Source: Rhizobiales bacterium NRL2 (GTDB taxonomy: Bacteria; Pseudomonadota; Alphaproteobacteria; Minwuiales; Minwuiaceae). From it: a stretch of 64,000 nucleotides of DNA. Below are positions 1 to 64,000 of the stretch, piece after piece (positions within the stretch are counted from its first letter, which is position 1; every line of letters begins with the position of its first letter). The notes under the pieces were generated by a model that did no database searches, had not been told where the DNA came from, and saw only the letters and a program-made list of their open reading frames with translations. The translations under genes were made by a program, and so were the position numbers. The DNA is taken from positions 2,487,001 through 2,551,000 of the forward strand of contig CP016093.1 of assembly GCA_001664005.1 (NCBI GenBank). The letters run 5' to 3'.

Positions 1-470
1 CGGAGATCGGCGACAACGTCACGCTCTATCACGACGTCACCCTGGGCGGCGTCGCGCCGTCGGTCGATTCCGCCGCGCAGGTAGGACAGAAGCGGCATCC
101 GACGCTGGAGGACGACGTGATCGTGGGCTCCGGCGCGCAGGTGCTGGGTCCGATCACGGTGCGCAAGGGCGCCCGCGTCGGCGCCAATGCAGTCGTGGTC
201 AAGGAAGTGCCCCCGGGCGTGTCGGTGGTGGGCATCCCCGCGGAAATCGTCGGCAAGTCCAGGCCGAAGCTGGTCGATGACCCGAAAGACGCGCGCCGCG
301 CCTTTGCCGCCTATGGCATGCCCCTGGAAGGCGTCACCAACCCGGTCGACCAGCGCATGAGCGAGATTCTGGACGAGATGGAGCAGCTTCGCGAACGCGT
401 GACCGAGCTGGAAGGACGTCTTGCCGAGCGCGAACCGAAGGTCAGGGTCGTCTCCGGCGGCGAGGACTGA
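1..470 (+). CDS. cysE: Serine O-acetyltransferase, 3' part (5' end outside window)
   Basis: The reading frame is open from the window edge (codons in phase with position 3) to the stop at 468-470. The visible residues form a left-handed beta-helix of hexapeptide repeats with the CysE signatures [22 protein letters not shown] and [20 protein letters not shown]. The family transfers acetyl from acetyl-CoA to serine, the first step of cysteine synthesis. The C-terminal tail of about 70 residues after the helix is predicted to be a short coiled coil. It lies 13 bases upstream of two cysteine desulfurase genes, so cysteine supply and sulfur mobilisation are probably co-transcribed. Only the N-terminal half is missing. 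Confidence 0.92.
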
Positions 471-483
471 TAAACCCCCGCAT

Positions 484-1593
484 ATGCGGACTGATTTCCA
501 TTATCTGGACTGCAACGCCACCGCGCCGCTTCGTCCCGAAGCGCAGTCGGCGATGGCATCCGCCATGGCGGTTTCCGGCAACCCTTCCAGCGTCCACGGA
601 CCGGGCCGCGCCGCACGGGCGGTGATCGAGCGCGCGCGGGAGCAGGTCGCGGCGATGGTCGGGGTTCCGGCCGCGGCGGTGCATTTCACGGCGAGCGGCA
701 CCGAGGCGAACAACTGGGCGCTGGCCTCTTCCGGCCGGGCGCCGCTGGCCATGGCGAGTTCCCACGATTCCGTCCTGCGGGCGGTGGAGCGCGCGGGCGG
801 CGAAATCCTCGCGGTCGACGGTCACGGCCTTCTCGACCCGGCGGAACTCGGCCGGGCGATGGACGAGGCGGACCTTGCCATCGTCTCGGTTGTGGCGGTG
901 AACAACGAGACCGGCGTGATCCAGCCGCTGGCCGCGATCGCGGAGATATGCCGGGACCGTGGGGCGCTCCTTCACATCGACGCCGTGCAGGCGCCGGGCC
1001 GGATCGACATGACCGCGATCGCAAGCGCCGGCGACCTGATCAGCCTCTCCGCCCACAAGCTGGGCGGACCGGCGGGGGCCGGCGCGCTGCTGGTGCGCGA
1101 GAGGCTGGACCTGGATCCCCTGATAGTCGGCGGCGGGCAGGAGAAGCGGCGGCGCGCGGGCACCGAGAATCTGATTGGCATCGCGGGCTTCGGCGCGGCC
1201 GCCGAGGCCGTGGCGCAGGAAGCCGGCGAAGCGGCGCGTCTCGCAACATTACGGGACAGGCTCGAGCGCCGCTTGAGCGACGTTTGTGAAGCGGCTGAAA
1301 TCATAGGCCGAAGTGCCGAACGTGCGCCCAACACGACCTGCGTCCGGATGCCCGGCGTGCCGGCGGAAACCCAACTCATGGCGCTCGATCTGGCCGGGGT
1401 GGCGACAAGCGCCGGGGCCGCTTGCAGCTCGGGCAAGGTCCAGCCCTCCCACGTGCTCCGGGCGATGGGCTTCGACGAAGAGGCGGCGGGCGAGGCCATC
1501 CGCATTTCCACCGGCTGGACCACGACGGAGGCCGACATCGACGCCCTGCTGGCGGCCTGGGAAGCGCTCTGGCGGCGGAAGACGGCGGCATGA
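484..1593 (+). CDS. Cysteine desulfurase (NifS/IscS-like), copy 1
   Basis: A PLP-dependent class V aminotransferase fold of 369 residues. The Schiff-base lysine is K192 in SAHKLGGPAG, and the catalytic cysteine is C314 in SAGAACSSGKV, inside a long loop as in group I NifS/IscS enzymes. It would remove sulfur from L-cysteine as an enzyme-bound persulfide for Fe-S or thiolation pathways. The ATG at 484 was chosen because the LDCNATAPL start of the family follows it; an in-frame start at 421 would overlap cysE. Its stop overlaps the next gene by 4 bases (ATGA). It differs clearly from copy 2, so it is not a recent duplication. Confidence 0.9.
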   Translation: MRTDFHYLDCNATAPLRPEAQSAMASAMAVSGNPSSVHGPGRAARAVIERAREQVAAMVGVPAAAVHFTASGTEANNWALASSGRAPLAMASSHDSVLRAVERAGGEILAVDGHGLLDPAELGRAMDEADLAIVSVVAVNNETGVIQPLAAIAEICRDRGALLHIDAVQAPGRIDMTAIASAGDLISLSAHKLGGPAGAGALLVRERLDLDPLIVGGGQEKRRRAGTENLIGIAGFGAAAEAVAQEAGEAARLATLRDRLERRLSDVCEAAEIIGRSAERAPNTTCVRMPGVPAETQLMALDLAGVATSAGAACSSGKVQPSHVLRAMGFDEEAAGEAIRISTGWTTTEADIDALLAAWEALWRRKTAA

Positions 1594-2738
1594 CAAGGCC
1601 CGTCTATCTGGATCATCACGCCACCACGCCGGTCGATCCGGACGTGCTGCAGGAGATGCTGCCCTGGTTCACCGAACGGCCGGGCAATCCCCATTCGCGT
1701 CATCACGAGCACGGCTGGGACGCGGAGGCCGCCGTGGATCTCGCCCGCACCGAGATCGCGCGGCTGCTCAACGCCGCCGACGAGGCGGTTGTCTTCACCA
1801 GCGGCGCGACCGAGGCCAACAACTGGGCGCTCAAGGGTGCTGCACGGGTTCTGCCCGAAGGCCGGCGGCGCATTGTCGTCTCGGCGATCGAGCATCCCTG
1901 CGTGCTGGAAAGCGCGCGCGCCCTGGCGGCGGAGGGCTTCGACGTCACCGAACTGGCTGTCGACGCCGGCGGCGGCGTCGGGCCCGACAAGGTGGCCGCC
2001 GAACTGGCGAAGGGCGATGTCGGCCTGGTTTCCGTGATGCTCGCCAACAACGAGATCGGCGCGATCCAGCCCGTCGCCGGAATCGCGCGGCAATGCCGGG
2101 AGGCTGGCGCGTGGATGCATTGCGACGCCGCCCAGGCCGTGGGCCGCATACCGGTCGACTTCGAACGTCTCGGCGTCGACATGCTGAGCCTCACCGCGCA
2201 CAAGTTCTACGGGCCGAAAGGCATCGGCGCGCTGATCCTGTCGGAGCGGGCCATGGCCGATCTGCCGCCGCTGCTCCACGGAGGCGGGCAGCAGGAGGGC
2301 CGCCGGTCGGGCACGGTGCCCACGCCGCTGGCGGTGGGCTTCGGCGCGGCTGCGCGCGTCGCGGCCGGGAACATGGCCGACGACCGCCGCCGCATCGCCA
2401 CCCTGCGCAACACGCTCTGGGCGGGGCTCAGGGAAACCACCGAAGGCGTGCACCTCAATGGCGGCGAGGTCATGCGCCTGCCGGGCAACCTCAATTTCCG
2501 CATTGATGGCGCCGACGCCGACGACGTCATCCGGGAAGCGCCGGAGATCGCCGTATCGACGGGCTCGGCCTGCTCGTCGGTCTTGTCCGCGCCCTCCCAC
2601 GTTCTGGCGGCGATCGGATTGACGGAAGCGGAAATCCGTTCCTCGATCAGGATCGGCATCGGCCGGCCGACGACCGAGGCTGATATCGAAATCGCCATCG
2701 TCGCGCTGGCAGAGGCGATCCGGAAGGCGAGAACATGA
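1590..2738 (+). CDS. Cysteine desulfurase (IscS-like), copy 2
   Basis: A second PLP-dependent cysteine desulfurase of 382 residues. It has YLDHHATTPVD near the N-terminus, the PLP lysine K205 in LTAHKFYGPKG, the GGGQQEGRRSGT motif and the active-site cysteine C328 in STGSACSS. The protein is closer to canonical IscS in its motifs than copy 1. Translation is probably coupled at both ends: its ATG overlaps the stop of copy 1, and its stop overlaps the ATG of the ferredoxin gene. No scaffold gene (iscU/sufU) or iscR lies in the window, so the acceptor of the sulfur is unknown. Confidence 0.92.
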   Translation: MTRPVYLDHHATTPVDPDVLQEMLPWFTERPGNPHSRHHEHGWDAEAAVDLARTEIARLLNAADEAVVFTSGATEANNWALKGAARVLPEGRRRIVVSAIEHPCVLESARALAAEGFDVTELAVDAGGGVGPDKVAAELAKGDVGLVSVMLANNEIGAIQPVAGIARQCREAGAWMHCDAAQAVGRIPVDFERLGVDMLSLTAHKFYGPKGIGALILSERAMADLPPLLHGGGQQEGRRSGTVPTPLAVGFGAAARVAAGNMADDRRRIATLRNTLWAGLRETTEGVHLNGGEVMRLPGNLNFRIDGADADDVIREAPEIAVSTGSACSSVLSAPSHVLAAIGLTEAEIRSSIRIGIGRPTTEADIEIAIVALAEAIRKART

Positions 2739-3067
2739 TCACGGTTCACTTCATCGACGCGAAGGGCAGGCGGGTGACGGTCGAGGCGAAGCCGGGCGAT
2801 TCCGTGCTCGACGTGGCGCATGCCAACGACATCGACATCGAAGGGGCCTGCGAGGGCTGCATGGCCTGTTCGACCTGCCACGTCATCGTCGCCGATCCGT
2901 GGTTCGACCGCCTGCCAGACCCGAAGGAGGAGGAGGAGGACATGCTGGATCTCGCCTTCGATCTGCAGGAGACGTCCCGTCTCGGCTGTCAGATCCTGCT
3001 CACCGAAGAACTCGACGGTATCGAGTTCCATCTGCCGCGCGCCACGCGCAACCTGCTGATCGGATGA
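2735..3067 (+). CDS. fdx: [2Fe-2S] ferredoxin, adrenodoxin/ISC type
   Basis: A 110-residue ferredoxin with cluster ligands C39, C45, C48 and C84, which is the Cx5Cx2CxnC spacing of ISC-type Fdx. C42 is an extra cysteine within the loop. The acidic run EEEED at residues 65-69 resembles the acidic partner-binding surface of adrenodoxins. It would pass single electrons to Fe-S assembly or to oxygenases. The start ATG overlaps the stop of the upstream cysteine desulfurase, and its stop overlaps the tenA start, which supports membership in one operon. The 5-cysteine loop is common in alphaproteobacterial FdxB proteins. Confidence 0.93.
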   Translation: MITVHFIDAKGRRVTVEAKPGDSVLDVAHANDIDIEGACEGCMACSTCHVIVADPWFDRLPDPKEEEEDMLDLAFDLQETSRLGCQILLTEELDGIEFHLPRATRNLLIG

Positions 3068-3726
3068 GCCTGTTCCAGCGGTTGAAGGCCGCAGCCGGCG
3101 ACGACTGGCGCGACTATGTCGAGCACGGCTTCGTCCGCGGCATGGCCGACGGCACGCTGCCCGAGCGCGCATTTCGCCACTATCTGGTTCAGGACTATCT
3201 GTTCCTGATCCACTTCGCGCGGGCCTATGCGCTCGCCGTCTACAAGTCCGATAGCCTGGCCGAGATGCGAGCGGCCGGCGAGGTCATGAACGGCATCCTC
3301 GACACCGAGATGAAGCTCCACGTGGACTACTGCGCCGGTTTCGGCATCACGCCCGAGGAAATGGAGCGCGCGCCCGAGGATGTCGCCACCATGGCCTATA
3401 CCCGCTATGTGCTGGAAGTCGGGCTGCAGGGTGACGTGCTGGACCTGCATGCCGCACTCAGCCCCTGCGTCATCGGCTATGGCGAGATCGGCCGCAGGCT
3501 GGCGGACGATCCGGCGACGAAACGCGAAGGCAATCCCTACCTCTCCTGGATCGAGATGTATGCTGGCCAGGAGTATCAGGAGGTGATGCAGGGCGCGCTG
3601 GCCCATCTGGACCGGCTTGGCGAACAGAGGCTGACCGAGGCCCGCTTCGACCGTCTGGCCACCGTGTTCGCCCAGGCGACGCGGCTGGAGAGCGCTTTCT
3701 GGCAGATGGGGCTGGACGCGGCCTGA
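3064..3726 (+). CDS. tenA: TenA family thiaminase II / aminopyrimidine aminohydrolase
   Basis: An all-helical TenA protein of 220 residues. Residues matching the Bacillus TenA active site are in place: D44, Y112, nucleophile C135 in SPCVIGYGE, Y139, and E209 near the C-terminus. The family hydrolyses degraded thiamine pyrimidines so that HMP can be salvaged. The ATG at 3064 overlaps the ferredoxin stop by 4 bases. No other thiamine genes are present here, so the operon link is to sulfur metabolism instead of a thiamine cluster. TenA members without thiaminase activity exist, but this one keeps the cysteine typical of TenA_C. Confidence 0.88.
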   Translation: MSLFQRLKAAAGDDWRDYVEHGFVRGMADGTLPERAFRHYLVQDYLFLIHFARAYALAVYKSDSLAEMRAAGEVMNGILDTEMKLHVDYCAGFGITPEEMERAPEDVATMAYTRYVLEVGLQGDVLDLHAALSPCVIGYGEIGRRLADDPATKREGNPYLSWIEMYAGQEYQEVMQGALAHLDRLGEQRLTEARFDRLATVFAQATRLESAFWQMGLDAA

Positions 3727-3753
3727 TCGAAACAACGGGGAGGGGGAGGGAAG

Positions 3754-4545
3754 ATGCCCTTTGCGAAGATCCGGGATCTGGACATCCATTACGAGCAGGC
3801 CGGCGAAGGGCCGGACATGCTGGTCATCAGCGGCACCGGGGGCGATTTGCGCCGCCATCCCAATGCGATGGACAGCCCGCTTACGAAGCGTTTCCGGGTC
3901 ACCAGCTACGACCAGCGCGGACTTGGGCAGACGACCAAGCCCGAGGACGGCTACACAATGGCCAACTACGCCGAGGACGCCGGGGCGCTGATGGATCATC
4001 TGGGTCTCGCGCCCTGTCCGGTGTTGGGCATTTCCTTCGGCGGCATGGTCGCCCAGAACCTGGCGGCGCGGTATCCGCAGAAGATCAGCCGTCTTGCGCT
4101 CTACTGCACCTCCCCCGGCGGCGCGGGCGGCGCGTCCTATCCGCTGCACGAGCTGCCCGAGGCCGATCAGGAGACCGCCTTCCGGCGCATGATGAAACTT
4201 TCCGACAGCCGGGTGACGGACGACTGGTTCGACACCGACGCTGCCGAAGTCCTGCGCAAGCGTGCCGACAAGTCCGAGTTCGCCGGCGAGGAGGGTTTCC
4301 TGCGCGGCGCGCGTGGCCAGATCCAGGCCCGCGCCGGGCACGATTGCTGGGAGGCCCTGGCCGGCCTGCCCATGCCGGTCCATCTGGCGGGCGGGCTGCA
4401 CGACCAGATTGCGCTGCCGGAAACGATGCGGCGCATGGCCGAGCGGATCCCAGAAGCCGAACTGAAGCTCTATGACGGCGGGCACCTGTTCTTCATCGGA
4501 GACCCGCAGCCCTACAGGGACCTGATCGAATTCCTTGAGCGGTAG
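3754..4545 (+). CDS. Alpha/beta hydrolase
   Basis: A 263-residue alpha/beta hydrolase fold protein. The nucleophile elbow is GISFGG with S94, the acid is D217 in GLHDQIA, and the histidine is H244 in DGGHLFF, so the triad is complete. It resembles the 3-oxoadipate enol-lactonase and haloperoxidase-like branch, but the substrate cannot be deduced. A good Shine-Dalgarno sequence (GGGGAGGGGGAGG) sits just before the ATG. It lies 27 bases after tenA on the same strand and may be read through from that operon. The next gene is convergent. Confidence 0.82.
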   Translation: MPFAKIRDLDIHYEQAGEGPDMLVISGTGGDLRRHPNAMDSPLTKRFRVTSYDQRGLGQTTKPEDGYTMANYAEDAGALMDHLGLAPCPVLGISFGGMVAQNLAARYPQKISRLALYCTSPGGAGGASYPLHELPEADQETAFRRMMKLSDSRVTDDWFDTDAAEVLRKRADKSEFAGEEGFLRGARGQIQARAGHDCWEALAGLPMPVHLAGGLHDQIALPETMRRMAERIPEAELKLYDGGHLFFIGDPQPYRDLIEFLER

Positions 4546-4555
4546 CGCCGTGGTT

Positions 4556-5401
4556 TCAGGCCGGTATCAGCGTCGCCATCAACGCGTAGTGATCGGACAG
4601 GGGAACATGGCGGCCAGAGGGCAGGGGAACGGCCGGCTCGGTCAGGATATGGGCGGTTTCCACCCGAAGCGACGGCGCCGCGTCCTTCATGAAGATCAGG
4701 TCGATGTCATGCGCGGGCCCGCCCGGCGCGCTGACGGCGATCGGATTGTCCAGCGACCATGTCCGCACGCCGGCGTCGTCATGGGCGTCGGCCGTCTCGC
4801 GCAGGTCGCGCCAGCCGCGCGCCGTGGCGACACCATGTCCTGCGGGCTCGCTGGCGAGGCTGAGGTTGAAATCGCCGCCGAGCAGCTTCAGGCCACCGCC
4901 GCTGCTTTCCAGCAGATCGAGCGCCTGCCCGACTTCCTCGGCCCGCAGGCCGGGAGCCTTGCGCCGGATGCCTTCACGTCCTCTTCCGTCATAGCTGGCG
5001 TGCAGGTTGCCCACCCGCGCCGGGCCGAGCGGGGTTTCCACGTCGATGCGCATGGCCCCCTTGCGCGCGACGACGGTCTCGACCCAGTCCAGCGCCCGGA
5101 ACCGCACCACCGCCAGCCCGTCCGAGGGCCAGTCCCGGCGCACCAGGACGCAAAGCCCCGTGTCCGCGCTCCTCTCCGCCGCCGCATGCAGACGGAACCC
5201 GCTGACCCCGCCGAGGGCGGCGCGCACGCTGTGGTGATAGGCTTCCTGGATCAGCCAGATGTCGATGCCGGGCGCGTTGGCGCTCAGCGCCTCGACAATG
5301 CGGGGCAGACGGCGCCCGGCGTGGGCAACCGCGTCCACGAGGGGAACGCCGCCCGCCCGCAGACGGGCAAGACCGATATTGAAAGTGGCAATGCGGAGCA
5401 T
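4556..5401 (-). CDS. Endonuclease/exonuclease/phosphatase family protein
   Basis: A 281-residue protein of the EEP (DNase I-like) superfamily. It starts MLRIATFNIG with the conserved N8, has E53 in WLIQEAY, then GGDFNLS and the terminal SDHYALMATL histidine motif. These are the metal-binding and catalytic positions of Mg-dependent phosphodiesterases. The substrate could be DNA, a nucleotide or a phospholipid head group; nothing in the sequence decides it. There is no signal peptide. It converges with the alpha/beta hydrolase gene (10-base gap) and is divergent from dnaK, whose promoter region lies between them. Confidence 0.8.
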   Translation of the reverse strand: MLRIATFNIGLARLRAGGVPLVDAVAHAGRRLPRIVEALSANAPGIDIWLIQEAYHHSVRAALGGVSGFRLHAAAERSADTGLCVLVRRDWPSDGLAVVRFRALDWVETVVARKGAMRIDVETPLGPARVGNLHASYDGRGREGIRRKAPGLRAEEVGQALDLLESSGGGLKLLGGDFNLSLASEPAGHGVATARGWRDLRETADAHDDAGVRTWSLDNPIAVSAPGGPAHDIDLIFMKDAAPSLRVETAHILTEPAVPLPSGRHVPLSDHYALMATLIPA

Positions 5402-5420
5402 TTATCTCGCTCTGTGCTCG

Positions 5421-5450
5421 GGTTGCGGCCCGTGGCGGCTGATCCTATAT
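5421..5450 (+). promoter_or_regulatory. Putative heat-shock (sigma-32) promoter of dnaK
   Basis: GGTTG at 5421-5425 is followed after 18 bases by CCTATAT at 5444-5450. The alphaproteobacterial sigma-32 pattern is CTTG, 17-18 bases, CYTATNT; the -10 part matches fully and the -35 part in three of four bases. The site is about 130 bases upstream of dnaK, in the only spacer that could hold its promoter. Confidence 0.5.
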
Positions 5451-5581
5451 ACCGTTGCGACCATAGGGTGGTTTTGAGTCGCTTTTGTCACACCGCCCGC
5501 GACAACCTGCAAATCGAACCGTAAGGGGATGCGCGCGGCGCCTGATGGGCCAAGCGCATCGGCCAGAAATGAGAGGCATGA

Positions 5582-7519
<1,938 letters not shown>

Positions 7520-7535
7520 CCGACTCCAGACGAAA

Positions 7536-7562
7536 GGGACGGCCCGCCTCGCGGGCCGTCCC
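7536..7562 (+). terminator. Perfect 12-bp hairpin between dnaK and dnaJ
   Basis: GGGACGGCCCGC at 7536-7547 pairs completely with GCGGGCCGTCCC at 7551-7562 around a 3-base loop. No T-run follows, so this is not a classic intrinsic terminator. It may lower dnaJ expression relative to dnaK by partial termination or by protecting the dnaK mRNA 3' end. Confidence 0.6.
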
Positions 7563-7595
7563 GATTCTGGACCACTGGGAGGGGCTGGCGACTAG

Positions 7596-8735
7596 ATGGC
7601 GAAGACGGACTACTACGAGATGCTCGGCGTCGCCCGCGATATCGACGCGAGCGAACTGAAGCGCGCCTACCGCAAGAAGGCGATGCAGTATCACCCGGAC
7701 CGCAATCCGGGCGATCAGGATGCCGAGCAGAAGTTCAAGGAACTCTCCGAAGCCTATGACGTGCTGCGCGATCCGGAGAAGCGCGCGGCCTATGACCGGT
7801 TCGGCCACGCGGCGTTCGAGGGCGGCGGCTTCGGCGGGCAGCAGTCGGGCGCGGACTTCGCGCACTCCTTCTCCGACATCTTCGACGACCTGTTCGGCGA
7901 GTTCATGGGCGGCCGCCGCGGCCCGCGGGGCGGCCCGGCCCGCGGCGACGACCTGCGCTACAATCTCGAGATCACGCTGGACGACGCCTTCATCGGCAAG
8001 CAGGTGCAGATCACCGTGCCGACGACCGTTGCCTGCGGCAGCTGCGCCGGTTCAGGCGCCAAGCCGGGAACATCGCCGGTGCAATGCACCGCCTGCCAGG
8101 GCGCCGGCCGGGTCCGCATGCAGCAGGGCTTCTTCATGATCGAGCGGACCTGCCCTCAGTGCGGCGGTCAGGGCCAGGTCATTTCCGATCCGTGCGACGA
8201 CTGCTCCGGCCGCGGCGTGATGCATGAGGACAAGACCCTCTCGGTGAACATTCCCGCCGGCGTCGAGGACGGCACGCGGATCCGCCTGACGGCCGAAGGC
8301 GCGGCCGGCGCCCGGGGCGGACCGGCCGGCGATCTCTACATCTTCCTTTCGATTGCGCCGCATCCGATCTTCGACCGCGAGGGGCGCAATCTGCATTGCC
8401 GCGTACCGATTCCCATGACCTCGGCCGCGCTCGGCGGCACGGTGGAGGTGCCGACCATCGATGGGGGCCGGGCCAAGGTGAACATTCCCGCCGGCACCCA
8501 GAACGGCCGGCAGTTCCGGCTCAAGGGCAAGGGCATGCCGCAGCTCCGCGGCGGCGTCTTCGGCGATCTCTATATCCAGACCCAGGTCGAGGTGCCGGTG
8601 AATCTGACCAAACGCCAGAAGGAACTGCTGCAGGAATTCGAGAAGGCCGGCGACGGGCACAGCCAGTCGAACAATCCGGAATCGGAGGGGTTCCTGGGCA
8701 AGGTCAAGGAATTCTGGTCGGATCTGACGGACTGA
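7596..8735 (+). CDS. dnaJ: Chaperone DnaJ (Hsp40)
   Basis: A type I DnaJ of 379 residues. The J domain carries HPD at residues 33-35. A Gly/Phe-rich stretch follows, then the zinc domain with four CxxCxGxG repeats ([32 protein letters not shown]) and the C-terminal substrate-binding domains. It delivers clients to DnaK and stimulates its ATPase. A GGGAGGGG Shine-Dalgarno-like run precedes the ATG. Its position directly downstream of dnaK is the usual arrangement. Confidence 0.97.
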
Positions 8736-8760
8736 CCGGCGTGAGGGAAGGGCCCGGCCA

Positions 8761-9087
8761 ATGAGCCAGAACAGCGACATACTCGATCGCCTTCATGCTG
8801 TGGCCGAAGAACGGAAGAGTGCCGATCCATCGACGTCCTATGTCGCGAAGCTGCACGCGAAGGGCGTCGGCAAGATCGCCCAGAAAGTCGGCGAGGAAGG
8901 GGTCGAAACCGCACTCGCCGCCGTCTCGGAAGGGCGTGAGAAGGTCATCGGGGAAAGCGCGGACCTGATTTTCCACCTTGTGGTCCTGTGGTCGCATCTG
9001 GGAATCACGCCCGGCGAGGTGCTGGAAGCCCTGGCCGCGCGAGAGGGCGTGTCGGGGCTTGCCGAGAAGGCGGCCCGCGGGGAATAG
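8761..9087 (+). CDS. hisE: Phosphoribosyl-ATP pyrophosphatase
   Basis: A 108-residue all-alpha MazG-like pyrophosphatase with the HisE motifs SYVAKLHAKG, KVGEEGVET and ESADLIFHLVVLW, whose acidic residues bind magnesium. It hydrolyses PR-ATP to PR-AMP in the second step of histidine synthesis. It stands alone between dnaJ and a HIT gene, not beside the other his genes. It begins 25 bases after dnaJ and may share its transcript. Confidence 0.93.
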   Translation: MSQNSDILDRLHAVAEERKSADPSTSYVAKLHAKGVGKIAQKVGEEGVETALAAVSEGREKVIGESADLIFHLVVLWSHLGITPGEVLEALAAREGVSGLAEKAARGE

Positions 9088-9123
9088 TCGGGCCGGTTCG
9101 CGGATATCGGGAGGGAAGCGGTC

Positions 9124-9492
9124 GTGGCCTATGACAGGGACAATATCTTCGCGAAGATCCTGCGCGGCGAACTGCCGTGCTCGAAGCGTCACGAAACCGA
9201 ATGGGCGCTGGCCTTCGACGACATCGCGCCCAAGACACCGGTCCATGTTCTGGTGGTCCCGAAAGGCGAGTATGTCGATTTCAACGATTTCACGGCCAGG
9301 GCGACTTCCGAGGAACAGGCCGGCTTCTGGCAGGCCGTGAAGGAGACGGCGGAAATCTGCGGCGTCGGCGGCGAGGGTTTTCGTCTGACCACCAACAACG
9401 GCGAGGTCGCCGGGCAGATCGTCTTCCACTTCCACGTTCACATCTTCGGCGGACGGCCGCTCGGCCGCATGGTGCGCTCCAGCGACGGCTGA
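9124..9492 (+). CDS. HIT family nucleotide hydrolase (HinT-like)
   Basis: A 122-residue histidine-triad protein. The motif HFHVHIFGG places the triad histidines at H102, H104 and H106, and the N-terminal IFAKILRGELP is the family start. HinT-type enzymes cleave AMP-lysine and other purine phosphoramidates. The start is GTG at 9124, preceded by GGGAGG. It follows hisE by 36 bases on the same strand, a common alphaproteobacterial pairing. Confidence 0.9.
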   Translation: MAYDRDNIFAKILRGELPCSKRHETEWALAFDDIAPKTPVHVLVVPKGEYVDFNDFTARATSEEQAGFWQAVKETAEICGVGGEGFRLTTNNGEVAGQIVFHFHVHIFGGRPLGRMVRSSDG

Positions 9493-9499
9493 ACGGCGC

Positions 9500-10882
9500 G
9501 TGAAACCGCGTCTCAACCACCTGCTGGTCCTGCCGTTCCTGCTGGGCGCGGCGGCGATACTGATGCTGCCCGCGGCGGTGATGCCGCCCCAGGCCGCCAT
9601 GGGCGGCGCCCTGGCCCTGGCCGCCGTCGGGTTCTGGGCCACGGGCGCGCTGCCGGAATACGTGACGGCGCTGATCTTCTTCCTCATCGCCATGGTCTTC
9701 GGGATCGCCGAGGCGCCTGCAGTCTTTTCCGGTTTCGCCGCCGGCGCCTTCTGGCTGCTCTTCGGCGGCATGATCCTGGGCACGGCGGTCGGCAAGACGG
9801 GTCTGGGTGCGCGGCTGGCCCGTTCGATGGCGCGACGGATGGGGGTTTCCTACACTGGCGTGCTGGTCGGTATCGTCGGCGTCGCCCTCGCGCTGTCCTT
9901 CCTCATGCCCTCGGCGACGGGCCGGGCGGTGCTGCTGATTCCGGTCGCGGTCAGCCTGGCCGCCGTCTTCGGTTTTGCGCCGGGCAGCCGCGGCGGCAAC
10001 GGGATCGCCATTGCGGCGGCCCTCGGCGCGGTCATACCCGGCTTCGGCATCCTGCCCGCCAACGTGCCGAACCTCGTTCTGGCCGGTGCGGCCGACACCA
10101 TCCACGGCCTGAAGCTGAACTATGGCGAGTTCCTGCTGCTGCATTTCCCGGTGCTCGGGCTCTGCAAGGCGATCGCCATCGTGGTCGTCGTGCGGACGCT
10201 GTTCCCCGACCGCATGCCGGACGATCCGGCGGCGGACGAGGAACTCGGGCCGCCCAGCCGCGAGGAATGGCGGCTCGCGCTGATCCTTGCCGGTGCCCTG
10301 GCGCTCTGGGCGACGGACTTCGCCCATGGCGTCTCGCCGGCATGGGTGGCGCTGGGCGGCGGCGTGCTCTGCCTGCTGCCGAGGATCGGCATGATCCCGA
10401 CCGAGAAGCTGGGAGAAGCCGTGCAGATCCGGCCGCTCATCTACATCGCCGGTGTTCTCTCGCTGGGCGCGGTCGTGACCTCGACGGGCTTCGCCGACCG
10501 GATGGCCGCCGCCTTCCTCACGGTGGCCGGGCTGACGCCGGGCGCGGGCGCGGCGAACATCGCCACGCTGACCGGCGCGCAGATCCTCACCAGCTTTCTG
10601 GGTACCGCGCCGACCGTGCCGGCGGTCTGGACGCCGCTGGCCGACGAACTCGCCGGCGCCACGGGGCTGCCGGTCCGGACCGTGCTGATGACCCAGGTGC
10701 TGGCCTATTCGACCGTCATCCTGCCCTACCAGGTGCCGCCGGTCGTGGTGGCGCTGCAACTCGCCGGCGTGCCGATGGCGAAGGCCGTACGCGCGGTGCT
10801 GGCGCTGGCGGCGGTGACGCTGCTGGTGCTGCTGCCGCTGGACCTGCTGTGGTGGTCCGTGCTTGGACTGCTGGATGGCTGA
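9500..10882 (+). CDS. SLC13/DASS-type anion transporter
   Basis: A 460-residue integral membrane protein with about a dozen hydrophobic segments. Its overall pattern and motifs such as GMILGTAVGKTGL, SATGRAVLL and FLGTAPTVPAVW resemble divalent anion:sodium symporters of the SLC13 (DASS) family, with the two half-site SNT/SAT-like motifs in each repeat. The transported anion (dicarboxylate, sulfate or other) cannot be told. The start is GTG at 9500, eight bases after the HIT gene stop. The 3' end overlaps the next gene by 8 bases. Confidence 0.72.
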   Translation: MKPRLNHLLVLPFLLGAAAILMLPAAVMPPQAAMGGALALAAVGFWATGALPEYVTALIFFLIAMVFGIAEAPAVFSGFAAGAFWLLFGGMILGTAVGKTGLGARLARSMARRMGVSYTGVLVGIVGVALALSFLMPSATGRAVLLIPVAVSLAAVFGFAPGSRGGNGIAIAAALGAVIPGFGILPANVPNLVLAGAADTIHGLKLNYGEFLLLHFPVLGLCKAIAIVVVVRTLFPDRMPDDPAADEELGPPSREEWRLALILAGALALWATDFAHGVSPAWVALGGGVLCLLPRIGMIPTEKLGEAVQIRPLIYIAGVLSLGAVVTSTGFADRMAAAFLTVAGLTPGAGAANIATLTGAQILTSFLGTAPTVPAVWTPLADELAGATGLPVRTVLMTQVLAYSTVILPYQVPPVVVALQLAGVPMAKAVRAVLALAAVTLLVLLPLDLLWWSVLGLLDG

Positions 10883-11297
10883 ACCGGTCGTGCATCTGCT
10901 GAAACTCTGCGTCGGCGTCGAGAGCGTGGAACAACTCGAGGCCTTTCAAAAGGCGCGGCTGGCGCGCGGCGAGACGCTGCGGCACGTCACCCGCAACCGG
11001 CCGCGGCGCGACGCGGAGGTGCTGGCCGGCGGCTCCATCTACTGGATCATCGCGGGCGCCATCCGGGTGCGGCAGCGCATTGTGGGCCTGGAGAGGGTCG
11101 AGACGGAGGTGGGCGTGAAGTGCGGCCTCGTCTTCGATCCGCAACTGATCCGCACGGAGCCATGGGCCCGGCGTCCCCACCAGGGCTGGCGCTATCTGGA
11201 GGCGAAGGACGCGCCGCCCGACCTCGCCGAGGGTTCCGGAGCCGATGACCTGCCGCCCGACCTCAGGGCGAAGCTGCGGGAAATCGGAGTCGTCTAG
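10875..11297 (+). CDS. DUF1489 family protein
   Basis: A 140-residue protein of the DUF1489 family, found mainly in alphaproteobacteria. The typical stretches are HLLKLCVGVESVEQL, LRHVTRNRPRR and GGSIYWIIAGAIRVRQRI. Function is unknown; there is no signal peptide or membrane segment. The ATG at 10875 overlaps the end of the transporter gene. Its 3' end overlaps the 3' end of the convergent dehydrogenase gene by 4 bases. Confidence 0.8.
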   Translation: MAEPVVHLLKLCVGVESVEQLEAFQKARLARGETLRHVTRNRPRRDAEVLAGGSIYWIIAGAIRVRQRIVGLERVETEVGVKCGLVFDPQLIRTEPWARRPHQGWRYLEAKDAPPDLAEGSGADDLPPDLRAKLREIGVV

Positions 11298-12352
11298 GCT
11301 GCCAGAAGGCGTGCCTTTTCGCGGGCTTTCGCGATGACCTCGCGGGCCACGCGGTCGGCCATGCGGTGCGTGGCGACGTCTTCGGCCTCGGCCCGGGCGA
11401 AGAGGTCGGCCAGGGTCTGCCGGATTGTCGCGACATGACGCATCGCGGCCGCCCGGTCGTAGTCGGGGCCTTCATGGGTGATGTTGATGACGCCGCCGGC
11501 GTTGATGACATAGTCGGGCGCGTAGAGCACGCCGCGCGCCGCCAGCATGTCGCCGTGGCGGTCTTCGGCAAGCTGGTTGTTGGCGGAGCCCGCCACGATT
11601 TCCGCCTTCAGTTCCGGGATGCTCCGGTCGTTGATGGTGGCGCCCAGCGCACAGGGTGCGAAGACATCCGCTTCGACGGCATGGATGCGGTCGGCGGCGA
11701 CGGCCTCGGCGCCGAATGCCTTCGTGGCGCGTTCGCAGACCCCGTCGCGGATGTCGGCGACGAGCAGCTTCGCGCCCGCCTCGTGCAGCTGACGGCAGAG
11801 ATCCCAGCCGACATGGCCGAGGCCCTGCACCGCGACCCGAACGCCGGCGAGGTCGTCATCGCCGCGGCGATGCTGGAGGGCGGCGCGGATGCCGACGAAG
11901 ACGCCATGGGCCGTGGCCGGGGAGGGATCGCCCGACAGGCCGGCAAGGCCCGCGACATGGCGCGTGCTCTCGCGGACATGGGCCATGTCGTCCGGTGACG
12001 TGCCCACGTCCTCGGCGATGATGTAGCTGCCCCCCAGCTTCTCGACGAAACGGCCCAGAGCCCGGAACAGTTGGGGCGAACGCAGCTTTGCCGGATCGCC
12101 GATGATCACCGACTTGCCGCCGCCGCGGCCGGTGCCCGCCAGGGCCGCCTTGTAGGTCATGCCGCGGGAAAGGCGCAGAACGTCCGCCACGGCCTCGTCT
12201 TCGCTGGCGTAGGGCCAGAAACGGCAACCGCCCAGGCCCGCACCGAGCGTGGTGTCGTGGACCGCGATGATCGCGTTCAGTCCCGTTTCCGCATCCCGGC
12301 AGAAGACCACTTCCTCATGGTCGTCGAAGTGTTCCGAACCGAAAACAGACAT
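11294..12352 (-). CDS. Leucine/phenylalanine-type amino acid dehydrogenase
   Basis: A 352-residue Glu/Leu/Phe/Val dehydrogenase. The residues corresponding to the catalytic lysines of leucine dehydrogenase are K68 in GMTYKAAL and K80 in RGGGKSV. The Rossmann motif GLGHVG is in the C-terminal half. It would oxidatively deaminate a branched-chain or aromatic amino acid with NAD. The start at 12352 gives the family N-terminus. A 228-bp spacer upstream should contain its promoter, though no clear -35/-10 pair was identified. Specificity between Leu, Val and Phe is uncertain. Confidence 0.85.
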   Translation of the reverse strand: MSVFGSEHFDDHEEVVFCRDAETGLNAIIAVHDTTLGAGLGGCRFWPYASEDEAVADVLRLSRGMTYKAALAGTGRGGGKSVIIGDPAKLRSPQLFRALGRFVEKLGGSYIIAEDVGTSPDDMAHVRESTRHVAGLAGLSGDPSPATAHGVFVGIRAALQHRRGDDDLAGVRVAVQGLGHVGWDLCRQLHEAGAKLLVADIRDGVCERATKAFGAEAVAADRIHAVEADVFAPCALGATINDRSIPELKAEIVAGSANNQLAEDRHGDMLAARGVLYAPDYVINAGGVINITHEGPDYDRAAAMRHVATIRQTLADLFARAEAEDVATHRMADRVAREVIAKAREKARLLAA

Positions 12353-12580
12353 GGTGACCTCGCGTAAGCTCGCTGGTTTCTGGTTCCCGAATTCAGCACA
12401 ACAGGGTTAATTTTCAACTCACGCGACGGAGAGTCCCAAACAAAGCACGAATGCTTTCGCGTCCGGCGCCGAATGGACCCGGCGGTTACTTGCAGGGGTC
12501 GCCGCGCGAAATCTTGTTGCGCGGATGTTGCGCTGCGGCATGCGGGATTCCGCCGGTTTCGTCACGCGTGGACGGTTCGA

Positions 12581-13441
12581 TTACACGCCGGAAGAACCTT
12601 CGAGCGTCCGCAGCAGCCACCGGTTCGCCGTTTCGGACGCTTCGTAGAACAGCCAGTGCCCGGCGCCCGGCACGACCTGGAAATCCATGTCCGGGTCGAA
12701 ACGGCGCAGCGCCGCCACCTGTCCGGCGAGGCGTTCCGGATCGGAGAAGGCGTCCGCGCCGCCCCAGATACCCGACAGGCGCGCCCGGACCCGGGGCAGG
12801 GCGTCCAGCAGCGCCGTCGTTTCGGGAATCCTGCCGCAGCGGACGCGGGCGGCGGCGATGTTCTCACGCTGGATGCGGACGGCCAGATCGTCGACGCACG
12901 CGGGGTCGGCGATCATCAGCCGGCCCAGATTGTGGCGGTGGACGGCGTCGATCTCGGCTTCCGACATGCCTTCACGCACGCCCTTCAGATCGACACCGGG
13001 CGACGGCCCGCTCCGCATGCCGAAACCACCCGGTCCGCTGAGTAGCAGACGGCCGACACGGGAGCCCAGCATTGCCGCCAGATGTCCGGCGACGATGCCG
13101 CCATAGGAGAAGCCGACGATATCCAGTTCGGCGTCCGGCCCGAGCAGTTCGTCGACGCCCGCCGCCAGCGGCGCCGCCAACCGGTCCGGCAGGTGCGGTT
13201 CGGGCGGCGTGTCCGAGCGTCCGTAGCCCGGCATGTCGGCGGCCAGCACGCGGAACCGTGCCGAAAGGGCGTCGATGTTGCGGACGAAATGCGTCCACGA
13301 TCCGAAATCGCCGTGCAGCAGGACCACGGGACGGCCCTCGCCGAAGCACCGCCAGGCCGTCCGCAGTCCCTGCCATTCGGTTTCCCGGTAGTCGGCCGCG
13401 GCCGCCAGCCGCTCGACCGAATTCATTGCCGTCTCGTCCAT
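12581..13441 (-). CDS. Alpha/beta hydrolase
   Basis: A 286-residue alpha/beta hydrolase. The oxyanion motif is VVLLHGDFGSW, the nucleophile elbow is VGFSYGG, the acid is probably the aspartate in WGGADAFSDP, and the histidine is in VPGAGHWLFY. It resembles MhpC and epoxide-hydrolase-like lipase folds, but no substrate is implied. A second in-frame ATG (codon 6, MNSVERL) is also possible. The 228 bases between its stop and the dehydrogenase start contain no gene. The neighbouring DUF3179 gene is divergent, and both probably have promoters in the 13442-13597 spacer. Confidence 0.78.
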   Translation of the reverse strand: MDETAMNSVERLAAAADYRETEWQGLRTAWRCFGEGRPVVLLHGDFGSWTHFVRNIDALSARFRVLAADMPGYGRSDTPPEPHLPDRLAAPLAAGVDELLGPDAELDIVGFSYGGIVAGHLAAMLGSRVGRLLLSGPGGFGMRSGPSPGVDLKGVREGMSEAEIDAVHRHNLGRLMIADPACVDDLAVRIQRENIAAARVRCGRIPETTALLDALPRVRARLSGIWGGADAFSDPERLAGQVAALRRFDPDMDFQVVPGAGHWLFYEASETANRWLLRTLEGSSGV

Positions 13442-13597
13442 TCTTCTCCTCCCCAGGAAAGCTCTCGAGTCCTAGGCCAACGGGCGCCGGTCCGCCAATC
13501 CGATTCCTGAGCCGGTCACGGAAACCGTCACGGCCTTGTGTGTCGCCGGTGTTCCGCGCCCCTCGCTAGCATCGCCCGACGCACAGGGGAGGCACGC

Positions 13598-14578
13598 ATG
13601 CGCTGGTTCATCGCCGTCCTGCTGGTGGCCGGGTCGTTCGCCCAGGCGGCGGCCCAGACAGACGAGCAGTACATACGCCACTGGCAGTCCGAATGGCCCG
13701 ACACCGACTTCTCGAAACGGTCGGTCGATTTCGACGAGATCAAGTCGGGCGGCCCCCCGAAGGACGGCATTCCACCGATCGACGAACCGGAATTCCGTCC
13801 GGTCGGCGAGATCGAGGGGCTGGAGGACGCGCAGCCTGTGATGGGCCTGATCGTCGACGGCGAGGCGAAAGCCTATCCGCTCTCGGTCCTGATGTGGCAC
13901 GAGATCGTCAATGACGAGATTGCCGGCGTCCCCGTCGCCGTCACCTTCTGCCCGCTGTGCAACGCCGCCATCGTCTTCGACCGGCGACTGGGCGGGCGTG
14001 TGCTGGATTTCGGCACCACGGGCAAGCTGCGCAACTCCGACCTGGTGATGTGGGACCGCCAGACCGAAAGCTGGTGGCAGCAGTTCGTGGGGGAGGCGAT
14101 CGTCGGCGAACTGACCGGCGCGCGGCTGGAGGTCATTCCCTCGCGGGTCGAATCCTTCGCGCGCTTCCGCGAACGCGCGCCGGACGGCCAGGTCCTGGTG
14201 CCCGGCGGCCGTTATCGCCGGAACTACGGCCAGAACCCTTATGTCGGTTACGACACGCTGGGCCAGCCTTACTTCTGGCAGGGCGAGATGCCCGACGGCG
14301 TGCCGCCGCTCATGCGGGTCGTGTCCCTGGGAGAGCGCGGGGCCTGGACGCTGGAACTGGTGCGGACGAGGGGCGAGGTGCGGCTGGACGACGGCACCGT
14401 CATCCGCTGGACGCCGGGGCAGTTCTCCGCCCTCGACGCCAATGTCATCGCCGAAAGCCGCGACGTGGGCAATGTGACGGTCACCCGGGACGGCGCCGAC
14501 GTCGCCCATGGCGTCGATTTCGCGTTCGCCTATCACGCCTTTTATCCGGACGCGCCGATCCGTCATCTGGCGGATTGA
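13598..14578 (+). CDS. DUF3179 domain-containing secreted protein
   Basis: A 326-residue protein with a signal peptide (MRWFIAVLLVAGSFAQAAAQ, cleavage after about residue 20). The DUF3179 core has the diagnostic LMWHEIVND and TFCPLCNAAIVFDRR stretches, including two conserved cysteines. It is exported, and its role is unknown. The ATG at 13598 was chosen because it begins the signal peptide and follows GGGGAGG; an upstream in-frame start has no such support. mipZ begins 54 bases downstream. Confidence 0.82.
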   Translation: MRWFIAVLLVAGSFAQAAAQTDEQYIRHWQSEWPDTDFSKRSVDFDEIKSGGPPKDGIPPIDEPEFRPVGEIEGLEDAQPVMGLIVDGEAKAYPLSVLMWHEIVNDEIAGVPVAVTFCPLCNAAIVFDRRLGGRVLDFGTTGKLRNSDLVMWDRQTESWWQQFVGEAIVGELTGARLEVIPSRVESFARFRERAPDGQVLVPGGRYRRNYGQNPYVGYDTLGQPYFWQGEMPDGVPPLMRVVSLGERGAWTLELVRTRGEVRLDDGTVIRWTPGQFSALDANVIAESRDVGNVTVTRDGADVAHGVDFAFAYHAFYPDAPIRHLAD

Positions 14579-14632
14579 AGCCCGGACGCATAGAAGGAGG
14601 GGGTGTCGTTTCTGGAGGGATTCGCGTCACCC

Positions 14633-15445
14633 ATGTCCGCGTCCGCACATGCCATCGTCGTCGGCAACGAGAAGGGCGGTACTGGCAAGTCCACCACCGC
14701 CATGCACATCATCGTCTCCCTGCTGAAGGCCGGCCACACCGTCGGCGCGATCGATCTCGACGCGCGGCAGGGTACGCTCAGCCGCTATTTCGCCAACCGC
14801 CGGGGCACGGCCGCGCGGCTCGCGCTCGACCTGGAAATGCCGCGCTTCGAGGTCGTGGAGAGCACGGATGATGGCGCGGCCGACCGGGAGCGGCTGCTCG
14901 GCGTGCTGGGCGAACTGGCCCCGGCCAGCGATTACGTGGTCATCGACTGTCCCGGCCATGACACGCCGCTCAGCCGCCTGGCCCACAATTTCGCCGACAC
15001 GCTGGTCACGCCGCTGAACGACAGTTTCGTCGACCTCGACAACCTGGCCGATGTCGACCCGCAGAGCTTCGAGATCCGCCGTCCAAGCCGCTACGCCGAG
15101 ACGGTCTGGGAGGAGCGCAAGCGCCGCATGCTGCGCGACCGCGGCTCCGTCGACTGGGTGGTGCTGCGCAACCGGCTGAGCCAGCTCGACGCCCGCAACA
15201 AGCGCCGTGTCGGCGACGTGCTCGACCGCCTGGCCAGCCGCGTCGGCTATCGCGTCGCGCCCGGCCTGTCGGAGCGGGTGATCTACCGGGAACTCTTCCT
15301 GGACGGACTCACCCTGCTGGACGTCATGGAAAGCGATTCCGGCGTCGACGTGACCATGTCGCACGTCGCGGCCAGACAGGAGTTGCGGGCGCTGATGGAC
15401 GCCCTGCAGCTTCCCGGCGGGACACGCGCTGAGGACGCCGCCTGA
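14633..15445 (+). CDS. mipZ: Division-site positioning ATPase MipZ
   Basis: A ParA/MinD-family ATPase of 270 residues. The deviant Walker A motif is GNEKGGTGKS at residues 11-20, followed by AIDLDARQGTLSRYF and VVIDCPGHDT. The segments DWVVLRNRLS, PGLSERVIYRELF and ARQELRALM match MipZ of Caulobacter closely. MipZ forms a gradient from ParB at the poles and keeps FtsZ rings at mid-cell. The ATG at 14633 gives the family N-terminus; an in-frame GTG at 14603 lies only 2 bases after a strong AAGGAGG and is less likely. The protein indicates an alphaproteobacterial host. Confidence 0.92.
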   Translation: MSASAHAIVVGNEKGGTGKSTTAMHIIVSLLKAGHTVGAIDLDARQGTLSRYFANRRGTAARLALDLEMPRFEVVESTDDGAADRERLLGVLGELAPASDYVVIDCPGHDTPLSRLAHNFADTLVTPLNDSFVDLDNLADVDPQSFEIRRPSRYAETVWEERKRRMLRDRGSVDWVVLRNRLSQLDARNKRRVGDVLDRLASRVGYRVAPGLSERVIYRELFLDGLTLLDVMESDSGVDVTMSHVAARQELRALMDALQLPGGTRAEDAA

Positions 15446-15470
15446 AAGCGGCATTTTTGCCCCGCACGGC

Positions 15471-15499
15471 TTGCCCCGCGCGCTCATTCGGGCTATGAA
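15471..15499 (+). promoter_or_regulatory. Candidate housekeeping promoter upstream of gyrA
   Basis: TTGCCC at 15471-15476 and TATGAA at 15494-15499 are separated by 17 bases in the 172-bp spacer between mipZ and gyrA. This leaves a 5' leader of about 110 bases. It is the best sigma-70 type match seen in the spacer, by eye only. Confidence 0.4.
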
Positions 15500-15617
15500 A
15501 AGAAAGTATCTATCTAACTGATTCCCTGACGTTTCGTGATGGTCGCGATGACGTTGCGGCAGGCGCCGGAAAGGCGTCTCCCGCGCATGATCCGGACAGG
15601 GACGGAGACGCATCCAA

Positions 15618-18374
<2,757 letters not shown>

Positions 18375-18406
18375 TCGCCGGCGCTCTTGGGGAGGGGCAA
18401 ACCAGC

Positions 18407-18901
18407 ATGAACCGTGAAATCGTCGGGCTCTATCCCGGCACATTCGATCCGATACACCTCGGCCATTTCGACATCATCCGGCGCGCTGCGCGGCTGATGG
18501 ACCGGCTGGTGATCGGCGTCGCCATCAACGCCGGCAAGGGGCCGCTCTTCACGCTGGAGGAGCGCGTCGAGATGGTGGAGCAGGAGGTCGCCGGTTTCGA
18601 GGGCCAGGTCGAGGTGCGGCCCTTCGAGGGGCTGCTGATGCATTTCGCCGAGGAGGTTGGCGCCCGCGCCATCATCCGCGGCCTGCGCGCCGTTTCGGAC
18701 TTCGAGTACGAGATGCAGATGGTCGGCATGAACCTGCGGCTGAACGCCGACATCGAGACGGTCTTTCTGATGGCCTCCGACAGCCACCAGTTCATCGCCT
18801 CCAAGCTGATCAAGGAGATCGGCACGCTGGGCGGCGACGTGAAGCCGTTCCTCTCGCCCGCCGTGGCCAAACGGCTCTCGAACAAGATCGAAAGCCGCTA
18901 G
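18407..18901 (+). CDS. coaD: Pantetheine-phosphate adenylyltransferase
   Basis: A 164-residue nucleotidyltransferase. The N-terminal YPGTFDPIHLGHFDI carries the TxxH/HxGH-like signature, and RGLRAVSDFEYEMQM and IASKLIKEI complete the CoaD pattern. It makes dephospho-CoA from 4'-phosphopantetheine and ATP. The ATG is preceded by GGGGAGGGG. It sits in the order gyrA-coaD-queA-tgt, typical of several alphaproteobacterial groups. Confidence 0.96.
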   Translation: MNREIVGLYPGTFDPIHLGHFDIIRRAARLMDRLVIGVAINAGKGPLFTLEERVEMVEQEVAGFEGQVEVRPFEGLLMHFAEEVGARAIIRGLRAVSDFEYEMQMVGMNLRLNADIETVFLMASDSHQFIASKLIKEIGTLGGDVKPFLSPAVAKRLSNKIESR

Positions 18902-18922
18902 AGGAGGCGGGACGGGAAGCAT

Positions 18923-19960
18923 TTGAAAGTCGACCTCTTCGATTTCGATCTCCCGTCCGATCGCATCGCCCTGCGCCCCGCCGAACCGCGCGAGAGCGCG
19001 CGCCTGCTGGAGGTGCGCGCGGCGGGTCTCGGGCATTTCCGCATCGCCGATCTGCCCGGTCTGCTGCGCCCGGGCGACATGCTGGTGGTCAACGACACAC
19101 GCGTGATTCCGGCGCGGCTGAAGGGCCGCCGCGGCGAAGCGAATGTCCAGGCGACGCTGCACATGCGGATCGACGGGTGCACCTGGGCCGCCTTCGCCCG
19201 CCCGGCGAAGCGATTCAGGCCCGGCGACCGGATCGATTTCGGCGGCGCCCTGTCCGCCGAGGTGGTGGAGAGACGCGACGGCGGGGAGGTGGTGCTGCGC
19301 TTCGACCGGGCCGACGACGCCCTTCTTCAGGCGCTGCACGCCGCCGGTGAGATGCCGCTGCCGCCCTATATCGCCTCGAAGCGGCCGGTCGATGCCCGCG
19401 ATCTTTCCGATTACCAGACCGTCATGGCCGACAGGCCGGGCGCCGTCGCCGCGCCGACCGCCGGGCTGCACCTGACAGAGGCCCTGTTCACGGAACTGGC
19501 CGCGCGGGACATTGCCGTCCACCGGCTGACCCTGCATGTCGGCGCGGGCACATTCCTGCCGGTGAAGGCCGACGACACCGCCGATCACCGCATGCACGCG
19601 GAGGTCGGTGAGATCGCCGACAGTACCGCCGAGGCGCTGAACCGGGGCCGCGCGGAGGGCGGGCGCATCGTGGCCGTCGGCACGACGTCGCTCCGGCTGC
19701 TGGAGAGCGCGGTCGATGCGGCGGGCGACATACGGGCCTTTTCAGGGGCGACGGACATCTTTATCACCCCCGGGCACCGATTCCGGACCGCCGACATGCT
19801 GCTGACCAATTTCCACCTGCCGCGTTCCACGCTCTTCATGCTGGTTTCGGCCTTTTCCGGCCTCGAACGCATGAAGGCGGCCTATGCCGAAGCGATCGGG
19901 CGCGACTACCGCTTCTACTCATACGGCGACGCCTGCCTGCTGCACCGGGTCGAGCCGTGA
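18923..19960 (+). CDS. queA: S-adenosylmethionine:tRNA ribosyltransferase-isomerase
   Basis: A 345-residue QueA. Recognisable parts are [61 protein letters not shown] and [19 protein letters not shown]. It adds the cyclopentenediol precursor ribose from SAM to 7-aminomethyl-7-deazaguanine in tRNA, forming epoxyqueuosine. The start is TTG at 18923, with GGGACGGGAAG upstream; no ATG fits. The stop overlaps the GTG start of tgt by 4 bases, coupling two steps of queuosine synthesis. Confidence 0.96.
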
Positions 19961-21084
19961 GCGCCTTCGGATTCCGGCTGGAGGCGCAGGACGGCCGGGC
20001 CCGGGCGGGCCGGCTGGAGACGGCCCATGGCCCTATCGAGACGCCGGTCTTCATGCCGGTCGGCACGGCGGGGACGGTCAAGGCGATGCTGCCCGAATCG
20101 GTGAAGGCGACCCGCGCCTCCATCATCCTGGGCAACACCTACCACCTGATGCTCCGGCCGGGCGCGGAGCGGGTCGCCGCGCTGGGCGGGCTGCACCGCT
20201 TCATGAACTGGCCGGGACCGATCCTGACCGACTCCGGCGGCTTCCAGGTCATGTCGCTGGCGGGGCTGCGCAAGCTGGACGAAGACGGCGTCACCTTCGC
20301 CAGCCATATCGACGGCGCGAAGGTCCGCCTCACGCCGGAGGGCTCGACGGAAATCCAGGATCTCCTGGACGCCACGATCACCATGGCCTTCGACGAGTGC
20401 ACGGAGTACCCGGCAACCCACGAGGCGGCCGCCCGGTCCATGCGCCTGTCCATGCGCTGGGCCGAGCGCTGCCGCACGGCCTTCCGCCGCCGCGAGGGTT
20501 ACGGGCAATTCGGTATCGTCCAGGGCGGCACCTTCGAAGACCTGCGCCGGGAATCGGTCGAGGCGCTCACCCGGATTGGCTTCGAGGGTTACGCCATCGG
20601 CGGCCTGGCGGTGGGCGAGGGGCAGGCGGAGATGTTCCGCGTGCTGGACGGTACCGCGCCGGCGCTGCCCGCCGACCGGCCGCGCTATCTCATGGGCGTC
20701 GGCAAGCCCGACGACCTGGTCGGCGGGGTCGAACGGGGCGTCGACATGTTCGATTGCGTCGCGCCGACGCGCTCGGGCCGGAACGGACAGGCCTTCACCC
20801 GCCGCGGCACGGTCAACATCCGCAACAGCCGCCATCGCGACGATCCGCGCCCGCTCGACGAGACCTGCGGCTGTCCCGCCTGCCGCGACTACAGCCGCGC
20901 CTATCTGCATCACCTGGTGAAGGCGAAGGAGATCCTCGCCGCCATGCTGCTGACCTGGCACAACCTGCATTTCTATCAGGAACTGATGCGTGGAATGAGG
21001 ACGGCGATCCTCGCCGGCGCGTTCGCGGATTTCGCCGCCGCGTTCCGCCGCGAACTGGCGCAAGGCGACATCGCGCCGCTCTGA
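19957..21084 (+). CDS. tgt: Queuine tRNA-ribosyltransferase (TGT)
   Basis: A 375-residue TIM-barrel transglycosylase. The catalytic region [12 protein letters not shown], the FDECTEYPA stretch, GGLAVGE and the zinc site [17 protein letters not shown] are present. It swaps guanine for preQ1 at the wobble position of GUN-anticodon tRNAs. The start GTG at 19957 overlaps the queA stop. It is the last protein-coding gene before the tRNA-Lys gene that hosts the island. Confidence 0.96.
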
Positions 21085-21097
21085 CCGCGGCCGCGTC

Positions 21098-21126
21098 TTG
21101 ACCGCCGGCGGACCGCGGCCTAGGTT
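21098..21126 (+). promoter_or_regulatory. Promoter of the tRNA-Lys gene
   Basis: TTGACC at 21098-21103 and TAGGTT at 21121-21126 are 17 bases apart. Transcription would begin about 29 bases before the mature tRNA 5' end, a normal leader length. This is one of the best sigma-70 type matches in the window, and it explains how the tRNA stays expressed with the island downstream. Confidence 0.6.
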
Positions 21127-21161
21127 CCGCGCCGCTGTCCGGCGCGCCGCACAGCCACGGT

Positions 21162-21237
21162 GGGCCCGTAGCTCAGTTGGTAGAGCAGCTGACTTTTAAT
21201 CAGCGGGTCACAGGTTCGAATCCTGTCGGGCTCACCA
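21162..21237 (+). tRNA. tRNA-Lys (anticodon UUU)
   Basis: A 76-base tRNA with encoded CCA. The acceptor stem pairs GGGCCCG with CGGGCTC. The D arm, the anticodon loop CTTTTAA with TTT at the anticodon, and the T arm around GGTTCGAATCC are all regular. The 3' portion from base 21192 is repeated exactly at 59899, so this gene is the attachment site of the island. The tRNA stays intact because the repeat rebuilds its 3' half. Confidence 0.97.
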
Positions 21238-21239
21238 TT
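21192..21239 (+). repeat. attL: 48-bp direct repeat inside tRNA-Lys
   Basis: The sequence runs from ACTTTTAATC (anticodon loop onward) to the CCA end plus TT. It is identical over 48 bases to 59899-59946. The bases before (G versus A) and after (T versus A) differ, so these are the exact limits of identity. Confidence 0.93.
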
Positions 21240-21747
21240 TATCTTATTAAATTCAATATTTTATACGAACGACTGCCAAGCTAATCATCCACAAATTTCG
21301 CTGTTGTAATGACTTTGTAATGAGCGTGCGAGAACCTCACTGCCAGGGCGCGCGGCGGCTCATGCGCTGACGCCAACGCGCTCGAACACCGCTTGAGCGA
21401 TTCGGTTCAAGATCAGGGTCGTTGCTGGCCTTCGACAACGGCGCTCTCGGAGAACATGAGCGATATGGGTTCAGGGGGCTTACCGGAGGCCGTGGTTCCG
21501 GGGGCTCCGGGTCACCGGCGTTGGGCCACCTGGGCTGACGACATCACAACAACTTCCTGCACATCATCGCCCGACACCGCGTCCATTATTTGGCGTTGAT
21601 ATTCAGCCCGCGCGGTACTTTGCTTGCCCGGTTCGGCAGCGAGTTCGCCGGGGATGTATGGGTGTTCACGAGCTCATGCCAATACGCTCAGACGTTCCGG
21701 CCGGCGCCAGCGTCTTCAATCAGCGCCGAGTTCTTTTGCCGGTGATG
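21240..21747. other. Left-end spacer of the island without a recognisable gene
   Basis: The first 70 bases are AT-rich, unlike the surroundings, and then composition becomes GC-rich. Only short open frames occur (for example 68 codons at 21393-21599) and none looks like a protein. The stretch contains the paired TTGTAATGA repeat at 21304-21323. The rest shows nothing identifiable and may be decayed phage or island DNA. Confidence 0.6.
21304..21323 (+). repeat. Left copy of the paired TTGTAATGA repeat
   Basis: TTGTAATGAC, one base, then TTGTAATGA. The same pair with identical 11-base spacing lies at 59761-59780 next to the other island end, in the same orientation. Candidate integrase arm-type sites, or alternatively the remnant of the start of a second integrase gene, since the reverse strand can be read SLQ as in the present integrase. 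Confidence 0.5.
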
Positions 21748-22233
21748 TCACCCCTGGCTGACGATTGCAGCGATTTCATCAGCCATCTTTTCCACGTCTA
21801 GCTCACCCAGGCATTGGTCCATGCCCTTGGTTAATTTGGCGCGAATGACCTTGTGGTCCTTCTCGCCTGCCACCAGCGGGGCCAGACGCAGGGGGAAGGT
21901 GTAAAGCTGGGTGCGAAGGCGGGCCACATAATCCACCATGACCCCGTCCACAACCTCCATGGGTATCAGCCTCCCAGCCATTTCCGCCAGGCGAAGTTCA
22001 GCCATTTCCGCATCCGCCTTCGCCTTGCGTTCCTTGCTGCTGTCCAAGGGCACCAGCCTTCCTTGGGCCGCATCCCGTAGGTGGTTGATGTAAGTGACCC
22101 GGACTTCATCCAGGTCATAGTCCTTGGCCTTGCCCTTGCCCTCCCCCTTGGGGAGCACTCCCTCGGCCTGAAGCTGGCGAAATCGCCCTATGGAAAGATT
22201 CAGGTGTTCCGCCATTTCCCGGCTGGTCGCCAT
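21748..22233 (-). CDS. Phage terminase small subunit, Nu1-like
   Basis: A 161-residue protein. The N-terminal MATSREMAEHLNLSIGRFRQLQAEGVLPK is a winged helix-turn-helix like that of lambda gpNu1, and the following KADAEMAELRLAEMAGRLIPMEVVD region is the charged helical part of Nu1-like proteins. Such proteins recognise the packaging site and load the large subunit. No large subunit, portal or capsid gene follows; the gene ends near the island edge. It is therefore an orphan from a prophage or a phage satellite. Codon usage is a little less GC-rich than the chromosome. Confidence 0.72.
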   Translation of the reverse strand: MATSREMAEHLNLSIGRFRQLQAEGVLPKGEGKGKAKDYDLDEVRVTYINHLRDAAQGRLVPLDSSKERKAKADAEMAELRLAEMAGRLIPMEVVDGVMVDYVARLRTQLYTFPLRLAPLVAGEKDHKVIRAKLTKGMDQCLGELDVEKMADEIAAIVSQG

Positions 22234-22361
22234 GTCTCACCGGCTCCAGAAGTATATTAGGGGGGTATGTCGGAAACCTTCAAAAGTAGACGCTGTCCGG
22301 GGTCGCGCGTTACCCGCAAAGGATTGATCCTGAAAGGACCCGAAGACGGGGGGCCACCCCG

Positions 22362-22988
22362 TCACCGTCTGGTCCTCATAGCCTGCCGCCATCGCTTCAC
22401 GAAATGTCGCGCGAAGTCCCGCCGCAGGGTGATGATCGCATCTTCCTCGGGCCTCCACCGCTTGGGGATGTGGGCTGTGTTCTCCAGCACATAGAGCACC
22501 TGGAGGGGGTACCGGCCCCGGCCTTTCCGCCGAAGGATCATCAACTGTCCGCTGTTGGCATCCTTGGCCACAAAGGTCCGCTTCCTTCCCAACTGGGTGC
22601 GGGGGCGCAAAGCCTTGGGGACACCACGCCTTCCGCGCTTGCCCTCCACAAAGGTGGAAGGAATAGCCAGGTTCCTGCCCCTGGCCTTCCGTGTTCCACC
22701 TGTGGCCTGGTCTGAAATTGCGCGAGACTTCAGGCGGTCATAGATGACGGCGGTGAGGGTAGACTTGTTCGCCTTATCCACCCGCATGGCCACACCCAGG
22801 AACCGCTTGTTGCGTACCACCACGGCACGGGGCCAGGACTTGTTCACCATCCTGTGCCGTACTCCGAATGCCGTATCATTCAGCGCACCAGCCGCCGCGA
22901 ATGGGACCTGGTCACCATAGGCCCCGATCCGCCGCTGAAGCCGTCGCAAGTCACTGGATACGTTGACTGTAAATCCGCCTCTAGCCAT
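22362..22988 (-). CDS. Phage minor tail protein Z-like protein
   Basis: A 208-residue basic protein. The pattern AAAGALNDTAFGVRHRMV, then WPRAVVVRNKRFLGVAMRVDKANKSTLTAVIYDR, resembles minor tail protein Z (GPZ)/tail completion proteins of lambda-like phages. These complete the tail tube tip before head joining. The assignment rests on pattern only and is moderate. It is 128 bases upstream of the terminase-like gene on the same strand, an unusual order for an intact phage, which suggests deletion of the genes between. Confidence 0.5.
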   Translation of the reverse strand: MARGGFTVNVSSDLRRLQRRIGAYGDQVPFAAAGALNDTAFGVRHRMVNKSWPRAVVVRNKRFLGVAMRVDKANKSTLTAVIYDRLKSRAISDQATGGTRKARGRNLAIPSTFVEGKRGRRGVPKALRPRTQLGRKRTFVAKDANSGQLMILRRKGRGRYPLQVLYVLENTAHIPKRWRPEEDAIITLRRDFARHFVKRWRQAMRTRR

Positions 22989-23035
22989 GCGCTGAAGATG
23001 GCCGGATTTGCCCTGATTGCCAACACTTCATGGCC

Positions 23036-23346
23036 TATGGCGGATGATGGCGGATAAGATAAACCATCCGCCATAGTCATTTCCCCTTATGGCTCAATGG
23101 GTTATGCCGATCTATGGCGGATGGCATATGTTTTTTGAAACCTTCACGCAAGACCCCCTACAGGTAATCAATCCGGGATTACCTGTAGGGTGCTACTGGA
23201 TAAGTTTTGAAACACCTATCCGCCATCCGCCATCCGCCATAGCCAAGCCCGCAGAAAACTGGGAAAGCGCGCTATGGCGGATGCCAGACGTATTAGATGC
23301 AGGGGGTCTACAGGTAATCACGCGGTGCGGTTCTGATGGCGGATGC
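23036..23346. repeat. Cluster of nine ATGGCGGAT motifs in both orientations
   Basis: ATGGCGGAT occurs on the plus strand at 23037, 23046, 23114, 23274 and 23336. Its complement ATCCGCCAT occurs at 23066, 23218, 23225 and 23232; the last three overlap with a period of 7. Copies are often extended to TATGGCGGATG. Nine copies in 310 bases is far above chance and is the pattern expected for iterons or multiple operator sites. Confidence 0.75.
23156..23190. repeat. 14-bp perfect inverted repeat
   Basis: CCCTACAGGTAATC at 23156-23169 is the exact complement of GATTACCTGTAGGG at 23177-23190, with a 7-base spacer. A third half-site CTACAGGTAATCA lies at 23308-23320. It lies within the ATGGCGGAT cluster and looks like a protein-binding dyad rather than a terminator. 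Confidence 0.7.
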
Positions 23347-23476
23347 CGCCGTTTCGCGTGGTGCTATTGGAACACATGGGGGTGGGCAGGTAATCGCCCT
23401 GGGGTCAGGTGCCGCCCAAACGGAAAGGGCCGCCCCGGTGTTACCCAACGCGGCCCCCTCTGCGGCGTCCGCTCCA

Positions 23477-23498
23477 CCGGCTCTTTATGGGGAGCCGG
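23477..23498 (-). terminator. Hairpin downstream of the Acb2-like gene
   Basis: CCGGCTC at 23477-23483 pairs with GAGCCGG at 23492-23498 around an 8-base loop. It lies 12 bases beyond the stop of the minus-strand gene at 23511. No T-run follows, so termination strength is doubtful. Confidence 0.35.
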
Positions 23499-23510
23499 AA
23501 ACCCCAACCG

Positions 23511-23741
23511 TCAGGCGGTAACGTGTTTGACCGCCCACATAACCGCTTCCTCGGCCTTGGTCTTGGCGATGGATAGTTCCCGGCTCACGCCCATGGCCTC
23601 GCATTTGGCGAGGAAGGCGGCCCCCAGGTCCTTCAGTTCCACCATGTCCTGTTTTTCTTCATCGGTCAGCTTCCGATACTGATGACGCATGGCGTTATTC
23701 ACCACCCGCTCATCACTTGCGCTGTCTACCTTGTCGCCCAT
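23511..23741 (-). CDS. Acb2/Tad1-like small protein (putative anti-CBASS sponge)
   Basis: A 76-residue helical protein. The pattern MRHQYRKLTDEEKQDM, then LKDLGAAFL, then SRELSIAKTKAEEAVMWAVKHVT resembles the helical hairpin domain of the Acb2/Tad1 family as I recall it. Acb2 proteins of phages (including T4 Vs.4) bind cyclic oligonucleotides and block CBASS immunity. The neighbours are phage remnants, which fits. The assignment is by remembered family pattern, not by a search. The ATG at 23741 is the only reasonable start. No CBASS cyclase or effector is present in the window. Confidence 0.6.
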   Translation of the reverse strand: MGDKVDSASDERVVNNAMRHQYRKLTDEEKQDMVELKDLGAAFLAKCEAMGVSRELSIAKTKAEEAVMWAVKHVTA

Positions 23742-23822
23742 GTCATCTCTCGAGTAACTGGAAGATTAAGTACTCAATATGATTTACCGGTCGACTGTGG
23801 CGTGAGCGCGGTCACGTGATGA

Positions 23823-24407
23823 TTAGTCATCGATCCTAATAGCACCGACCATGCCCCGTTCGAAATGCCCCGGCATGTTGCAGGCGAAGGATAGCTCTGT
23901 ATTCGTATTGAAACGCCAAACGATTTCGGCTGTGTCTCCTGGTTCCAGAAGTACACTCGAAGGCTCTTTGTGATGCGGACCGGGGCCAGATCGACCATGA
24001 ACATGCTTGGCGTGATCATGAACATCGGTGCGGGTAACGACCCCTTCCCGAACCAATTTAAGAAGTTCCTCCTGATGCGCCCGATGCACAATATCTGTGC
24101 CAATATTAAATTCATGAACATTTTCACCAGTATTTTTTAGATAGAATTCTATAATCTCACCGTTTTTTATATTGATAGCATTTATCGAAAAGAAATAATC
24201 TCCTATACTTATTTCGATTCGCCGCTCCGCCATATCGGTGGAAGCGGGCGATCCAATGTTTTCTACATGATGTCCATATGCATGGCCGCTAAGTGGTTCC
24301 CCTAGCTGATCATCGAAATTCGCAAACGCCGCCGTACTTGAAACAAGAATGGCGAATACGGTGACCGTCGAGTTGAACAAGAAATCAGATTTTGAGATTC
24401 TTGACAC
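23823..24407 (-). CDS. Periplasmic cupredoxin, second copy
   Basis: A protein of 194 residues with a signal peptide ending about STAAFA. The cupredoxin domain carries type-1 copper ligands: a histidine in ENVHEFNIG, then cysteine, histidine and methionine in FACNMPGHFERGM. The start is GTG at 24407 because GGAGG sits 5 bases before it; longer frames begin at ATG 24428 or TTG 24449 without such a site. It is a diverged paralogue of the cupredoxin at 27025-27621 and has clearly lower GC than the copA/copB genes. It probably carries or buffers copper in the periplasm. Confidence 0.8.
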   Translation of the reverse strand: MSRISKSDFLFNSTVTVFAILVSSTAAFANFDDQLGEPLSGHAYGHHVENIGSPASTDMAERRIEISIGDYFFSINAINIKNGEIIEFYLKNTGENVHEFNIGTDIVHRAHQEELLKLVREGVVTRTDVHDHAKHVHGRSGPGPHHKEPSSVLLEPGDTAEIVWRFNTNTELSFACNMPGHFERGMVGAIRIDD

Positions 24408-24520
24408 AATTGCCTCCAGTTGAACCATATCTGCTGGAAAGTCGGGCAATCAGCGATTGAACCGACTGTGGGCCCCGACACCGATCTGGTATCGGGGCCC
24501 GTCGGGCAGCCAAAGAACGC

Positions 24521-25225
24521 TCAGAACATGAAGCGCGTGCCGATGACGAAGAAGACGGTGCCGGCCTCTTCGCCATCCGCCCGCGCAAGATCGGCGGTTT
24601 CGCCGAACTTCCGTTCGTAGTGGACGCCGACATAGGGCGAGACGAGCCGGTCCACCAGGTCGTAGCTGATGCGTCCGCCCACCTCCAGCGTCGGACCGAA
24701 CGCGCCCTGCCCCGCCGCCGCGTCATCGGTGAACGGCAGGTCGAACTCGATCGACGGCACGAAGACGATCCGGTTGGTGATCAGGCCCTCGTACTCCACC
24801 TCGAACCGGAAGGACGGATGGTCCGAGACGAACAGATCCGCGTCGACCTCGAACCACTGCCGGGTCAGACCGTGCAGACCGATCACACCGTGGAGCCGGT
24901 TCGGGCCCTTGGGCGTATCGAGCCGCACGCCGGCGACGGCGTCGAAGAATTCCGTCACCGGCGTCTGAAGCCGAAGCTGGTTCTCCAGCGTCTCGAAGGC
25001 TTCTTCGCCCGTGGCGTATTCCCCTTCGCTGCGCCAGACGACCTTCAACTCGTCGCTGCCGGCCAGCACGTCGAAATCCCACGCGGCAACGTCCGAACCC
25101 TCATCGACCCGGTATTCAGCCTGTTCGACCTGAATGCCCCAGATCAGCGGTTCCGCCTCGGCGGCAGGCACGGCCAGAACGGCCGGGACCAGCGCCCCGG
25201 TCAGTCTTTTCCAGAATGTGCGCAT
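24521..25225 (-). CDS. copB: Outer-membrane copper resistance protein CopB
   Basis: A 234-residue CopB/PcoB-type protein. A signal peptide of about 24 residues leads into the beta-barrel domain with WGIQVEQAEYRVDEG, LKVVWRSEGEY, AGVRLDTPKGPNRLHGVIG and a final aromatic strand ending FVIGTRFMF, as expected for an outer-membrane protein. The long Met-rich N-terminal region of pseudomonad CopB is missing. It follows copA by 3 bases and is thus translated from the same message. It probably sequesters or exports copper across the outer membrane. Confidence 0.9.
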   Translation of the reverse strand: MRTFWKRLTGALVPAVLAVPAAEAEPLIWGIQVEQAEYRVDEGSDVAAWDFDVLAGSDELKVVWRSEGEYATGEEAFETLENQLRLQTPVTEFFDAVAGVRLDTPKGPNRLHGVIGLHGLTRQWFEVDADLFVSDHPSFRFEVEYEGLITNRIVFVPSIEFDLPFTDDAAAGQGAFGPTLEVGGRISYDLVDRLVSPYVGVHYERKFGETADLARADGEEAGTVFFVIGTRFMF

Positions 25226-25228
25226 GGT

Positions 25229-26992
25229 TCAGCCGCGCTCCCTTGCATCCAGTTCCGCGGCCTTGTCCTGCGGACCGCCCTCGACGATGACCTTCCGGAA
25301 CATGCCGGCGTCGGCGTGATAGGACAGGTGGCAGTGGAACGCCCACTGACCCGGCGCGTCGACCTCGGTCTCCATGTAGACCGTGGTCCCCGGCGCCACG
25401 CTGATGACGTGCTTGACCGGGTTCCATTCGCCGCTGCCGTTGTCGAGGATCGACCACATGCCGTGCAGGTGCATGGGATGGGTCATCATGGTCGTGTTGA
25501 CGAACCTGAAGCGCACACGCTCGCCGTACTGCAGCCGGATCGGCTCGGCGTCGGCGTATTTCACGCCGTTGATGGACCACATGTAACGCTCCATGTTGCC
25601 CGTCAGCTTCAATTCGATTTCCCGCGTGGCCGGACGATGCGGGTAGAGCGGCGTCCGGGCCTTAAGATCGGCATAGGACAGAAACCGTCCGCCATCCGCC
25701 GCCTCAGGGGCAAGGCCGCTGCCCGGCGCATAGAAGGGATCGGGGCCCCGCAGCGGCTCGGTTTCTCCGTGGCCCATTGCCGCGTGGTCCATTTCCGAGT
25801 GGTCCATCGTCTCCGGCTTCGGCGCATCGTGCCCCATCGCGGCGTGGTCCATCTTCGAGTGGTCCATCGCTCCCGGCTTCGGCGGCTCGTGCCCCATCGC
25901 GGCGTGGTCCATCTCACCATGATCCATGCCGCCATGTTCGCCATGGGCCATGCCCATGTCGGCCATGGTCAGCAGGGGCGCATCGCGCAACGCCGGCACC
26001 TCGGCCGCCATGCCTTCCCGGGGCGCGAGCGTCCCGCGGCCATAGGCCGTGCGGCCCATGGATTCGGCGAAGATGGTGTAGGCGCGGTCGTCCTTCGGCT
26101 CCACGATGACGTCGAAGGTTTCGGCCACGGCGATGCGGAACTCGTCGACGGCGACCGGCTGGACCTCGTTGCCGTCGGCCTGCACCACAGTCATCTCCAG
26201 GCCGGGAATGCGGATGTCGAAATAGGTCATCGCGGAGGAGTTGATGAAGCGGAGCCGGACCCGTTCGCCGGGCTCGAACAGACCCGTCCAGTTCTGCGCC
26301 GGGCCCTTGCCGTTGATCAGCGGCGTGAAGCCCTGCAGATCCTCGATGTCCGTCGGCATCATCCGCATGTCGCCCCAGGCCTTGCGGTCGCTCAGGGCCG
26401 CACCGAAGCCCTTGTCCTCGGCATCGCCCAGGAAGTCGAACAGCGTCCGCTGTTTCCGGTTGTAGTAGTCCGGCATCATCTTGAGATTGCGCATGATGCG
26501 GTTGCCCGAATGGGGGTGCGCATCGGCGAGCTGGACGACGTACTCCCGGTCCCAGGCGTAGGGCTCGGGCTCCTTCGGCTCAATGACGATGGCGCCGTAG
26601 GCGCCGTCAGGTTCCTGGAAGCCCGTGTGGCTGTGGAACCAGTAGGTGCCACTCTGCACTATGGGAAAGCGGTAGGTGAAGGTCTCGCCGGCCGGAATGC
26701 CGGGATAGCTGATACCCGGCACGCCGTCCTGCTGATAGGGCAGGATCAGCCCGTGCCAGTGGATCGAGGTGCTTTCGGTGAGGTTGTTGGTGACTCTGAT
26801 GGTCACGTCCTCGCCCTCCCTGAACCGAAGGACAGGCCCGGGGCTGGCCCCGTTGAAACCGACACCCGTGCGGGTGAAATCTCCGGTGTCGATCTTGACC
26901 CGGTCGACGGTGATCTCGTACTCGCCCGCCGAGACGGTGCCGGCGCCCATGACGAGCGTTGCCGCGGCGAGCGCGATTGCGAAATTGCGCAT
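25229..26992 (-). CDS. copA: Copper resistance multicopper oxidase CopA (periplasmic)
   Basis: A multicopper oxidase of 587 residues. Copper ligand clusters are IHWHGL, WFHSHTG, HPMHLHGMW and HCHLSYHADAGM, so all type 1, 2 and 3 sites are present. A Met/His-rich segment about residues 350-405 has three near-identical MDH..MDHAAMGH units, which bind extra copper. The N-terminus is a plain signal peptide without an obvious twin-arginine motif, unlike most CopA. The ATG at 26992 was chosen over an upstream in-frame ATG because it starts the signal sequence. It oxidises Cu(I) in the periplasm. Not the P-type ATPase also called CopA. Confidence 0.92.
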   Translation of the reverse strand: MRNFAIALAAATLVMGAGTVSAGEYEITVDRVKIDTGDFTRTGVGFNGASPGPVLRFREGEDVTIRVTNNLTESTSIHWHGLILPYQQDGVPGISYPGIPAGETFTYRFPIVQSGTYWFHSHTGFQEPDGAYGAIVIEPKEPEPYAWDREYVVQLADAHPHSGNRIMRNLKMMPDYYNRKQRTLFDFLGDAEDKGFGAALSDRKAWGDMRMMPTDIEDLQGFTPLINGKGPAQNWTGLFEPGERVRLRFINSSAMTYFDIRIPGLEMTVVQADGNEVQPVAVDEFRIAVAETFDVIVEPKDDRAYTIFAESMGRTAYGRGTLAPREGMAAEVPALRDAPLLTMADMGMAHGEHGGMDHGEMDHAAMGHEPPKPGAMDHSKMDHAAMGHDAPKPETMDHSEMDHAAMGHGETEPLRGPDPFYAPGSGLAPEAADGGRFLSYADLKARTPLYPHRPATREIELKLTGNMERYMWSINGVKYADAEPIRLQYGERVRFRFVNTTMMTHPMHLHGMWSILDNGSGEWNPVKHVISVAPGTTVYMETEVDAPGQWAFHCHLSYHADAGMFRKVIVEGGPQDKAAELDARERG

Positions 26993-27024
26993 GTGTTGTC
27001 TTCCCTGTTTCGGATGAAGAGCGA

Positions 27025-27621
27025 TCATTGGTGCAGCCGGATCGGGCCCTTCATGCCGGATTCGTAATGCCCGGGTACATTGCAGGCGAATTCAAGTTCG
27101 GCGTCCGTGTCGAAGGTCCAGACGACCTCACCGCTCTCGCCCGGCTCAAGCAGGATGCTGTTGGCGTGATCGTGGCGCATGCCGTGCTCGCCCATCCTGT
27201 CATGATGGATCGTGTCGGCGCCCAGCACGCCCTTCTGCATCATCTCCATCATCTCGGCCTGATGGGACGAATGCATGGCCGCGGTGGCGATGTTGAACTC
27301 GTGAACCAGTTCGCCCTTGTTGGTGACCACGAAGCGGACAGTCTGGCCCTCCTCGATCGTCAGCTTCTCCGGCTCGAAACTGTTGTCGAGCATGGTGATC
27401 TCGACCGTGCGGTCGGCATTCGCCGGGTCGCCGGCGTGGCCGATCGAGCCGCGTTCACCTTTGCCATGCTCGCCGTGACCGTGGCCGCCTTCGGCCTTCT
27501 CTTGCTTGTGGCCGTGCCCCCCGTCGTGGTTCCCGGCGGCCAGTGCGGGATGGCTCGCGGCGATTCCCAGTGCGGCGCCGGCCGCAACGGCGATGAAACG
27601 CAGATTCCTGATGGTAGTCAT
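27025..27621 (-). CDS. Periplasmic cupredoxin, first copy
   Basis: A 198-residue exported protein. After the signal peptide (ending ALAA) comes a His/Gly-rich linker (GNHDGGHGHKQEK and further HGHGEHGKG) likely to bind metal. The cupredoxin domain follows with a histidine in ELVHEFNIA and the CNVPGHYESGM ligand loop. A central insert carries Met-rich MMEMMQKG. AGGAG precedes the ATG. It is the second gene of the copper operon, between a small His-rich protein and copA. Confidence 0.85.
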   Translation of the reverse strand: MTTIRNLRFIAVAAGAALGIAASHPALAAGNHDGGHGHKQEKAEGGHGHGEHGKGERGSIGHAGDPANADRTVEITMLDNSFEPEKLTIEEGQTVRFVVTNKGELVHEFNIATAAMHSSHQAEMMEMMQKGVLGADTIHHDRMGEHGMRHDHANSILLEPGESGEVVWTFDTDAELEFACNVPGHYESGMKGPIRLHQ

Positions 27622-27707
27622 GAGACAGTTCTCCTGAACGGGCGCACGCGTGGTCTCGCGGACGCCGGAAAGTCATGGCCGCCGGAGACCGGCGGACGGT
27701 GATCGGT

Positions 27708-28055
27708 TCAGGAGAAGCGTTTCGGAGGTGGCGGAACGGGCCGCAGTTCGCGACCGTCAAAAACGGCCACCGGTCCGGGCTGGCAGGTGTCCCCGCGCCA
27801 GGCGTGCGAGGGAGCCGGTGACGCCAGAGCCATGCTGGCGCAATGGCCGTGATCACAGGCCAAGACTAGCGAACAGGGCAGTTCACCGTGATCCATGGCC
27901 ATGTGATCATTCGGCGCCGAGGCGACGCCGCCGGCATCGTGGCCCGCGTGAGCGGCGAATGCCGTTTCCACGCCGCCGAACGCCAGTGGCGCGAGCAGCA
28001 GACAGAGCACGGCCGCAGCGACGTATCGACGAATATTTCGCCACCAGCGCATCAT
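27708..28055 (-). CDS. Small exported His/Cys-containing protein, first gene of the copper operon
   Basis: A 115-residue protein with an N-terminal hydrophobic segment (VAAAVLCLLLAPLAFGGV) and an exported part with AAHAGHDAGG, DHMAMDHGELPC and CDHGHCASM. It has no family I can name; DUF2946-like small copper-operon proteins are similar in size and layout. The histidines and cysteines suggest metal contact. It is the first gene after the CueR-type promoter at 28167-28197 and so should be the most directly copper-induced. Either of two consecutive ATG codons could be the start. Confidence 0.6.
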   Translation of the reverse strand: MMRWWRNIRRYVAAAVLCLLLAPLAFGGVETAFAAHAGHDAGGVASAPNDHMAMDHGELPCSLVLACDHGHCASMALASPAPSHAWRGDTCQPGPVAVFDGRELRPVPPPPKRFS

Positions 28056-28166
28056 CGGGGAAGCGAACCCCGCACGGCTCGGGCAATCAAGTCAAACGGA
28101 TGTGAACGATACCGCACGGCTAATCCATCCCGTTGGCACACTGTAAAACACTACCGACATAAACGG

Positions 28167-28197
28167 AATTCACACCTTCCTCCTGATGGAAGGTCAA
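28167..28197 (-). promoter_or_regulatory. CueR-type promoter and operator of the copper operon
   Basis: Read on the minus strand, TTGACC (28197-28192) and TGAATT (28172-28167) are separated by 19 bases. The palindrome ACCTTCC, 7 bases, GGAAGGT (28174-28194) lies between them. The 19-base spacing and this exact dyad are hallmarks of CueR-controlled promoters such as E. coli copA. Transcription would run into 28055 and the genes beyond. No cueR gene was found in the window. Confidence 0.8.
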
Positions 28198-28308
28198 GGT
28201 CATTGTTAGACGTTCCCGCTGTTCTCGCGACGTTTCGTCCGGACGGCGTTGGCATTTGGCAGGGCGCCGCCTAGCTGTAACTGCAACAACCAATAACGAG
28301 GGAAGCCG

Positions 28309-28653
28309 ATGGAAACCCTCCTTGGGCCTGCCGTGCTGGTCGCCGTGGCGGTGGGTCTGGCGATGGTGCTGCAGAAGGTCGGAGGCCGAGCGGGGCTGAC
28401 CGACCCCGGTTGCGTGCCGTGGCTTGGGGGCGGCACGCCCGAGACGCATGCCTGGCAGCGCTTCCATGTCCGCTACTACCCCATGACGCTGCTCTTCATC
28501 GCCTTCGAGATGGAGATGATGTTCATGTACCCTTGGGCCGTGGTCTACGTCGAGGAAGGCGTGAAGGCGCTGGCCGAGATGGGCATGTTCCTGGCGATTC
28601 TTTCGCTCGGCATTCTCTATGGCTGGCGCGAGGGGGTCTTCCGGTGGCAGTAG
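28309..28653 (+). CDS. Complex I-like membrane subunit A
   Basis: A 114-residue NuoA homologue with three membrane segments. The segment RYYPMTLLFIAFEMEMMFMYPW matches the NuoA core, with FEME where canonical NuoA has FDxE, so the first acidic residue is Glu67. C35 sits where the quinone-channel loop cysteine lies, but the loop around it (GCVPWLGGGTPETHAW) is changed. GAGGGAAG precedes the ATG. It is the first gene of an eight-gene operon encoding a complex-I-like membrane arm, and lies 112 bases from the divergent copper promoter. Confidence 0.85.
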   Translation: METLLGPAVLVAVAVGLAMVLQKVGGRAGLTDPGCVPWLGGGTPETHAWQRFHVRYYPMTLLFIAFEMEMMFMYPWAVVYVEEGVKALAEMGMFLAILSLGILYGWREGVFRWQ

Positions 28654-29585
28654 CCCGGCACAGGTTCCTGGCCGGCGGCGCTGCGGCGCCGGTCTTCGCC
28701 GCGGTCGGCGAGAACGGACTGGCCTCCGTCGAGGCGCTGGCCCGCCGTCCCGGCCTGCGTCTGGTTCAGAGCCCCCGGCAGGCGGCGATCCTGCTGGTGG
28801 CCGGCGAGCCAGGCCGGGCCGTCGAAGAGGCGCTCCAGCGGATCCATGATCAGCTCCCGCCGCCGCGCACGACCTTGTGGTGGGGCGCCCGGCCAATGTT
28901 CGAGGGGGAGGCGATTACCTCCGATACGGATCCGCTTCCGACGCTCAGGGCCTTATGGCTCGAACTGCTGGACGGCGCACGGCGCGGCGAAGCAGCGCTG
29001 CTGCCGGACGAGCCGCCCAACCCCTGGCGCGGACTGGGCGACCGGGGACATGGCGGCGAGGGGATGATGGGCGGCACACCCTATGGCCGGCCCATGGCGA
29101 TGACCGCCGAGGATCCCCGCGACGGCCTCGCGCTCGATCCGTACACCGCCCGCTACGGCCCCTTCCTCCCCATGCTGCCGCCCGGCCTTCAGATGGAGAT
29201 CACGACCCAGGGCGACATGATCGTGGAGGCGCGGGCGCTGCATCCGCCGTTCGGCCAGGAGCCGGCGGCACTGACCCCTTCAGCGCATGCCGCGAGACTG
29301 CTCCGCCTGCTCGGCCTGCCGCCGCTTTCCATCCGCGGCGCGCGCTGGCGCGGCGTCTTCCGCGCCATCCCGCCGGGGCTGGGGGTGGACGGCCATGGCG
29401 ACGACGTCCGCGCGCGGCTCCGTCGCTGGCTGTCGGGGGAAGCGAATGCGCCCGGCGCGCCGCCACTGGGCGAAATGCTGCCCGGCCTGGAATGGCAGGA
29501 AGCCATGCTGGTGCTGGCGAGCCACGAACTGGACGCGTTGCGGCTTGCCGTTCTCTCCGTAGACGCGCCCGGGGAGGCGGCATGA
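28644..29585 (+). CDS. Cysteine-free NuoB-like linker protein of the orphan complex I module
   Basis: A 313-residue soluble protein. Residues 34-81 align by eye with NuoB: ARRPGLRLVQSPRQAAILLVAG, then QRIHDQLPPPRTTLWWGA. All four NuoB cluster N2 cysteines are absent, and the protein has no cysteine at all. A Gly/Met/His segment (RGHGGEGMMGG, residues 134-144) leads to a second region beginning RDGLALDPYTARYGPFLP that I cannot assign firmly. The start is GTG at 28644, 10 bases inside the nuoA-like gene, after AGGGGG. Its stop overlaps the NuoH-like start. It probably caps the membrane arm in place of the redox subunits. Confidence 0.7.
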   Translation: MAVARHRFLAGGAAAPVFAAVGENGLASVEALARRPGLRLVQSPRQAAILLVAGEPGRAVEEALQRIHDQLPPPRTTLWWGARPMFEGEAITSDTDPLPTLRALWLELLDGARRGEAALLPDEPPNPWRGLGDRGHGGEGMMGGTPYGRPMAMTAEDPRDGLALDPYTARYGPFLPMLPPGLQMEITTQGDMIVEARALHPPFGQEPAALTPSAHAARLLRLLGLPPLSIRGARWRGVFRAIPPGLGVDGHGDDVRARLRRWLSGEANAPGAPPLGEMLPGLEWQEAMLVLASHELDALRLAVLSVDAPGEAA

Positions 29586-30499
29586 ACGTCCTCCTGTCGC
29601 TGCTTCTCATTGCGCTTTTCATCAGCGCGGGCGTCTGGCTCGCGGCGGTCGTTGACAGGGCGCTCGGCGCCTGGCGCGCCGGGACCCGTCCGGATGGTCT
29701 CTTCATGGGACCGTTCAGGGAAGCCGCGGCGATGCTGGCCCGGCCGCGCGCCGAGACCGAGGCCCCCGACGCGCTGTTCCGCCTGCTGGCCCCCGGCTGG
29801 TACCTGGCGCTGGCGGCGGTGAGTTTCAGCGTCGTGCCGTTCGCGCCCGGCATCGTGGCAACCGCGCCGAGCACCGGGCTGGTGCTCTGGGGCGCCTGCG
29901 AGGCGCTGGTGATCGTGGTGGTCTTCATCCACGGCTGGGCGCCGAACTCGCCGTTCCCGCTCATCGGCGCCTATCGCTACGTCGTCATCGGCCTGCCGGC
30001 CATGCTGCCTTCCATGTTCGTGCTCATCGCCGCCGCCCTGCCGGCGGAATCGCTGGCACTGCCGACGGTGGTGGAGAGCCAGCGGGAACTGTGGAACGTG
30101 GTGCGGCAACCGCTCGGTATGGTCCTGTTTCTGGCCATCGGGCTGACGATCACCTTGCGCGGTCCCTTCGACTATGCCGATCCGGAAGATCTCGCCGGCG
30201 GCACCTCTGCCGAGGAATCCGGCCCGGCGCTGGCGCTTTGGCGGCTGGCGCGGCTGGCCATGCTGGTTTCATTTTCGGCCATGGCCGCCACGGTCTTTCT
30301 CGGCGGCTTTCTCGGCCCGTGGTTGCCCGGTCCCGTGTGGCTGGCGCTGAAGGCGCTGGCGGTGATGGTCGCGACCCAGGCCGTGGGGCACCTGCTGCCG
30401 CGTATGCCGGCGCCGCGGATGCTGGCGGCGCTCTGGCTGATGGCGCTGCCGCTCAGCTTCGCCGACCTTTTGCTCGTCGGTCTGGAGTCGCTGGCATGA
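29582..30499 (+). CDS. Complex I-like membrane subunit H
   Basis: A 305-residue NuoH homologue with about eight membrane segments. The GWAPNSPFPLIGAYRYV motif corresponds to GWgSNNKYALLGaLR of NuoH. The cytoplasmic quinone-chamber loop reads LRGPFDYADPEDLAGGTSAEESG, where canonical NuoH has RtPFDLpEAEsELVaGf. The acidic pattern is reduced and shifted. The loop after helix 1 also lacks the QxRxGPnrvG motif. Quinone reaction is therefore doubtful. The ATG overlaps the previous stop by 4 bases. Confidence 0.82.
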   Translation: MNVLLSLLLIALFISAGVWLAAVVDRALGAWRAGTRPDGLFMGPFREAAAMLARPRAETEAPDALFRLLAPGWYLALAAVSFSVVPFAPGIVATAPSTGLVLWGACEALVIVVVFIHGWAPNSPFPLIGAYRYVVIGLPAMLPSMFVLIAAALPAESLALPTVVESQRELWNVVRQPLGMVLFLAIGLTITLRGPFDYADPEDLAGGTSAEESGPALALWRLARLAMLVSFSAMAATVFLGGFLGPWLPGPVWLALKALAVMVATQAVGHLLPRMPAPRMLAALWLMALPLSFADLLLVGLESLA

Positions 30500-31080
30500 G
30501 TCTGTTCGCCGACATCGCCTTCTGGGCGCTCGCGGCACTGGCGGTCTGGAGCGGCTGGCGCGTCTTTCGCGTCGACTCCATGGTCCGGGCCTCGTTCCAG
30601 CTGATGACCTCCTTCATTGCCGTGGGGCTGATCGGTGTGCTGCTGGCGGCCCCCTATATCGGCATCGCCACGGTTTTCATGATGGCGGTCGAGATGATGG
30701 TCATGGCGCTGTTCATGGTCATGTTCATGATGAACCCCGCCGGCCTCAATCCGATGGTCATGGTCCATCAGCACAGGTTTTCCATCGTGGCGGGAATCGT
30801 GGCTTTTCTGGGTCTGGCGGGCGCGGCCGTCCTGACTGAACTGCCCAGCGACAAGGTGCCGGCCGACCGTGAAGTGGTTCGCGACCTGGGCGGCGAACTG
30901 CTCGGCGGCTCCATGCTGATCTTCGAGACTGCAGGCGTGACACTGCTGGCGGCGATGGTCGCCGCCGTGGCGCTGTCCGCCCGATCCGGCCGGGCCGGTC
31001 CTTCGGATGCCGGATCCGTCCCGCCCGGCCTGGAACCGGGCGGCGACCCGGCCGGGCGGCGGGGGGAGGACGGCGAATGA
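30496..31080 (+). CDS. Complex I-like membrane subunit J
   Basis: A 194-residue NuoJ homologue with five hydrophobic segments. The helix 3 region FMMAVEMMVMALFMVMF corresponds to the YVGAVMVLFLFVVM segment of NuoJ; the tyrosine of the pi-bulge is replaced by methionine and an extra glutamate appears. The tail after the last helix is hydrophilic and Gly/Pro-rich. The start overlaps the NuoH-like stop, and the stop overlaps the NuoK-like start. Confidence 0.82.
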   Translation: MSLFADIAFWALAALAVWSGWRVFRVDSMVRASFQLMTSFIAVGLIGVLLAAPYIGIATVFMMAVEMMVMALFMVMFMMNPAGLNPMVMVHQHRFSIVAGIVAFLGLAGAAVLTELPSDKVPADREVVRDLGGELLGGSMLIFETAGVTLLAAMVAAVALSARSGRAGPSDAGSVPPGLEPGGDPAGRRGEDGE

Positions 31081-31382
31081 CGCTGCTTTCGGTCCTTGTC
31101 GTCGCGGCCGCGCTGATCGGCATCGGTCTCTACGGCGCACTCTCCCAGCAGAGCTTCGTCATGCTGATGATGGGGCTCGAGCTGATGCTGAACGGCGCGA
31201 TCCTGGCGGCGATGGGCTTCTGGTCGTTCGCCCTCGGCGGTATGCCGGAAGGGCAATTGCTCGCCATCATCGTCATGGCGGTCATGGCCGTGGAGATGGC
31301 TGTGGGCTTCGCGCTCGTCGTCGCCGTCTACCGCAAGCGCCAGACCGACATGACCGAGGGGCTGGAGACGCTGAAGCAATGA
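31077..31382 (+). CDS. Complex I-like membrane subunit K
   Basis: A 101-residue NuoK homologue of three helices. Both conserved membrane glutamates are kept: E35 in MGLELMLNG and E73 in MAVEMAVGFAL. These residues link the E-channel to the antiporter subunits in complex I, so the proton path through this subunit is likely intact. Overlaps of 4 bases join it to its neighbours on both sides. Confidence 0.9.
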   Translation: MTLLSVLVVAAALIGIGLYGALSQQSFVMLMMGLELMLNGAILAAMGFWSFALGGMPEGQLLAIIVMAVMAVEMAVGFALVVAVYRKRQTDMTEGLETLKQ

Positions 31383-33271
31383 ACCTGTTCCTCGTGCCAC
31401 TCCTGCCGATTGCCGCCGGGGCCGTTGTCGTCCTTGCCGGCGATCGTTCGCGCGCCGTCCTCGGCTCGGCCGCCGCGGCGGTACTGGCCGGCACGCTGGC
31501 GCTGTCTGTCGTGGCGGCGCTTTCGAACTGGAGCGGCGAGTACGCCTGGGCGCCGGGGATCGCGCTGCGGGCCGGGCTCACGCCGCTTTCGGGCGCCGTT
31601 CTCGTGCTCGTTCCGCTGATCGCCCTGCCGGTTCTGGTCTTTGCCGCCGCCCATGAGGCGGGCCGAGGCCTCGGCCGGCTGGTCGGCCTCCTGCTGGTCT
31701 TCACCGGCGGGATGCAGCTTCTGGTGACCGCAGACGACCTGATGACCCTGCTGATCGGCTGGGAACTGGTCGGCGCCTGCTCTTGGGCGCTGATCGGCCA
31801 TCACTGGCGCGACCCGGCCAATCCACGGAGTGCGACCTACGCCTTCGTCACCACCCGTATCGGCGATCTGGGGCTTTTCGCGGCGCTGCTGGCGGCGTGG
31901 AACGGCGCGGGCTCGCTCGACTACGCCGCGCTGGAACGCCTGGACGGTTTCCATCTGGCGCTTGTGGCCTGGGGCGTGCTGATCGCCGCGGCGGCCAAGG
32001 CCGGACAGATACCTTTCGCCCCCTGGCTGTTCCGGGCCATGGCCGGCCCCAGTTCCGTTTCGGCATTGCTGCACGCCGCCGCGATGGTCGCCGCCGGCGC
32101 CTACCTGCTGGCGCGGCTGCACCCCCAAATCGGCCACGCCCCCGGCTTCGCCGAAGGCGCCATGACCATAGGCATCGCGACCGCTCTCGCAGGGGGACTG
32201 GTCGCCGTCCTGCAGGGCCATGCCAAGAAGCTGCTGGCCGCCTCGACGTCGGCCCATCTGGGACTGATGTTTCTCGCCGTCGGTGCGGGCTATCCGGGTG
32301 TCGCCATGCTGCACCTGATCGCACATGCGGCGTTCAAGGCGCCGCTTTTCCTTGCGGCGGGCGTCGCCGGAGAAAAGGCGGGAAGCTACGAGATGCATCG
32401 CATGCGCCTTGGTCGGGCGCTGCCGGCGCTGGCGCTGGCCGCGGGCGCCGCCTCAGCCGCTCTGGCGGGCGTACCACCGTTTGGCGCGGCCTGGACCAAG
32501 GAGGAAGTTCTCAAGGCAGCCGGCCACGCTGCGCCCTGGCTGGCCCTGCTCGCGATCGTCGCCGGGGGGCTCAGCGCCAACTATGCCGCGCGTTTCCAGC
32601 TTCTCGCCTTCGGCCGGGACGGGGAGGGCGAGAGGGGCCGGATGCGCCCAGGGGAGCTCTGGCCGATCGCGGGTCTCGCGCTCTTGACCGTGGCGCTCGG
32701 GGTGCTCTGGCAGCCCGGCATTCACGGGCCACTGGAAGAATCTCTCGACGCCACGCTACCTGCCGGAAAAGCCTGGGAAATTGTCGTCTCTCTGATCGTC
32801 GTGGCGCTCGGACTGCTGGCCGGGCGGGAGATGGCGCGCTTGCCGCTGAAATACCGTTGGGAACCCGGGGCGGTATGGCTTGGTCTGCCGGTCCTGATTG
32901 ACCGGGCGGTGGTGCGCCCCTTCAAGGGCAGCGCCGACGCCGCGGGCCGCTTCGACGACAGGTGGCTGGACGGCCTGCCGCGCGGCGCCGTACGCGGAGT
33001 CTTCGGTCTCGCCGACAGTCTGGCCGGGCTCGACCGCAGCGCGGTCGATGGTGGCGTCCGCGCCGTTCGCCGCCTGACCGAATGGGTCGCACGGACCGCC
33101 GACCGCATCGGCGAAGCCGTCACGGACGGTCTGCCGGAGGGCGCGGGGCGGTTGGCGGGGATTGCGGGGGCCGATGCGCGGCGTCTCCAGACCGGGCTTT
33201 CCCATCACTACTACGCGCTGATGGCGGCCGGGCTCGCGGCAATGGTCGCGCTGCTGACCATGGGAGGATGA
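31379..33271 (+). CDS. Complex I-like antiporter subunit L
   Basis: A 630-residue NuoL homologue. Key channel residues are retained: E129 in LIGWELVGA, K207 in AAAKAGQIPFAPWL, H232 in LLHAAAMVAAG and K320 in AHAAFKAPLFLAAG. The stretch before helix 11 reads GHAKKLLAAST where most relatives have DiKrvLAyST. The C-terminal part is long and hydrophilic before a last membrane segment, as expected for the lateral helix. The start at 31379 overlaps the NuoK-like stop. It probably conducts protons or another cation. Confidence 0.9.
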   Translation: MNLFLVPLLPIAAGAVVVLAGDRSRAVLGSAAAAVLAGTLALSVVAALSNWSGEYAWAPGIALRAGLTPLSGAVLVLVPLIALPVLVFAAAHEAGRGLGRLVGLLLVFTGGMQLLVTADDLMTLLIGWELVGACSWALIGHHWRDPANPRSATYAFVTTRIGDLGLFAALLAAWNGAGSLDYAALERLDGFHLALVAWGVLIAAAAKAGQIPFAPWLFRAMAGPSSVSALLHAAAMVAAGAYLLARLHPQIGHAPGFAEGAMTIGIATALAGGLVAVLQGHAKKLLAASTSAHLGLMFLAVGAGYPGVAMLHLIAHAAFKAPLFLAAGVAGEKAGSYEMHRMRLGRALPALALAAGAASAALAGVPPFGAAWTKEEVLKAAGHAAPWLALLAIVAGGLSANYAARFQLLAFGRDGEGERGRMRPGELWPIAGLALLTVALGVLWQPGIHGPLEESLDATLPAGKAWEIVVSLIVVALGLLAGREMARLPLKYRWEPGAVWLGLPVLIDRAVVRPFKGSADAAGRFDDRWLDGLPRGAVRGVFGLADSLAGLDRSAVDGGVRAVRRLTEWVARTADRIGEAVTDGLPEGAGRLAGIAGADARRLQTGLSHHYYALMAAGLAAMVALLTMGG

Positions 33272-33272
33272 G

Positions 33273-34763
33273 ATGCTGACGCTCGCCATTCTGATGCCGC
33301 TTCTGGGCGCCTGCGTGCTCGCCTTCGTGCCGGCGATCGGCGAACGGTCGGCGCGATGGCTGGCCGTCTTCGTCTCCGCGCTTCCGCTCGCGCTGCTGCT
33401 CGCAGTATGGGCCGGCTTCGACCCCGGCCCGGGGGCTGCTGCCTTCCAGGCCGTGGAGGCGCGGACATGGCTGCCATCGCTCGGCGTCGCCTGGCGCGTG
33501 GGCGTCGACGGCGTTTCCCTGGCGCTCGCCCTGATGACGGCGCTGCTCTTCACGGTTTCCATCTTCTGGCCGATGAAGGACCTGGCGCGGCCGCGGCACT
33601 ACTACGCCTGGTTCCTGTTTCTGGAGTTCGCCTCGCTCGGGCTATTCCTCGCCCTCGACCTGCTGGTCTTCTACGTCTTCTTCGACCTCAGCCTCGTGGG
33701 CATGTTCTTCCTGATAGGACGCTGGGGCCATGGCGACGCCCAGCACGCCGCGCTCAAGTTCTTCATCTACACCCTGGCCGGCTCGCTCGCGGTCCTGCTG
33801 GGGATCATCCTTCTGGCGCTGGCCATGACGCCGATGAGCTTCGACATGCGCGCCATGATCGAGGCTCAGCCGCTCGCCGGGCAGGATCCGCGCGCCGCAT
33901 TGGTCCTGCTGGCCTTCGTCTTCGGATTTGCCGTGAAGACGCCCCTCTTTCCCTTCCACACCTGGCTGCCGCCGGCTCATGTCGATGCGCCGGGGCCAGC
34001 CTCGGCGATTCTTGCTGGCGTGATGCTGAAAATGGGGACCTACGGCCTGCTCCGGATACCGTTCCAGATGATGCAGGAGACCTTCGCCGAATATGCCCTG
34101 CCCATCGCCACCATGGCCCTGATCTCGATCCTCTGGGGTGCGCTGGTGGCGTTCGCCCAGCAGAACCTGAAACGCCGTATCGCCTACACTTCCGTCAACC
34201 ACATGGGCTACGCCGTGTTGGGCATCGCCGCCGCCGGCGCGCTGCTCAACGGGGAGGAAGCGGCCCGGGAGCTGGCGCTGACCGGTGCAGTGGTCGAGAT
34301 GGTCGCGCACGGTCTGATCACCGGCGCCCTTTTTCTGATCGCGGGCGCCGTCTGGCAACGGGCGGAGGACTACGACCTCGCCCATTTCGGCGGACTGGCC
34401 GCCCGCGCGCCGCGGCTGACCGCGCTCACGGTGCTTGCCGCCTTCGCCAGTCTGGGTCTGCCGGGCCTCGCCGGCTTCGTCGGCGAAGTTCAGATATTCC
34501 TCGGCGCCTTCGCCATCTGGCCCTGGCTCGCCGCGATCGGGCTGCTCGGCATCATCGTCTCGGCGGCGCTCTTCCTGCGCATGCTGCAGTCCCTGTTCTT
34601 CGGCGAACTGCCGAAAAGCCGCGCGGACTTCCCTGATCTGAGCCGCGCCGAAGCGGCGGCGCTGGGCATTCTGCTGGCGCTGGTGGTCTTGATTGGCGTC
34701 TGGCCGTGGTGGCTTCTGGAGACCATCAGGACCGGCGCGGCGTTCGCCACCGGGGCGCCCTGA
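33273..34763 (+). CDS. Complex I-like antiporter subunit M
   Basis: A 496-residue NuoM homologue with about 14 helices. K222 (VKTPLFPFHTWLP) and K253 (GVMLKMGTYG) are kept. The helix 5 glutamate equivalent to E. coli NuoM Glu144 is aspartate D138 in FFDLSLVGMFF, with the next proline also changed to glycine. The start follows the NuoL-like stop by one base. It has the position and length of a normal complex I antiporter-like subunit. Confidence 0.9.
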   Translation: MLTLAILMPLLGACVLAFVPAIGERSARWLAVFVSALPLALLLAVWAGFDPGPGAAAFQAVEARTWLPSLGVAWRVGVDGVSLALALMTALLFTVSIFWPMKDLARPRHYYAWFLFLEFASLGLFLALDLLVFYVFFDLSLVGMFFLIGRWGHGDAQHAALKFFIYTLAGSLAVLLGIILLALAMTPMSFDMRAMIEAQPLAGQDPRAALVLLAFVFGFAVKTPLFPFHTWLPPAHVDAPGPASAILAGVMLKMGTYGLLRIPFQMMQETFAEYALPIATMALISILWGALVAFAQQNLKRRIAYTSVNHMGYAVLGIAAAGALLNGEEAARELALTGAVVEMVAHGLITGALFLIAGAVWQRAEDYDLAHFGGLAARAPRLTALTVLAAFASLGLPGLAGFVGEVQIFLGAFAIWPWLAAIGLLGIIVSAALFLRMLQSLFFGELPKSRADFPDLSRAEAAALGILLALVVLIGVWPWWLLETIRTGAAFATGAP

Positions 34764-34764
34764 C

Positions 34765-36171
34765 ATGCCGATCGGGGACGTGGCGCCCGAGATCGCGCTG
34801 CTGCTGGGCGGTTGCGCTGCTCTTGTGCTCGCCCTGTTCGCGCCGCAGCGGGCGCAGTGGCTCTGCAGTGTCGTCGCGGCGCTGGCGCTGGCTCTCGCGG
34901 CGGGATTCGCCTGGTCGCAGATGGAGGCGGCGAAGCTGAGTTTCCAGGGCGTCTGGGCGCTGGACGGCGCTACCGGCTGGGCGCGGCTGCTGATCCTGGC
35001 CGCAACGGCCTTGTGTCTGCCGCTTTGTCCGCGCTGGTTCGCCACCGACCGGCGCCACGGTGAGTTCTACACCATGCTGCTGTTCTCGGCGCTGGGGGCC
35101 GTCGCCATGGCCGGCGCGGCGGATCTGCTCCAGTTGCTCATGGCCGTGCTTCTCTCCTCGGTGACCGGCTACGCCATTGCCGCCTGGCACCGGGACTGGG
35201 CCCTCTCCGTCGAGGCCGGCATGAAGTACTTCCTGGTGGGCGCGCTGGCCAATGCGATGATGGCGATCGGCGTCGTGCTGTTGCTCGGCATGTTGGGAAG
35301 CAGCGGCTACGCGGACCTCGCTTCGCGGCTGGCCGCGCCGCAGCAGGCGCCGCTCACGGTGCTGGGTCTTGCGCTGACCCTCCTCGGTCTCGCCTTCAAG
35401 ATGGGGGCCGCGCCGGCTCATGCATGGATGCCGGACGTGGCCGAGGGGGCGCCCGTGCCGGCCGCCGCCTTTCTGACGGTGGTTCCGAAGATCGGCGCGG
35501 CGATCGCCATGGCCCGTCTCGTCGCGCTGTTCCCTGAAGCGGAGGCCGGGGTCCGCTTGCTGGTTGCGGCACTGGCCGTCGCCACCATGACCCTGGGCAA
35601 TCTTGCCGCGTTCTGGCAGCAGGATGTCCGGCGTCTGCTCGGCTGGTCCTCGGTCTCGCAGTCCGGCTATGCCCTGATGGCCGTGGCGGTGACTGGCCTG
35701 ACCGACAGGGCGCTGCCGGCGTTGATCGCGTTCCTGGCGGCTTATGGCGTGGCCAACATCGCCGCCTTTGCGGCCATCGCCCACCTGCGGGGGCGGACGG
35801 CGCTCGGCGATTTCGCCGGTCTCGGCCGCGCGAGGCCGGTCACCGCCGCAATCCTCATTATGGCCATGCTCTCGCTAGTCGGTATCCCGCCGCTGGCGGG
35901 CTTCGTCGGCAAGCTGGAACTGTTCGTGGCGGCGATCCAGGGCGGTCTTTCCTGGCTGGCGGTGGCCGCCCTGGTCAATACGGTGGCCTCGCTGTTCTAC
36001 TACGCCCGGGTCATGGGGCCGATGTACTTCGCTCGGCCCGGTGGACAGGTTCATGTTCTCGGACGCCAGACCCTGGTGGCGGCGAGCGTCGCAAGCGTAC
36101 TGGTCGCTCTTGGAGGGATCGGAGCCGGTCGCCTGCTGGTCATGGCCGGAAAAGCCGCCATCCTTCCCTGA
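34765..36171 (+). CDS. Complex I-like antiporter subunit N
   Basis: A 468-residue NuoN homologue. Lysines K212 (AFKMGAAPAHAWMPD) and K242 (VVPKIGAA) are kept. The helix 5 glutamate of NuoN (in the LELQSL region) is replaced: the corresponding stretch reads LLQLLMAVLLSSVTGY, with leucine there. This is the antiporter subunit with the clearest loss of a channel residue. The ATG at 34765 comes one base after the NuoM-like stop. It is the last gene of the module; the next gene starts 174 bases later. Confidence 0.88.
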   Translation: MPIGDVAPEIALLLGGCAALVLALFAPQRAQWLCSVVAALALALAAGFAWSQMEAAKLSFQGVWALDGATGWARLLILAATALCLPLCPRWFATDRRHGEFYTMLLFSALGAVAMAGAADLLQLLMAVLLSSVTGYAIAAWHRDWALSVEAGMKYFLVGALANAMMAIGVVLLLGMLGSSGYADLASRLAAPQQAPLTVLGLALTLLGLAFKMGAAPAHAWMPDVAEGAPVPAAAFLTVVPKIGAAIAMARLVALFPEAEAGVRLLVAALAVATMTLGNLAAFWQQDVRRLLGWSSVSQSGYALMAVAVTGLTDRALPALIAFLAAYGVANIAAFAAIAHLRGRTALGDFAGLGRARPVTAAILIMAMLSLVGIPPLAGFVGKLELFVAAIQGGLSWLAVAALVNTVASLFYYARVMGPMYFARPGGQVHVLGRQTLVAASVASVLVALGGIGAGRLLVMAGKAAILP

Positions 36172-36345
36172 TCTGTTCCGTGTCCTTGGAGCGGCGGCCA
36201 CGGCCGTCCGGCTTGCCTGCGAGCCCCGTCGATGGGACGAGCGTCGACGGAATGCCGCGGTTCATATCCGAACCGTTTTCCCCATTTCCTCGATGCACCG
36301 GGCTTCTCCACGCCCCTCGCGGCCGAAAGATGAAGGATCGGGAAG

Positions 36346-38121
36346 ATGGCGAAGACCGTCGCGGATTTCATGCTGGAGCGTCTGCGCGACTGGGGCGTGG
36401 AACGGGTCTATGGCTACAGTGGCGAAGGCATCGGCGGTATTCTCAGCGCGGTCGAACGCACCGATGGCGACGGTCTGGACTTCATCCAGCCCCGGCATGA
36501 GGAGGAAGCCGCCTTCATGGCCTGTGCCCACGCCAAGTACACGGGCGAGGTGGGCGTCTGCATGTCGACCAGCGGACCGGGCGCCATCCATCTGCTGAAC
36601 GGCCTCTACGATGCGAAGCTGGACCATCAACCGGTCGTCGCCATCGTCGGACAGCAGCCGCGGCCCGCCCTGGGCGGCGACTTCCTGCAGGAGGTGGACC
36701 TGCCGGCGCTGTTCAAGGACGTGGCCCACGAATACGTCCACATGTGCGCATCGCCCGAGCAGATGCGCCATCTGCTGGATCGTGCATTCCGGATCGCGAA
36801 GGGCTATCGGACGGTCACCGCGCTGATCGTGCCCGCCGACGTGCAGGAAGCGGACGCGGTGGAGGAGCCGCCGCATGGCCACGGCACGATGCACAGCGGG
36901 GTCGGCTGCACGCCCGGAGTGGTGACGCCGGACCAGGCGCAGCTGGAACGCGCCGCGGCGGTTCTCAACGAGGGCGAGAAGGTGGCGATGTTCGTCGGCG
37001 CGGGCGCGCTTGGCGCGGGCGACGAAGTCATGGAGATTGCGGACATCCTGGGCGCCGGCGTCGCCAAGGCGCTGCTCGGCCGCGCCGCCGTCGGCGACGA
37101 CGAGCCGGGCGTGACCGGCCAGTCGGGGCTGCTCGGAACCAGGCCTTCCTGGGAACTGGTCCGTGACTGCGACACCTTCTTCATGATCGGCTCCGGCTTT
37201 CCCTATGCCCAGTTCCTGCCGAAGGAAGGCGACGCGCGCGGGGTGCAGATCGATATCGACCCGGGGATGCTGTCCCTGCGCTACCCGATGGAGGTCAACC
37301 TTCAGGGCGATGCGGGGGTGACGCTTCGGGCGCTGAAGCCGCTGCTCAAACGCAAGACCGACCGCAAATGGCGCAGGAAGGTCGAGGACAATATCGACGA
37401 CTGGTGGAAGGCCGCGGAGAAGCGGGCGCACCAGAAGGCCGACCCGGTGAACCCCCAATTGCTGTTCTGGGAGCTGTCGCCCAGATTGCCGGACGACGTC
37501 ATCCTGTCGGCCGATTCAGGCACCTCGACCAACTGGTTCGCGCGCGCGCTGAAGGTGCGGCGCGGCATGAAGGCATCGCTGTCGGGCACGCTGGCCACCA
37601 TGTGTCCGGCTGTCCCTTACACGACGGCGGCGAAGTTCTGCTATCCGGACCGGCCGGCGATCGGTTTCATCGGCGACGGGGCGATGCAGATGCTGGGTCT
37701 CAACGCGTTGATAACCATCGCCCGGTACTGGCGGCAATGGGACGACCCGCGCGCCATCATCTGCGTGCTCAACAATGGCGACCTCAATCAGGTCACCTGG
37801 GAACTGCGCGCACAGGCGAAGACGCCGAAGGTCGAGGATACGCAGGACGTTCCCGCCTTCGACTACGCTCACTATGCCGGGACGCTTGGACTGAAGGGCA
37901 TCCGGATCGAGAAGCCGGAGGACATTGCGCCGGCGTGGGATTCGGCGCTGGCCGCCGACCGGCCGGTGGTGATCGATGCCCTGGTCGATCCAACGGTGCC
38001 CACCCTGCCGTCCCACATCACCCGGAGCCAGGCGAAGAGCTACGTCAAGGCGCTGATGAAAGGCGACCCGGAAGCCCGCGCCATCATCTGGCACAGCCTG
38101 GAGCGCGGGCTGACACGTTAG
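36346..38121 (+). CDS. ThDP-dependent pyruvate oxidase/decarboxylase-like enzyme
   Basis: A 591-residue enzyme of the acetolactate synthase/pyruvate oxidase family. The ThDP-activating glutamate is in PRHEEEAAFMA (about E52), and the GDG...NN motif for Mg-ThDP is FIGDGAMQM to CVLNNGDLNQ. The central domain has the layout of the FAD-binding fold of PoxB. Pyruvate oxidases reduce quinone or oxygen while making acetate or acetyl phosphate; the substrate here is not proven. It lies on the same strand downstream of the complex-I-like operon and has its own Shine-Dalgarno (GGGAAG). Confidence 0.78.
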   Translation: MAKTVADFMLERLRDWGVERVYGYSGEGIGGILSAVERTDGDGLDFIQPRHEEEAAFMACAHAKYTGEVGVCMSTSGPGAIHLLNGLYDAKLDHQPVVAIVGQQPRPALGGDFLQEVDLPALFKDVAHEYVHMCASPEQMRHLLDRAFRIAKGYRTVTALIVPADVQEADAVEEPPHGHGTMHSGVGCTPGVVTPDQAQLERAAAVLNEGEKVAMFVGAGALGAGDEVMEIADILGAGVAKALLGRAAVGDDEPGVTGQSGLLGTRPSWELVRDCDTFFMIGSGFPYAQFLPKEGDARGVQIDIDPGMLSLRYPMEVNLQGDAGVTLRALKPLLKRKTDRKWRRKVEDNIDDWWKAAEKRAHQKADPVNPQLLFWELSPRLPDDVILSADSGTSTNWFARALKVRRGMKASLSGTLATMCPAVPYTTAAKFCYPDRPAIGFIGDGAMQMLGLNALITIARYWRQWDDPRAIICVLNNGDLNQVTWELRAQAKTPKVEDTQDVPAFDYAHYAGTLGLKGIRIEKPEDIAPAWDSALAADRPVVIDALVDPTVPTLPSHITRSQAKSYVKALMKGDPEARAIIWHSLERGLTR

Positions 38122-38261
38122 TCGCGGCGGGCAGCCGGTGCTTCTGGTCGCATTGGCTTGGTGAAGTTCTCGGTCCTCCCACTCCAATGCGTTCAGCCGC
38201 GCAAGCTAATCCGTCGTAGGGCCAGCCCGCGCCTGAACTTCCGGGGAATAGCGTGTCGTCA

Positions 38262-38625
38262 TAGCTCCACCTTCTCAAGGTTCAGAGCCTCCGACAAACC
38301 CATCCGCGTGATCCTCGACAACTACGCCGCGCATAAGAAGGACAAGGTCCGCGACTGGCTCGCCCGTCATTCGGGCTGGACCTTCGACTTCACGCCGACC
38401 TCATGCTCCGGGCTCAATGCCGCCGAGGGCTTTTTCGCGAAGCTCACGCGGCGCAGGCTCAAACATGGTGTCACCCATTCCGTCGCCGACCTTCAGGCCG
38501 CCATCAACTTCTTCGTCCGTGAATACAATGCCCAGAACCTCCGACTGTTAGTCTGGAAAGCCAGTCCCCACGACATCATTGCCGATCGAAATCGAGGGCT
38601 CCAAGCGTTGGGATCCATCCACTAG
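38262..38625 (+). pseudogene. IS630-family transposase, 3' fragment
   Basis: The frame encodes the second half of an IS630 DDE transposase: VILDNYAAHKKDKVRDWL, then FTPTSCSGLNAAEGFFAKLTRRRL and NFFVREYNAQN. The second Asp and the Glu of the triad are present; the N-terminal half with the first Asp and DNA-binding domain is gone. The 5' boundary near 38262 is approximate. It marks the junction between the ThDP-enzyme segment and the lspA/TRAP segment. Confidence 0.75.
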
Positions 38626-38628
38626 CCG

Positions 38629-39120
38629 CTAATCAGCTTTCACTTTATCTGATCTGTGAAAAATGATCAGAACGCACCCAAAAAAAATTGCGCTGTCCGC
38701 CAGATTGAACACGGGCCAAGCCCAGCTTTCATAGTAGAGAAGGATGAAGTCTGTAACCGCGCCCTGGCGAAACCGGTCGATGATGTTGCCCAAAGATCCG
38801 CCGACAATGAGCGCGGCTCCCTGAAAGGGGAAGAATGAGTTTCGCCGGAATGCAAACACCCCAATCCCCAGCGTTACTGCGAGCAATACTGATGCGAGGA
38901 CGATCTGCTGATTGCCCAACACGTCTGTCAAAAGACCAAAGCTGACGCCGGTGTTGAAGCTCAAGACGAACGAGAAGAACGAGGTGACCTGAATTTCCAC
39001 AGCGCGGCTGGCGATAAGGACAATAGCCGCGTACTTCGAAGCTTGATCAACGACGATGACCGACACGATCATCATGACGATGACTGCAATTCTCGACTTT
39101 CGAGTCGTTTCAACCATCAT
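38629..39120 (-). CDS. lspA: Lipoprotein signal peptidase (LspA-like)
   Basis: A 163-residue signal peptidase II with four membrane helices. The conserved boxes are VDQASKY, FNTGVSFGL, GGSLGNIIDRFRQGAVTDFI (catalytic Asp in the NIIDRF part) and FNLADSAI (second catalytic Asp). It cleaves lipoprotein signal peptides. It is probably an extra copy carried by the island; a housekeeping lspA is expected elsewhere. Base composition is lower in GC than the rest of the island. Extra lspA copies often accompany metal resistance genes. Confidence 0.88.
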   Translation of the reverse strand: MMVETTRKSRIAVIVMMIVSVIVVDQASKYAAIVLIASRAVEIQVTSFFSFVLSFNTGVSFGLLTDVLGNQQIVLASVLLAVTLGIGVFAFRRNSFFPFQGAALIVGGSLGNIIDRFRQGAVTDFILLYYESWAWPVFNLADSAIFFGCVLIIFHRSDKVKAD

Positions 39121-39130
39121 ATCCCGATCT

Positions 39131-40489
39131 CTAATTGAGCAAGGCCGTGGGCAACCAGATCACGATCTGGGGTATGAATAATACAAGCCCGATGACCATT
39201 AGCTGCATGGCCACCAAGGGCACAACACCCCTATATATCTGCATGATATTGATTTCGGGCGGCGCTGCACCTTTCAGGAAAAACAGCGAAAACCCGAACG
39301 GCGGTGTCAGGAATGAGGTCTGCAGCACAAGCGCGATCAGCGCTGCAATCCAGACTTTCGCCAATGGTTCAGATCCCACGTAGGCGGCGAAATCCAGGTC
39401 CCTGATAACCGGGTACAATATTGGCAGAGACACCAGAATGATCTCAATCCAATCGATGAAGAACCCGAGAATGAACAGGATCAACAGGATGATCAGCAGG
39501 ACCTGAAAGTCCGAGATGGCAAGCCCGTCAAACAACCCCTCGGCAACATCGTCGCCGCCGTAGAAGCGAAACACCAAGGAGAAGATACTGGCGCCCAGCA
39601 CGACAAAAAACACCATTGCCGTCAGGATCATTGTGCGATGAAGCGCCTGCTTCAAAAGTGAAAAATCCTGGCCGCGATAAACAAAAATCAGTCCGGCGGC
39701 GCCAATGGCGCCAACCGCCGCTGCTTCAGAGGGCGCAACGATGCCGGAAATGATCGCGGCAAGAACCAGCAGGATCAAACCTACCGGTAACACGAAGCTG
39801 CGCAATACGTATTTGACGATGGAGATATCGGGCTTTTCGTCACCGGCCATCGAGGCCGCTCGCGGCCTCAGAATGTCCATGACGACAAAGTAAGTCGCAA
39901 ATGCCAGAGCGAGGATGAGCACTGGCACAATCGGCGCGAGGAACACTGATGCGATTGTTGCTTCGAGCGCGTCAGAAAGGAAAAATAGCATGATGGCCGG
40001 GGGCGCGATCACGCCGAGCGTCCCAGCTGCCGCAATCGCTCCTGTCGCAATCTCGGGCCGGTAACGCTGCTCCAGCATCGTCGGCAGTGCAGCAAACGTT
40101 ATCGTCGCCACCGATGCTCCGACAACACCAGCCATCGGCGCCAGCAGAAGGCCGATGATGATGACCGAAACGCACATGTTGCCGGGAATTTTGGAGATCA
40201 GCTTTTGCAGACAAAGCAGGAGCTCGCGCGCCGCGCCGCTCATCTCCAGCGCGACCCCCATGAACAAAAGGAGCGGCACTGCTGGGTAAACAAGGTTCTC
40301 TCCAATCGCGCTGTAGATGCGATACGGGATCAGGAAGAACGATTGGATCGGAAATTCGTCGATTACCAATCCGAGGACTGCGAAGCCAGCTCCAACCCCA
40401 GCCAGAACGGCGCCTACCGGAAAGCCGCTGAACAACAGCAACGCAAGCGTGACCAGCATCAGAATGGGAAGATAATCGACCAGTATCAT
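39131..40489 (-). CDS. TRAP transporter large permease (DctM-like)
   Basis: A 452-residue integral membrane protein of the DctM family with about a dozen helices. Typical parts include SGFPVGAVLAGVG, VPLLLFMGVALEMSG, APPAIMLFFLSD and LTPPFGFSLFFLKG. The ATG at 40489 overlaps the small permease stop by 4 bases. TRAP carriers import organic acids, using a periplasmic binding protein and the sodium gradient. No dctP gene lies nearby, so the substrate is unknown and function is uncertain without a partner from elsewhere. Confidence 0.88.
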   Translation of the reverse strand: MILVDYLPILMLVTLALLLFSGFPVGAVLAGVGAGFAVLGLVIDEFPIQSFFLIPYRIYSAIGENLVYPAVPLLLFMGVALEMSGAARELLLCLQKLISKIPGNMCVSVIIIGLLLAPMAGVVGASVATITFAALPTMLEQRYRPEIATGAIAAAGTLGVIAPPAIMLFFLSDALEATIASVFLAPIVPVLILALAFATYFVVMDILRPRAASMAGDEKPDISIVKYVLRSFVLPVGLILLVLAAIISGIVAPSEAAAVGAIGAAGLIFVYRGQDFSLLKQALHRTMILTAMVFFVVLGASIFSLVFRFYGGDDVAEGLFDGLAISDFQVLLIILLILFILGFFIDWIEIILVSLPILYPVIRDLDFAAYVGSEPLAKVWIAALIALVLQTSFLTPPFGFSLFFLKGAAPPEINIMQIYRGVVPLVAMQLMVIGLVLFIPQIVIWLPTALLN

Positions 40490-40992
40490 TTCCGGTCGCC
40501 CCTTTTTCGCCTGCCAGATGCGGCAAGACGAATGCAAGCGGCAAGAAAGAGAAACAGCGCCCCGGCCGGCAGTGCCGCCTTGATGATCCAACGGGAGGAC
40601 AAGCCCAAAGCGGCCCGAGAGCCTTCATCCTGCACGAATGAAATCCACGCCATGCGCGTGCCGAACCAAAGGATGATGAGTGCGAGTGGAATCAGGAGGA
40701 TGATAAGCAGGGTGCGTTCGGTCCTCTCGCGCCAGATTGGCGTAAGACGTTGCCGAATGACATCGACGCGTACATGCTTGTCGATCAAATAGGTGAATCC
40801 TATCCCGAACATCACGCAGGCAAAGAAGAAATGCCAGGTCAGTTCCTGTAAGGGTGTCGAGCCGAGCTGAAGGAACCGTCGTGTCGCAATATCGAATATT
40901 GAGGTGAGCGCCAGCCCGGGAAGAAAGACGAATGCTGCAATATTCCCCGCCAACGTTACAAAGCGGTGCGCCAAGCCCCCTGATCCTGACAT
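40486..40992 (-). CDS. TRAP transporter small permease (DctQ-like)
   Basis: A 168-residue protein with four membrane helices and the DctQ pattern FDIATRRFLQLGSTPLQELTWHFFFACVMFGIGFTYLIDKHVRVDV. It forms the small subunit of the TRAP permease with the overlapping downstream gene. The ORF begins at an ATG 45 bases upstream of the first conserved helix. Upstream of it are 244 bases with no gene, ending in an IS3 fragment, so a lost binding-protein gene is possible. Confidence 0.8.
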   Translation of the reverse strand: MSGSGGLAHRFVTLAGNIAAFVFLPGLALTSIFDIATRRFLQLGSTPLQELTWHFFFACVMFGIGFTYLIDKHVRVDVIRQRLTPIWRERTERTLLIILLIPLALIILWFGTRMAWISFVQDEGSRAALGLSSRWIIKAALPAGALFLFLAACIRLAASGRRKRGDRK

Positions 40993-41236
40993 GCTGCGTC
41001 TCCACGTCCCCCAACATGCCGTTACCCGAATCGGGTCGGCATGATCAGAGGCCTAACTATGCAAGTTCGAGTAACTAGAGGTTCAAGCGGAAAATCAGTT
41101 CGTCTACTCAGCTCATCGCCATTTCAGTTGAGGGTTTTCGGGATGGATTGGGCAGTTGGTTGGTCTTGACCCTTCAAACTGGTCCGATCGGGATGCGAAT
41201 TTTCGGGCACACTTCGGAAGCGAGAGGAGTGCCCAG

Positions 41237-41383
41237 ATGCCGAAGAAGCGATTCACCGATGAGCAGATTGCGTTCGCGCTCAGGCAGGCGGAGGCTGGCA
41301 CGAATGTTGGCGAGATCTGCCGGAAGATGGGCGTGTCGGAAGCGACGTTCTACCTCTATGGACGGCTCTCCCATTGCAAGTGA
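41237..41383 (+). pseudogene. IS3-family OrfA, 5' fragment
   Basis: The fragment MPKKRFTDEQIAFALRQAEA..GEICRKMGVSEATFY matches the helix-turn-helix start of IS3-group OrfA proteins. The match stops after TFYLYG, and the frame ends 7 codons later. OrfB and the right end are missing. It is the left scar of the IS remnant zone 41.2-42.5 kb. Confidence 0.75.
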
Positions 41384-41588
41384 TCTACGAACGAGTGCCT
41401 GGGTCAGTTGCTGACATCTATCCGGCATCTGACAGGCCATGCCTGTTGTGCCCAAATGGGGAATCCGCTCGCGCCGGCCTCTACAGCTGGTAGGCCTCAC
41501 CGGCCTCGATAAAAATCAGGCTCCTGGCGCGCCGGTCCGACCTGTGCATCTCATTTCTCGATCAGCTCGCAACCTGCAGGCGGGGCCT

Positions 41589-42320
41589 TCAGTGAGCGTT
41601 GTGGTAGACGTCGCCACTTCGGAGCACGGCCCAGATAATCCGTGCATTCTTGTTGGCGACGGCAACCGTGGCTCGGTTGAAGCCACGTCGCTCCCGAAGC
41701 TGGTTGACCCAGGTGTTGAAGGGATCGGTCCTTCTGCCCGCTATCCGAACGACCGATCTGGCGCCATGCACCAGCAGGGTCCGCAGGTGCTGACTGCCGC
41801 GCTTGGTTATGCCCAGCAGGACAGTACGATCTCCGCTCGAGTGCTGTCTGGGGACGAGACCGATCCAGGCCGACAGGTGACGACCGTTCTTGAACTCCGA
41901 ACCGTCCCCAATGACAGCGATCACGGCGGTCGCCGTCTTCGGACCGACCCCTTGATCTTTGCGATCCACTGGCACGCTTTACTGGAGCGGAACACCCGCT
42001 CGATCTTCTTGTCGAAGGATGCGATGCGGCGATCGAGATCCATGAACAGGTCTTGCAGTTCGCCAATCGCTTCCCGCGCCAGGCCAGTGAGCTCGTTCTC
42101 CAAGTCACCGAGGATCTCGGGGATCATGCGCCTGGCGCGGGTGATGCTCCTGGGGAAGGCGAAGCCGCGATCGTGAAGCAGGCCGCGGATCTGGCTGACG
42201 ACGGCAGTCCGATGATTGACCATGCGCTGGCGTGCCCGGTGCAAGGCCTGGATGTCCTGCTGCTCGATCGTCTTCTTGGGCACGAACTGCATGTGCGGCT
42301 GACGGACGGCCTAGCCATCA
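41589..42320 (-). pseudogene. IS110-family transposase remnant, truncated and frameshifted
   Basis: Two overlapping minus-strand frames give the C-terminal two thirds of an IS110/IS1111-type transposase. The first (up to about 42320) has RQPHMQFVPKKTIEQQD and HRARQRMVNHRTAV; the second (to 41589) has GVGPKTATAVIAVIGDG, FKNGRHLSAWIGLVPRQ and GITKRGSQHLRTLLVHGA. They are out of phase and change frame between about 41921 and 41975. The N-terminal DEDD catalytic domain is absent: the sequence breaks near 42320-42330 into a fragment of an SDR gene on the other strand. Confidence 0.78.
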
Positions 42321-42327
42321 AGGTCGC

Positions 42328-42546
42328 GACGAAGGCATCCGTGTCAACGCAGTACGGCCCGGACTGATCGACACCGATATCTACGAATGCGCCGGCATAC
42401 CCGACCAGGCGAGCCGCGTGGGATCGACCGTGCCGCTCGGCCGCGCCGGCACGCCGGAGGAGGTGGCTGCGGCCGTGGTCTGGCTGCTGTCCGACGCGGC
42501 CTCATATGTCTCCGGCGCGCTTCTGGATGTGGGGGGCGGGTGTTAA
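42328..42546 (+). pseudogene. SDR-family oxidoreductase, C-terminal fragment
   Basis: About 70 codons encode the end of a short-chain dehydrogenase: GIRVNAVRPGLIDTDIY, VPLGRAGTPEEVAAAVVWLLSDAASYVSGALLDVGGGC. The catalytic Ser/Tyr/Lys and the Rossmann part are missing upstream, where the IS110 remnant begins. This is debris left by insertion and deletion, not a working gene. Confidence 0.8.
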
Positions 42547-42687
42547 CGAACCGAGCGTGGCCACCTTCGAACCCCCGGCACAGGCGCTCGAGGGCAGGGA
42601 CGATCACCGCGGCAAGGTCGGTGCTCGCCCGACAGAGCTTTGGGAGCGACGCGGCGACGCCCTGCTCCTGCGCCAGGCAATACCGTT

Positions 42688-42723
42688 CCCGAAGATGTGA
42701 CGTCTTGCATCTTCACATCCGGG
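42688..42723. promoter_or_regulatory. Dyad upstream of the second copper operon
   Basis: CCCG and GATGTGA (42688-42700, with AA between) are complementary to TCACATC and CGGG (42713-42723). The dyad lies 24 bases before the start codon at 42747. It may be an operator or an attenuating hairpin; no -35/-10 pair of the 19-base MerR type was seen here. Confidence 0.4.
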
Positions 42724-42746
42724 ATCGGGCAACGTAGAAGCATCGG

Positions 42747-43088
42747 ATGATCCGTCGAAGCCGCATGTTTACCATTGTCCTGTTCGCGCTGTTCGCGGCG
42801 GGCATGGTCGTGAATTCGGCGGCGACGGCTTCCATGTCGCTGAAGATGGCTCTCGGCGACATCGGCGCGGTCGACATGAAGGACTGCCAGGATTGCGGTG
42901 CTGTCGACGACGGCGAGGACAACATGCTGACGTGCGACATTGATTGCACGATCTCCTTTGCGGCACATCTTGGCCAGGGTGACTCGTACACCCCGCGCGT
43001 CGCGGAATTGGGCACGCCACCGAACACAAACCATCTGACAGGACGACTCAGTCAGCCCGACCCCTATCCTCCGCGACTCCTCATCTGA
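42747..43088 (+). CDS. Small exported Cys-rich hypothetical protein
   Basis: A 113-residue protein with a signal peptide (FTIVLFALFAAGMVVNSAATA). The mature part has cysteines in pairs (DCQDCG, then TCDIDC), which could form disulfides or bind metal. I do not recognise a family. It is the first gene before the multicopper oxidase and parallels the small His/Cys protein that opens the other copper operon, but the two sequences are not alike. The Shine-Dalgarno is weak. Confidence 0.55.
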   Translation: MIRRSRMFTIVLFALFAAGMVVNSAATASMSLKMALGDIGAVDMKDCQDCGAVDDGEDNMLTCDIDCTISFAAHLGQGDSYTPRVAELGTPPNTNHLTGRLSQPDPYPPRLLI

Positions 43089-43097
43089 TCCGACGGC

Positions 43098-43117
43098 AAT
43101 CGGAGTGCGCTCCGATT
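43098..43117 (+). terminator. Hairpin between the small Cys-rich gene and the multicopper oxidase
   Basis: AATCGGAG (43098-43105) and CTCCGATT (43110-43117) form a perfect 8-bp stem with a 4-base loop, 10 bases after the stop at 43088. There is no T-run, so it may be a partial terminator or an RNA-processing site. Confidence 0.4.
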
Positions 43118-43228
43118 CCTGCGTGCCGGCGCGATACCCGGATGAACATCCGGATCATCGCCCTGACCTCATGCACAGGCCGACATCTCTGTGCGTGGTG
43201 CAACCAGAGCATCAGATGAGCACCCAAA

Positions 43229-44695
43229 ATGTCATCAATTCCTACGCTGCCGCTATCGCGGCGAAGCCTGCTGACAGCAATTTCTGCCGGTGCGGCGGGG
43301 CTCACCTTGCCGAACCTTGTGGCAAATGCCGCTCGCGCCACCGGGACCAGGGAATTCACGTTGCGCGCGGCGCCCGGTCGGACACGTCTCGCACCTGATC
43401 TGCACGGCGAGACGCCGGTCTGGGGTTACAACGGCGCCGTCCCGGGTCCTGAGATCCGTGTTCGCCAGGGCGAGCGACTTCGCATCACGGTCGAGAACGC
43501 TCTGGCCGAGGAAACCACGGTCCACTGGCACGGGGTGCGGCTGCCGAACGCGATGGACGGCGTCCCGCACCTGACCCAACGCCCGATCGCCGCCGGCGAG
43601 ACCTTCATCTACGAGTTCGACGCGGTCGATGCCGGGACGTTCTGGTATCACCCGCACCAGCGCAGCTTCGAACAGGTCGGGCGTGGTCTCTACGGTCCCC
43701 TGATCATCGAGGAGGCGGAGCCGTTCCGTGTGGACCGCGAACTGACCTGGGTCCTCGACGACTGGCGGCTGACGCAATCGGCCGAGATCAGCGACGACTT
43801 CGGCAACCGCCACGATATCAGCCACGGTGGCCGGGTCGGCAATACGGTCACGATCAACGGCCGCGTGCCGGGCGAATTCCCGGTGCGTAGCGGCGAGCGG
43901 GTCCGGTTGCGGCTGATCAACGCGGCGAACGCCCGCATCTTCGGGCTCGACTTCCGGGATCAGGCCCCCACGGTGATCGCACTCGACGGCCAGCCGGTCA
44001 CCCCGCACGAGCCGCCGAACGGTCTCGTCGTCCTCGGACCGGCCATGCGCGTCGACCTGATCATCGACATGACCGGTGAGCCGGGCAGCCGGGCGACCGT
44101 CGCCGACCGCTTCTACGAGGGCCTCGAATACCGGCTGGTCGATTTCGCATATGACCGGTCCCGGCTCCGGGACGATGCGCCCGACTGGCCCGTCGCCCTG
44201 CCGGCCAACCCGCTGCCGGAGCCCGATCCCGCCCCGGCGCGCCGGCACGACGTCGTATTCAACGGCGGCATGATGGGCGCGATGGTGATGCGCGAGATGG
44301 GCGGCAGCATGGGGCAAGGCGGCTCGGGCGGCATGGGCGGCGGAATGATGGGCATGATGCGCGGCAACGGCGTCTGGTTCATCAACGGCAAGGCCGCCGA
44401 GGGCCACGTGCTCGACCCGATGCTGACGCTCGAACGCGGCCGGAGCCATGTCATCGCGATGACCAACGCGACAGCCTGGCATCATCCGATGCATCTGCAC
44501 GGCCATTCGTTCCGCGTGATCTCACGCAACGGCGCGCCAACGGCCCACCGCGAATGGCAGGACACCGTCCTGATGGCGCCGCGGGAGAAGGTCGAGATCG
44601 CCCTCGTCGCCGACAATCCCGGCGACTGGATGTTCCATTGCCACATTCTCGAGCACCAGGCGGCGGGAATGATGGGCGTCATTCGTGTCGCCTGA
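43229..44695 (+). CDS. Multicopper oxidase with Tat signal (CueO-like)
   Basis: A 488-residue multicopper oxidase. The twin-arginine start LSRRSLLTAISAGAAGL targets a folded enzyme for Tat export. Copper ligands are in VHWHGVRLP, WYHPHQ, HPMHLHGHSF and HCHILEHQAAGMM. A Met/Gly-rich loop around residues 345-380 (including MGGGMMGMM) resembles the copper-binding helix of CueO. It probably detoxifies Cu(I). It is different from the CopA at 25229 and is not paired with CopB. DUF411 follows after 25 bases. Confidence 0.9.
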   Translation: MSSIPTLPLSRRSLLTAISAGAAGLTLPNLVANAARATGTREFTLRAAPGRTRLAPDLHGETPVWGYNGAVPGPEIRVRQGERLRITVENALAEETTVHWHGVRLPNAMDGVPHLTQRPIAAGETFIYEFDAVDAGTFWYHPHQRSFEQVGRGLYGPLIIEEAEPFRVDRELTWVLDDWRLTQSAEISDDFGNRHDISHGGRVGNTVTINGRVPGEFPVRSGERVRLRLINAANARIFGLDFRDQAPTVIALDGQPVTPHEPPNGLVVLGPAMRVDLIIDMTGEPGSRATVADRFYEGLEYRLVDFAYDRSRLRDDAPDWPVALPANPLPEPDPAPARRHDVVFNGGMMGAMVMREMGGSMGQGGSGGMGGGMMGMMRGNGVWFINGKAAEGHVLDPMLTLERGRSHVIAMTNATAWHHPMHLHGHSFRVISRNGAPTAHREWQDTVLMAPREKVEIALVADNPGDWMFHCHILEHQAAGMMGVIRVA

Positions 44696-44720
44696 CCCAT
44701 CGACAAGGAGGAAATCAATC

Positions 44721-45161
44721 ATGCGCAAGATCATTTCGGCGGCCCTTTTCGGGCTGGCCCTCGCCGTCGCGGCGCCAGCGTTCGCCGATCAGCCGTCCCG
44801 TGACGTCACATTGTACAAGGCGCCCCAATGCGGCTGCTGCGGAGGTTATGCCGACTATCTGCGGCAGAACGGGTTCGAAGTTACCGTGAAGCCGACCCAC
44901 GAACTGCCGCAGATGAGCAGGCTGGCCGGAATTCCGGAGAACTTCGAAGGCTGCCACCTGTCAATGATCGACAATTATGTCGTCAGCGGCCATGTGCCGG
45001 TCGCCACCGTCGAGCGGTTGCTGAGCGAGAAGCCGAAGATTGCGGGCATCACGCTTCCCGGCATGCCGCAGGGTTCGCCGGGCATGTCCGGCGTGAAGAC
45101 GCAGCCGTTCACGATCTATGAGATCGGCCCGGTTCCGCCCACGGTCTATGCGGTCGAATGA
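44721..45161 (+). CDS. DUF411 metal-binding periplasmic protein
   Basis: A 146-residue exported protein of the DUF411 family. After the signal peptide (ending AFA) comes [24 protein letters not shown] with the cysteine cluster CGCC, and later [21 protein letters not shown] with a fourth cysteine. These proteins accompany copper and silver resistance genes and are thought to bind metal. The ATG at 44721 follows AAGGAGG closely. The stop overlaps the cytochrome c gene. Confidence 0.88.
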
Positions 45162-45643
45162 GGGCGGCGGCCTCGATGTTTCGCGAACAGGGCCGGTGTG
45201 CCCTGTTCGCCGCCGGCGTAGCGGCGGCGGCGGTGGTCGCCTGGCCGGCGTCCGCCACCCAGGCGGATCCTGACGAAAGGGCGCAGGTCAAGCGTGGCGG
45301 TGAACTCTATGCGCTTCACTGCGCAGCCTGCCACGGCGCGCGACTGGAAGGGCAGCCGGACTGGCGTCGACGCAAGCCGGATGGCCGGCTGCCCGCACCG
45401 CCTCACGACGAGACCGGACACACCTGGCACCATCCTGACGCAATCCTGTTCGCCATCACGCGTGACGGCTTCGCCGCGCATGCCCCGGACGGCTACGAGA
45501 CCGACATGCCGGGCTTCGGCGACGCGCTCTCCGACAACGACATCCGCGCAGTGCTGGCGTTCATCAAATCGCACTGGCCCGAGCATATCCGGGCCCGCCG
45601 CCGCGCGGCGGCGGTGCGGATGGAGAAGGAACCAAGGCAATGA
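45158..45643 (+). CDS. Periplasmic c-type cytochrome
   Basis: A 161-residue class I cytochrome c. The signal sequence is followed by one haem motif, CAACH, at residues 55-59, and the likely axial methionine is M117 in TDMPGF. Only one haem is predicted. It may take electrons from the multicopper oxidase or from TlpA-linked thiol chemistry. The start overlaps the DUF411 stop, and the stop overlaps the start of a small membrane protein gene. Confidence 0.88.
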
Positions 45644-45777
45644 TGCACGATTCATACGGAATGATGTGGGGCATGGGACTGATCTGGCTGTTGGTCCTAA
45701 TCCTCCTCGTCCTGGCCATCGCCGCGCTGGTCAAGTTTCTCTTTTTCCGGCGGCGAAAGGACGACGGCAATGGCTGA
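45640..45777 (+). CDS. 45-residue membrane protein
   Basis: A frame of 45 codons. It begins [13 protein letters not shown], has one membrane helix of about 22 residues ([20 protein letters not shown]) and ends in a positive tail [11 protein letters not shown]. The Met/His/Trp start is reminiscent of small copper-operon membrane proteins. Overlaps on both sides (4 bases with the cytochrome gene, 8 with the next) and high coding-style composition support that it is real. No function is known. Confidence 0.6.
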
Positions 45778-46366
45778 GAATCCCGCCATGAGCGCCGGAA
45801 CCCGTGTTGGAACCCTGGTCAGGAACTGGCGCTTCGCCTTCCCGGTCGCGCTCTTTGGCGTGATAGCGGCGGCGCTCTGGACCGGATTGTCTCTCAATCC
45901 AAAGGAAATACCCTCCGCGTTGATCGGCAAGGCCGTTCCCGCATTCGACCTTCCACCGGTACAGGGGCGCGCGCAGGGCCTTTCGGATGCGGACCTCCGG
46001 GGTGAAGTCAGCCTTCTCAATGTCTTCGCGTCATGGTGCACGGCCTGCCGCGCGGAACACCCGTTGTTCATGCAATTGGCCAGATCGGGAGCGGTGCCGA
46101 TTCACGGTCTCAACTACAAGGACAGACCGAACGATGCGGCCGCATGGCTTGACGAGCTTGGGGATCCCTATTCGCGGACCGGAGCGGATCTGAATGGCCG
46201 GGTCGGCATCGACTTCGGTGTCTACGGCGTGCCCGAAACCTTTGTCATCGGCGCAGACGGCCGCATTGCCTACAAGCATATCGGCCCCGTGACCCCTCAG
46301 GCGTTGAAGGACGTGATTCTGCCGCTGATCGGCCGGCTCCGCGAAGAAGGGAAACCCCTGCCATGA
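45770..46366 (+). CDS. CcmG/DsbE-like thiol:disulfide interchange protein
   Basis: A 198-residue membrane-anchored thioredoxin-fold protein. One helix (about residues 22-42) precedes the periplasmic domain with the active site ASWCTAC (C90 and C93) and a GVYGVPETFVIG cis-proline region. CcmG/DsbE reduces apocytochrome c or other thiols with electrons from CcdA, and ccdA lies 3.4 kb downstream in this cluster. The neighbouring cytochrome c is a plausible client. It is not part of a full ccm operon. Confidence 0.85.
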   Translation: MAENPAMSAGTRVGTLVRNWRFAFPVALFGVIAAALWTGLSLNPKEIPSALIGKAVPAFDLPPVQGRAQGLSDADLRGEVSLLNVFASWCTACRAEHPLFMQLARSGAVPIHGLNYKDRPNDAAAWLDELGDPYSRTGADLNGRVGIDFGVYGVPETFVIGADGRIAYKHIGPVTPQALKDVILPLIGRLREEGKPLP

Positions 46367-46902
46367 GACTGCTCGCGTTCGTCGCCATATCGGTAGTTCT
46401 CGTCACTTCAGCCTTGCGCGCCGAACAAGCGCCTATGTCGCTGCATGATGAACCGCGGCCAATCCCGCCGATCGGGTTCAAGGACGGCGATGGCCGCGAC
46501 TACGACCTCGATGACTGGCGCGGCCGGATCGTTCTGCTCAACATCTGGGCCACGTGGTGTCCGCCCTGCCGCCATGAAATGCCGACGCTCGACAGACTTC
46601 AGGATCAGCTCGGCGGCGAACGCTTCGAAGTTATCGCCCTTTCGATCGACAGGGCTGGCGTCGGAGTCGTTCGGAGCTTCTTCGAGGAGACGGGAGTGCG
46701 GCGACTTCGGCTTTTCATCGATGAAACGGGCGAGTCGGTCAGGGAACTCGGCGCCTTCGGATTGCCGACGACCCTGCTGATCGGCCCCCGGGGCAACGAA
46801 CTGGCCCGGCTCGTCGGACCTGCCGAGTGGGACACTCCGGAGATGGTCGCGTTCCTGGAGACCGTGATCGCCGAACATACAGGAAAGCAGACAAGGCCAT
46901 GA
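46363..46902 (+). CDS. TlpA-family thioredoxin-like protein
   Basis: A 179-residue exported thioredoxin-fold protein. The signal peptide ends near LRA, and the active site is WATWCPPCRHEM (C66, C69) with FGLPTTLLIG as the cis-Pro region. TlpA-type reductants reduce copper sites of SCO and oxidase proteins. It is adjacent to SCO and PCuAC genes here. The ATG overlaps the CcmG-like stop by 4 bases. Confidence 0.87.
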   Translation: MRLLAFVAISVVLVTSALRAEQAPMSLHDEPRPIPPIGFKDGDGRDYDLDDWRGRIVLLNIWATWCPPCRHEMPTLDRLQDQLGGERFEVIALSIDRAGVGVVRSFFEETGVRRLRLFIDETGESVRELGAFGLPTTLLIGPRGNELARLVGPAEWDTPEMVAFLETVIAEHTGKQTRP

Positions 46903-47213
46903 CGACTGAGGATATTCCTGACAAGGGAGCCCATGCCTCGCCGCGACGCACCCTTCCGGCCTGGCTGACAGAGCGCCGCACCCTCTTGCTGGCGGCGGCC
47001 GCGGCCGCAGGCGTCGGCCTGTTTTCGAACTGGAGTTGGCTGACGGCGGTCGGGGCCGCGCCGATCCTGCTCGCCTTCGTCCCGTGTCTGGCCATGTGCG
47101 CGCTCGGTTTCTGCATGCGCGGCGGCGGTGCGGGCGCGTGCAAGACCCGCGGCAGTGCATCAGTCAGGCCAGGAGTGCCTGACGTTACCCCTCAGCGTTC
47201 TGGAGAACTCTGA
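46899..47213 (+). CDS. Small membrane protein
   Basis: A 104-residue protein with two hydrophobic stretches (LLLAAAAAAGVGLF and WLTAVGAAPILLAFVPCLAMCALGF). The second has CxxxC (PCLAMCALGFC) that might bind metal or form a disulfide. No family can be assigned. It starts inside the TlpA-like gene (4-base overlap) and is followed after 28 bases by a Met-rich exported protein. Confidence 0.6.
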   Translation: MTTEDIPDKGAHASPRRTLPAWLTERRTLLLAAAAAAGVGLFSNWSWLTAVGAAPILLAFVPCLAMCALGFCMRGGGAGACKTRGSASVRPGVPDVTPQRSGEL

Positions 47214-47241
47214 GATCCAAAACCGAGAAAGGAAACCGACC

Positions 47242-47508
47242 ATGCGCAATACACTCAAGACCCTGACCGTTGTCGGCGGCCTGTTCGCCGCGACATCCCT
47301 TGCCTTCGCTGACGAGCAACAGCCGCAGCAGCCGAAGGAACGGATGCCGGGAATGATGCAGGACGAAAACGGGATGTCCGGCATGATGGGCATGATGCAG
47401 ATGATGCAGCAGATGGGTCCGATGATGGAGGAATGCCGCGAGATGATGGCGGCCATGACGGACCACATGAAATCGGGCCCGCACGCGCCCGACTCTCGCG
47501 ACGGCTGA
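47242..47508 (+). CDS. Met-rich exported small protein
   Basis: An 88-residue protein. The signal peptide (ending LAFA) is followed by a methionine-rich core in which MGMMQMMQQMGPMMEE is the densest part. Methionine-rich proteins of this type bind Cu(I). The start at 47242 was picked because the signal peptide begins there and GAAAGGAAA precedes it. A hairpin follows the stop. Confidence 0.72.
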   Translation: MRNTLKTLTVVGGLFAATSLAFADEQQPQQPKERMPGMMQDENGMSGMMGMMQMMQQMGPMMEECREMMAAMTDHMKSGPHAPDSRDG

Positions 47509-47516
47509 TTGTAATG

Positions 47517-47545
47517 GCCCGCCCGGGCATTCTGCGCGGGCGGGC
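47517..47545 (+). terminator. GC-rich hairpin after the Met-rich gene
   Basis: GCCCGCCCG (47517-47525) and CGGGCGGGC (47537-47545) form a 9-bp stem with an 11-base loop. No T-run follows. It may reduce read-through from the MCO part into the SCO part of the cluster. Confidence 0.5.
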
Positions 47546-47563
47546 GCATTCCGAGGTGATCCG

Positions 47564-48214
47564 ATGACTTCGTTCACATCCTCGAGGTTGGCCCGCATTC
47601 GGTATGCGCTCTGGGGTCTCGCGGTCGTCGCCGCGCTCGTTCTTGCCGGCCTGTACATGACGAGGACGCCAGCGCCGCAGGAAAGCGGGCAGGCGACCCG
47701 AACCGGAGAAGCGGTCATCCGCTCCGAATTCACATTGACTGACCACACCGGCAAGCGCGTAACCGAGGCCGAGTTTCTCGGACGCTGGCAGTTGGTGTTC
47801 TTCGGTTTCACCCATTGTCCCGATCTGTGTCCCACGACACTGGCCTATATGGCGAGGGTTCTCGACATGCTCGGCGGCGACACCGCGGAAAGGGTCGCGG
47901 CCCTGTTCATTACGGTCGACCCCGGCCGGGATACGCCGGAAGCGTTGGCCGAATATGTCTCGGCGTTCCATCCCGGGCTCGTCGGCCTGACGGGCAGCGA
48001 GGCCGATATCGCCGCCGCGGCGAACGCCTTTCGCGTCTTCTATGAACGGATGGAGCAAGACAGCGCCCCGGACGGATATGTCATGGCGCATTCGGGCTAC
48101 ATCTACCTGATGACCCCCGACGGACAGTTCGAGACCGGATTCCGCGAAAGCGACCAGCTCCCGGAAGAGATGGCCCGGAAGATCCGGGACGCCATGGAAA
48201 GGTATGGAGAATGA
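47564..48214 (+). CDS. SCO family copper chaperone
   Basis: A 216-residue SCO1/SenC protein with an N-terminal anchor (residues about 14-32). The copper ligands are C85 and C89 in FGFTHCPDLCP and H176 in MAHSG, matching the SCO CxxxC plus histidine site. SCO proteins deliver copper to cytochrome oxidase or act in thiol redox. The gene starts 18 bases after the hairpin and its stop overlaps the PCuAC gene, making the pair coupled. Confidence 0.92.
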   Translation: MTSFTSSRLARIRYALWGLAVVAALVLAGLYMTRTPAPQESGQATRTGEAVIRSEFTLTDHTGKRVTEAEFLGRWQLVFFGFTHCPDLCPTTLAYMARVLDMLGGDTAERVAALFITVDPGRDTPEALAEYVSAFHPGLVGLTGSEADIAAAANAFRVFYERMEQDSAPDGYVMAHSGYIYLMTPDGQFETGFRESDQLPEEMARKIRDAMERYGE

Positions 48215-48660
48215 GAACCGCCCTGCTGATCGCCTTGATCCTGGCGATGTCGCCACTGGCCGCAATGGCCGAGAATGCGGTCCGGATCATTGACCCGTGG
48301 GCACGCGCCACCATTCTCGCATCCCGTCCCGGCGTCGCCTATCTGACCATGGAGAGCGCCCGCGACGACCGGTTGGTGGCGGTCGAAAGCCCCGCCGCCG
48401 ACAGGGTGATGATCCACGCCATTGAGAACAGCGACGATGTCAACCGGATGATGAACCTCGACGCGCTGGATTTGCCGGCGGGCGAACGGGTCGTCCTCGC
48501 TCCGGGCGGCGCGCATCTGATGCTGACGGGGCTGAAGAAACGGCTGACCGAAGGCACGCGATTTCCCCTCACCCTGAGATTCGAACGCGCCGGCGCGATC
48601 ACGGTCTCTGTCCCGGTGCTCGGCGTCGGGGCCGGGGGTCCGGCGGAGGACATCCAATGA
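48211..48660 (+). CDS. Periplasmic copper chaperone PCu(A)C
   Basis: A 149-residue exported protein. The metal motif is H69, then 10 residues, M80, then 21 residues, H102 and M104, exactly the HX10MX21HXM pattern of PCuAC. It collects Cu(I) in the periplasm and passes it to SCO or to oxidase subunit II. The signal peptide ends about MA-EN. ATG overlaps the SCO stop and the stop overlaps the next gene. Confidence 0.92.
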   Translation: MRTALLIALILAMSPLAAMAENAVRIIDPWARATILASRPGVAYLTMESARDDRLVAVESPAADRVMIHAIENSDDVNRMMNLDALDLPAGERVVLAPGGAHLMLTGLKKRLTEGTRFPLTLRFERAGAITVSVPVLGVGAGGPAEDIQ

Positions 48661-49283
48661 AAGCTCTCCTGATCTTCGGCCTTCTCGTCGTGGCCATGCC
48701 GGCTTTCGCCCATCATCCTGGTGAACGGTTGGACGAAGTGATGGCTACCAAGGAGCCGGCCTTCGAGCCGACTGACCAGCGGTCGGTCCCGGGCCTGGCG
48801 CTGACGGTTGAGCAGGGCCAAAGCCTGACGCTCCGCGACCTCGGGGACAGCATCGTTGTTCTGAGCTTCGCGCCTCGCGATTGCGGCGCTCCCTGTGCGG
48901 AGCAACAGGAAATCCTCGCCTCCGTGCAGGAGCAGGTGAACGTCACGCCCATGAAGCAGATGGTGACCTTTCTGACGATCCTTGATCGCCCCGACGCCAA
49001 CGGTCCGTCATGGGACCGCGCAAACTGGCGATCAGCGTCGCCCTCGGACGAAACGGTGGCCGAAAGCGCTCGCCGCTTCACCGCACTGAGTGATCGGAGT
49101 CCATCGTTCCCGCTGGTTCACGTCATCGACAGGGGAGGCCGGCATGCCGGCCTGTTTCACGGAACCGCGTTCCGGCAGATCAATCTCGTCCTCTACATAA
49201 ACGGCCTGACGAACGCGCCCCCGGTTGCCGACACCTCGGAACCCGACAGCTGGTGGGACAGGGTCATCGGGTTCTTCAAATGA
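48657..49283 (+). CDS. SCO/thioredoxin-like periplasmic protein
   Basis: A 208-residue exported protein. The signal peptide ends at AFAHHPGE, so the mature N-terminus has two histidines. A CxxxC pair (DCGAPCAEQ) and the general order of strands resemble SCO proteins, but the histidine ligand is not certain; VHVIDRGGRHAGLFHG may provide it. It ends in a C-terminal amphipathic tail DSWWDRVIGFFK. This is probably a diverged SCO paralogue working with the two upstream genes. Confidence 0.65.
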   Translation: MKALLIFGLLVVAMPAFAHHPGERLDEVMATKEPAFEPTDQRSVPGLALTVEQGQSLTLRDLGDSIVVLSFAPRDCGAPCAEQQEILASVQEQVNVTPMKQMVTFLTILDRPDANGPSWDRANWRSASPSDETVAESARRFTALSDRSPSFPLVHVIDRGGRHAGLFHGTAFRQINLVLYINGLTNAPPVADTSEPDSWWDRVIGFFK

Positions 49284-49783
49284 ACGGTTCCCGGACAGCG
49301 GGCGCGCACGTTCCTGCCAGCGCGCTCACATGGCTGACGGCTCTGAGACGTTACATGGGGTTCGTGGCGGCCGCGAACCTGATCTGGGAGTTCGCGCACA
49401 TGCCGCTCTATACGCTGTGGGAAACCGGCTCCGCAGCAGAGATCGTTTTCGCCGCTGTTCATTGCACCGGCGGCGATATCCTCATCGCGCTCAGCGCCGT
49501 CATGCTGTCCTTGTTCCTGTTCGGGAACACAGGTTGGCCCGCCGAACGACGGGTTCAGGTTGTAGCGGGCGCTATCGCCTTCGGGCTTGCCTATACGATG
49601 TTCAGCGAGTGGCTGAACATCGAGGTGCGGGAAGCCTGGGCCTATCGCGAGTTGATGCCTGTGATCCCCGTTCTTGATGCGGGCCTCAGCCCGGTCCTGC
49701 AATGGATCGTGGTGCCGCTCGCCGGCTTCTGGTGGGCGCTCCGGATCAATACGGTTCCTGCTCGCGGAGAAGCAGAGGCATGA
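49280..49783 (+). CDS. Membrane protein of unknown function
   Basis: A 167-residue protein with four hydrophobic helices, including YMGFVAAANLIWEF, DILIALSAVMLSLFLF, RRVQVVAGAIAFGLAY and VLQWIVVPLAGFWWAL. No family is recognised. The ATG overlaps the stop of the previous gene and its own stop overlaps the ccdA start, so it belongs to the operon. A role in copper handling or redox is only inferred from position. Confidence 0.6.
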   Translation: MNGSRTAGAHVPASALTWLTALRRYMGFVAAANLIWEFAHMPLYTLWETGSAAEIVFAAVHCTGGDILIALSAVMLSLFLFGNTGWPAERRVQVVAGAIAFGLAYTMFSEWLNIEVREAWAYRELMPVIPVLDAGLSPVLQWIVVPLAGFWWALRINTVPARGEAEA

Positions 49784-50523
49784 CAGCCGAACTCAGTCTT
49801 GTCGGCCTGGTCGTGACCTTCCTGGCCGGAGCGATTTCGTTCCTTTCTCCCTGCGTTCTGCCGCTTGTGCCCGGCTACGTCTCCTACATCGCCGGCGGCA
49901 CGGCCCGGATCTCCGCCTCGCCGGGCCCTCGGCGTTTTCCATTCGCTGCAGTGGCGCTCAGCCTCTTCTTCGTGCTGGGGTTCTCGACGGTCTTCATCAT
50001 CCTGGGCGCCAGCGCGACGGCGTTGGGTCAACTGATGCTCGGCTATCGCTACGAGCTGAACATCGTTGGCGGCACGGTGGTCATCGTTTTCGGGCTTTTC
50101 ATGCTGGGCTTCGCCCGTTTCGGCCTGATGCAGCGGGATCTGCGTTTTCACCTGTCGATTCCCGGTGGCCGCCCGGTCGCTGCCTATGTCCTCGGTCTCG
50201 CATTCGCGTTCGGCTGGACTCCTTGCATCGGGCCGATTCTGGGCGCGATTCTGACGACAACAGCGGCGTCCGCGACGGTCTCCGAGGGCACGACCCTGCT
50301 TGCGGTCTACTCGGCCGGGCTTGGCGTGCCCTTCCTCCTGGCTGCGGCGTTCACCGAGCGACTGGCGCGGCGTCTGCGGCCCATCGGCCACCTGGGCCGC
50401 CGTCTGCATCAGGTCGCCGGGGTGATCCTGATCGTGATGGGCGTTGCGATGATCACCGACTATCTCTCTGCCTTCGCATTCTGGCTGCTCGACACCTTTC
50501 CGATCCTGGGACAGATCGGATAG
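49780..50523 (+). CDS. ccdA: Cytochrome c biogenesis protein CcdA
   Basis: A 247-residue membrane protein of six helices. The redox cysteines are C25 in ISFLSPCVLPL and the one in FGWTPCIGPIL, both in membrane positions typical of CcdA. It carries electrons from cytoplasmic thioredoxin to periplasmic CcmG/TlpA proteins, two of which are encoded upstream. The ATG overlaps the previous stop. This is the last gene of the plus-strand copper operon; merR follows on the other strand. Confidence 0.92.
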   Translation: MTAELSLVGLVVTFLAGAISFLSPCVLPLVPGYVSYIAGGTARISASPGPRRFPFAAVALSLFFVLGFSTVFIILGASATALGQLMLGYRYELNIVGGTVVIVFGLFMLGFARFGLMQRDLRFHLSIPGGRPVAAYVLGLAFAFGWTPCIGPILGAILTTTAASATVSEGTTLLAVYSAGLGVPFLLAAAFTERLARRLRPIGHLGRRLHQVAGVILIVMGVAMITDYLSAFAFWLLDTFPILGQIG

Positions 50524-50628
50524 CGAACGCCCGTGCGGGATACCTGGTGCTCGAAGCAGTTGCGAGAGTGATCGGACACTGCACGGTCCAGCTATCGCGG
50601 GGCCGGTTCAGTGATCGATCCGACATGA

Positions 50629-51042
50629 TTATTCCGTCAGCGCATCCAGGACCGGGCATTCCGGGATTTCATCGCCTGAGCATTTGGCAGAGGTATCCGA
50701 CAGGACCTGCTCGATGCGCTTGAGGTCGGCGATCTTCGCACGCACATCGGCGAGGTGCCGTTCGGTGCGCTCCTTCACCTCTGCGCAGGTTTGCGTGCCG
50801 CCATCGACGAGGGCGAGCAGCCCTCGGATGTCGTCAAGTGAGAAGCCCAGCTCGCGTGCCCGCAGAATGAAGCGCAGCCGTTCCACATGGCCGTTGTCGT
50901 AGAGGCGATAACCGGCCTCGGTGCGCGGCGGTTCCGGCATCATGCCGATCTTCTCGTAGTAGCGGATGGTCTCAAGGTTGCAGCCGGTGCGGCGCGCAAG
51001 CGCGGCGCGGTGCAATCCCGTCCCTGACGTTTCGTGCGCCAT
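50629..51042 (-). CDS. merR: MerR-family mercury regulator, copy 1
   Basis: A 137-residue MerR regulator. The winged helix-turn-helix is TGCNLETIRYYEKIGMMPEPPRT, and the dimer helix and metal loop have cysteines C86, C121 and C129. The 35-residue gap between the first two equals that of Tn21 MerR (C82-C117). The second gap is 8 residues instead of 9. It is divergent from merT and overlies the 19-base promoter at 51061-51091. It should repress without Hg(II) and activate with it. Confidence 0.88.
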   Translation of the reverse strand: MAHETSGTGLHRAALARRTGCNLETIRYYEKIGMMPEPPRTEAGYRLYDNGHVERLRFILRARELGFSLDDIRGLLALVDGGTQTCAEVKERTERHLADVRAKIADLKRIEQVLSDTSAKCSGDEIPECPVLDALTE

Positions 51043-51060
51043 CTGATCTCCAGAAACCTC

Positions 51061-51091
51061 TTGAGCCTGTAGTCGCTACAGACCCTACCTT
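51061..51091 (+). promoter_or_regulatory. mer promoter/operator (MerR-type, 19-base spacer)
   Basis: TTGAGC (51061-51066) and TACCTT (51086-51091) lie 19 bases apart. The dyad CTGTAG, TCG, CTACAG fills the front of the spacer. Overlong spacing with a central palindrome is the mark of MerR-family activation by DNA twisting. It drives merT on the plus strand, and merR begins on the minus strand 19 bases to the left. Confidence 0.75.
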
Positions 51092-51122
51092 CAAGGATGA
51101 ACAAGATCGAGGACAGACCGAC

Positions 51123-51521
51123 ATGCATGAGGTGCGAACCAGTTCGGAGGCCCACGGAACCCCGGAAAACGCCGGAGATAGCAGAAAGCGCTGGTATGCG
51201 GCCGGCGGGCTGATCGGCGCGGTCCTGGCGTCATCGTGCTGCATTGCGCCGCTCGCCCTGCTCACGCTCGGCGTCTCGGGGGCGTGGATCGGCAATCTGA
51301 CGGCGCTGGAGCCTTACAAACCATACTTCGCCGCAGTCGCCCTCGTCTTCATCGGGCTCGGCTTCCATCAGGTGTATGTGAAGCCGAGGAAGGCTTGCGC
51401 CGAGGACAGCTACTGCGCGCGCCCGCAGTCCTCAATCATCACGCAAGCGGCCCTCTGGATCGGGACGGCGTTGGTCATACTGGCGCTGACGATCAACTGG
51501 TGGGCGCCGCTGTTTTACTAG
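51123..51521 (+). CDS. merT: Mercuric ion transporter MerT
   Basis: A 132-residue inner-membrane protein with three helices. The membrane cysteine pair is C39-C40 in LASSCCIAPL, and a second pair lies in the cytoplasmic loop KACAEDSYCAR. It takes Hg(II) from MerP and passes it to MerA. It is the first gene after the mer promoter. merP starts 11 bases downstream. Confidence 0.93.
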   Translation: MHEVRTSSEAHGTPENAGDSRKRWYAAGGLIGAVLASSCCIAPLALLTLGVSGAWIGNLTALEPYKPYFAAVALVFIGLGFHQVYVKPRKACAEDSYCARPQSSIITQAALWIGTALVILALTINWWAPLFY

Positions 51522-51532
51522 GAAACAAACAC

Positions 51533-51862
51533 ATGAAACGACCTCTCATCGTTGCCACGGCGGCGGTTGTCCTGGGCATCGGCGCCTCGCTTTTCCTCGT
51601 ACCCCAGTCGCAGGTGAACGCGCAGTCGACCAACGTGGCGACGGAGACCGCCACTGCAACCTTCGCCATCGAGAACATGACCTGCGCCCTGTGCCCGATC
51701 ACCGTGCGCAAGGCCATGGAAGGAGTAGAAGGCGTGCGCTCCGTCCAGACGGACCTGGAGGCCAGAACCGCCACGGCCGTGTTCGACCCAAGGGTCGTGT
51801 CTCCGGCAGATATCGCCGCCGCCTCGACGAATGCAGGATATCCCGCCAGATCGAAACCGTGA
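51533..51862 (+). CDS. merP: Periplasmic mercury-binding protein MerP
   Basis: A 109-residue exported protein with a heavy-metal-associated domain. The signal peptide ends near VNA, and the mercury-binding cysteines are C51 and C54 in NMTCALCPI. It shields the periplasm and delivers Hg(II) to MerT. The ATG at 51533 gives the signal peptide directly. Confidence 0.93.
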   Translation: MKRPLIVATAAVVLGIGASLFLVPQSQVNAQSTNVATETATATFAIENMTCALCPITVRKAMEGVEGVRSVQTDLEARTATAVFDPRVVSPADIAAASTNAGYPARSKP

Positions 51863-51872
51863 TGGCGCGCGG

Positions 51873-52122
51873 ATGAAGGACGCCACGATCATCAAGACCG
51901 GTGTCATCGGCACGGCCATCGCCGCCATCTGCTGCTTCACACCCCGTGCTGGTCATCGGGCTGAGCGTGGTTGGCCTCTCGGCATGGCTCGGCTGGCTGG
52001 ACTACGTGCTGCTGCCCGCGCTCGCGACTTTCATTGGCATCACGGCCTACGGCCTCTGGCGGCGGCGGCAGTCTATCGCCTGCCGCCAATCCGATCCCGA
52101 AGCAACGAAGGAGACCAGATAA
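51873..52122 (+). pseudogene. merF: Mercury transporter MerF, broken by a one-base frameshift
   Basis: The first 24 codons give MKDATIIKTGVIGTAIAAICCFTP, including the CC pair of MerF. The reading frame then shifts at a run of four C (51942-51945). In the +1-shifted frame, VLVIGLSVVGLSAWLGWLDYVLLPALA and the second helix continue to the stop at 52122. Deleting one C restores an 82-residue MerF. The gene is non-functional as given, or the run is a sequencing error. Position between merP and merA is normal. Confidence 0.85.
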
Positions 52123-52123
52123 C

Positions 52124-53548
52124 ATGGTCGATTGCTGCACACCGCCCTCGGGCGGACGCTACGACCTCGCCGTCGTCGGCGCAGGCTCCGCGGGGTTCTC
52201 CGCCGCCATCACCGCCGCCGAACAGGGCGCCAATGTCGCCCTTATCGGCCACGGCACAATCGGCGGCACCTGCGTCAATGTGGGCTGCGTGCCGTCGAAG
52301 ACCATGATCCGCGCCGCCGAGGCCCTGCACGCTGCGCGCACCGCCAGCCGTTTCCCGGGCCTTGCCGGAGAGGCGCAGGTGACGGACTGGCAAGCCCTCG
52401 TGAGCGCCAAGGACGATCTCGTGGCGAGCCTCCGTCAGGGTAAGTACATCGACCTGCTGTCCGCCTGGCCCGGTATATCCTATCTCGACGGGACCGCACG
52501 CCTGAGCCCTGACGGTATCGCCGTGGACGGGCAGACCGTGCCGGCAGGGAAGGCCGTCATCACGACCGGCGCCGCGCCGGCAAAGCCGGATATTCCCGGT
52601 ATCGACGATGTTCCCTGGCTGTCCAGCACAACGGCGCTGGAACTGACGGCGCTGCCCCGCTCGCTGATCGTCATCGGCGGTGGCTATGTCGGCTGCGAGC
52701 TCGCGCAGATGTTTGCGCGCATGGGCACGGAGGTGACGCTGGTAACCCGCTCGCGTCTGCTGCCCGAGGCCGAGCCGGAAATCTCGGAAGCGCTGACCGG
52801 CTATCTGCGCGACGAAGGCCTCATCGTTCGCGATGGCCTCGCATACCGGCAGATTGCACGAGCGGACGACCGCGTTGCGCTGACCGTGGAGATCGAGGGG
52901 CGAGGGGAGACGTTGAGGGCGGAACAGGTGCTGGTCGCGACGGGGCGGACGCCCAATACGCGCGGGCTCGATCTTCCGCAGAACGGCGTCCAACTCGCCA
53001 ACAATGGCGGCGTCGCGGTCGACGAGCGGATGCGCACCTCCAAGGCCGATCTCTACGCCGCCGGCGATGTGACCGGCCGCGACCAGTTCGTCTACATGGC
53101 CGCCTATGGCGCCAAGCTCGCCGCCCTCAACGCGCTGAATGGCGACAGCCTTGTCTACGACAACAGCGCCATGCCCTGGGTGGTGTTCACCGACCCGCAG
53201 GTGGCTGGCGTCGGTCTGAGCGAAGCCGCGGCCCGAGAAGCGGGCTACGACGTCAAGACCTCGGTCCTGCCGCTCGACCAGGTGCCCCGGGCGCTTGCGG
53301 CGCGCGATACGCGCGGGCTCATCAAGCTGGTCGCCGACGCGGAAACCGACCGCCTGCTGGGCGGCCAGATCCTTGCGCCCGAAGGCGCCGACAGTGTCCA
53401 GACGCTCACGCTTGCCCTCAAGGCCGGCATGACGGCAAGGGGACTCGGCGAGACGATATTCCCGTATCTCACCACCGTGGAAGGGCTGAAGCTGGCCGCA
53501 CAGACCTTCGAAAAGGACGTGGCGATGCTGTCCTGCTGTGCGGGGTGA
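52124..53548 (+). CDS. merA: Mercuric reductase MerA
   Basis: A 474-residue flavoprotein disulfide reductase. FAD motif GAGSAGFSAAI, redox cysteines C50 and C55 in GGTCVNVGCVPSK, NAD(P)H motif GGGYVGCELA and the C-terminal vicinal pair C471-C472 (LSCCAG) are all present. The usual N-terminal HMA domain (NmerA) is missing, though the protein begins MVDCC. It reduces Hg(II) to volatile Hg(0). The ATG at 52124 follows the merF stop by 1 base. Confidence 0.94.
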   Translation: MVDCCTPPSGGRYDLAVVGAGSAGFSAAITAAEQGANVALIGHGTIGGTCVNVGCVPSKTMIRAAEALHAARTASRFPGLAGEAQVTDWQALVSAKDDLVASLRQGKYIDLLSAWPGISYLDGTARLSPDGIAVDGQTVPAGKAVITTGAAPAKPDIPGIDDVPWLSSTTALELTALPRSLIVIGGGYVGCELAQMFARMGTEVTLVTRSRLLPEAEPEISEALTGYLRDEGLIVRDGLAYRQIARADDRVALTVEIEGRGETLRAEQVLVATGRTPNTRGLDLPQNGVQLANNGGVAVDERMRTSKADLYAAGDVTGRDQFVYMAAYGAKLAALNALNGDSLVYDNSAMPWVVFTDPQVAGVGLSEAAAREAGYDVKTSVLPLDQVPRALAARDTRGLIKLVADAETDRLLGGQILAPEGADSVQTLTLALKAGMTARGLGETIFPYLTTVEGLKLAAQTFEKDVAMLSCCAG

Positions 53549-53609
53549 CTCCCGTCGTCGCCGCGCGTGAGAACCGCTCGCCCGGTACAGGTCATCGCTG
53601 CCGCCGTGC

Positions 53610-53640
53610 TTGACCCTGCACCATGGTGCGGGGATCAGAA
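53610..53640 (+). promoter_or_regulatory. Second MerR-type promoter with 19-base spacer
   Basis: TTGACC (53610-53615) and TCAGAA (53635-53640) are 19 bases apart, with the dyad GCACC/GGTGC (CTGCACC, AT, GGTGCGG) between. It precedes the second merR gene by 22 bases, in the same direction, so that regulator should control its own operon. Confidence 0.6.
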
Positions 53641-53661
53641 TGATCAGCAGGGAGGAAGCGC

Positions 53662-54132
53662 ATGGCGAAGGCGAACATGACAATCGGCAGAGCGGCGAAG
53701 GCGGCAGGCGTGCGGATCGCGACGATCCGGTTCTACGAGCGCCGCGGCCTGATTGCGCAGCCGCGCAAGCCGGAGAGCGGATACCGGACCTATCCCGACG
53801 AAACCGTCGCGCGCATCCGCTTTATCCGGCAGGCCCAGGAGATCGGCTTCTCCCTGGCCGAGGTCGCTGAGCTTCTCTCATTGCGCGCCGACCCTCGCGC
53901 AGACTGTGGCGACGTACGCGCTCGCGCGATCGGGAAGCGCGTCGAGGTCCAGGCCAAGCTCGATCAGCTTACGCAAATGCGCGCCGCGCTTGATGAGCTG
54001 ATCGCCAGTTGTCCGGGCGGCGGCAACGTCAGGGCCTGCACGATTCTCGATGCCATGCAGTGCGAACCGGCAGGTGCCGGGACAGCGACTTCTTCGACGA
54101 CGTTCGGATCTAGAAAAGGCAGCGGGACATGA
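53662..54132 (+). CDS. MerR-family mercury regulator, copy 2
   Basis: A 156-residue MerR regulator. The DNA-binding part is GVRIATIRFYERRGLIAQPRKP. The metal-loop cysteines are C82, C117 and C126, the same numbers and spacing as the mercury ligands of Tn21 MerR, with ADCGDV and CPGGGNVRACTILDAM around them. It heads an operon with a CopZ-like protein, a CcdA-like protein and the P-type ATPase, all likely under its control through the promoter at 53610. Mercury is the best guess for its signal. Confidence 0.85.
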   Translation: MAKANMTIGRAAKAAGVRIATIRFYERRGLIAQPRKPESGYRTYPDETVARIRFIRQAQEIGFSLAEVAELLSLRADPRADCGDVRARAIGKRVEVQAKLDQLTQMRAALDELIASCPGGGNVRACTILDAMQCEPAGAGTATSSTTFGSRKGSGT

Positions 54133-54341
54133 AGACGACGACCCTGACCATCGAGGGTATGCACTGTGACGGCTGTGCCCGGACAATCGAGGTGCTGGTT
54201 GCCCGGGTGCCGGGTGTTCGACAGGCTGAGGTCTCCTTCGACGAACGCCGCGCCCGCATATTGCACGATCAGTACGCGGCCTCGACTACCGACCTCATAG
54301 AGGCGATCGCCAAAGGCGGTTTCACCGCAAACTCAAACTGA
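54129..54341 (+). CDS. CopZ-like heavy-metal-associated domain protein
   Basis: A 70-residue ferredoxin-like HMA domain with the metal motif GMHCDGC (C13, C16). It lacks a signal peptide and is cytoplasmic. Likely a metallochaperone that carries the metal to the P-type ATPase encoded two genes downstream. The start overlaps the merR copy 2 stop by 4 bases. Confidence 0.88.
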   Translation: MKTTTLTIEGMHCDGCARTIEVLVARVPGVRQAEVSFDERRARILHDQYAASTTDLIEAIAKGGFTANSN

Positions 54342-54343
54342 AC

Positions 54344-55024
54344 ATGCTTGAAACCAGCTTCATGGGCATCGTCGCGATCCCGGCCGGTCTTGGCCTGATC
54401 GGCTTTGTCGAACCGTGTTCGATCGGCTCAAGCCTGGTCTTCATCAAGTACCTGGAAGGCAAAGGCCCGCTCGCCAAGCTTGCCGAAACATCCCTGTTCG
54501 CGCTTACGCGGGCAGTTTTCATCGGGCTGCTGGGCGTTCTGGCTGCCGTGATCGGGTCGTTGTTTCTCGATCTGCAACGCGGCGCCTGGCTGCTTCTCGG
54601 CGTGGCCTATGTCGGCTTGGGCCTGTTGCTTGCGACAGGGCGCGCCCGGGCGCTCATGGTCTCGTTGGGCCCAGGCCTCAAACGGCTGAGCGGGCGACGC
54701 GGGTCCGCGGGGCTGGGCCTGTTGTTCGGGCTCAACATCCCGGCCTGCGCCGCGCCATTGCTGTTTGCGTTGCTGGCGGGAGCGGCCGCATCCGATGACG
54801 CGAGCGCCCTCACCGGGTTTGCCGCCCTCGCTGTGTTCGGCTTCGCGCTGTCGCTACCGCTGGTGGCGATCGTGCTGATCCCCGGCGCACACGCCCTTCT
54901 CGATCGTTTTGCCGCGCTGTCGAGGCGTTATCCGGTCGTCGCGGGACTGGTCCTCGTCGCGCTTGGCGCGTGGTCGATCGGGTTCGGCCTGTTTGCCGAA
55001 ATTAACGCCGGCGCGACATCGTGA
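54344..55024 (+). CDS. CcdA/DsbD-like membrane protein
   Basis: A 226-residue membrane protein with about six helices. Cysteines lie in FVEPCSIGSS (C25) and in NIPACAAPLL, in the same positions as the redox pair of CcdA. It could move electrons or metal across the membrane. Such genes occur beside mercury and copper ATPases, and some were proposed as mercury transporters. It starts 2 bases after the CopZ-like gene. Confidence 0.75.
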   Translation: MLETSFMGIVAIPAGLGLIGFVEPCSIGSSLVFIKYLEGKGPLAKLAETSLFALTRAVFIGLLGVLAAVIGSLFLDLQRGAWLLLGVAYVGLGLLLATGRARALMVSLGPGLKRLSGRRGSAGLGLLFGLNIPACAAPLLFALLAGAAASDDASALTGFAALAVFGFALSLPLVAIVLIPGAHALLDRFAALSRRYPVVAGLVLVALGAWSIGFGLFAEINAGATS

Positions 55025-55042
55025 CCTGAAAGGATACACGTC

Positions 55043-57478
55043 ATGACGACAGTGCAGATGCCGCAGGATTCGGTCTCGCCGTGGCGCGAGGAGCCTTCCG
55101 AACGTCAGGGGCGCGCCCGCATCCGCGCCCGGATTGGCGGGCTGCACTGCTCGCTGTGCACCGGCACGATCGAGAAAGCGCTCGGCCGGCAGAAGGGCGT
55201 CGACAAGGTCGCTGTGAGCCTGACGCACGAGCAGGCGCTGGTCGAATACGATCCAGAGATCACAACGCCCGAGACCCTGCTCGGCACGCTCCGCGACATC
55301 GGCTACACGATCCACGATCCGAACAAGCTGCGACCGTTCGACGAAGAGGAACGCGAACTGGTCGCCGAGGGCCGTCGGTTTCTGACCGCCACGGCCTTCA
55401 GCCTCCTGTCGATTGCGCTGATCACCGATCCGGCCGGCCCGTTATCCCTGATCCTGCCGGCGCTGGCGACGGTCAGCCTGGTGGCCTTCGTCTTCCTCGT
55501 GCTCAGGGCGCGCGGGCTGTGGCCGGCGATCGCCGGCGCCGGGGGGCTCGGCACCATCACGGTCGGACTGCTCGCCCTCAAGAGCGAAGGAATGCTGGCC
55601 GGCGCCACGCCCTGGATCGTGGGCGTGCTGGCGGCGGTGCTCGTCTTCGGCGTCGCACGTCACATACTCACAATGGCTTATCAGGCGCTGCGCCGCGGCA
55701 TCCTGAACCAGCACGTTTTGCTGGAAGCGGGCGCCTTTGCCGGGCTGGCCGGCGGGATCATCGGGCTTGTGCTTGATCGCCCCGGCTATCCGACGGCGCC
55801 ATTCTTCGCGGTCGCGGTCATGGTTGCGACCTATCACATCTTCTCCGAATGGCTATCGCTGATCGTCAAGACGAGATCCTCCCAGGCGGTCAAACGCCTC
55901 CTCGACCTTCAGCCGGACACCGCCCGCGTTCAGCGCGACGGTCAGGAGGTCGAAATCCCGCTTTCCGAAGTGGCGCAAGGGGACCTTGTGCGTGTCCGCC
56001 CGGGCGAGCGCCTGCCCGTGGACGGCGAGGTTGTCGAAGGCCGCTCCGCCGTGGATCAGTCGCTCGTCACCGGCGAACCCATGCCGGTCGAGCGGCAGGC
56101 AAGCGACACGGTTATTGGCGGCACCATCAACGGCAATGGCACCCTGCTGGTCCGGGTCACGGCCCTTGGCGCGGAGAGCTTCCTGCAACGCGTCGCGCGC
56201 GAGGTGGAAGATGCCCGCGCCTTGAAGCCCGGCCTGCTGCATCTCGTCGACCGCGTGCTCAGGGTCTACACGCCCGCCGTGCTCTCGATCTCGATCCTCT
56301 CTTTTCTTGGCTGGGCGTTTCTTCCCCAATTGCTGGGCTTTTCACCGGACCTTCAGCGCGCGGTGTTCGCGGGCCTCAGCGTACTCGTCATGGGCTATCC
56401 GTGCGCCGTTGGCATATCCGCGCCGCTCTCGATCGTTCGTGGCGCGGGCGAGGCGGCCGAGAAAGGTATCCTGATGCGCACCGGTGAGGCGTTCCAGGGC
56501 TATCGTCTGGTGCGCCAGATTGCCTTCGACAAGACCGGCACGCTGACCGAGGGCCGGCCACGCGTGCACGAAGTCGAAGCGGTGTCGGGCGATACCGATG
56601 GGTTACTCGCGCTCGCCGCGGCCGCCGAAGCCGCGTCAGAACACCCGCTGGCCGAAGCAGTCGTCGAAGCGGCCTTCGAGATGGGCCTGACCCCGCCCGA
56701 TGCCGAAAGCTTCGAGGCGGCGCCGGGCAAGGGGGTCGTGGCCCGCATCGATAGCACGGAGGTACTGGTCGGCAGTCAGCGCTTCGTCACGGAGGGCGGT
56801 GTCGATCTCACGTCGCTTGAGCGACGGGTCGGCGAACTGGAAGATATCGGGCGCACGGTCATCGTAGTCGCTCGGGACGGCGAGCCTGTCGGACTTCTCG
56901 CGCTCGGTGACACACTGCGCGACGATGCGGCCGAAACTATCGCCGGGCTTCGCGATGCCGGTGTTCGCACTGTGCTTGTCACCGGAGATAACGAACGCAC
57001 CGCAGCCCGCGTCGCCGGATACCTTGGCATTGATGAGGTTCACGCCGGAGTGCTGCCGGGCGAGAAGGCTGAGGTGATCCGCGATCTCCAGACGCGCGGG
57101 CGCACGGCGGTGGTGGGCGACGGCATCAACGACGCGCCCGCCCTGATGCAGGCCGATGTCGGCATCGCCATGGGCTCGGGCACCGACATCGCCATCGACG
57201 CCGCCGACGTCATCATCCTCAACAACCGGATATCGAATGTCGCCCGAGCGCAGGAGATCAGCCGCGGGGGCTATCGGAAGATGCTCCAGAATGTCTCCCT
57301 TGCTTTCCTGTTCAACGGCATCGGCGTGCCGGTCGCCGCGACAGGCTTGCTCTATCCCGTCTGGGCCATGGTCGCCATGGCGGCCAGCGTGACCGCGATC
57401 TTCGTCAATTCGCTCTGGGGTCGGCCGCGCCTGTTCTTCGACGCGATCCTCAGTGTGGGACGGCCGTTGGAGAAATAG
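55043..57478 (+). CDS. Heavy-metal P-type ATPase with YPC metal-site motif
   Basis: An 811-residue P1B-type ATPase. Domains in order: one HMA domain (C36, C39 in GGLHCSLC), membrane helices, the actuator TGEP motif, the membrane metal site GYPCAVG at 451-457, the phosphorylation site DKTGT at 496-500, then TGDN and GDGINDAP. The usual CPC is replaced by YPC, so only one cysteine is left in helix 6. The cargo is unclear; its regulator suggests mercury or another soft metal. Start ATG at 55043 follows GAAAGG. Last gene of the mer block. Confidence 0.88.
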   Translation: MTTVQMPQDSVSPWREEPSERQGRARIRARIGGLHCSLCTGTIEKALGRQKGVDKVAVSLTHEQALVEYDPEITTPETLLGTLRDIGYTIHDPNKLRPFDEEERELVAEGRRFLTATAFSLLSIALITDPAGPLSLILPALATVSLVAFVFLVLRARGLWPAIAGAGGLGTITVGLLALKSEGMLAGATPWIVGVLAAVLVFGVARHILTMAYQALRRGILNQHVLLEAGAFAGLAGGIIGLVLDRPGYPTAPFFAVAVMVATYHIFSEWLSLIVKTRSSQAVKRLLDLQPDTARVQRDGQEVEIPLSEVAQGDLVRVRPGERLPVDGEVVEGRSAVDQSLVTGEPMPVERQASDTVIGGTINGNGTLLVRVTALGAESFLQRVAREVEDARALKPGLLHLVDRVLRVYTPAVLSISILSFLGWAFLPQLLGFSPDLQRAVFAGLSVLVMGYPCAVGISAPLSIVRGAGEAAEKGILMRTGEAFQGYRLVRQIAFDKTGTLTEGRPRVHEVEAVSGDTDGLLALAAAAEAASEHPLAEAVVEAAFEMGLTPPDAESFEAAPGKGVVARIDSTEVLVGSQRFVTEGGVDLTSLERRVGELEDIGRTVIVVARDGEPVGLLALGDTLRDDAAETIAGLRDAGVRTVLVTGDNERTAARVAGYLGIDEVHAGVLPGEKAEVIRDLQTRGRTAVVGDGINDAPALMQADVGIAMGSGTDIAIDAADVIILNNRISNVARAQEISRGGYRKMLQNVSLAFLFNGIGVPVAATGLLYPVWAMVAMAASVTAIFVNSLWGRPRLFFDAILSVGRPLEK

Positions 57479-57619
57479 GAACTCGTAGCAAGACCAGCCG
57501 TCTCAGGAATCGTCCGCACGATGGTTAACAAGGGTACCTGTGTGAAAGGACGCTATGCATGTTCTCCGAAGATATATAGAAACGCGCCGCCCATCGTGCT
57601 GTTCCAGTTGCTACCTCCA

Positions 57620-57829
57620 TCACCTCGAAGGATTGCGCGGGGCGGCGCCTTCGAACAGGTCCTGCATCACCTGATCGATCTCGGACGCGCGGAAGACATT
57701 CTTGCCGATGCCCGGGATGGTCCGTGGCATCGGTATCGTGCCCCGTCGGATGAGTTCGTAGATCTGGGGTCGGCTGACGCCGATCCGGTCCGCGACCGCC
57801 TTGATGCTGGTGATGTATTGCTCGGTCAC
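57620..57829 (-). CDS. AlpA/excisionase-like DNA-binding protein
   Basis: A 69-residue helix-turn-helix protein of the MerR-like/AlpA excisionase type: ITSIKAVADRIGVSRPQIYELIRRGTIPMPRTIPG. The start is GTG at 57829, with GGAG 6 bases before it; the frame upstream has no such support. It lies near the integrase gene at the right end and is the likely recombination directionality factor. Gene order from the att site is integrase, unknown, this gene. Confidence 0.7.
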   Translation of the reverse strand: MTEQYITSIKAVADRIGVSRPQIYELIRRGTIPMPRTIPGIGKNVFRASEIDQVMQDLFEGAAPRNPSR

Positions 57830-57905
57830 GTCGTTCTCCGCCGCGGTTGCACGATGATGACGGCAGATTGGTGCCAGCGACGTCGGCGGCGTAAGTGTCA
57901 AGTCG

Positions 57906-58613
57906 TCAGCAAAAATCGACGAGACCTTCGCGTTCCTTTCGATAAGCGCGGATGCGTCGGTTGAGGGTGGCGAGAGACGGCGCCCGATAGCCTGCCGCCA
58001 CGCAGGCATAGCCGACCAGGCGTCGGATATCGGTCTCGCGGGTGTCGTCTCCGCAGATCATTGGCAGCTGCATCTTCCACTCGACCCAGATATCGAAGAG
58101 GCGGAACAGCAGCATGTCCCGGCCTTCCGAGCCACGTGGGCCGAACCTGGGTCTCTCCGCAAGCTCGGCGGCCCGCTCCAATATCGGCACATCCGCGGAG
58201 TCGCAGGCAGAGAGGAACTGCCCCGGAGAGAGGTGGCTGAGGGACAGCCGCTCTGAGCCAGGCGGCATCTCGTCCAGCGCCATGGCGATCCACGGCAGGG
58301 CGCCTTCCGGCCAATGTTGGTTGCCGACACTGTCCGGCGCGTAAGAGGTGATGGCGCCGTTGTCCTTGATCTCGCCGATCCAGTCCCGGATCTGGCGTGC
58401 GAAGAGCTTCCGCGCCGGTCGGTCGTCATCGAAGCAGGCCCGGTTCACGGGAGCCCGGACGATCGCGCTGTCGATCAGCCTGGCTGTCCGCTCATCCGCG
58501 TCGAAGCGCTCTATGATTTCGCCCAAGTGCCTGCCGAACTGATCCCGGGCAATGCTCCCACCGCGCGACCAGACGGGCAGGGGGCTGCGGGGGCGTCCCC
58601 GACTACGTGGCAT
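57906..58613 (-). CDS. Unknown island protein beside the integrase
   Basis: A 235-residue soluble protein without recognised domains. Its N-terminus is basic (PRSRGRPRSP), and the middle is rich in Asp/Glu. There is a possible helix-turn-helix-like stretch near the C-terminus (APSLATLNRRIRAYRKER). The ATG at 58613 overlaps the integrase stop by 11 bases, so translation may be coupled. A role in replication or in recombination control is possible but not shown. Confidence 0.6.
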   Translation of the reverse strand: MPRSRGRPRSPLPVWSRGGSIARDQFGRHLGEIIERFDADERTARLIDSAIVRAPVNRACFDDDRPARKLFARQIRDWIGEIKDNGAITSYAPDSVGNQHWPEGALPWIAMALDEMPPGSERLSLSHLSPGQFLSACDSADVPILERAAELAERPRFGPRGSEGRDMLLFRLFDIWVEWKMQLPMICGDDTRETDIRRLVGYACVAAGYRAPSLATLNRRIRAYRKEREGLVDFC

Positions 58614-59772
58614 GCCGGATGTCCTGGACCGTCCTCGACCACTGCTCGAGCGCATCGCGTTTCTCGGCCAGATAGCTGAACCGGTTATAGACCTGCGCCA
58701 CCATGCCCACGGATTGCCCGGACCTGAGCTGGATCCGCTCGATCAGGCTCTCGGCGACGCCCAGGCGGGCAAGCCCCGTTGCCTGAGTTCGCCGCAGATC
58801 GTGGAGCCGCCAGTCCGTCACGCCCGAACCCTTATCGAGGCTGCGTTTGAGCTTGGAGAGTCCCTTGATGGGGCCGCCGAAGCGACCACCGAAGACGACA
58901 TCGCCTTGCCGTTCGATGGTGCGCAAGATCGCTCGGGTGGTGCGGGGCAGGGGCACCTCGGCGGCGGTACGGCTCTTGGTGGTTTCGCCGCGGACGTGCC
59001 AGACTTCGACGTCGATGTCGCGCCATTGCATCTCGGTGACCTGACCCACACGCTGTCCCGTGAGCAAGAGGAAGCGGATCATCGCGCCGTAGGTTCCAAG
59101 ACTGCCACAGGCCTTCCAGATGGCGGCGACCTCCGGATCGGTCAGGACCCGGTCCCGTGACGCGGGCGGCTTCGGGCCGCGCATCGAGACGATCGGCGAC
59201 TGGTCGACGAGTTCCCGGTCAACGGCATAGCTGAACAGTGCGGACATGGTTGACCATATGGCCCGTGCCACAGCCGGCTTGTCGGCATGCCGGTCGAGCA
59301 GGCGGCGAATGTCCGTCCGCAGGATCTCACGGATCGGTCGGTCGCCGAGCTCCCCCAGAACGTAGCGTCGAAGGGTGCCCTCATAGTGCGAGACAGTCCG
59401 GGGGCTTTTGCCTTCCTTCAGCTTGAATTCTGTGAACCGTTCGGCAACGGCACGCAGGCGCCCGGCGTCATGAGCCCGTCGTCGTGCTGCAACGGATGCC
59501 TTGGCGGCTACGCCTTCACCGGCATGGATCTCGGCCCGTGTCGACTTCGCCGCCTTTCGCGCATCGGCCAGGCTCAGCTCCGGATATCGACCGAGCGTCA
59601 CGGTCCGCTGACGGCCATCCGGCCCGAAGGCGCGCAGCTGGAAACTTTTCAGGCCGGTGGGCGCCACGCGGACGCAGAGACCGTCCACCAGGCCGTCCTT
59701 CTGCAGGTAGGATTTGGCACCCGGCCTGAGGCTCTTGAGGGTGCGGTCGGTCAGGCTACGTTGTAATGACAT
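58603..59772 (-). CDS. Tyrosine recombinase (island integrase)
   Basis: A 389-residue phage-type integrase. The N-terminal arm-binding domain (residues 10-95) is of the DUF4102 type common in tRNA-targeting islands. The catalytic domain has R241 (LLTGQRVGQ), H324 and R327 (LHDLRR), and the tyrosine Y362 (AQVYNRF). The second histidine/tryptophan position is not obvious (RSGQS). The start is 127 bases from attR. The promoter region overlaps the TTGTAATG repeat, hinting at self-regulation. It most likely catalyses integration at tRNA-Lys. Confidence 0.93.
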   Translation of the reverse strand: MSLQRSLTDRTLKSLRPGAKSYLQKDGLVDGLCVRVAPTGLKSFQLRAFGPDGRQRTVTLGRYPELSLADARKAAKSTRAEIHAGEGVAAKASVAARRRAHDAGRLRAVAERFTEFKLKEGKSPRTVSHYEGTLRRYVLGELGDRPIREILRTDIRRLLDRHADKPAVARAIWSTMSALFSYAVDRELVDQSPIVSMRGPKPPASRDRVLTDPEVAAIWKACGSLGTYGAMIRFLLLTGQRVGQVTEMQWRDIDVEVWHVRGETTKSRTAAEVPLPRTTRAILRTIERQGDVVFGGRFGGPIKGLSKLKRSLDKGSGVTDWRLHDLRRTQATGLARLGVAESLIERIQLRSGQSVGMVAQVYNRFSYLAEKRDALEQWSRTVQDIRHAT

Positions 59773-59780
59773 TGTAATGG
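59761..59780 (+). repeat. Right copy of the paired TTGTAATG repeat
   Basis: TTGTAATGAC, one base, TTGTAATGG. It covers the start codon region of the integrase gene on the other strand. Spacing and orientation equal the left copy at 21304-21323. Confidence 0.5.
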
Positions 59781-59810
59781 AATCCCTGAGCTAGGCTCGT
59801 TTACGGATTC

Positions 59811-59892
59811 TGACACAAGTGACAATAATATAGCAATATCAGTGTGATGGCGGACGTTCTCAGATTACGCGCATTGACGCAAATGACGCAAA
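59811..59892 (+). repeat. Two pairs of 9-bp repeats inside the right end
   Basis: TGACACAAG and TGACAATAA (59811-59828) and TGACGCAAA twice in tandem (59875-59892). They lie between the integrase start and attR, the place where arm-type or directionality-factor sites are found. No counterpart was seen at the left end. Confidence 0.5.
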
Positions 59893-59898
59893 AATAAA

Positions 59899-59946
59899 AC
59901 TTTTAATCAGCGGGTCACAGGTTCGAATCCTGTCGGGCTCACCATT
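59899..59946 (+). repeat. attR: 48-bp copy of the tRNA-Lys 3' end
   Basis: Identical to 21192-21239. It holds only the anticodon loop to CCA part and is not a tRNA gene. It marks the right limit of the island; chromosomal sequence resumes at about 59947. Confidence 0.93.
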
Positions 59947-60075
59947 ATTCCCTTCCTTCTGTTCGGACCCGCGGCATCGGCCCGGGGGTCGACATTCGCG
60001 CGCCAGTTCCCAAATGCCCCGGATCGCGGCGGCGTCAGGCCGTCAGTCCACCGCCTGCATTGCAAGGAGGAGCGC

Positions 60076-61770
60076 GTGTCGATCGTCCGCAGCGCACCGG
60101 GCCGGCTGTTCGCCATGGCCATCGTGTTCGCCTGCGCGCTGCCGCTGGCGGCCCAGGAACCGGAGCCGACCGTCTTCGAAGCCGAGAGGCTCAATGCGGG
60201 TCTCGGCGCGCCACCCGAGAATTTCGTGCGCGAGACGCCCCGGGGCACGCTCGAAACCTTCCTCGATCTCGCCGACCGCCGCATGTTCGATGCGGCCGCT
60301 CACGCGCTGAACCTGAACGGCGTCGAAGCGGACCGTCAGCGCCGGCGCGGCGCGGAGCTGGCGCGCATGCTCTACGAAGTGATCGAGCGACGCGTCGTGA
60401 TCGACTGGCAGGACGTGCCGACCCGGCCGGACGGTCTGGACGAGAGCCTTTCGACCGACCATCCCTTCGCCGGCAAGCAGCGCCGGAGCATCAGGCTCGG
60501 TTCGCTCATGCTCGACAACCGTTCGGTTCCCATCCGTCTGAACCGGATCGGGCCAGCCGATACCGAACCGGTCTGGGTGTTCAGCCGCAAGACCGTCGGG
60601 ATGGTTCCGCAGTTGCACGCCGCCTTCGGGCCCACCTGGTTCGAACGCAGCCTGCCGGCGTCGCTCAGGGAGTCGGTGACGGCGAGCATCCGCGCATGGG
60701 AACTGATCGCCCTGCCGGTCCTGTTCCTGGCCTCGCTGGCCGCGGTCATGGTCCTGCGGGCCGTGGTCGGGCGGACGAGCGCGAATTCGCGTATCGGATG
60801 GATCAGCCGCGCGTCGGACGAGGCGCGCACGCCCCTTGCGATCGGTCTGGTCAGTGTGGCGCTGCTGATCGGCGTCGACTGGGCGCTGTCATTCTCGAGC
60901 GCCGTGACCCTGTTCCTCTATCCGCTGCTCTGGGCCCTCGTGATCTTCAGCCTGACCCTTGCCGTGGTCAGGACGATCGACGCCACGCTGGAGGTGGTGA
61001 CGGAGCGCTATGTCGGCGAAATCGACGGCACGGACGATTCCGCGCGGCGGCATCTCTACACCAATGTCTACGGCCTGCGCCGTTTCGTGCTGCTGGTCGC
61101 CTTTGTCCTCGGCTCGGTCCTGCTGCTTCACAAGCTGCAGCTCTTCGAGAGCTTCGGCATGTCGCTGCTGGCGTCCGCGGGCGTCGCGACCGTCATTCTG
61201 GGCATTGCCGGGCAGAGCATTCTCGGCAACATCCTGGCGAGCCTGCAGGTCGCCATCGCCAAGCCCATCCGCATCGGCGACAGCGTGCTCTACGAGGATC
61301 GCTGGTCGCACGTCGAATCGATCTTCTACACCTATATCGTGCTGAAAACCTGGGACGAGCGGCGGCTGATCGTGCCGGTGAAGTACTTCCTGTCGCGGCC
61401 CTTCGAGAACTGGACGATGATCGATTCGACCACCGTGCGCAGCTTTGCGATCGAACTCGATCAGGCGGCGCGGCCGGCCGACCTGCGCGATGTGTTCGAG
61501 AAACTGGTCGCCCGGGACGACGACGCCATGGAGGACGGGTTGCTGCTCGTCGCGGTCGAGGGGCAGACCGAGCATGCGCAGACCGTCAACTTCTACGCGA
61601 CCGCGTCCAATCCGACGGATGCCTGGATGATGGAGGTCCGGCTGGCCGAACGGATGGGGGACTGGATACGGGAGAACCACCCCGAATGGTGGCCGCGCGT
61701 GCGCCTGGAGCGGCCCGGCCGGGCCGGCCGGCTCGAGCCCCGGGTCATCGACGCGAACGGGGCGGAGTGA
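60076..61770 (+). CDS. MscS-family mechanosensitive channel with periplasmic domain
   Basis: A 564-residue protein. A signal peptide (ending PLAAQ) and a periplasmic region of about 170 residues precede five predicted helices. The pore helix and beta domain match MscS: SAGVATVILGIAGQSILGNILASLQVAIAKPIRIGD. The C-terminal vestibule domain follows. It opens under membrane tension to protect from osmotic shock. The start is GTG at 60076, with AAGGAGG 5 bases before it. It is the first chromosomal gene beyond the island. Confidence 0.88.
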   Translation: MSIVRSAPGRLFAMAIVFACALPLAAQEPEPTVFEAERLNAGLGAPPENFVRETPRGTLETFLDLADRRMFDAAAHALNLNGVEADRQRRRGAELARMLYEVIERRVVIDWQDVPTRPDGLDESLSTDHPFAGKQRRSIRLGSLMLDNRSVPIRLNRIGPADTEPVWVFSRKTVGMVPQLHAAFGPTWFERSLPASLRESVTASIRAWELIALPVLFLASLAAVMVLRAVVGRTSANSRIGWISRASDEARTPLAIGLVSVALLIGVDWALSFSSAVTLFLYPLLWALVIFSLTLAVVRTIDATLEVVTERYVGEIDGTDDSARRHLYTNVYGLRRFVLLVAFVLGSVLLLHKLQLFESFGMSLLASAGVATVILGIAGQSILGNILASLQVAIAKPIRIGDSVLYEDRWSHVESIFYTYIVLKTWDERRLIVPVKYFLSRPFENWTMIDSTTVRSFAIELDQAARPADLRDVFEKLVARDDDAMEDGLLLVAVEGQTEHAQTVNFYATASNPTDAWMMEVRLAERMGDWIRENHPEWWPRVRLERPGRAGRLEPRVIDANGAE

Positions 61771-61979
61771 TCCGCCGGCCCGGTTCGGCGCCGCCTCCTG
61801 TGGCCGCATCTCGTCATCCGTCATCCCGATCATTCCGGCGTTGAGCGCTTTACCCTGACCGGCGATCCGGACAGGATGATGCCCGCCGTCAAACGCGGGC
61901 GTCGGATATCCGAGTCAGTCCGCCATGTCCCGGTGGAAGACGGTCGGAAGTACGTATTCAATCTTGCGGCGAGGGCAGC

Positions 61980-62675
61980 GTGGCTGAACCGGAAGATCCG
62001 ACAGGACGCAGGGACATCATTGACCGCCGGACCCTGCTCGGGTGGGGCGTGGCCGCGGCGGGATTGCCGCTCTTCGGCGCGATCTCCGTCGCCCGCGCCG
62101 CCACCCCGCCGGACATCCGCTTTCGCGCCATACACGGGGGGACGACGGTCGGCGAGCATCGTGTCCAATTCCGGTCGGACGGCGATTACCTGGTGGTCAC
62201 CACGCACATCGATATCACGGTCAGGATCCTTTTCTTCACCGCGTTCCGCTTCTCGCACGACGCCGTGGAGGTGTGGCAGTCGGGCCGGCTGATCTCGGTG
62301 GAAGGCACCACGGACGATAACGGTGTGCAGCTCTCGGTGACCGGGTCCGCAGTCGAGGACGGCTTTCGCATCACCGGTGTCGACGGGCCGTACCTGGCGC
62401 CGCCGCAACTGCTGACGACGAACACGCTGTGGGACAGAAGGCTGTTGCACGAGAGCAGGATGATCGACGTCCAGCACGGTGGCGAGGTCGGGCTGGTAGT
62501 GAAGCCTCGCGGCGAGGAAGACGTGGCGACGCCGCGCGGCCCGGTGCGCAGCCGCCGCTTCCAGATCATCACCCCGAACTACGCCGGAAGTGTATTCTTC
62601 GACCGCAACTGGCGCTGGGTCAAAGGCCTGATGGAGAGAAACGGCGAGATCCTGGAATATGCGCTTGCGTCCTAG
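61980..62675 (+). CDS. DUF6134 family exported protein
   Basis: A 231-residue protein with a twin-arginine-like leader (IDRRTLLGWGVAAAGLPLFGA). The mature part has IHGGTTVGEHRVQF, HDAVEVWQSGRLISVEGTTDDNG and YAGSVFFDRN, as in DUF6134 proteins. The function is unknown. The start is GTG at 61980; no ATG precedes the leader. The stop overlaps the TAXI gene start by 17 bases. Confidence 0.75.
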   Translation: MAEPEDPTGRRDIIDRRTLLGWGVAAAGLPLFGAISVARAATPPDIRFRAIHGGTTVGEHRVQFRSDGDYLVVTTHIDITVRILFFTAFRFSHDAVEVWQSGRLISVEGTTDDNGVQLSVTGSAVEDGFRITGVDGPYLAPPQLLTTNTLWDRRLLHESRMIDVQHGGEVGLVVKPRGEEDVATPRGPVRSRRFQIITPNYAGSVFFDRNWRWVKGLMERNGEILEYALAS

Positions 62676-63669
62676 GATCCCTGCAACAGGCTCGCGCAGG
62701 CCGTTCGCCGCCTGCCTCTCGATCGCCTTGATTGCCGCGCTCGCCTCCTGCGCGTCCCTTGTACCGGGCCCGGACGTGGTCGTGGGGACGGGGAGCCCGA
62801 GCGGCGCGTACCATCCGCTGGGCGGCTCGATCTGTCGGCTGTTCAATCTCGGGAGCGCGCGTGACGGTCGACGTTGCGCCGTCGTGCCATCGGCCGGTCC
62901 CGTCGCAAACCTTGCGATGCTGCGGGACGGCCGCATCGATATCGGGATCCTGCAGTCCGATGTCCTGGCTGATGCCGTGGCGGGCGCCGGCGCGTCCGCT
63001 TCACGCGGCCCGAACGCCGACCTGCGGGTGCTTTTCGCCGGCCATTCCAACGCCTTTGCGATCGTGGCCCGCCGGGAACTGAGAATCGAAAGCGTGGCCG
63101 ATCTGCTCGGCAGGCGCATCAACATGGGCAGCCCCGAGTCCGGTGAACGTATCGCCATGGAGCGCATCATGGCGGCGCTGGGCGCGACCCGTGCCGACTT
63201 CACCGAGACCCGGGAGCTGACCCGGGCCGAGCAGTATCGCGCTCTCTGCGCCGATCAACTCGACGCCATCGTGTTCGAGGTCGCGCATCCGAACGGCCTG
63301 ATCGAGGATGTCGTCCGCAGCTGCCAGGGCGTGCTGGTCGATCTCGGCGGGCCAGCGCTCGACGACATGCTGCGACGCCATCCGGAGTACGAACGCGCAG
63401 TGATTTCCGGCGGCACGTATACAGGCAATCCCGACGATGTCCGGACCATCGGTACCCGCGTCGTGGTCGTCACCACTGTGCGGCTGCCCGAGGCGCAGGC
63501 CTATGAGATCACGAAGAGCGTGTTCGAGAACTTCGAGGACTTCCGCCGCCTGCACCCGGCTTTCGCCATGCTGTCGATCAACGACATGATCGAGTCCGGC
63601 GAGCGTGCGCCGCTTCATCCAGGTGCGATCCGGTATTTCCGTGAGCGGGGCCTGCCGGGGCACCAATGA
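62659..63669 (+). CDS. TAXI-family TRAP solute-binding lipoprotein
   Basis: A 336-residue binding protein. The signal peptide ends in LAASC, a lipobox, so it is a membrane-anchored lipoprotein. The core VVVGTGSPSGAYHPLGGSICRLFN and GRIDIGILQSDVLADAV are typical for TAXI proteins, which bind glutamate or other organic acids for TRAP permeases. No TRAP permease gene follows in the window. The ATG lies 17 bases inside the upstream gene. Confidence 0.87.
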   Translation: MRLRPRIPATGSRRPFAACLSIALIAALASCASLVPGPDVVVGTGSPSGAYHPLGGSICRLFNLGSARDGRRCAVVPSAGPVANLAMLRDGRIDIGILQSDVLADAVAGAGASASRGPNADLRVLFAGHSNAFAIVARRELRIESVADLLGRRINMGSPESGERIAMERIMAALGATRADFTETRELTRAEQYRALCADQLDAIVFEVAHPNGLIEDVVRSCQGVLVDLGGPALDDMLRRHPEYERAVISGGTYTGNPDDVRTIGTRVVVVTTVRLPEAQAYEITKSVFENFEDFRRLHPAFAMLSINDMIESGERAPLHPGAIRYFRERGLPGHQ

Positions 63670-63754
63670 AGCGCATCCGAATGGCATCGGACGCGGCTTC
63701 GGGCGGCCTTGGCCGGAGTCCGGCACAAGGTCGCGTGTCGGCTTCGCCGTTTCA

Positions 63755-63800
63755 CCCCGACCCCGGCTCTCCCCCATCGAGTGAGTAAGCCGGGGTGGGG
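63755..63800. terminator. Hairpin between convergent genes
   Basis: ACCCCGGCT (63760-63768) pairs with AGCCGGGGT (63788-63796), extended by CCCC/GGGG (63755-63758 and 63797-63800) with one unpaired G. It lies between the convergent TAXI gene and the partial gene at the window end, and could terminate both. No T-run is present. Confidence 0.45.
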
Positions 63801-63818
63801 ATCAAATGGTGGACGGCT

Positions 63819-64000
63819 TCAGCAGGCGTAGGTGGGGAACTGCTCCAGCGCCGACTCGTCGCGGATGCGGACCAGCGCGCGCCCCGCTGCGATCTCCACG
63901 GCGTCGCCGGGCAGTGCAGCCTTGCGTCCGCCCAGGCCGAAGACCGGCCCTTCGGTTTCGAGCACCCAGGTCAGCGGCTCGCCATCCTCATTGGTCACGT
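63819..64000 (-). CDS. Unidentified protein, 3' part only
   Basis: The minus strand is open from the window edge to a stop at 63821-63819. It encodes about 60 residues with TWVLETEGPVFGLGGRKAAL, ALVRIRDES and a C-terminus LEQFPTYAC. The stretch is coherent protein-like sequence, but no family can be named. The 5' end lies outside the window. Confidence 0.5.
   Translation of the reverse strand, partial: VTNEDGEPLTWVLETEGPVFGLGGRKAALPGDAVEIAAGRALVRIRDESALEQFPTYAC

Follow-up and report, generated by a model that had tools for sequence, protein, structure and literature searches.

A Tyr-Pro-Cys P1B-type ATPase in a MerR-headed operon of Rhizobiales bacterium NRL2, a candidate mercury-regulated soft-metal exporter

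Results

The window analyzed here, a stretch of 64,000 nucleotides from Rhizobiales bacterium NRL2 (contig CP016093.1, positions 2,487,001 to 2,551,000), holds a 38.7-kb island at tRNA-Lys that contains a mer operon and, behind it, an operon ending in a P1B-type ATPase with a Tyr-Pro-Cys (YPC) metal site. The left end of the island is the tRNA-Lys gene (21162..21237, plus strand) and the right end an exact 25-nt repeat of the tRNA-Lys 3' end (59920..59944, plus strand), next to a gene for a tyrosine integrase (58603..59772, minus strand; PF13356, PF00589, PF22022). The mer operon is headed by merR1 (50629..51042, minus strand), which a tree places next to the merR genes from other mer operons, and continues on the plus strand with merT (51123..51521; PF02411, E 3.5e-30 in a scan beginning at 51075, with the start set manually), merP (51533..51862; an open frame with ends placed by hand and a 93% identical copy in L185), a merF-like gene whose reading frame is broken here (51873..52122; intact in a relative), and merA (52124..53548), encoding a mercuric reductase without an N-terminal HMA domain (TIGR02053, 539.2 bits against a cut-off of 454.45). 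The block of mer and YPC genes is 93.8% identical in the same-genus genome G193, though the island site there is empty.

The YPC operon comprises, in order and all on the plus strand, merR2 for a MerR-family regulator (53662..54132), a gene for an HMA (CopZ/MerP-like) chaperone with the motif GMHCDGC (54129..54341), a gene for a CcdA-like membrane protein (54344..55024), and the ATPase gene (55043..57478). Since merR2 and the HMA gene overlap by 4 nt and the subsequent gaps are 2 nt and 18 nt, the four genes likely form a single transcription unit. Of the two partner proteins named in the initial annotation, the CopZ-like chaperone matches PF00403 (E 5.9e-14); the CcdA-like protein reached no Pfam (E 1e-3, including DsbD_TM) or NCBIfam (E 1e-4) family, though its relatives in L100 and L105 are annotated CcdA. 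Two of its cysteines, C25 in EPCS in an early segment and C135 in NIPACA in a middle one, are placed as in the CcdA/DsbD membrane electron carriers, and both are conserved in >=95% of 44 sequences; the unmatched DsbD_TM profile sets the protein apart from those carriers. A match to NF041115 hinted at a selenocysteine version of the HMA protein; the HMA frames beside the L041 and L054 pumps appear to be ordinary open frames.

The last open reading frame encodes a complete P1B ATPase of 811 aa, containing ...LVMGYPCAVGISAP..., with the transmembrane metal site GYPCAVG (codons of Y452-P453-C454 at 56396..56404, plus strand) and an N-terminal HMA domain (GGLHCSLC) whose CSLC metal-binding motif (55148..55159, plus strand) has C36 and C39 invariant in 26/26 sequences. 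The catalytic motifs TGEP, DKTGT, SEHPL, TGDN and GDGIND are all found, and P1B-type heavy-metal ATPases are recognized by just such a set (DKTGT, TGEP, SEHP, GDGxND) together with a P1B profile, here TIGR01525 at 548.7 bits over a cut-off of 346.25. The first description of the gene, as a P1B-type ATPase with a GYPCAVG site in a MerR-headed operon, was therefore borne out by translation, motifs and gene order. An AlphaFold2 model of the protein reached pLDDT 79 and pTM 0.66, and structure comparison returned P1B folds, e.g. 7r0g at Z 25.5 and rmsd 4.3 over 633 residues. The subfamily models do not discriminate between metals, because the curated cut-offs of both the Cu model (TIGR01511, 442.1 over 397) and the Cd model (TIGR01512, 385.1 over 313.5) are passed.

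A search with six peptides returned 379 relatives of the ATPase; the peptides excluded the YPC region but included TYHIFSEW and PVWAMVAM, so that conservation of H265, E269, M776 and M779 across 80 loci is partly built in. Motif reading covered 79 of the 80 loci, L027 having no frame with the DKTGT marker. YPC was present in 91 of 109 distinct P-type ATPases drawn from the loci, and a branch with an SH-aLRT of 100 separates the 27 YPC rows from all others in a tree of 45 rows, which rules out chance or sequencing error as the source of the motif. As judged from alignment and tree, YPC marks a separate clade and is shared throughout it rather than being an isolated case. Its members (91 sequences, all chosen as relatives) occur in several bacterial phyla and in haloarchaea, and the family is old and widespread. 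The caveat first attached to the motif, that YPC might be a common variant with a well-defined substrate, thus applies in its first half, and no defined substrate was found in the literature.

MerR2 has cysteines at positions 82, 117 and 126, plus 134. Its best NCBIfam match is the MerR equivalog TIGR02051, at 128.7 bits below the cut-off of 150.85 yet highest among the metal-sensor models, and in a tree it forms a separate clade, not nested within mer-operon MerR. C82, C117 and C126 are invariant in 35/35 aligned MerR2 sequences, rows that were picked at >=48% identity; among MerR-type frames near YPC pumps with MerR2 as best match, all three cysteines are found in 48 of 54 and not in six, and some frames best matching other references are without one or more of them. 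In 20/42 cases merR2 and HMA share a frame. By eye, Cys82 stands where E. coli CueR has Ser, and ZntR also has Cys at divalent-type positions. The exact mercury set C82/C117/C126 that had been reported for this regulator is hence present in full, and we do not regard it as diagnostic of mercury sensors, since PbrR, a sensor of lead, presumably has this Cys spacing too. If the triad is common to divalent-metal sensors, as we assume, and given that the Cd cut-off is passed, the pump could be a broad exporter of divalent soft metals (Cd, Zn, Pb, Hg) with a ZntA-like function gained by convergence. This appears quite improbable to us, as the operators are not ZntR-type and the P1B-2 Zn/Cd/Pb pattern, which we take to be CPC plus a Lys and an Asp located in the final helices as in ZntA, does not occur in the YPC pump: in the columns of N758 and M779, Lys and Asp (presumably the ZntA type) stand in 3/16 CPC rows and in no YPC row.

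A putative MerR2 operator-promoter, TTGACC-CTGCACCATGGTGCGGGGAT-CAGAAT with a 20-bp spacer and a perfect inner palindrome, lies at 53610..53641 (plus strand) and is the sole match in the 64 kb to a loose pattern, with no match in the window to the strict pattern TTGA[CT][CT][CT][CT]GTA-N6-TAC[GA]G. The inner palindrome is also found in G193, and from its letters we read the site as a diverged but symmetric copy of a mercury-type operator. Strict operators precede merR2 in 40/49 loci (38/47 without two duplicate loci), these being the loci with merR2 at >=48% identity among 87 scanned, and 17 further matches (16 without a duplicate) stand just before the pump. The strict pattern was absent from 1.40 Mb of reversed sequence and from 0.79 Mb surrounding 48 CPC/CPH ATPases, as well as from 35/80 close loci and from the distant YPC records L099, L102, L103, L104, L128, L129 and L130. 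Operators of close relatives (CCGTAC-N4-GTACGG) agree with the MerR consensus of proteobacteria, TCCGTAC-4-GTACGGA, and differ from the CueR site ACCTTCCC and the ZntR site ACTCTGGAG, all as given in the accessible text of PMC1526738, which also assigns ZntA a zinc-type operator; they further agree with the Tn21-type mer promoter in L101. Tn21-type merR-merTPA systems share with the present locus a three-Cys MerR, this operator form and linked merA, merT and merP, and differ in their 19-bp spacer, as against 20 bp in all but one of the MerR2 operator matches parsed; here, MerR2 heads its own operon, and an ATP-driven pump takes the place of MerT. What an operator sequence reveals is the DNA target of MerR2, not the metal to which the regulator responds.

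Linkage to merA was scored within at most ~8 kb on each side of the pump, and merA was found in 24/80 YPC loci, with 56/80 showing none in the stretch examined, versus 0/39 CPC/CPH loci (Fisher p 4e-5); where >=6.5 kb was available on both sides, the counts were 16/47 and 0/28. The 39 controls comprise 35 CPC, 3 CPH and one unread locus (L145, whose motif was not read cleanly), and include few ZntA-type pumps, as they were drawn with a CopA-like query. Two loci are apparent duplicates, as L132 and L046, and likewise L134 and L043, have contigs of equal length, and near-identical pairs such as L065/L066 and L021/L023 were retained in the counts. Among plasmids, merA accompanied the pump in 7/11 YPC records, chosen by rank and taxon and including three closely related haloarchaeal copies and L128 despite its 3-kb flank, versus 0/9 CPC records, the only nine controls, with 8-kb flanks; five further non-YPC plasmid records (3-5 kb flanks, no annotated merA) were left out. 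The haloarchaeal L103, L129 and L130 have merA, one of them also merB, and no gene annotated MerR in the stretch. In an even draw of 190 genomes of the class, a close YPC gene turned up in 4 other genomes, each with merA in the stretch; the pattern ATGGGNTAYCCNTGYGCN matched 8/190, and G064, G145 and G186 were taken as chance matches because their stretches contain no pump relative at E 1e-5. In the NRL2 genome each of the two YPC pumps follows a MerR2 module in the vicinity of merA, and within 10-11 kb of its five CPC/CPH pumps there is neither merA nor a CcdA relative. The linkage could reflect hitch-hiking in metal islands; several YPC loci hold only MerR, HMA, CcdA-like and ATPase genes among the families sought.

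The closest characterized pumps are the CopA P1B-1 Cu(I) ATPases (3rfu/4bbj, 3j09, 7r0g), which share with the YPC pump the P1B fold and the Asn and Met of the second copper site (N758 and M779), at 37% identity to 3rfu and 7r0g. A divergent CopA, exporting Cu(I)/Ag(I) via Cys454 and Met779 from within a mixed copper-mercury island, would agree with this, with the mostly Cu ATPases among the solved pumps nearest by sequence, with the Cu cut-off (the Cd cut-off being passed too), and with the copper genes nearby: multicopper oxidase, SCO and cytochrome c genes lie upstream in the island together with thioredoxin-like and CcdA genes, as they do in L098, and copper genes also neighbor the pump in L101. 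We nevertheless consider it unlikely, as the copper path is altered throughout the clade, with the first Cys of CPC replaced (YPC in 91/91 clade rows, all chosen as relatives), F757 in place of Tyr beside the conserved Asn (91/91) and V783 in place of Ser after the conserved Met (88/91), and as both Cys82 of MerR2 and the mercury-type operators depart from copper control. What we take to be the entry Met and the two pathway Glu of CopA are also replaced in the clade, by Q/H and by A and S, respectively. Of the P1B-1 residues defined in the accessible part of PMC7558416, a conserved Tyr plus a Met and a Ser of the last helix, the pump retains the Met. The same copper genes, combined with mercury-type regulation, could instead speak for mercury-induced copper delivery, in which a CcoI-like pump with the CcdA-like protein and SCO as partners would refill periplasmic cuproproteins after mercury damage; the altered copper path and the loci reduced to four gene families make this a very doubtful prospect.

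Published YPC pumps, as far as the available portions of PMC4541151 and PMC11082258 go, do not settle the substrate. S. solfataricus CopA is said to use YPC and confer copper resistance (PMC4541151, in excerpt); we did not accept YPC as a copper class on this basis, since that paper itself warns of misalignment and CPCALGLA is reported for S. metallicus CopA proteins (PMC3595675, in excerpt). CopAL6, a synthetic environmental copA-like gene, shares the YPC site and has HMA domains at both ends, an architecture also seen in the second YPC pump of NRL2; according to the excerpted text it lowered copper resistance of E. coli without copA and gave the highest copper accumulation, so that it was no copper exporter there (PMC11082258).

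Discussion

The most likely reading of these genes is a mercury-regulated soft-metal exporter with Hg(II) as the leading substrate and copper as its main rival, and we hold it slightly more probable than an even call that the operon is a mercury-responsive efflux module added to the mer operon. The mercury link is drawn from C82/C117/C126 of MerR2, the mercury operators of relatives and the merA linkage. The original proposal, an exporter for mercury or another soft metal that is separate from the MerT/MerA path, has accordingly gained ground on the side of regulation and gene neighborhood (controls 0/39 and 0/9), and Hg export by the pump is what we infer from them. On binding cytosolic Hg(II), MerR2 would activate transcription from its own promoter. 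Hg(II) would then be relayed by the small HMA protein, together with the N-terminal HMA domain of the pump, to the site in the membrane. There Cys454 and the conserved Met779, perhaps joined by Met776, His265 and Glu269, may substitute for the two-cysteine CPC site, and ATP hydrolysis would power outward movement of the ion. We picture the CcdA-like protein as a transmembrane carrier of reducing equivalents that would keep the thiols metal-competent. Such a module may serve as a second line beside MerT import and MerA reduction, and as a stand-alone route where merA is not nearby.

Extending this to the whole clade, we propose, tentatively and with somewhat less than even confidence, that YPC pumps, bacterial and haloarchaeal alike, are dedicated ATP-driven exporters of Hg(II) or organomercurials. 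Their Tyr-Pro-Cys site would use a single cysteine aided by Met, His and Glu, and in Proteobacteria they would answer to a mercury MerR, in many cases one that carries an HMA metal-delivery domain as a fusion. If true, efflux would stand beside import and reduction as a further branch of mercury resistance. In the available text of PMC11227200, mercury resistance usually consists of MerT/MerP import and MerA reduction, in contrast to ATPase transport for most other metals. Efflux has hardly been considered as a route to mercury resistance. The unusual YPC site lends itself to testing how a single cysteine can be enough, and the genes with their promoter are small enough for testing in a laboratory strain. 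A YPC clade under mercury-type control would also add to the P1B classification, in which subgroup P1B-7 is still listed without a known substrate (PMC7558416, accessible part). Plasmid records with close relatives annotate the pump, where at all, as a 'cation-translocating' or 'heavy metal translocating' P-type ATPase.

Operon and pump

Reading the open frame at 55043-57478 upheld the initial annotation, which had reported a P1B ATPase with YPC in place of CPC: the protein is complete (811 aa), and carries one N-terminal HMA domain (GGLHCSLC) and the transmembrane metal site GYPCAVG. Equally borne out was the proposed MerR-headed operon, in which four genes were read, namely merR2 (53662-54132), an HMA chaperone (54129-54341), a CcdA-like membrane protein (54344-55024) and, last, the pump. 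In 44 sequences of the CcdA-like protein, the cysteines C25 and C135 are each at least 95% conserved, as expected for a carrier of electrons through thiols, and a redox role may be proposed; a CcdA-type partner with at least 40% identity is found at 44 of 80 YPC loci versus none of 39 controls. The pump scores above the cut-off of TIGR01525 (general heavy-metal ATPase), but it also exceeds those of the copper and cadmium subfamilies alike, so the metal cannot be read from library annotation. We hold it improbable that the pump is a broad divalent exporter.

YPC marks a broad clade

Scanning genome contigs returned 379 relatives of the pump. The 80 best were retained as loci, and YPC was present in all 79 of these that were read. 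The 109 distinct P-type ATPases from the loci comprise 91 with YPC, 16 with CPC, one with CPH and one with none of these. In a 45-row tree, built by a quick search with the motif columns kept in, the 27 YPC rows occupy one side of a branch versus 18 others (SH-aLRT 100), and by this sequence evidence YPC marks a clade. According to record names it spans Proteobacteria, Myxococcota, Thermodesulfobacteriota, Calditrichota, Actinomycetota, Cyanobacteriota, Bacillota, Bacteroidota, Deinococcota and haloarchaea, although many records are metagenome bins and single phylum labels may therefore be wrong. In fold, operon type and mobile island the system is of an ordinary kind; out of the ordinary are the breadth of this P1B clade, its reworked metal path, and the wiring of its proteobacterial members to mercury-type operators.

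A second YPC pump, only distantly related (51% over residues 192-794) and bearing HMA domains at both ends, is encoded in this genome at 6987-9530 of the stretch G000:C1:3415000-3430000. It lies downstream of merA, of a CcdA-like gene and of a MerR2 that has a strict mercury operator. In a class relative (L138:5004-9540) the match to the YPC pump is split in two, perhaps a decaying copy, with two operators and merA still present.

A reworked metal path

The roles of the compared positions (an entry Met and two pathway Glu) are presumed from CopA structures. When 91 YPC rows were aligned with 16 CPC rows, a comparison that the initial annotation had suggested, the metal path differed at several positions. 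YPC rows carry Q223 (90/91) and H224 (89/91) at the entry-Met position, A256 (82/91) and S272 (89/91) at the two pathway Glu positions, Y452 instead of the first Cys (91/91), F757 instead of Tyr (91/91) and V783 instead of Ser (88/91), and they retain N758 (91/91). H265 (91/91), E269 (86/91) and M776 (89/91) are characteristic of YPC rows, and M779 (90/91) is retained, but conservation at these four positions is partly selected, as two of the six peptides used to scan for relatives overlap them; the peptides do not overlap YPC or F757. The site with the conserved Tyr, Met and Ser follows the consulted part of PMC7558416.

According to PMC4541151, S. solfataricus CopA uses YPC. Export of copper or silver is a reading that we regard as rather unlikely. 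The consulted sections of PMC11082258 describe CopAL6, which, like the second pump of this genome, has YPC and is flanked by HMA domains on both sides; in an E. coli without copA, this pump lowered resistance to Cu, and Cu accumulation was highest with it. Such behavior is unlike that of a copper exporter, although a single gene expressed without its partners is weak evidence.

Mercury-type control

An initial search for promoters of MerR type in front of merR2 yielded 20 matches in 48 frames, from which a strict operator pattern was derived. It equals the mercury signal (CCGTAC-N4-GTACGG) published in PMC1526738, as far as the consulted part goes, and the Tn21-type promoter in one of our loci (L101). 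As the pattern was written post hoc, reversed sequences and 48 CPC/CPH control stretches served as guards against bias, and it was absent from both. It precedes merR2 in 40 of the 49 loci having this gene (38 of 47 minus two duplicates), and 17 further matches lie immediately before the pump (16 minus one duplicate). Overall, at least one strict operator occurs in 45 of 80 close loci, in a few before merT or unassigned genes; it was not found in the other 35, nor in the distant YPC records L099, L102, L103, L104, L128, L129 and L130. Many YPC loci without it carry another MerR with thioredoxin and CcdA, or a CsoR-like or ArsR-like regulator. The window's own putative operator, TTGACC-CTGCACCATGGTGCGGGGAT-CAGAAT, is diverged, with both half-sites altered symmetrically, and its palindrome recurs in the same-genus genome G193.

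All 35 aligned MerR2 rows have C82, C117 and C126. In a tree MerR2 forms its own clade beside, and not nested within, mer-operon MerR, and its nearest metal-named plasmid relatives, among the best 30 of 255, are named Hg(II)-responsive MerR, at about 45-52% identity. MerR2 and an HMA domain share a single open frame in 20 of 42 loci, and in L098 they are annotated as one 675-nt gene.

The MerR2 with a C-terminal HMA domain in one frame (within L001-L080, e.g. L001:7503-8195) resembles a metal sensor plus its own delivery domain. An alternative module downstream of the YPC pump (L099:12785-14163; also L026, L030, L036, L040 and L055) consists of a different MerR with CC at the first Cys position, a small thioredoxin and CcdA, often with an MFS transporter. 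Between a CcdA-like gene and a YPC pump, L105:7050-8573 encodes a 507-aa protein that has no Pfam match (E 0.01) and has a mercury-type operator to itself, at L105:7020.

Linkage to merA

Within the flanking stretch, merA was found at 24 of 80 close YPC loci versus none of 39 CPC/CPH loci (34 from 58 class genomes by a CopA-like query, five from the own genome), and at 16 of 47 versus none of 28 where both flanks reach at least 6.5 kb; pump and merA lie 0.2 to 6.4 kb apart. The remaining 56 YPC loci showed no merA, so the YPC module is not tied to reduction. Because islands may simply collect metal genes, plasmid records were also compared, and merA was present in 7 of 11 with YPC versus none of nine with CPC, the latter all chosen among environmental matches in the best 60 of 4017 records, which places clinical plasmids outside the comparison, and three of the former seven being related haloarchaeal copies. 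Those haloarchaeal plasmids (L103, L129, L130) have merA beside the YPC pump, L130 also merB, although their regulators are different ones, of helix-turn-helix type and ArsR-like in L103. An even draw of 190 class genomes yielded four others with a close YPC gene, all with merA in the stretch, although two are the contigs of L046 and L043 and the L138 pump is matched as two segments.

We lean slightly towards the pump exporting mercury, which the initial annotation had named alongside other soft metals; that it delivers copper during mercury stress seems a poor candidate. The consulted parts of the open-licence literature (PMC1526738, PMC11227200, PMC10433974, PMC7558416, PMC3595675 and PMC8475189) describe no mercury P1B pump, and searches of that literature for mercury and P-type ATPases together with CcdA and merA, or together with mercury efflux and the mer operon, found no paper.

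An apparently mobile block

Directly upstream of the YPC operon lies a mer operon, made up of merR1, merT, merP, merF with its reading frame broken, and merA. An exact copy of the final 25 nt of tRNA-Lys (21213-21237) is present at 59920-59944, where an integrase adjoins, and in G193 the window flanks are contiguous at tRNA-Lys, an empty site. Yet 50180-57481 is matched on another G193 contig at 93.8% identity, a match found at E 1e-160 only in G193 and the own genome among seven same-genus genomes searched (own included). This suggests that the mer and YPC operons move together as a unit. The merF frame broken here (51873-52122) is intact in G193. A third merA region of the genome (G000:C1:678000-690000), with merR, merT and merP in L089, has no YPC pump within its stretch. 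The island of the window also carries copper and redox genes at 43229-50523, namely a multicopper oxidase, DUF411, cytochrome c, two thioredoxin-like proteins, SCO and CcdA (DsbD_TM).
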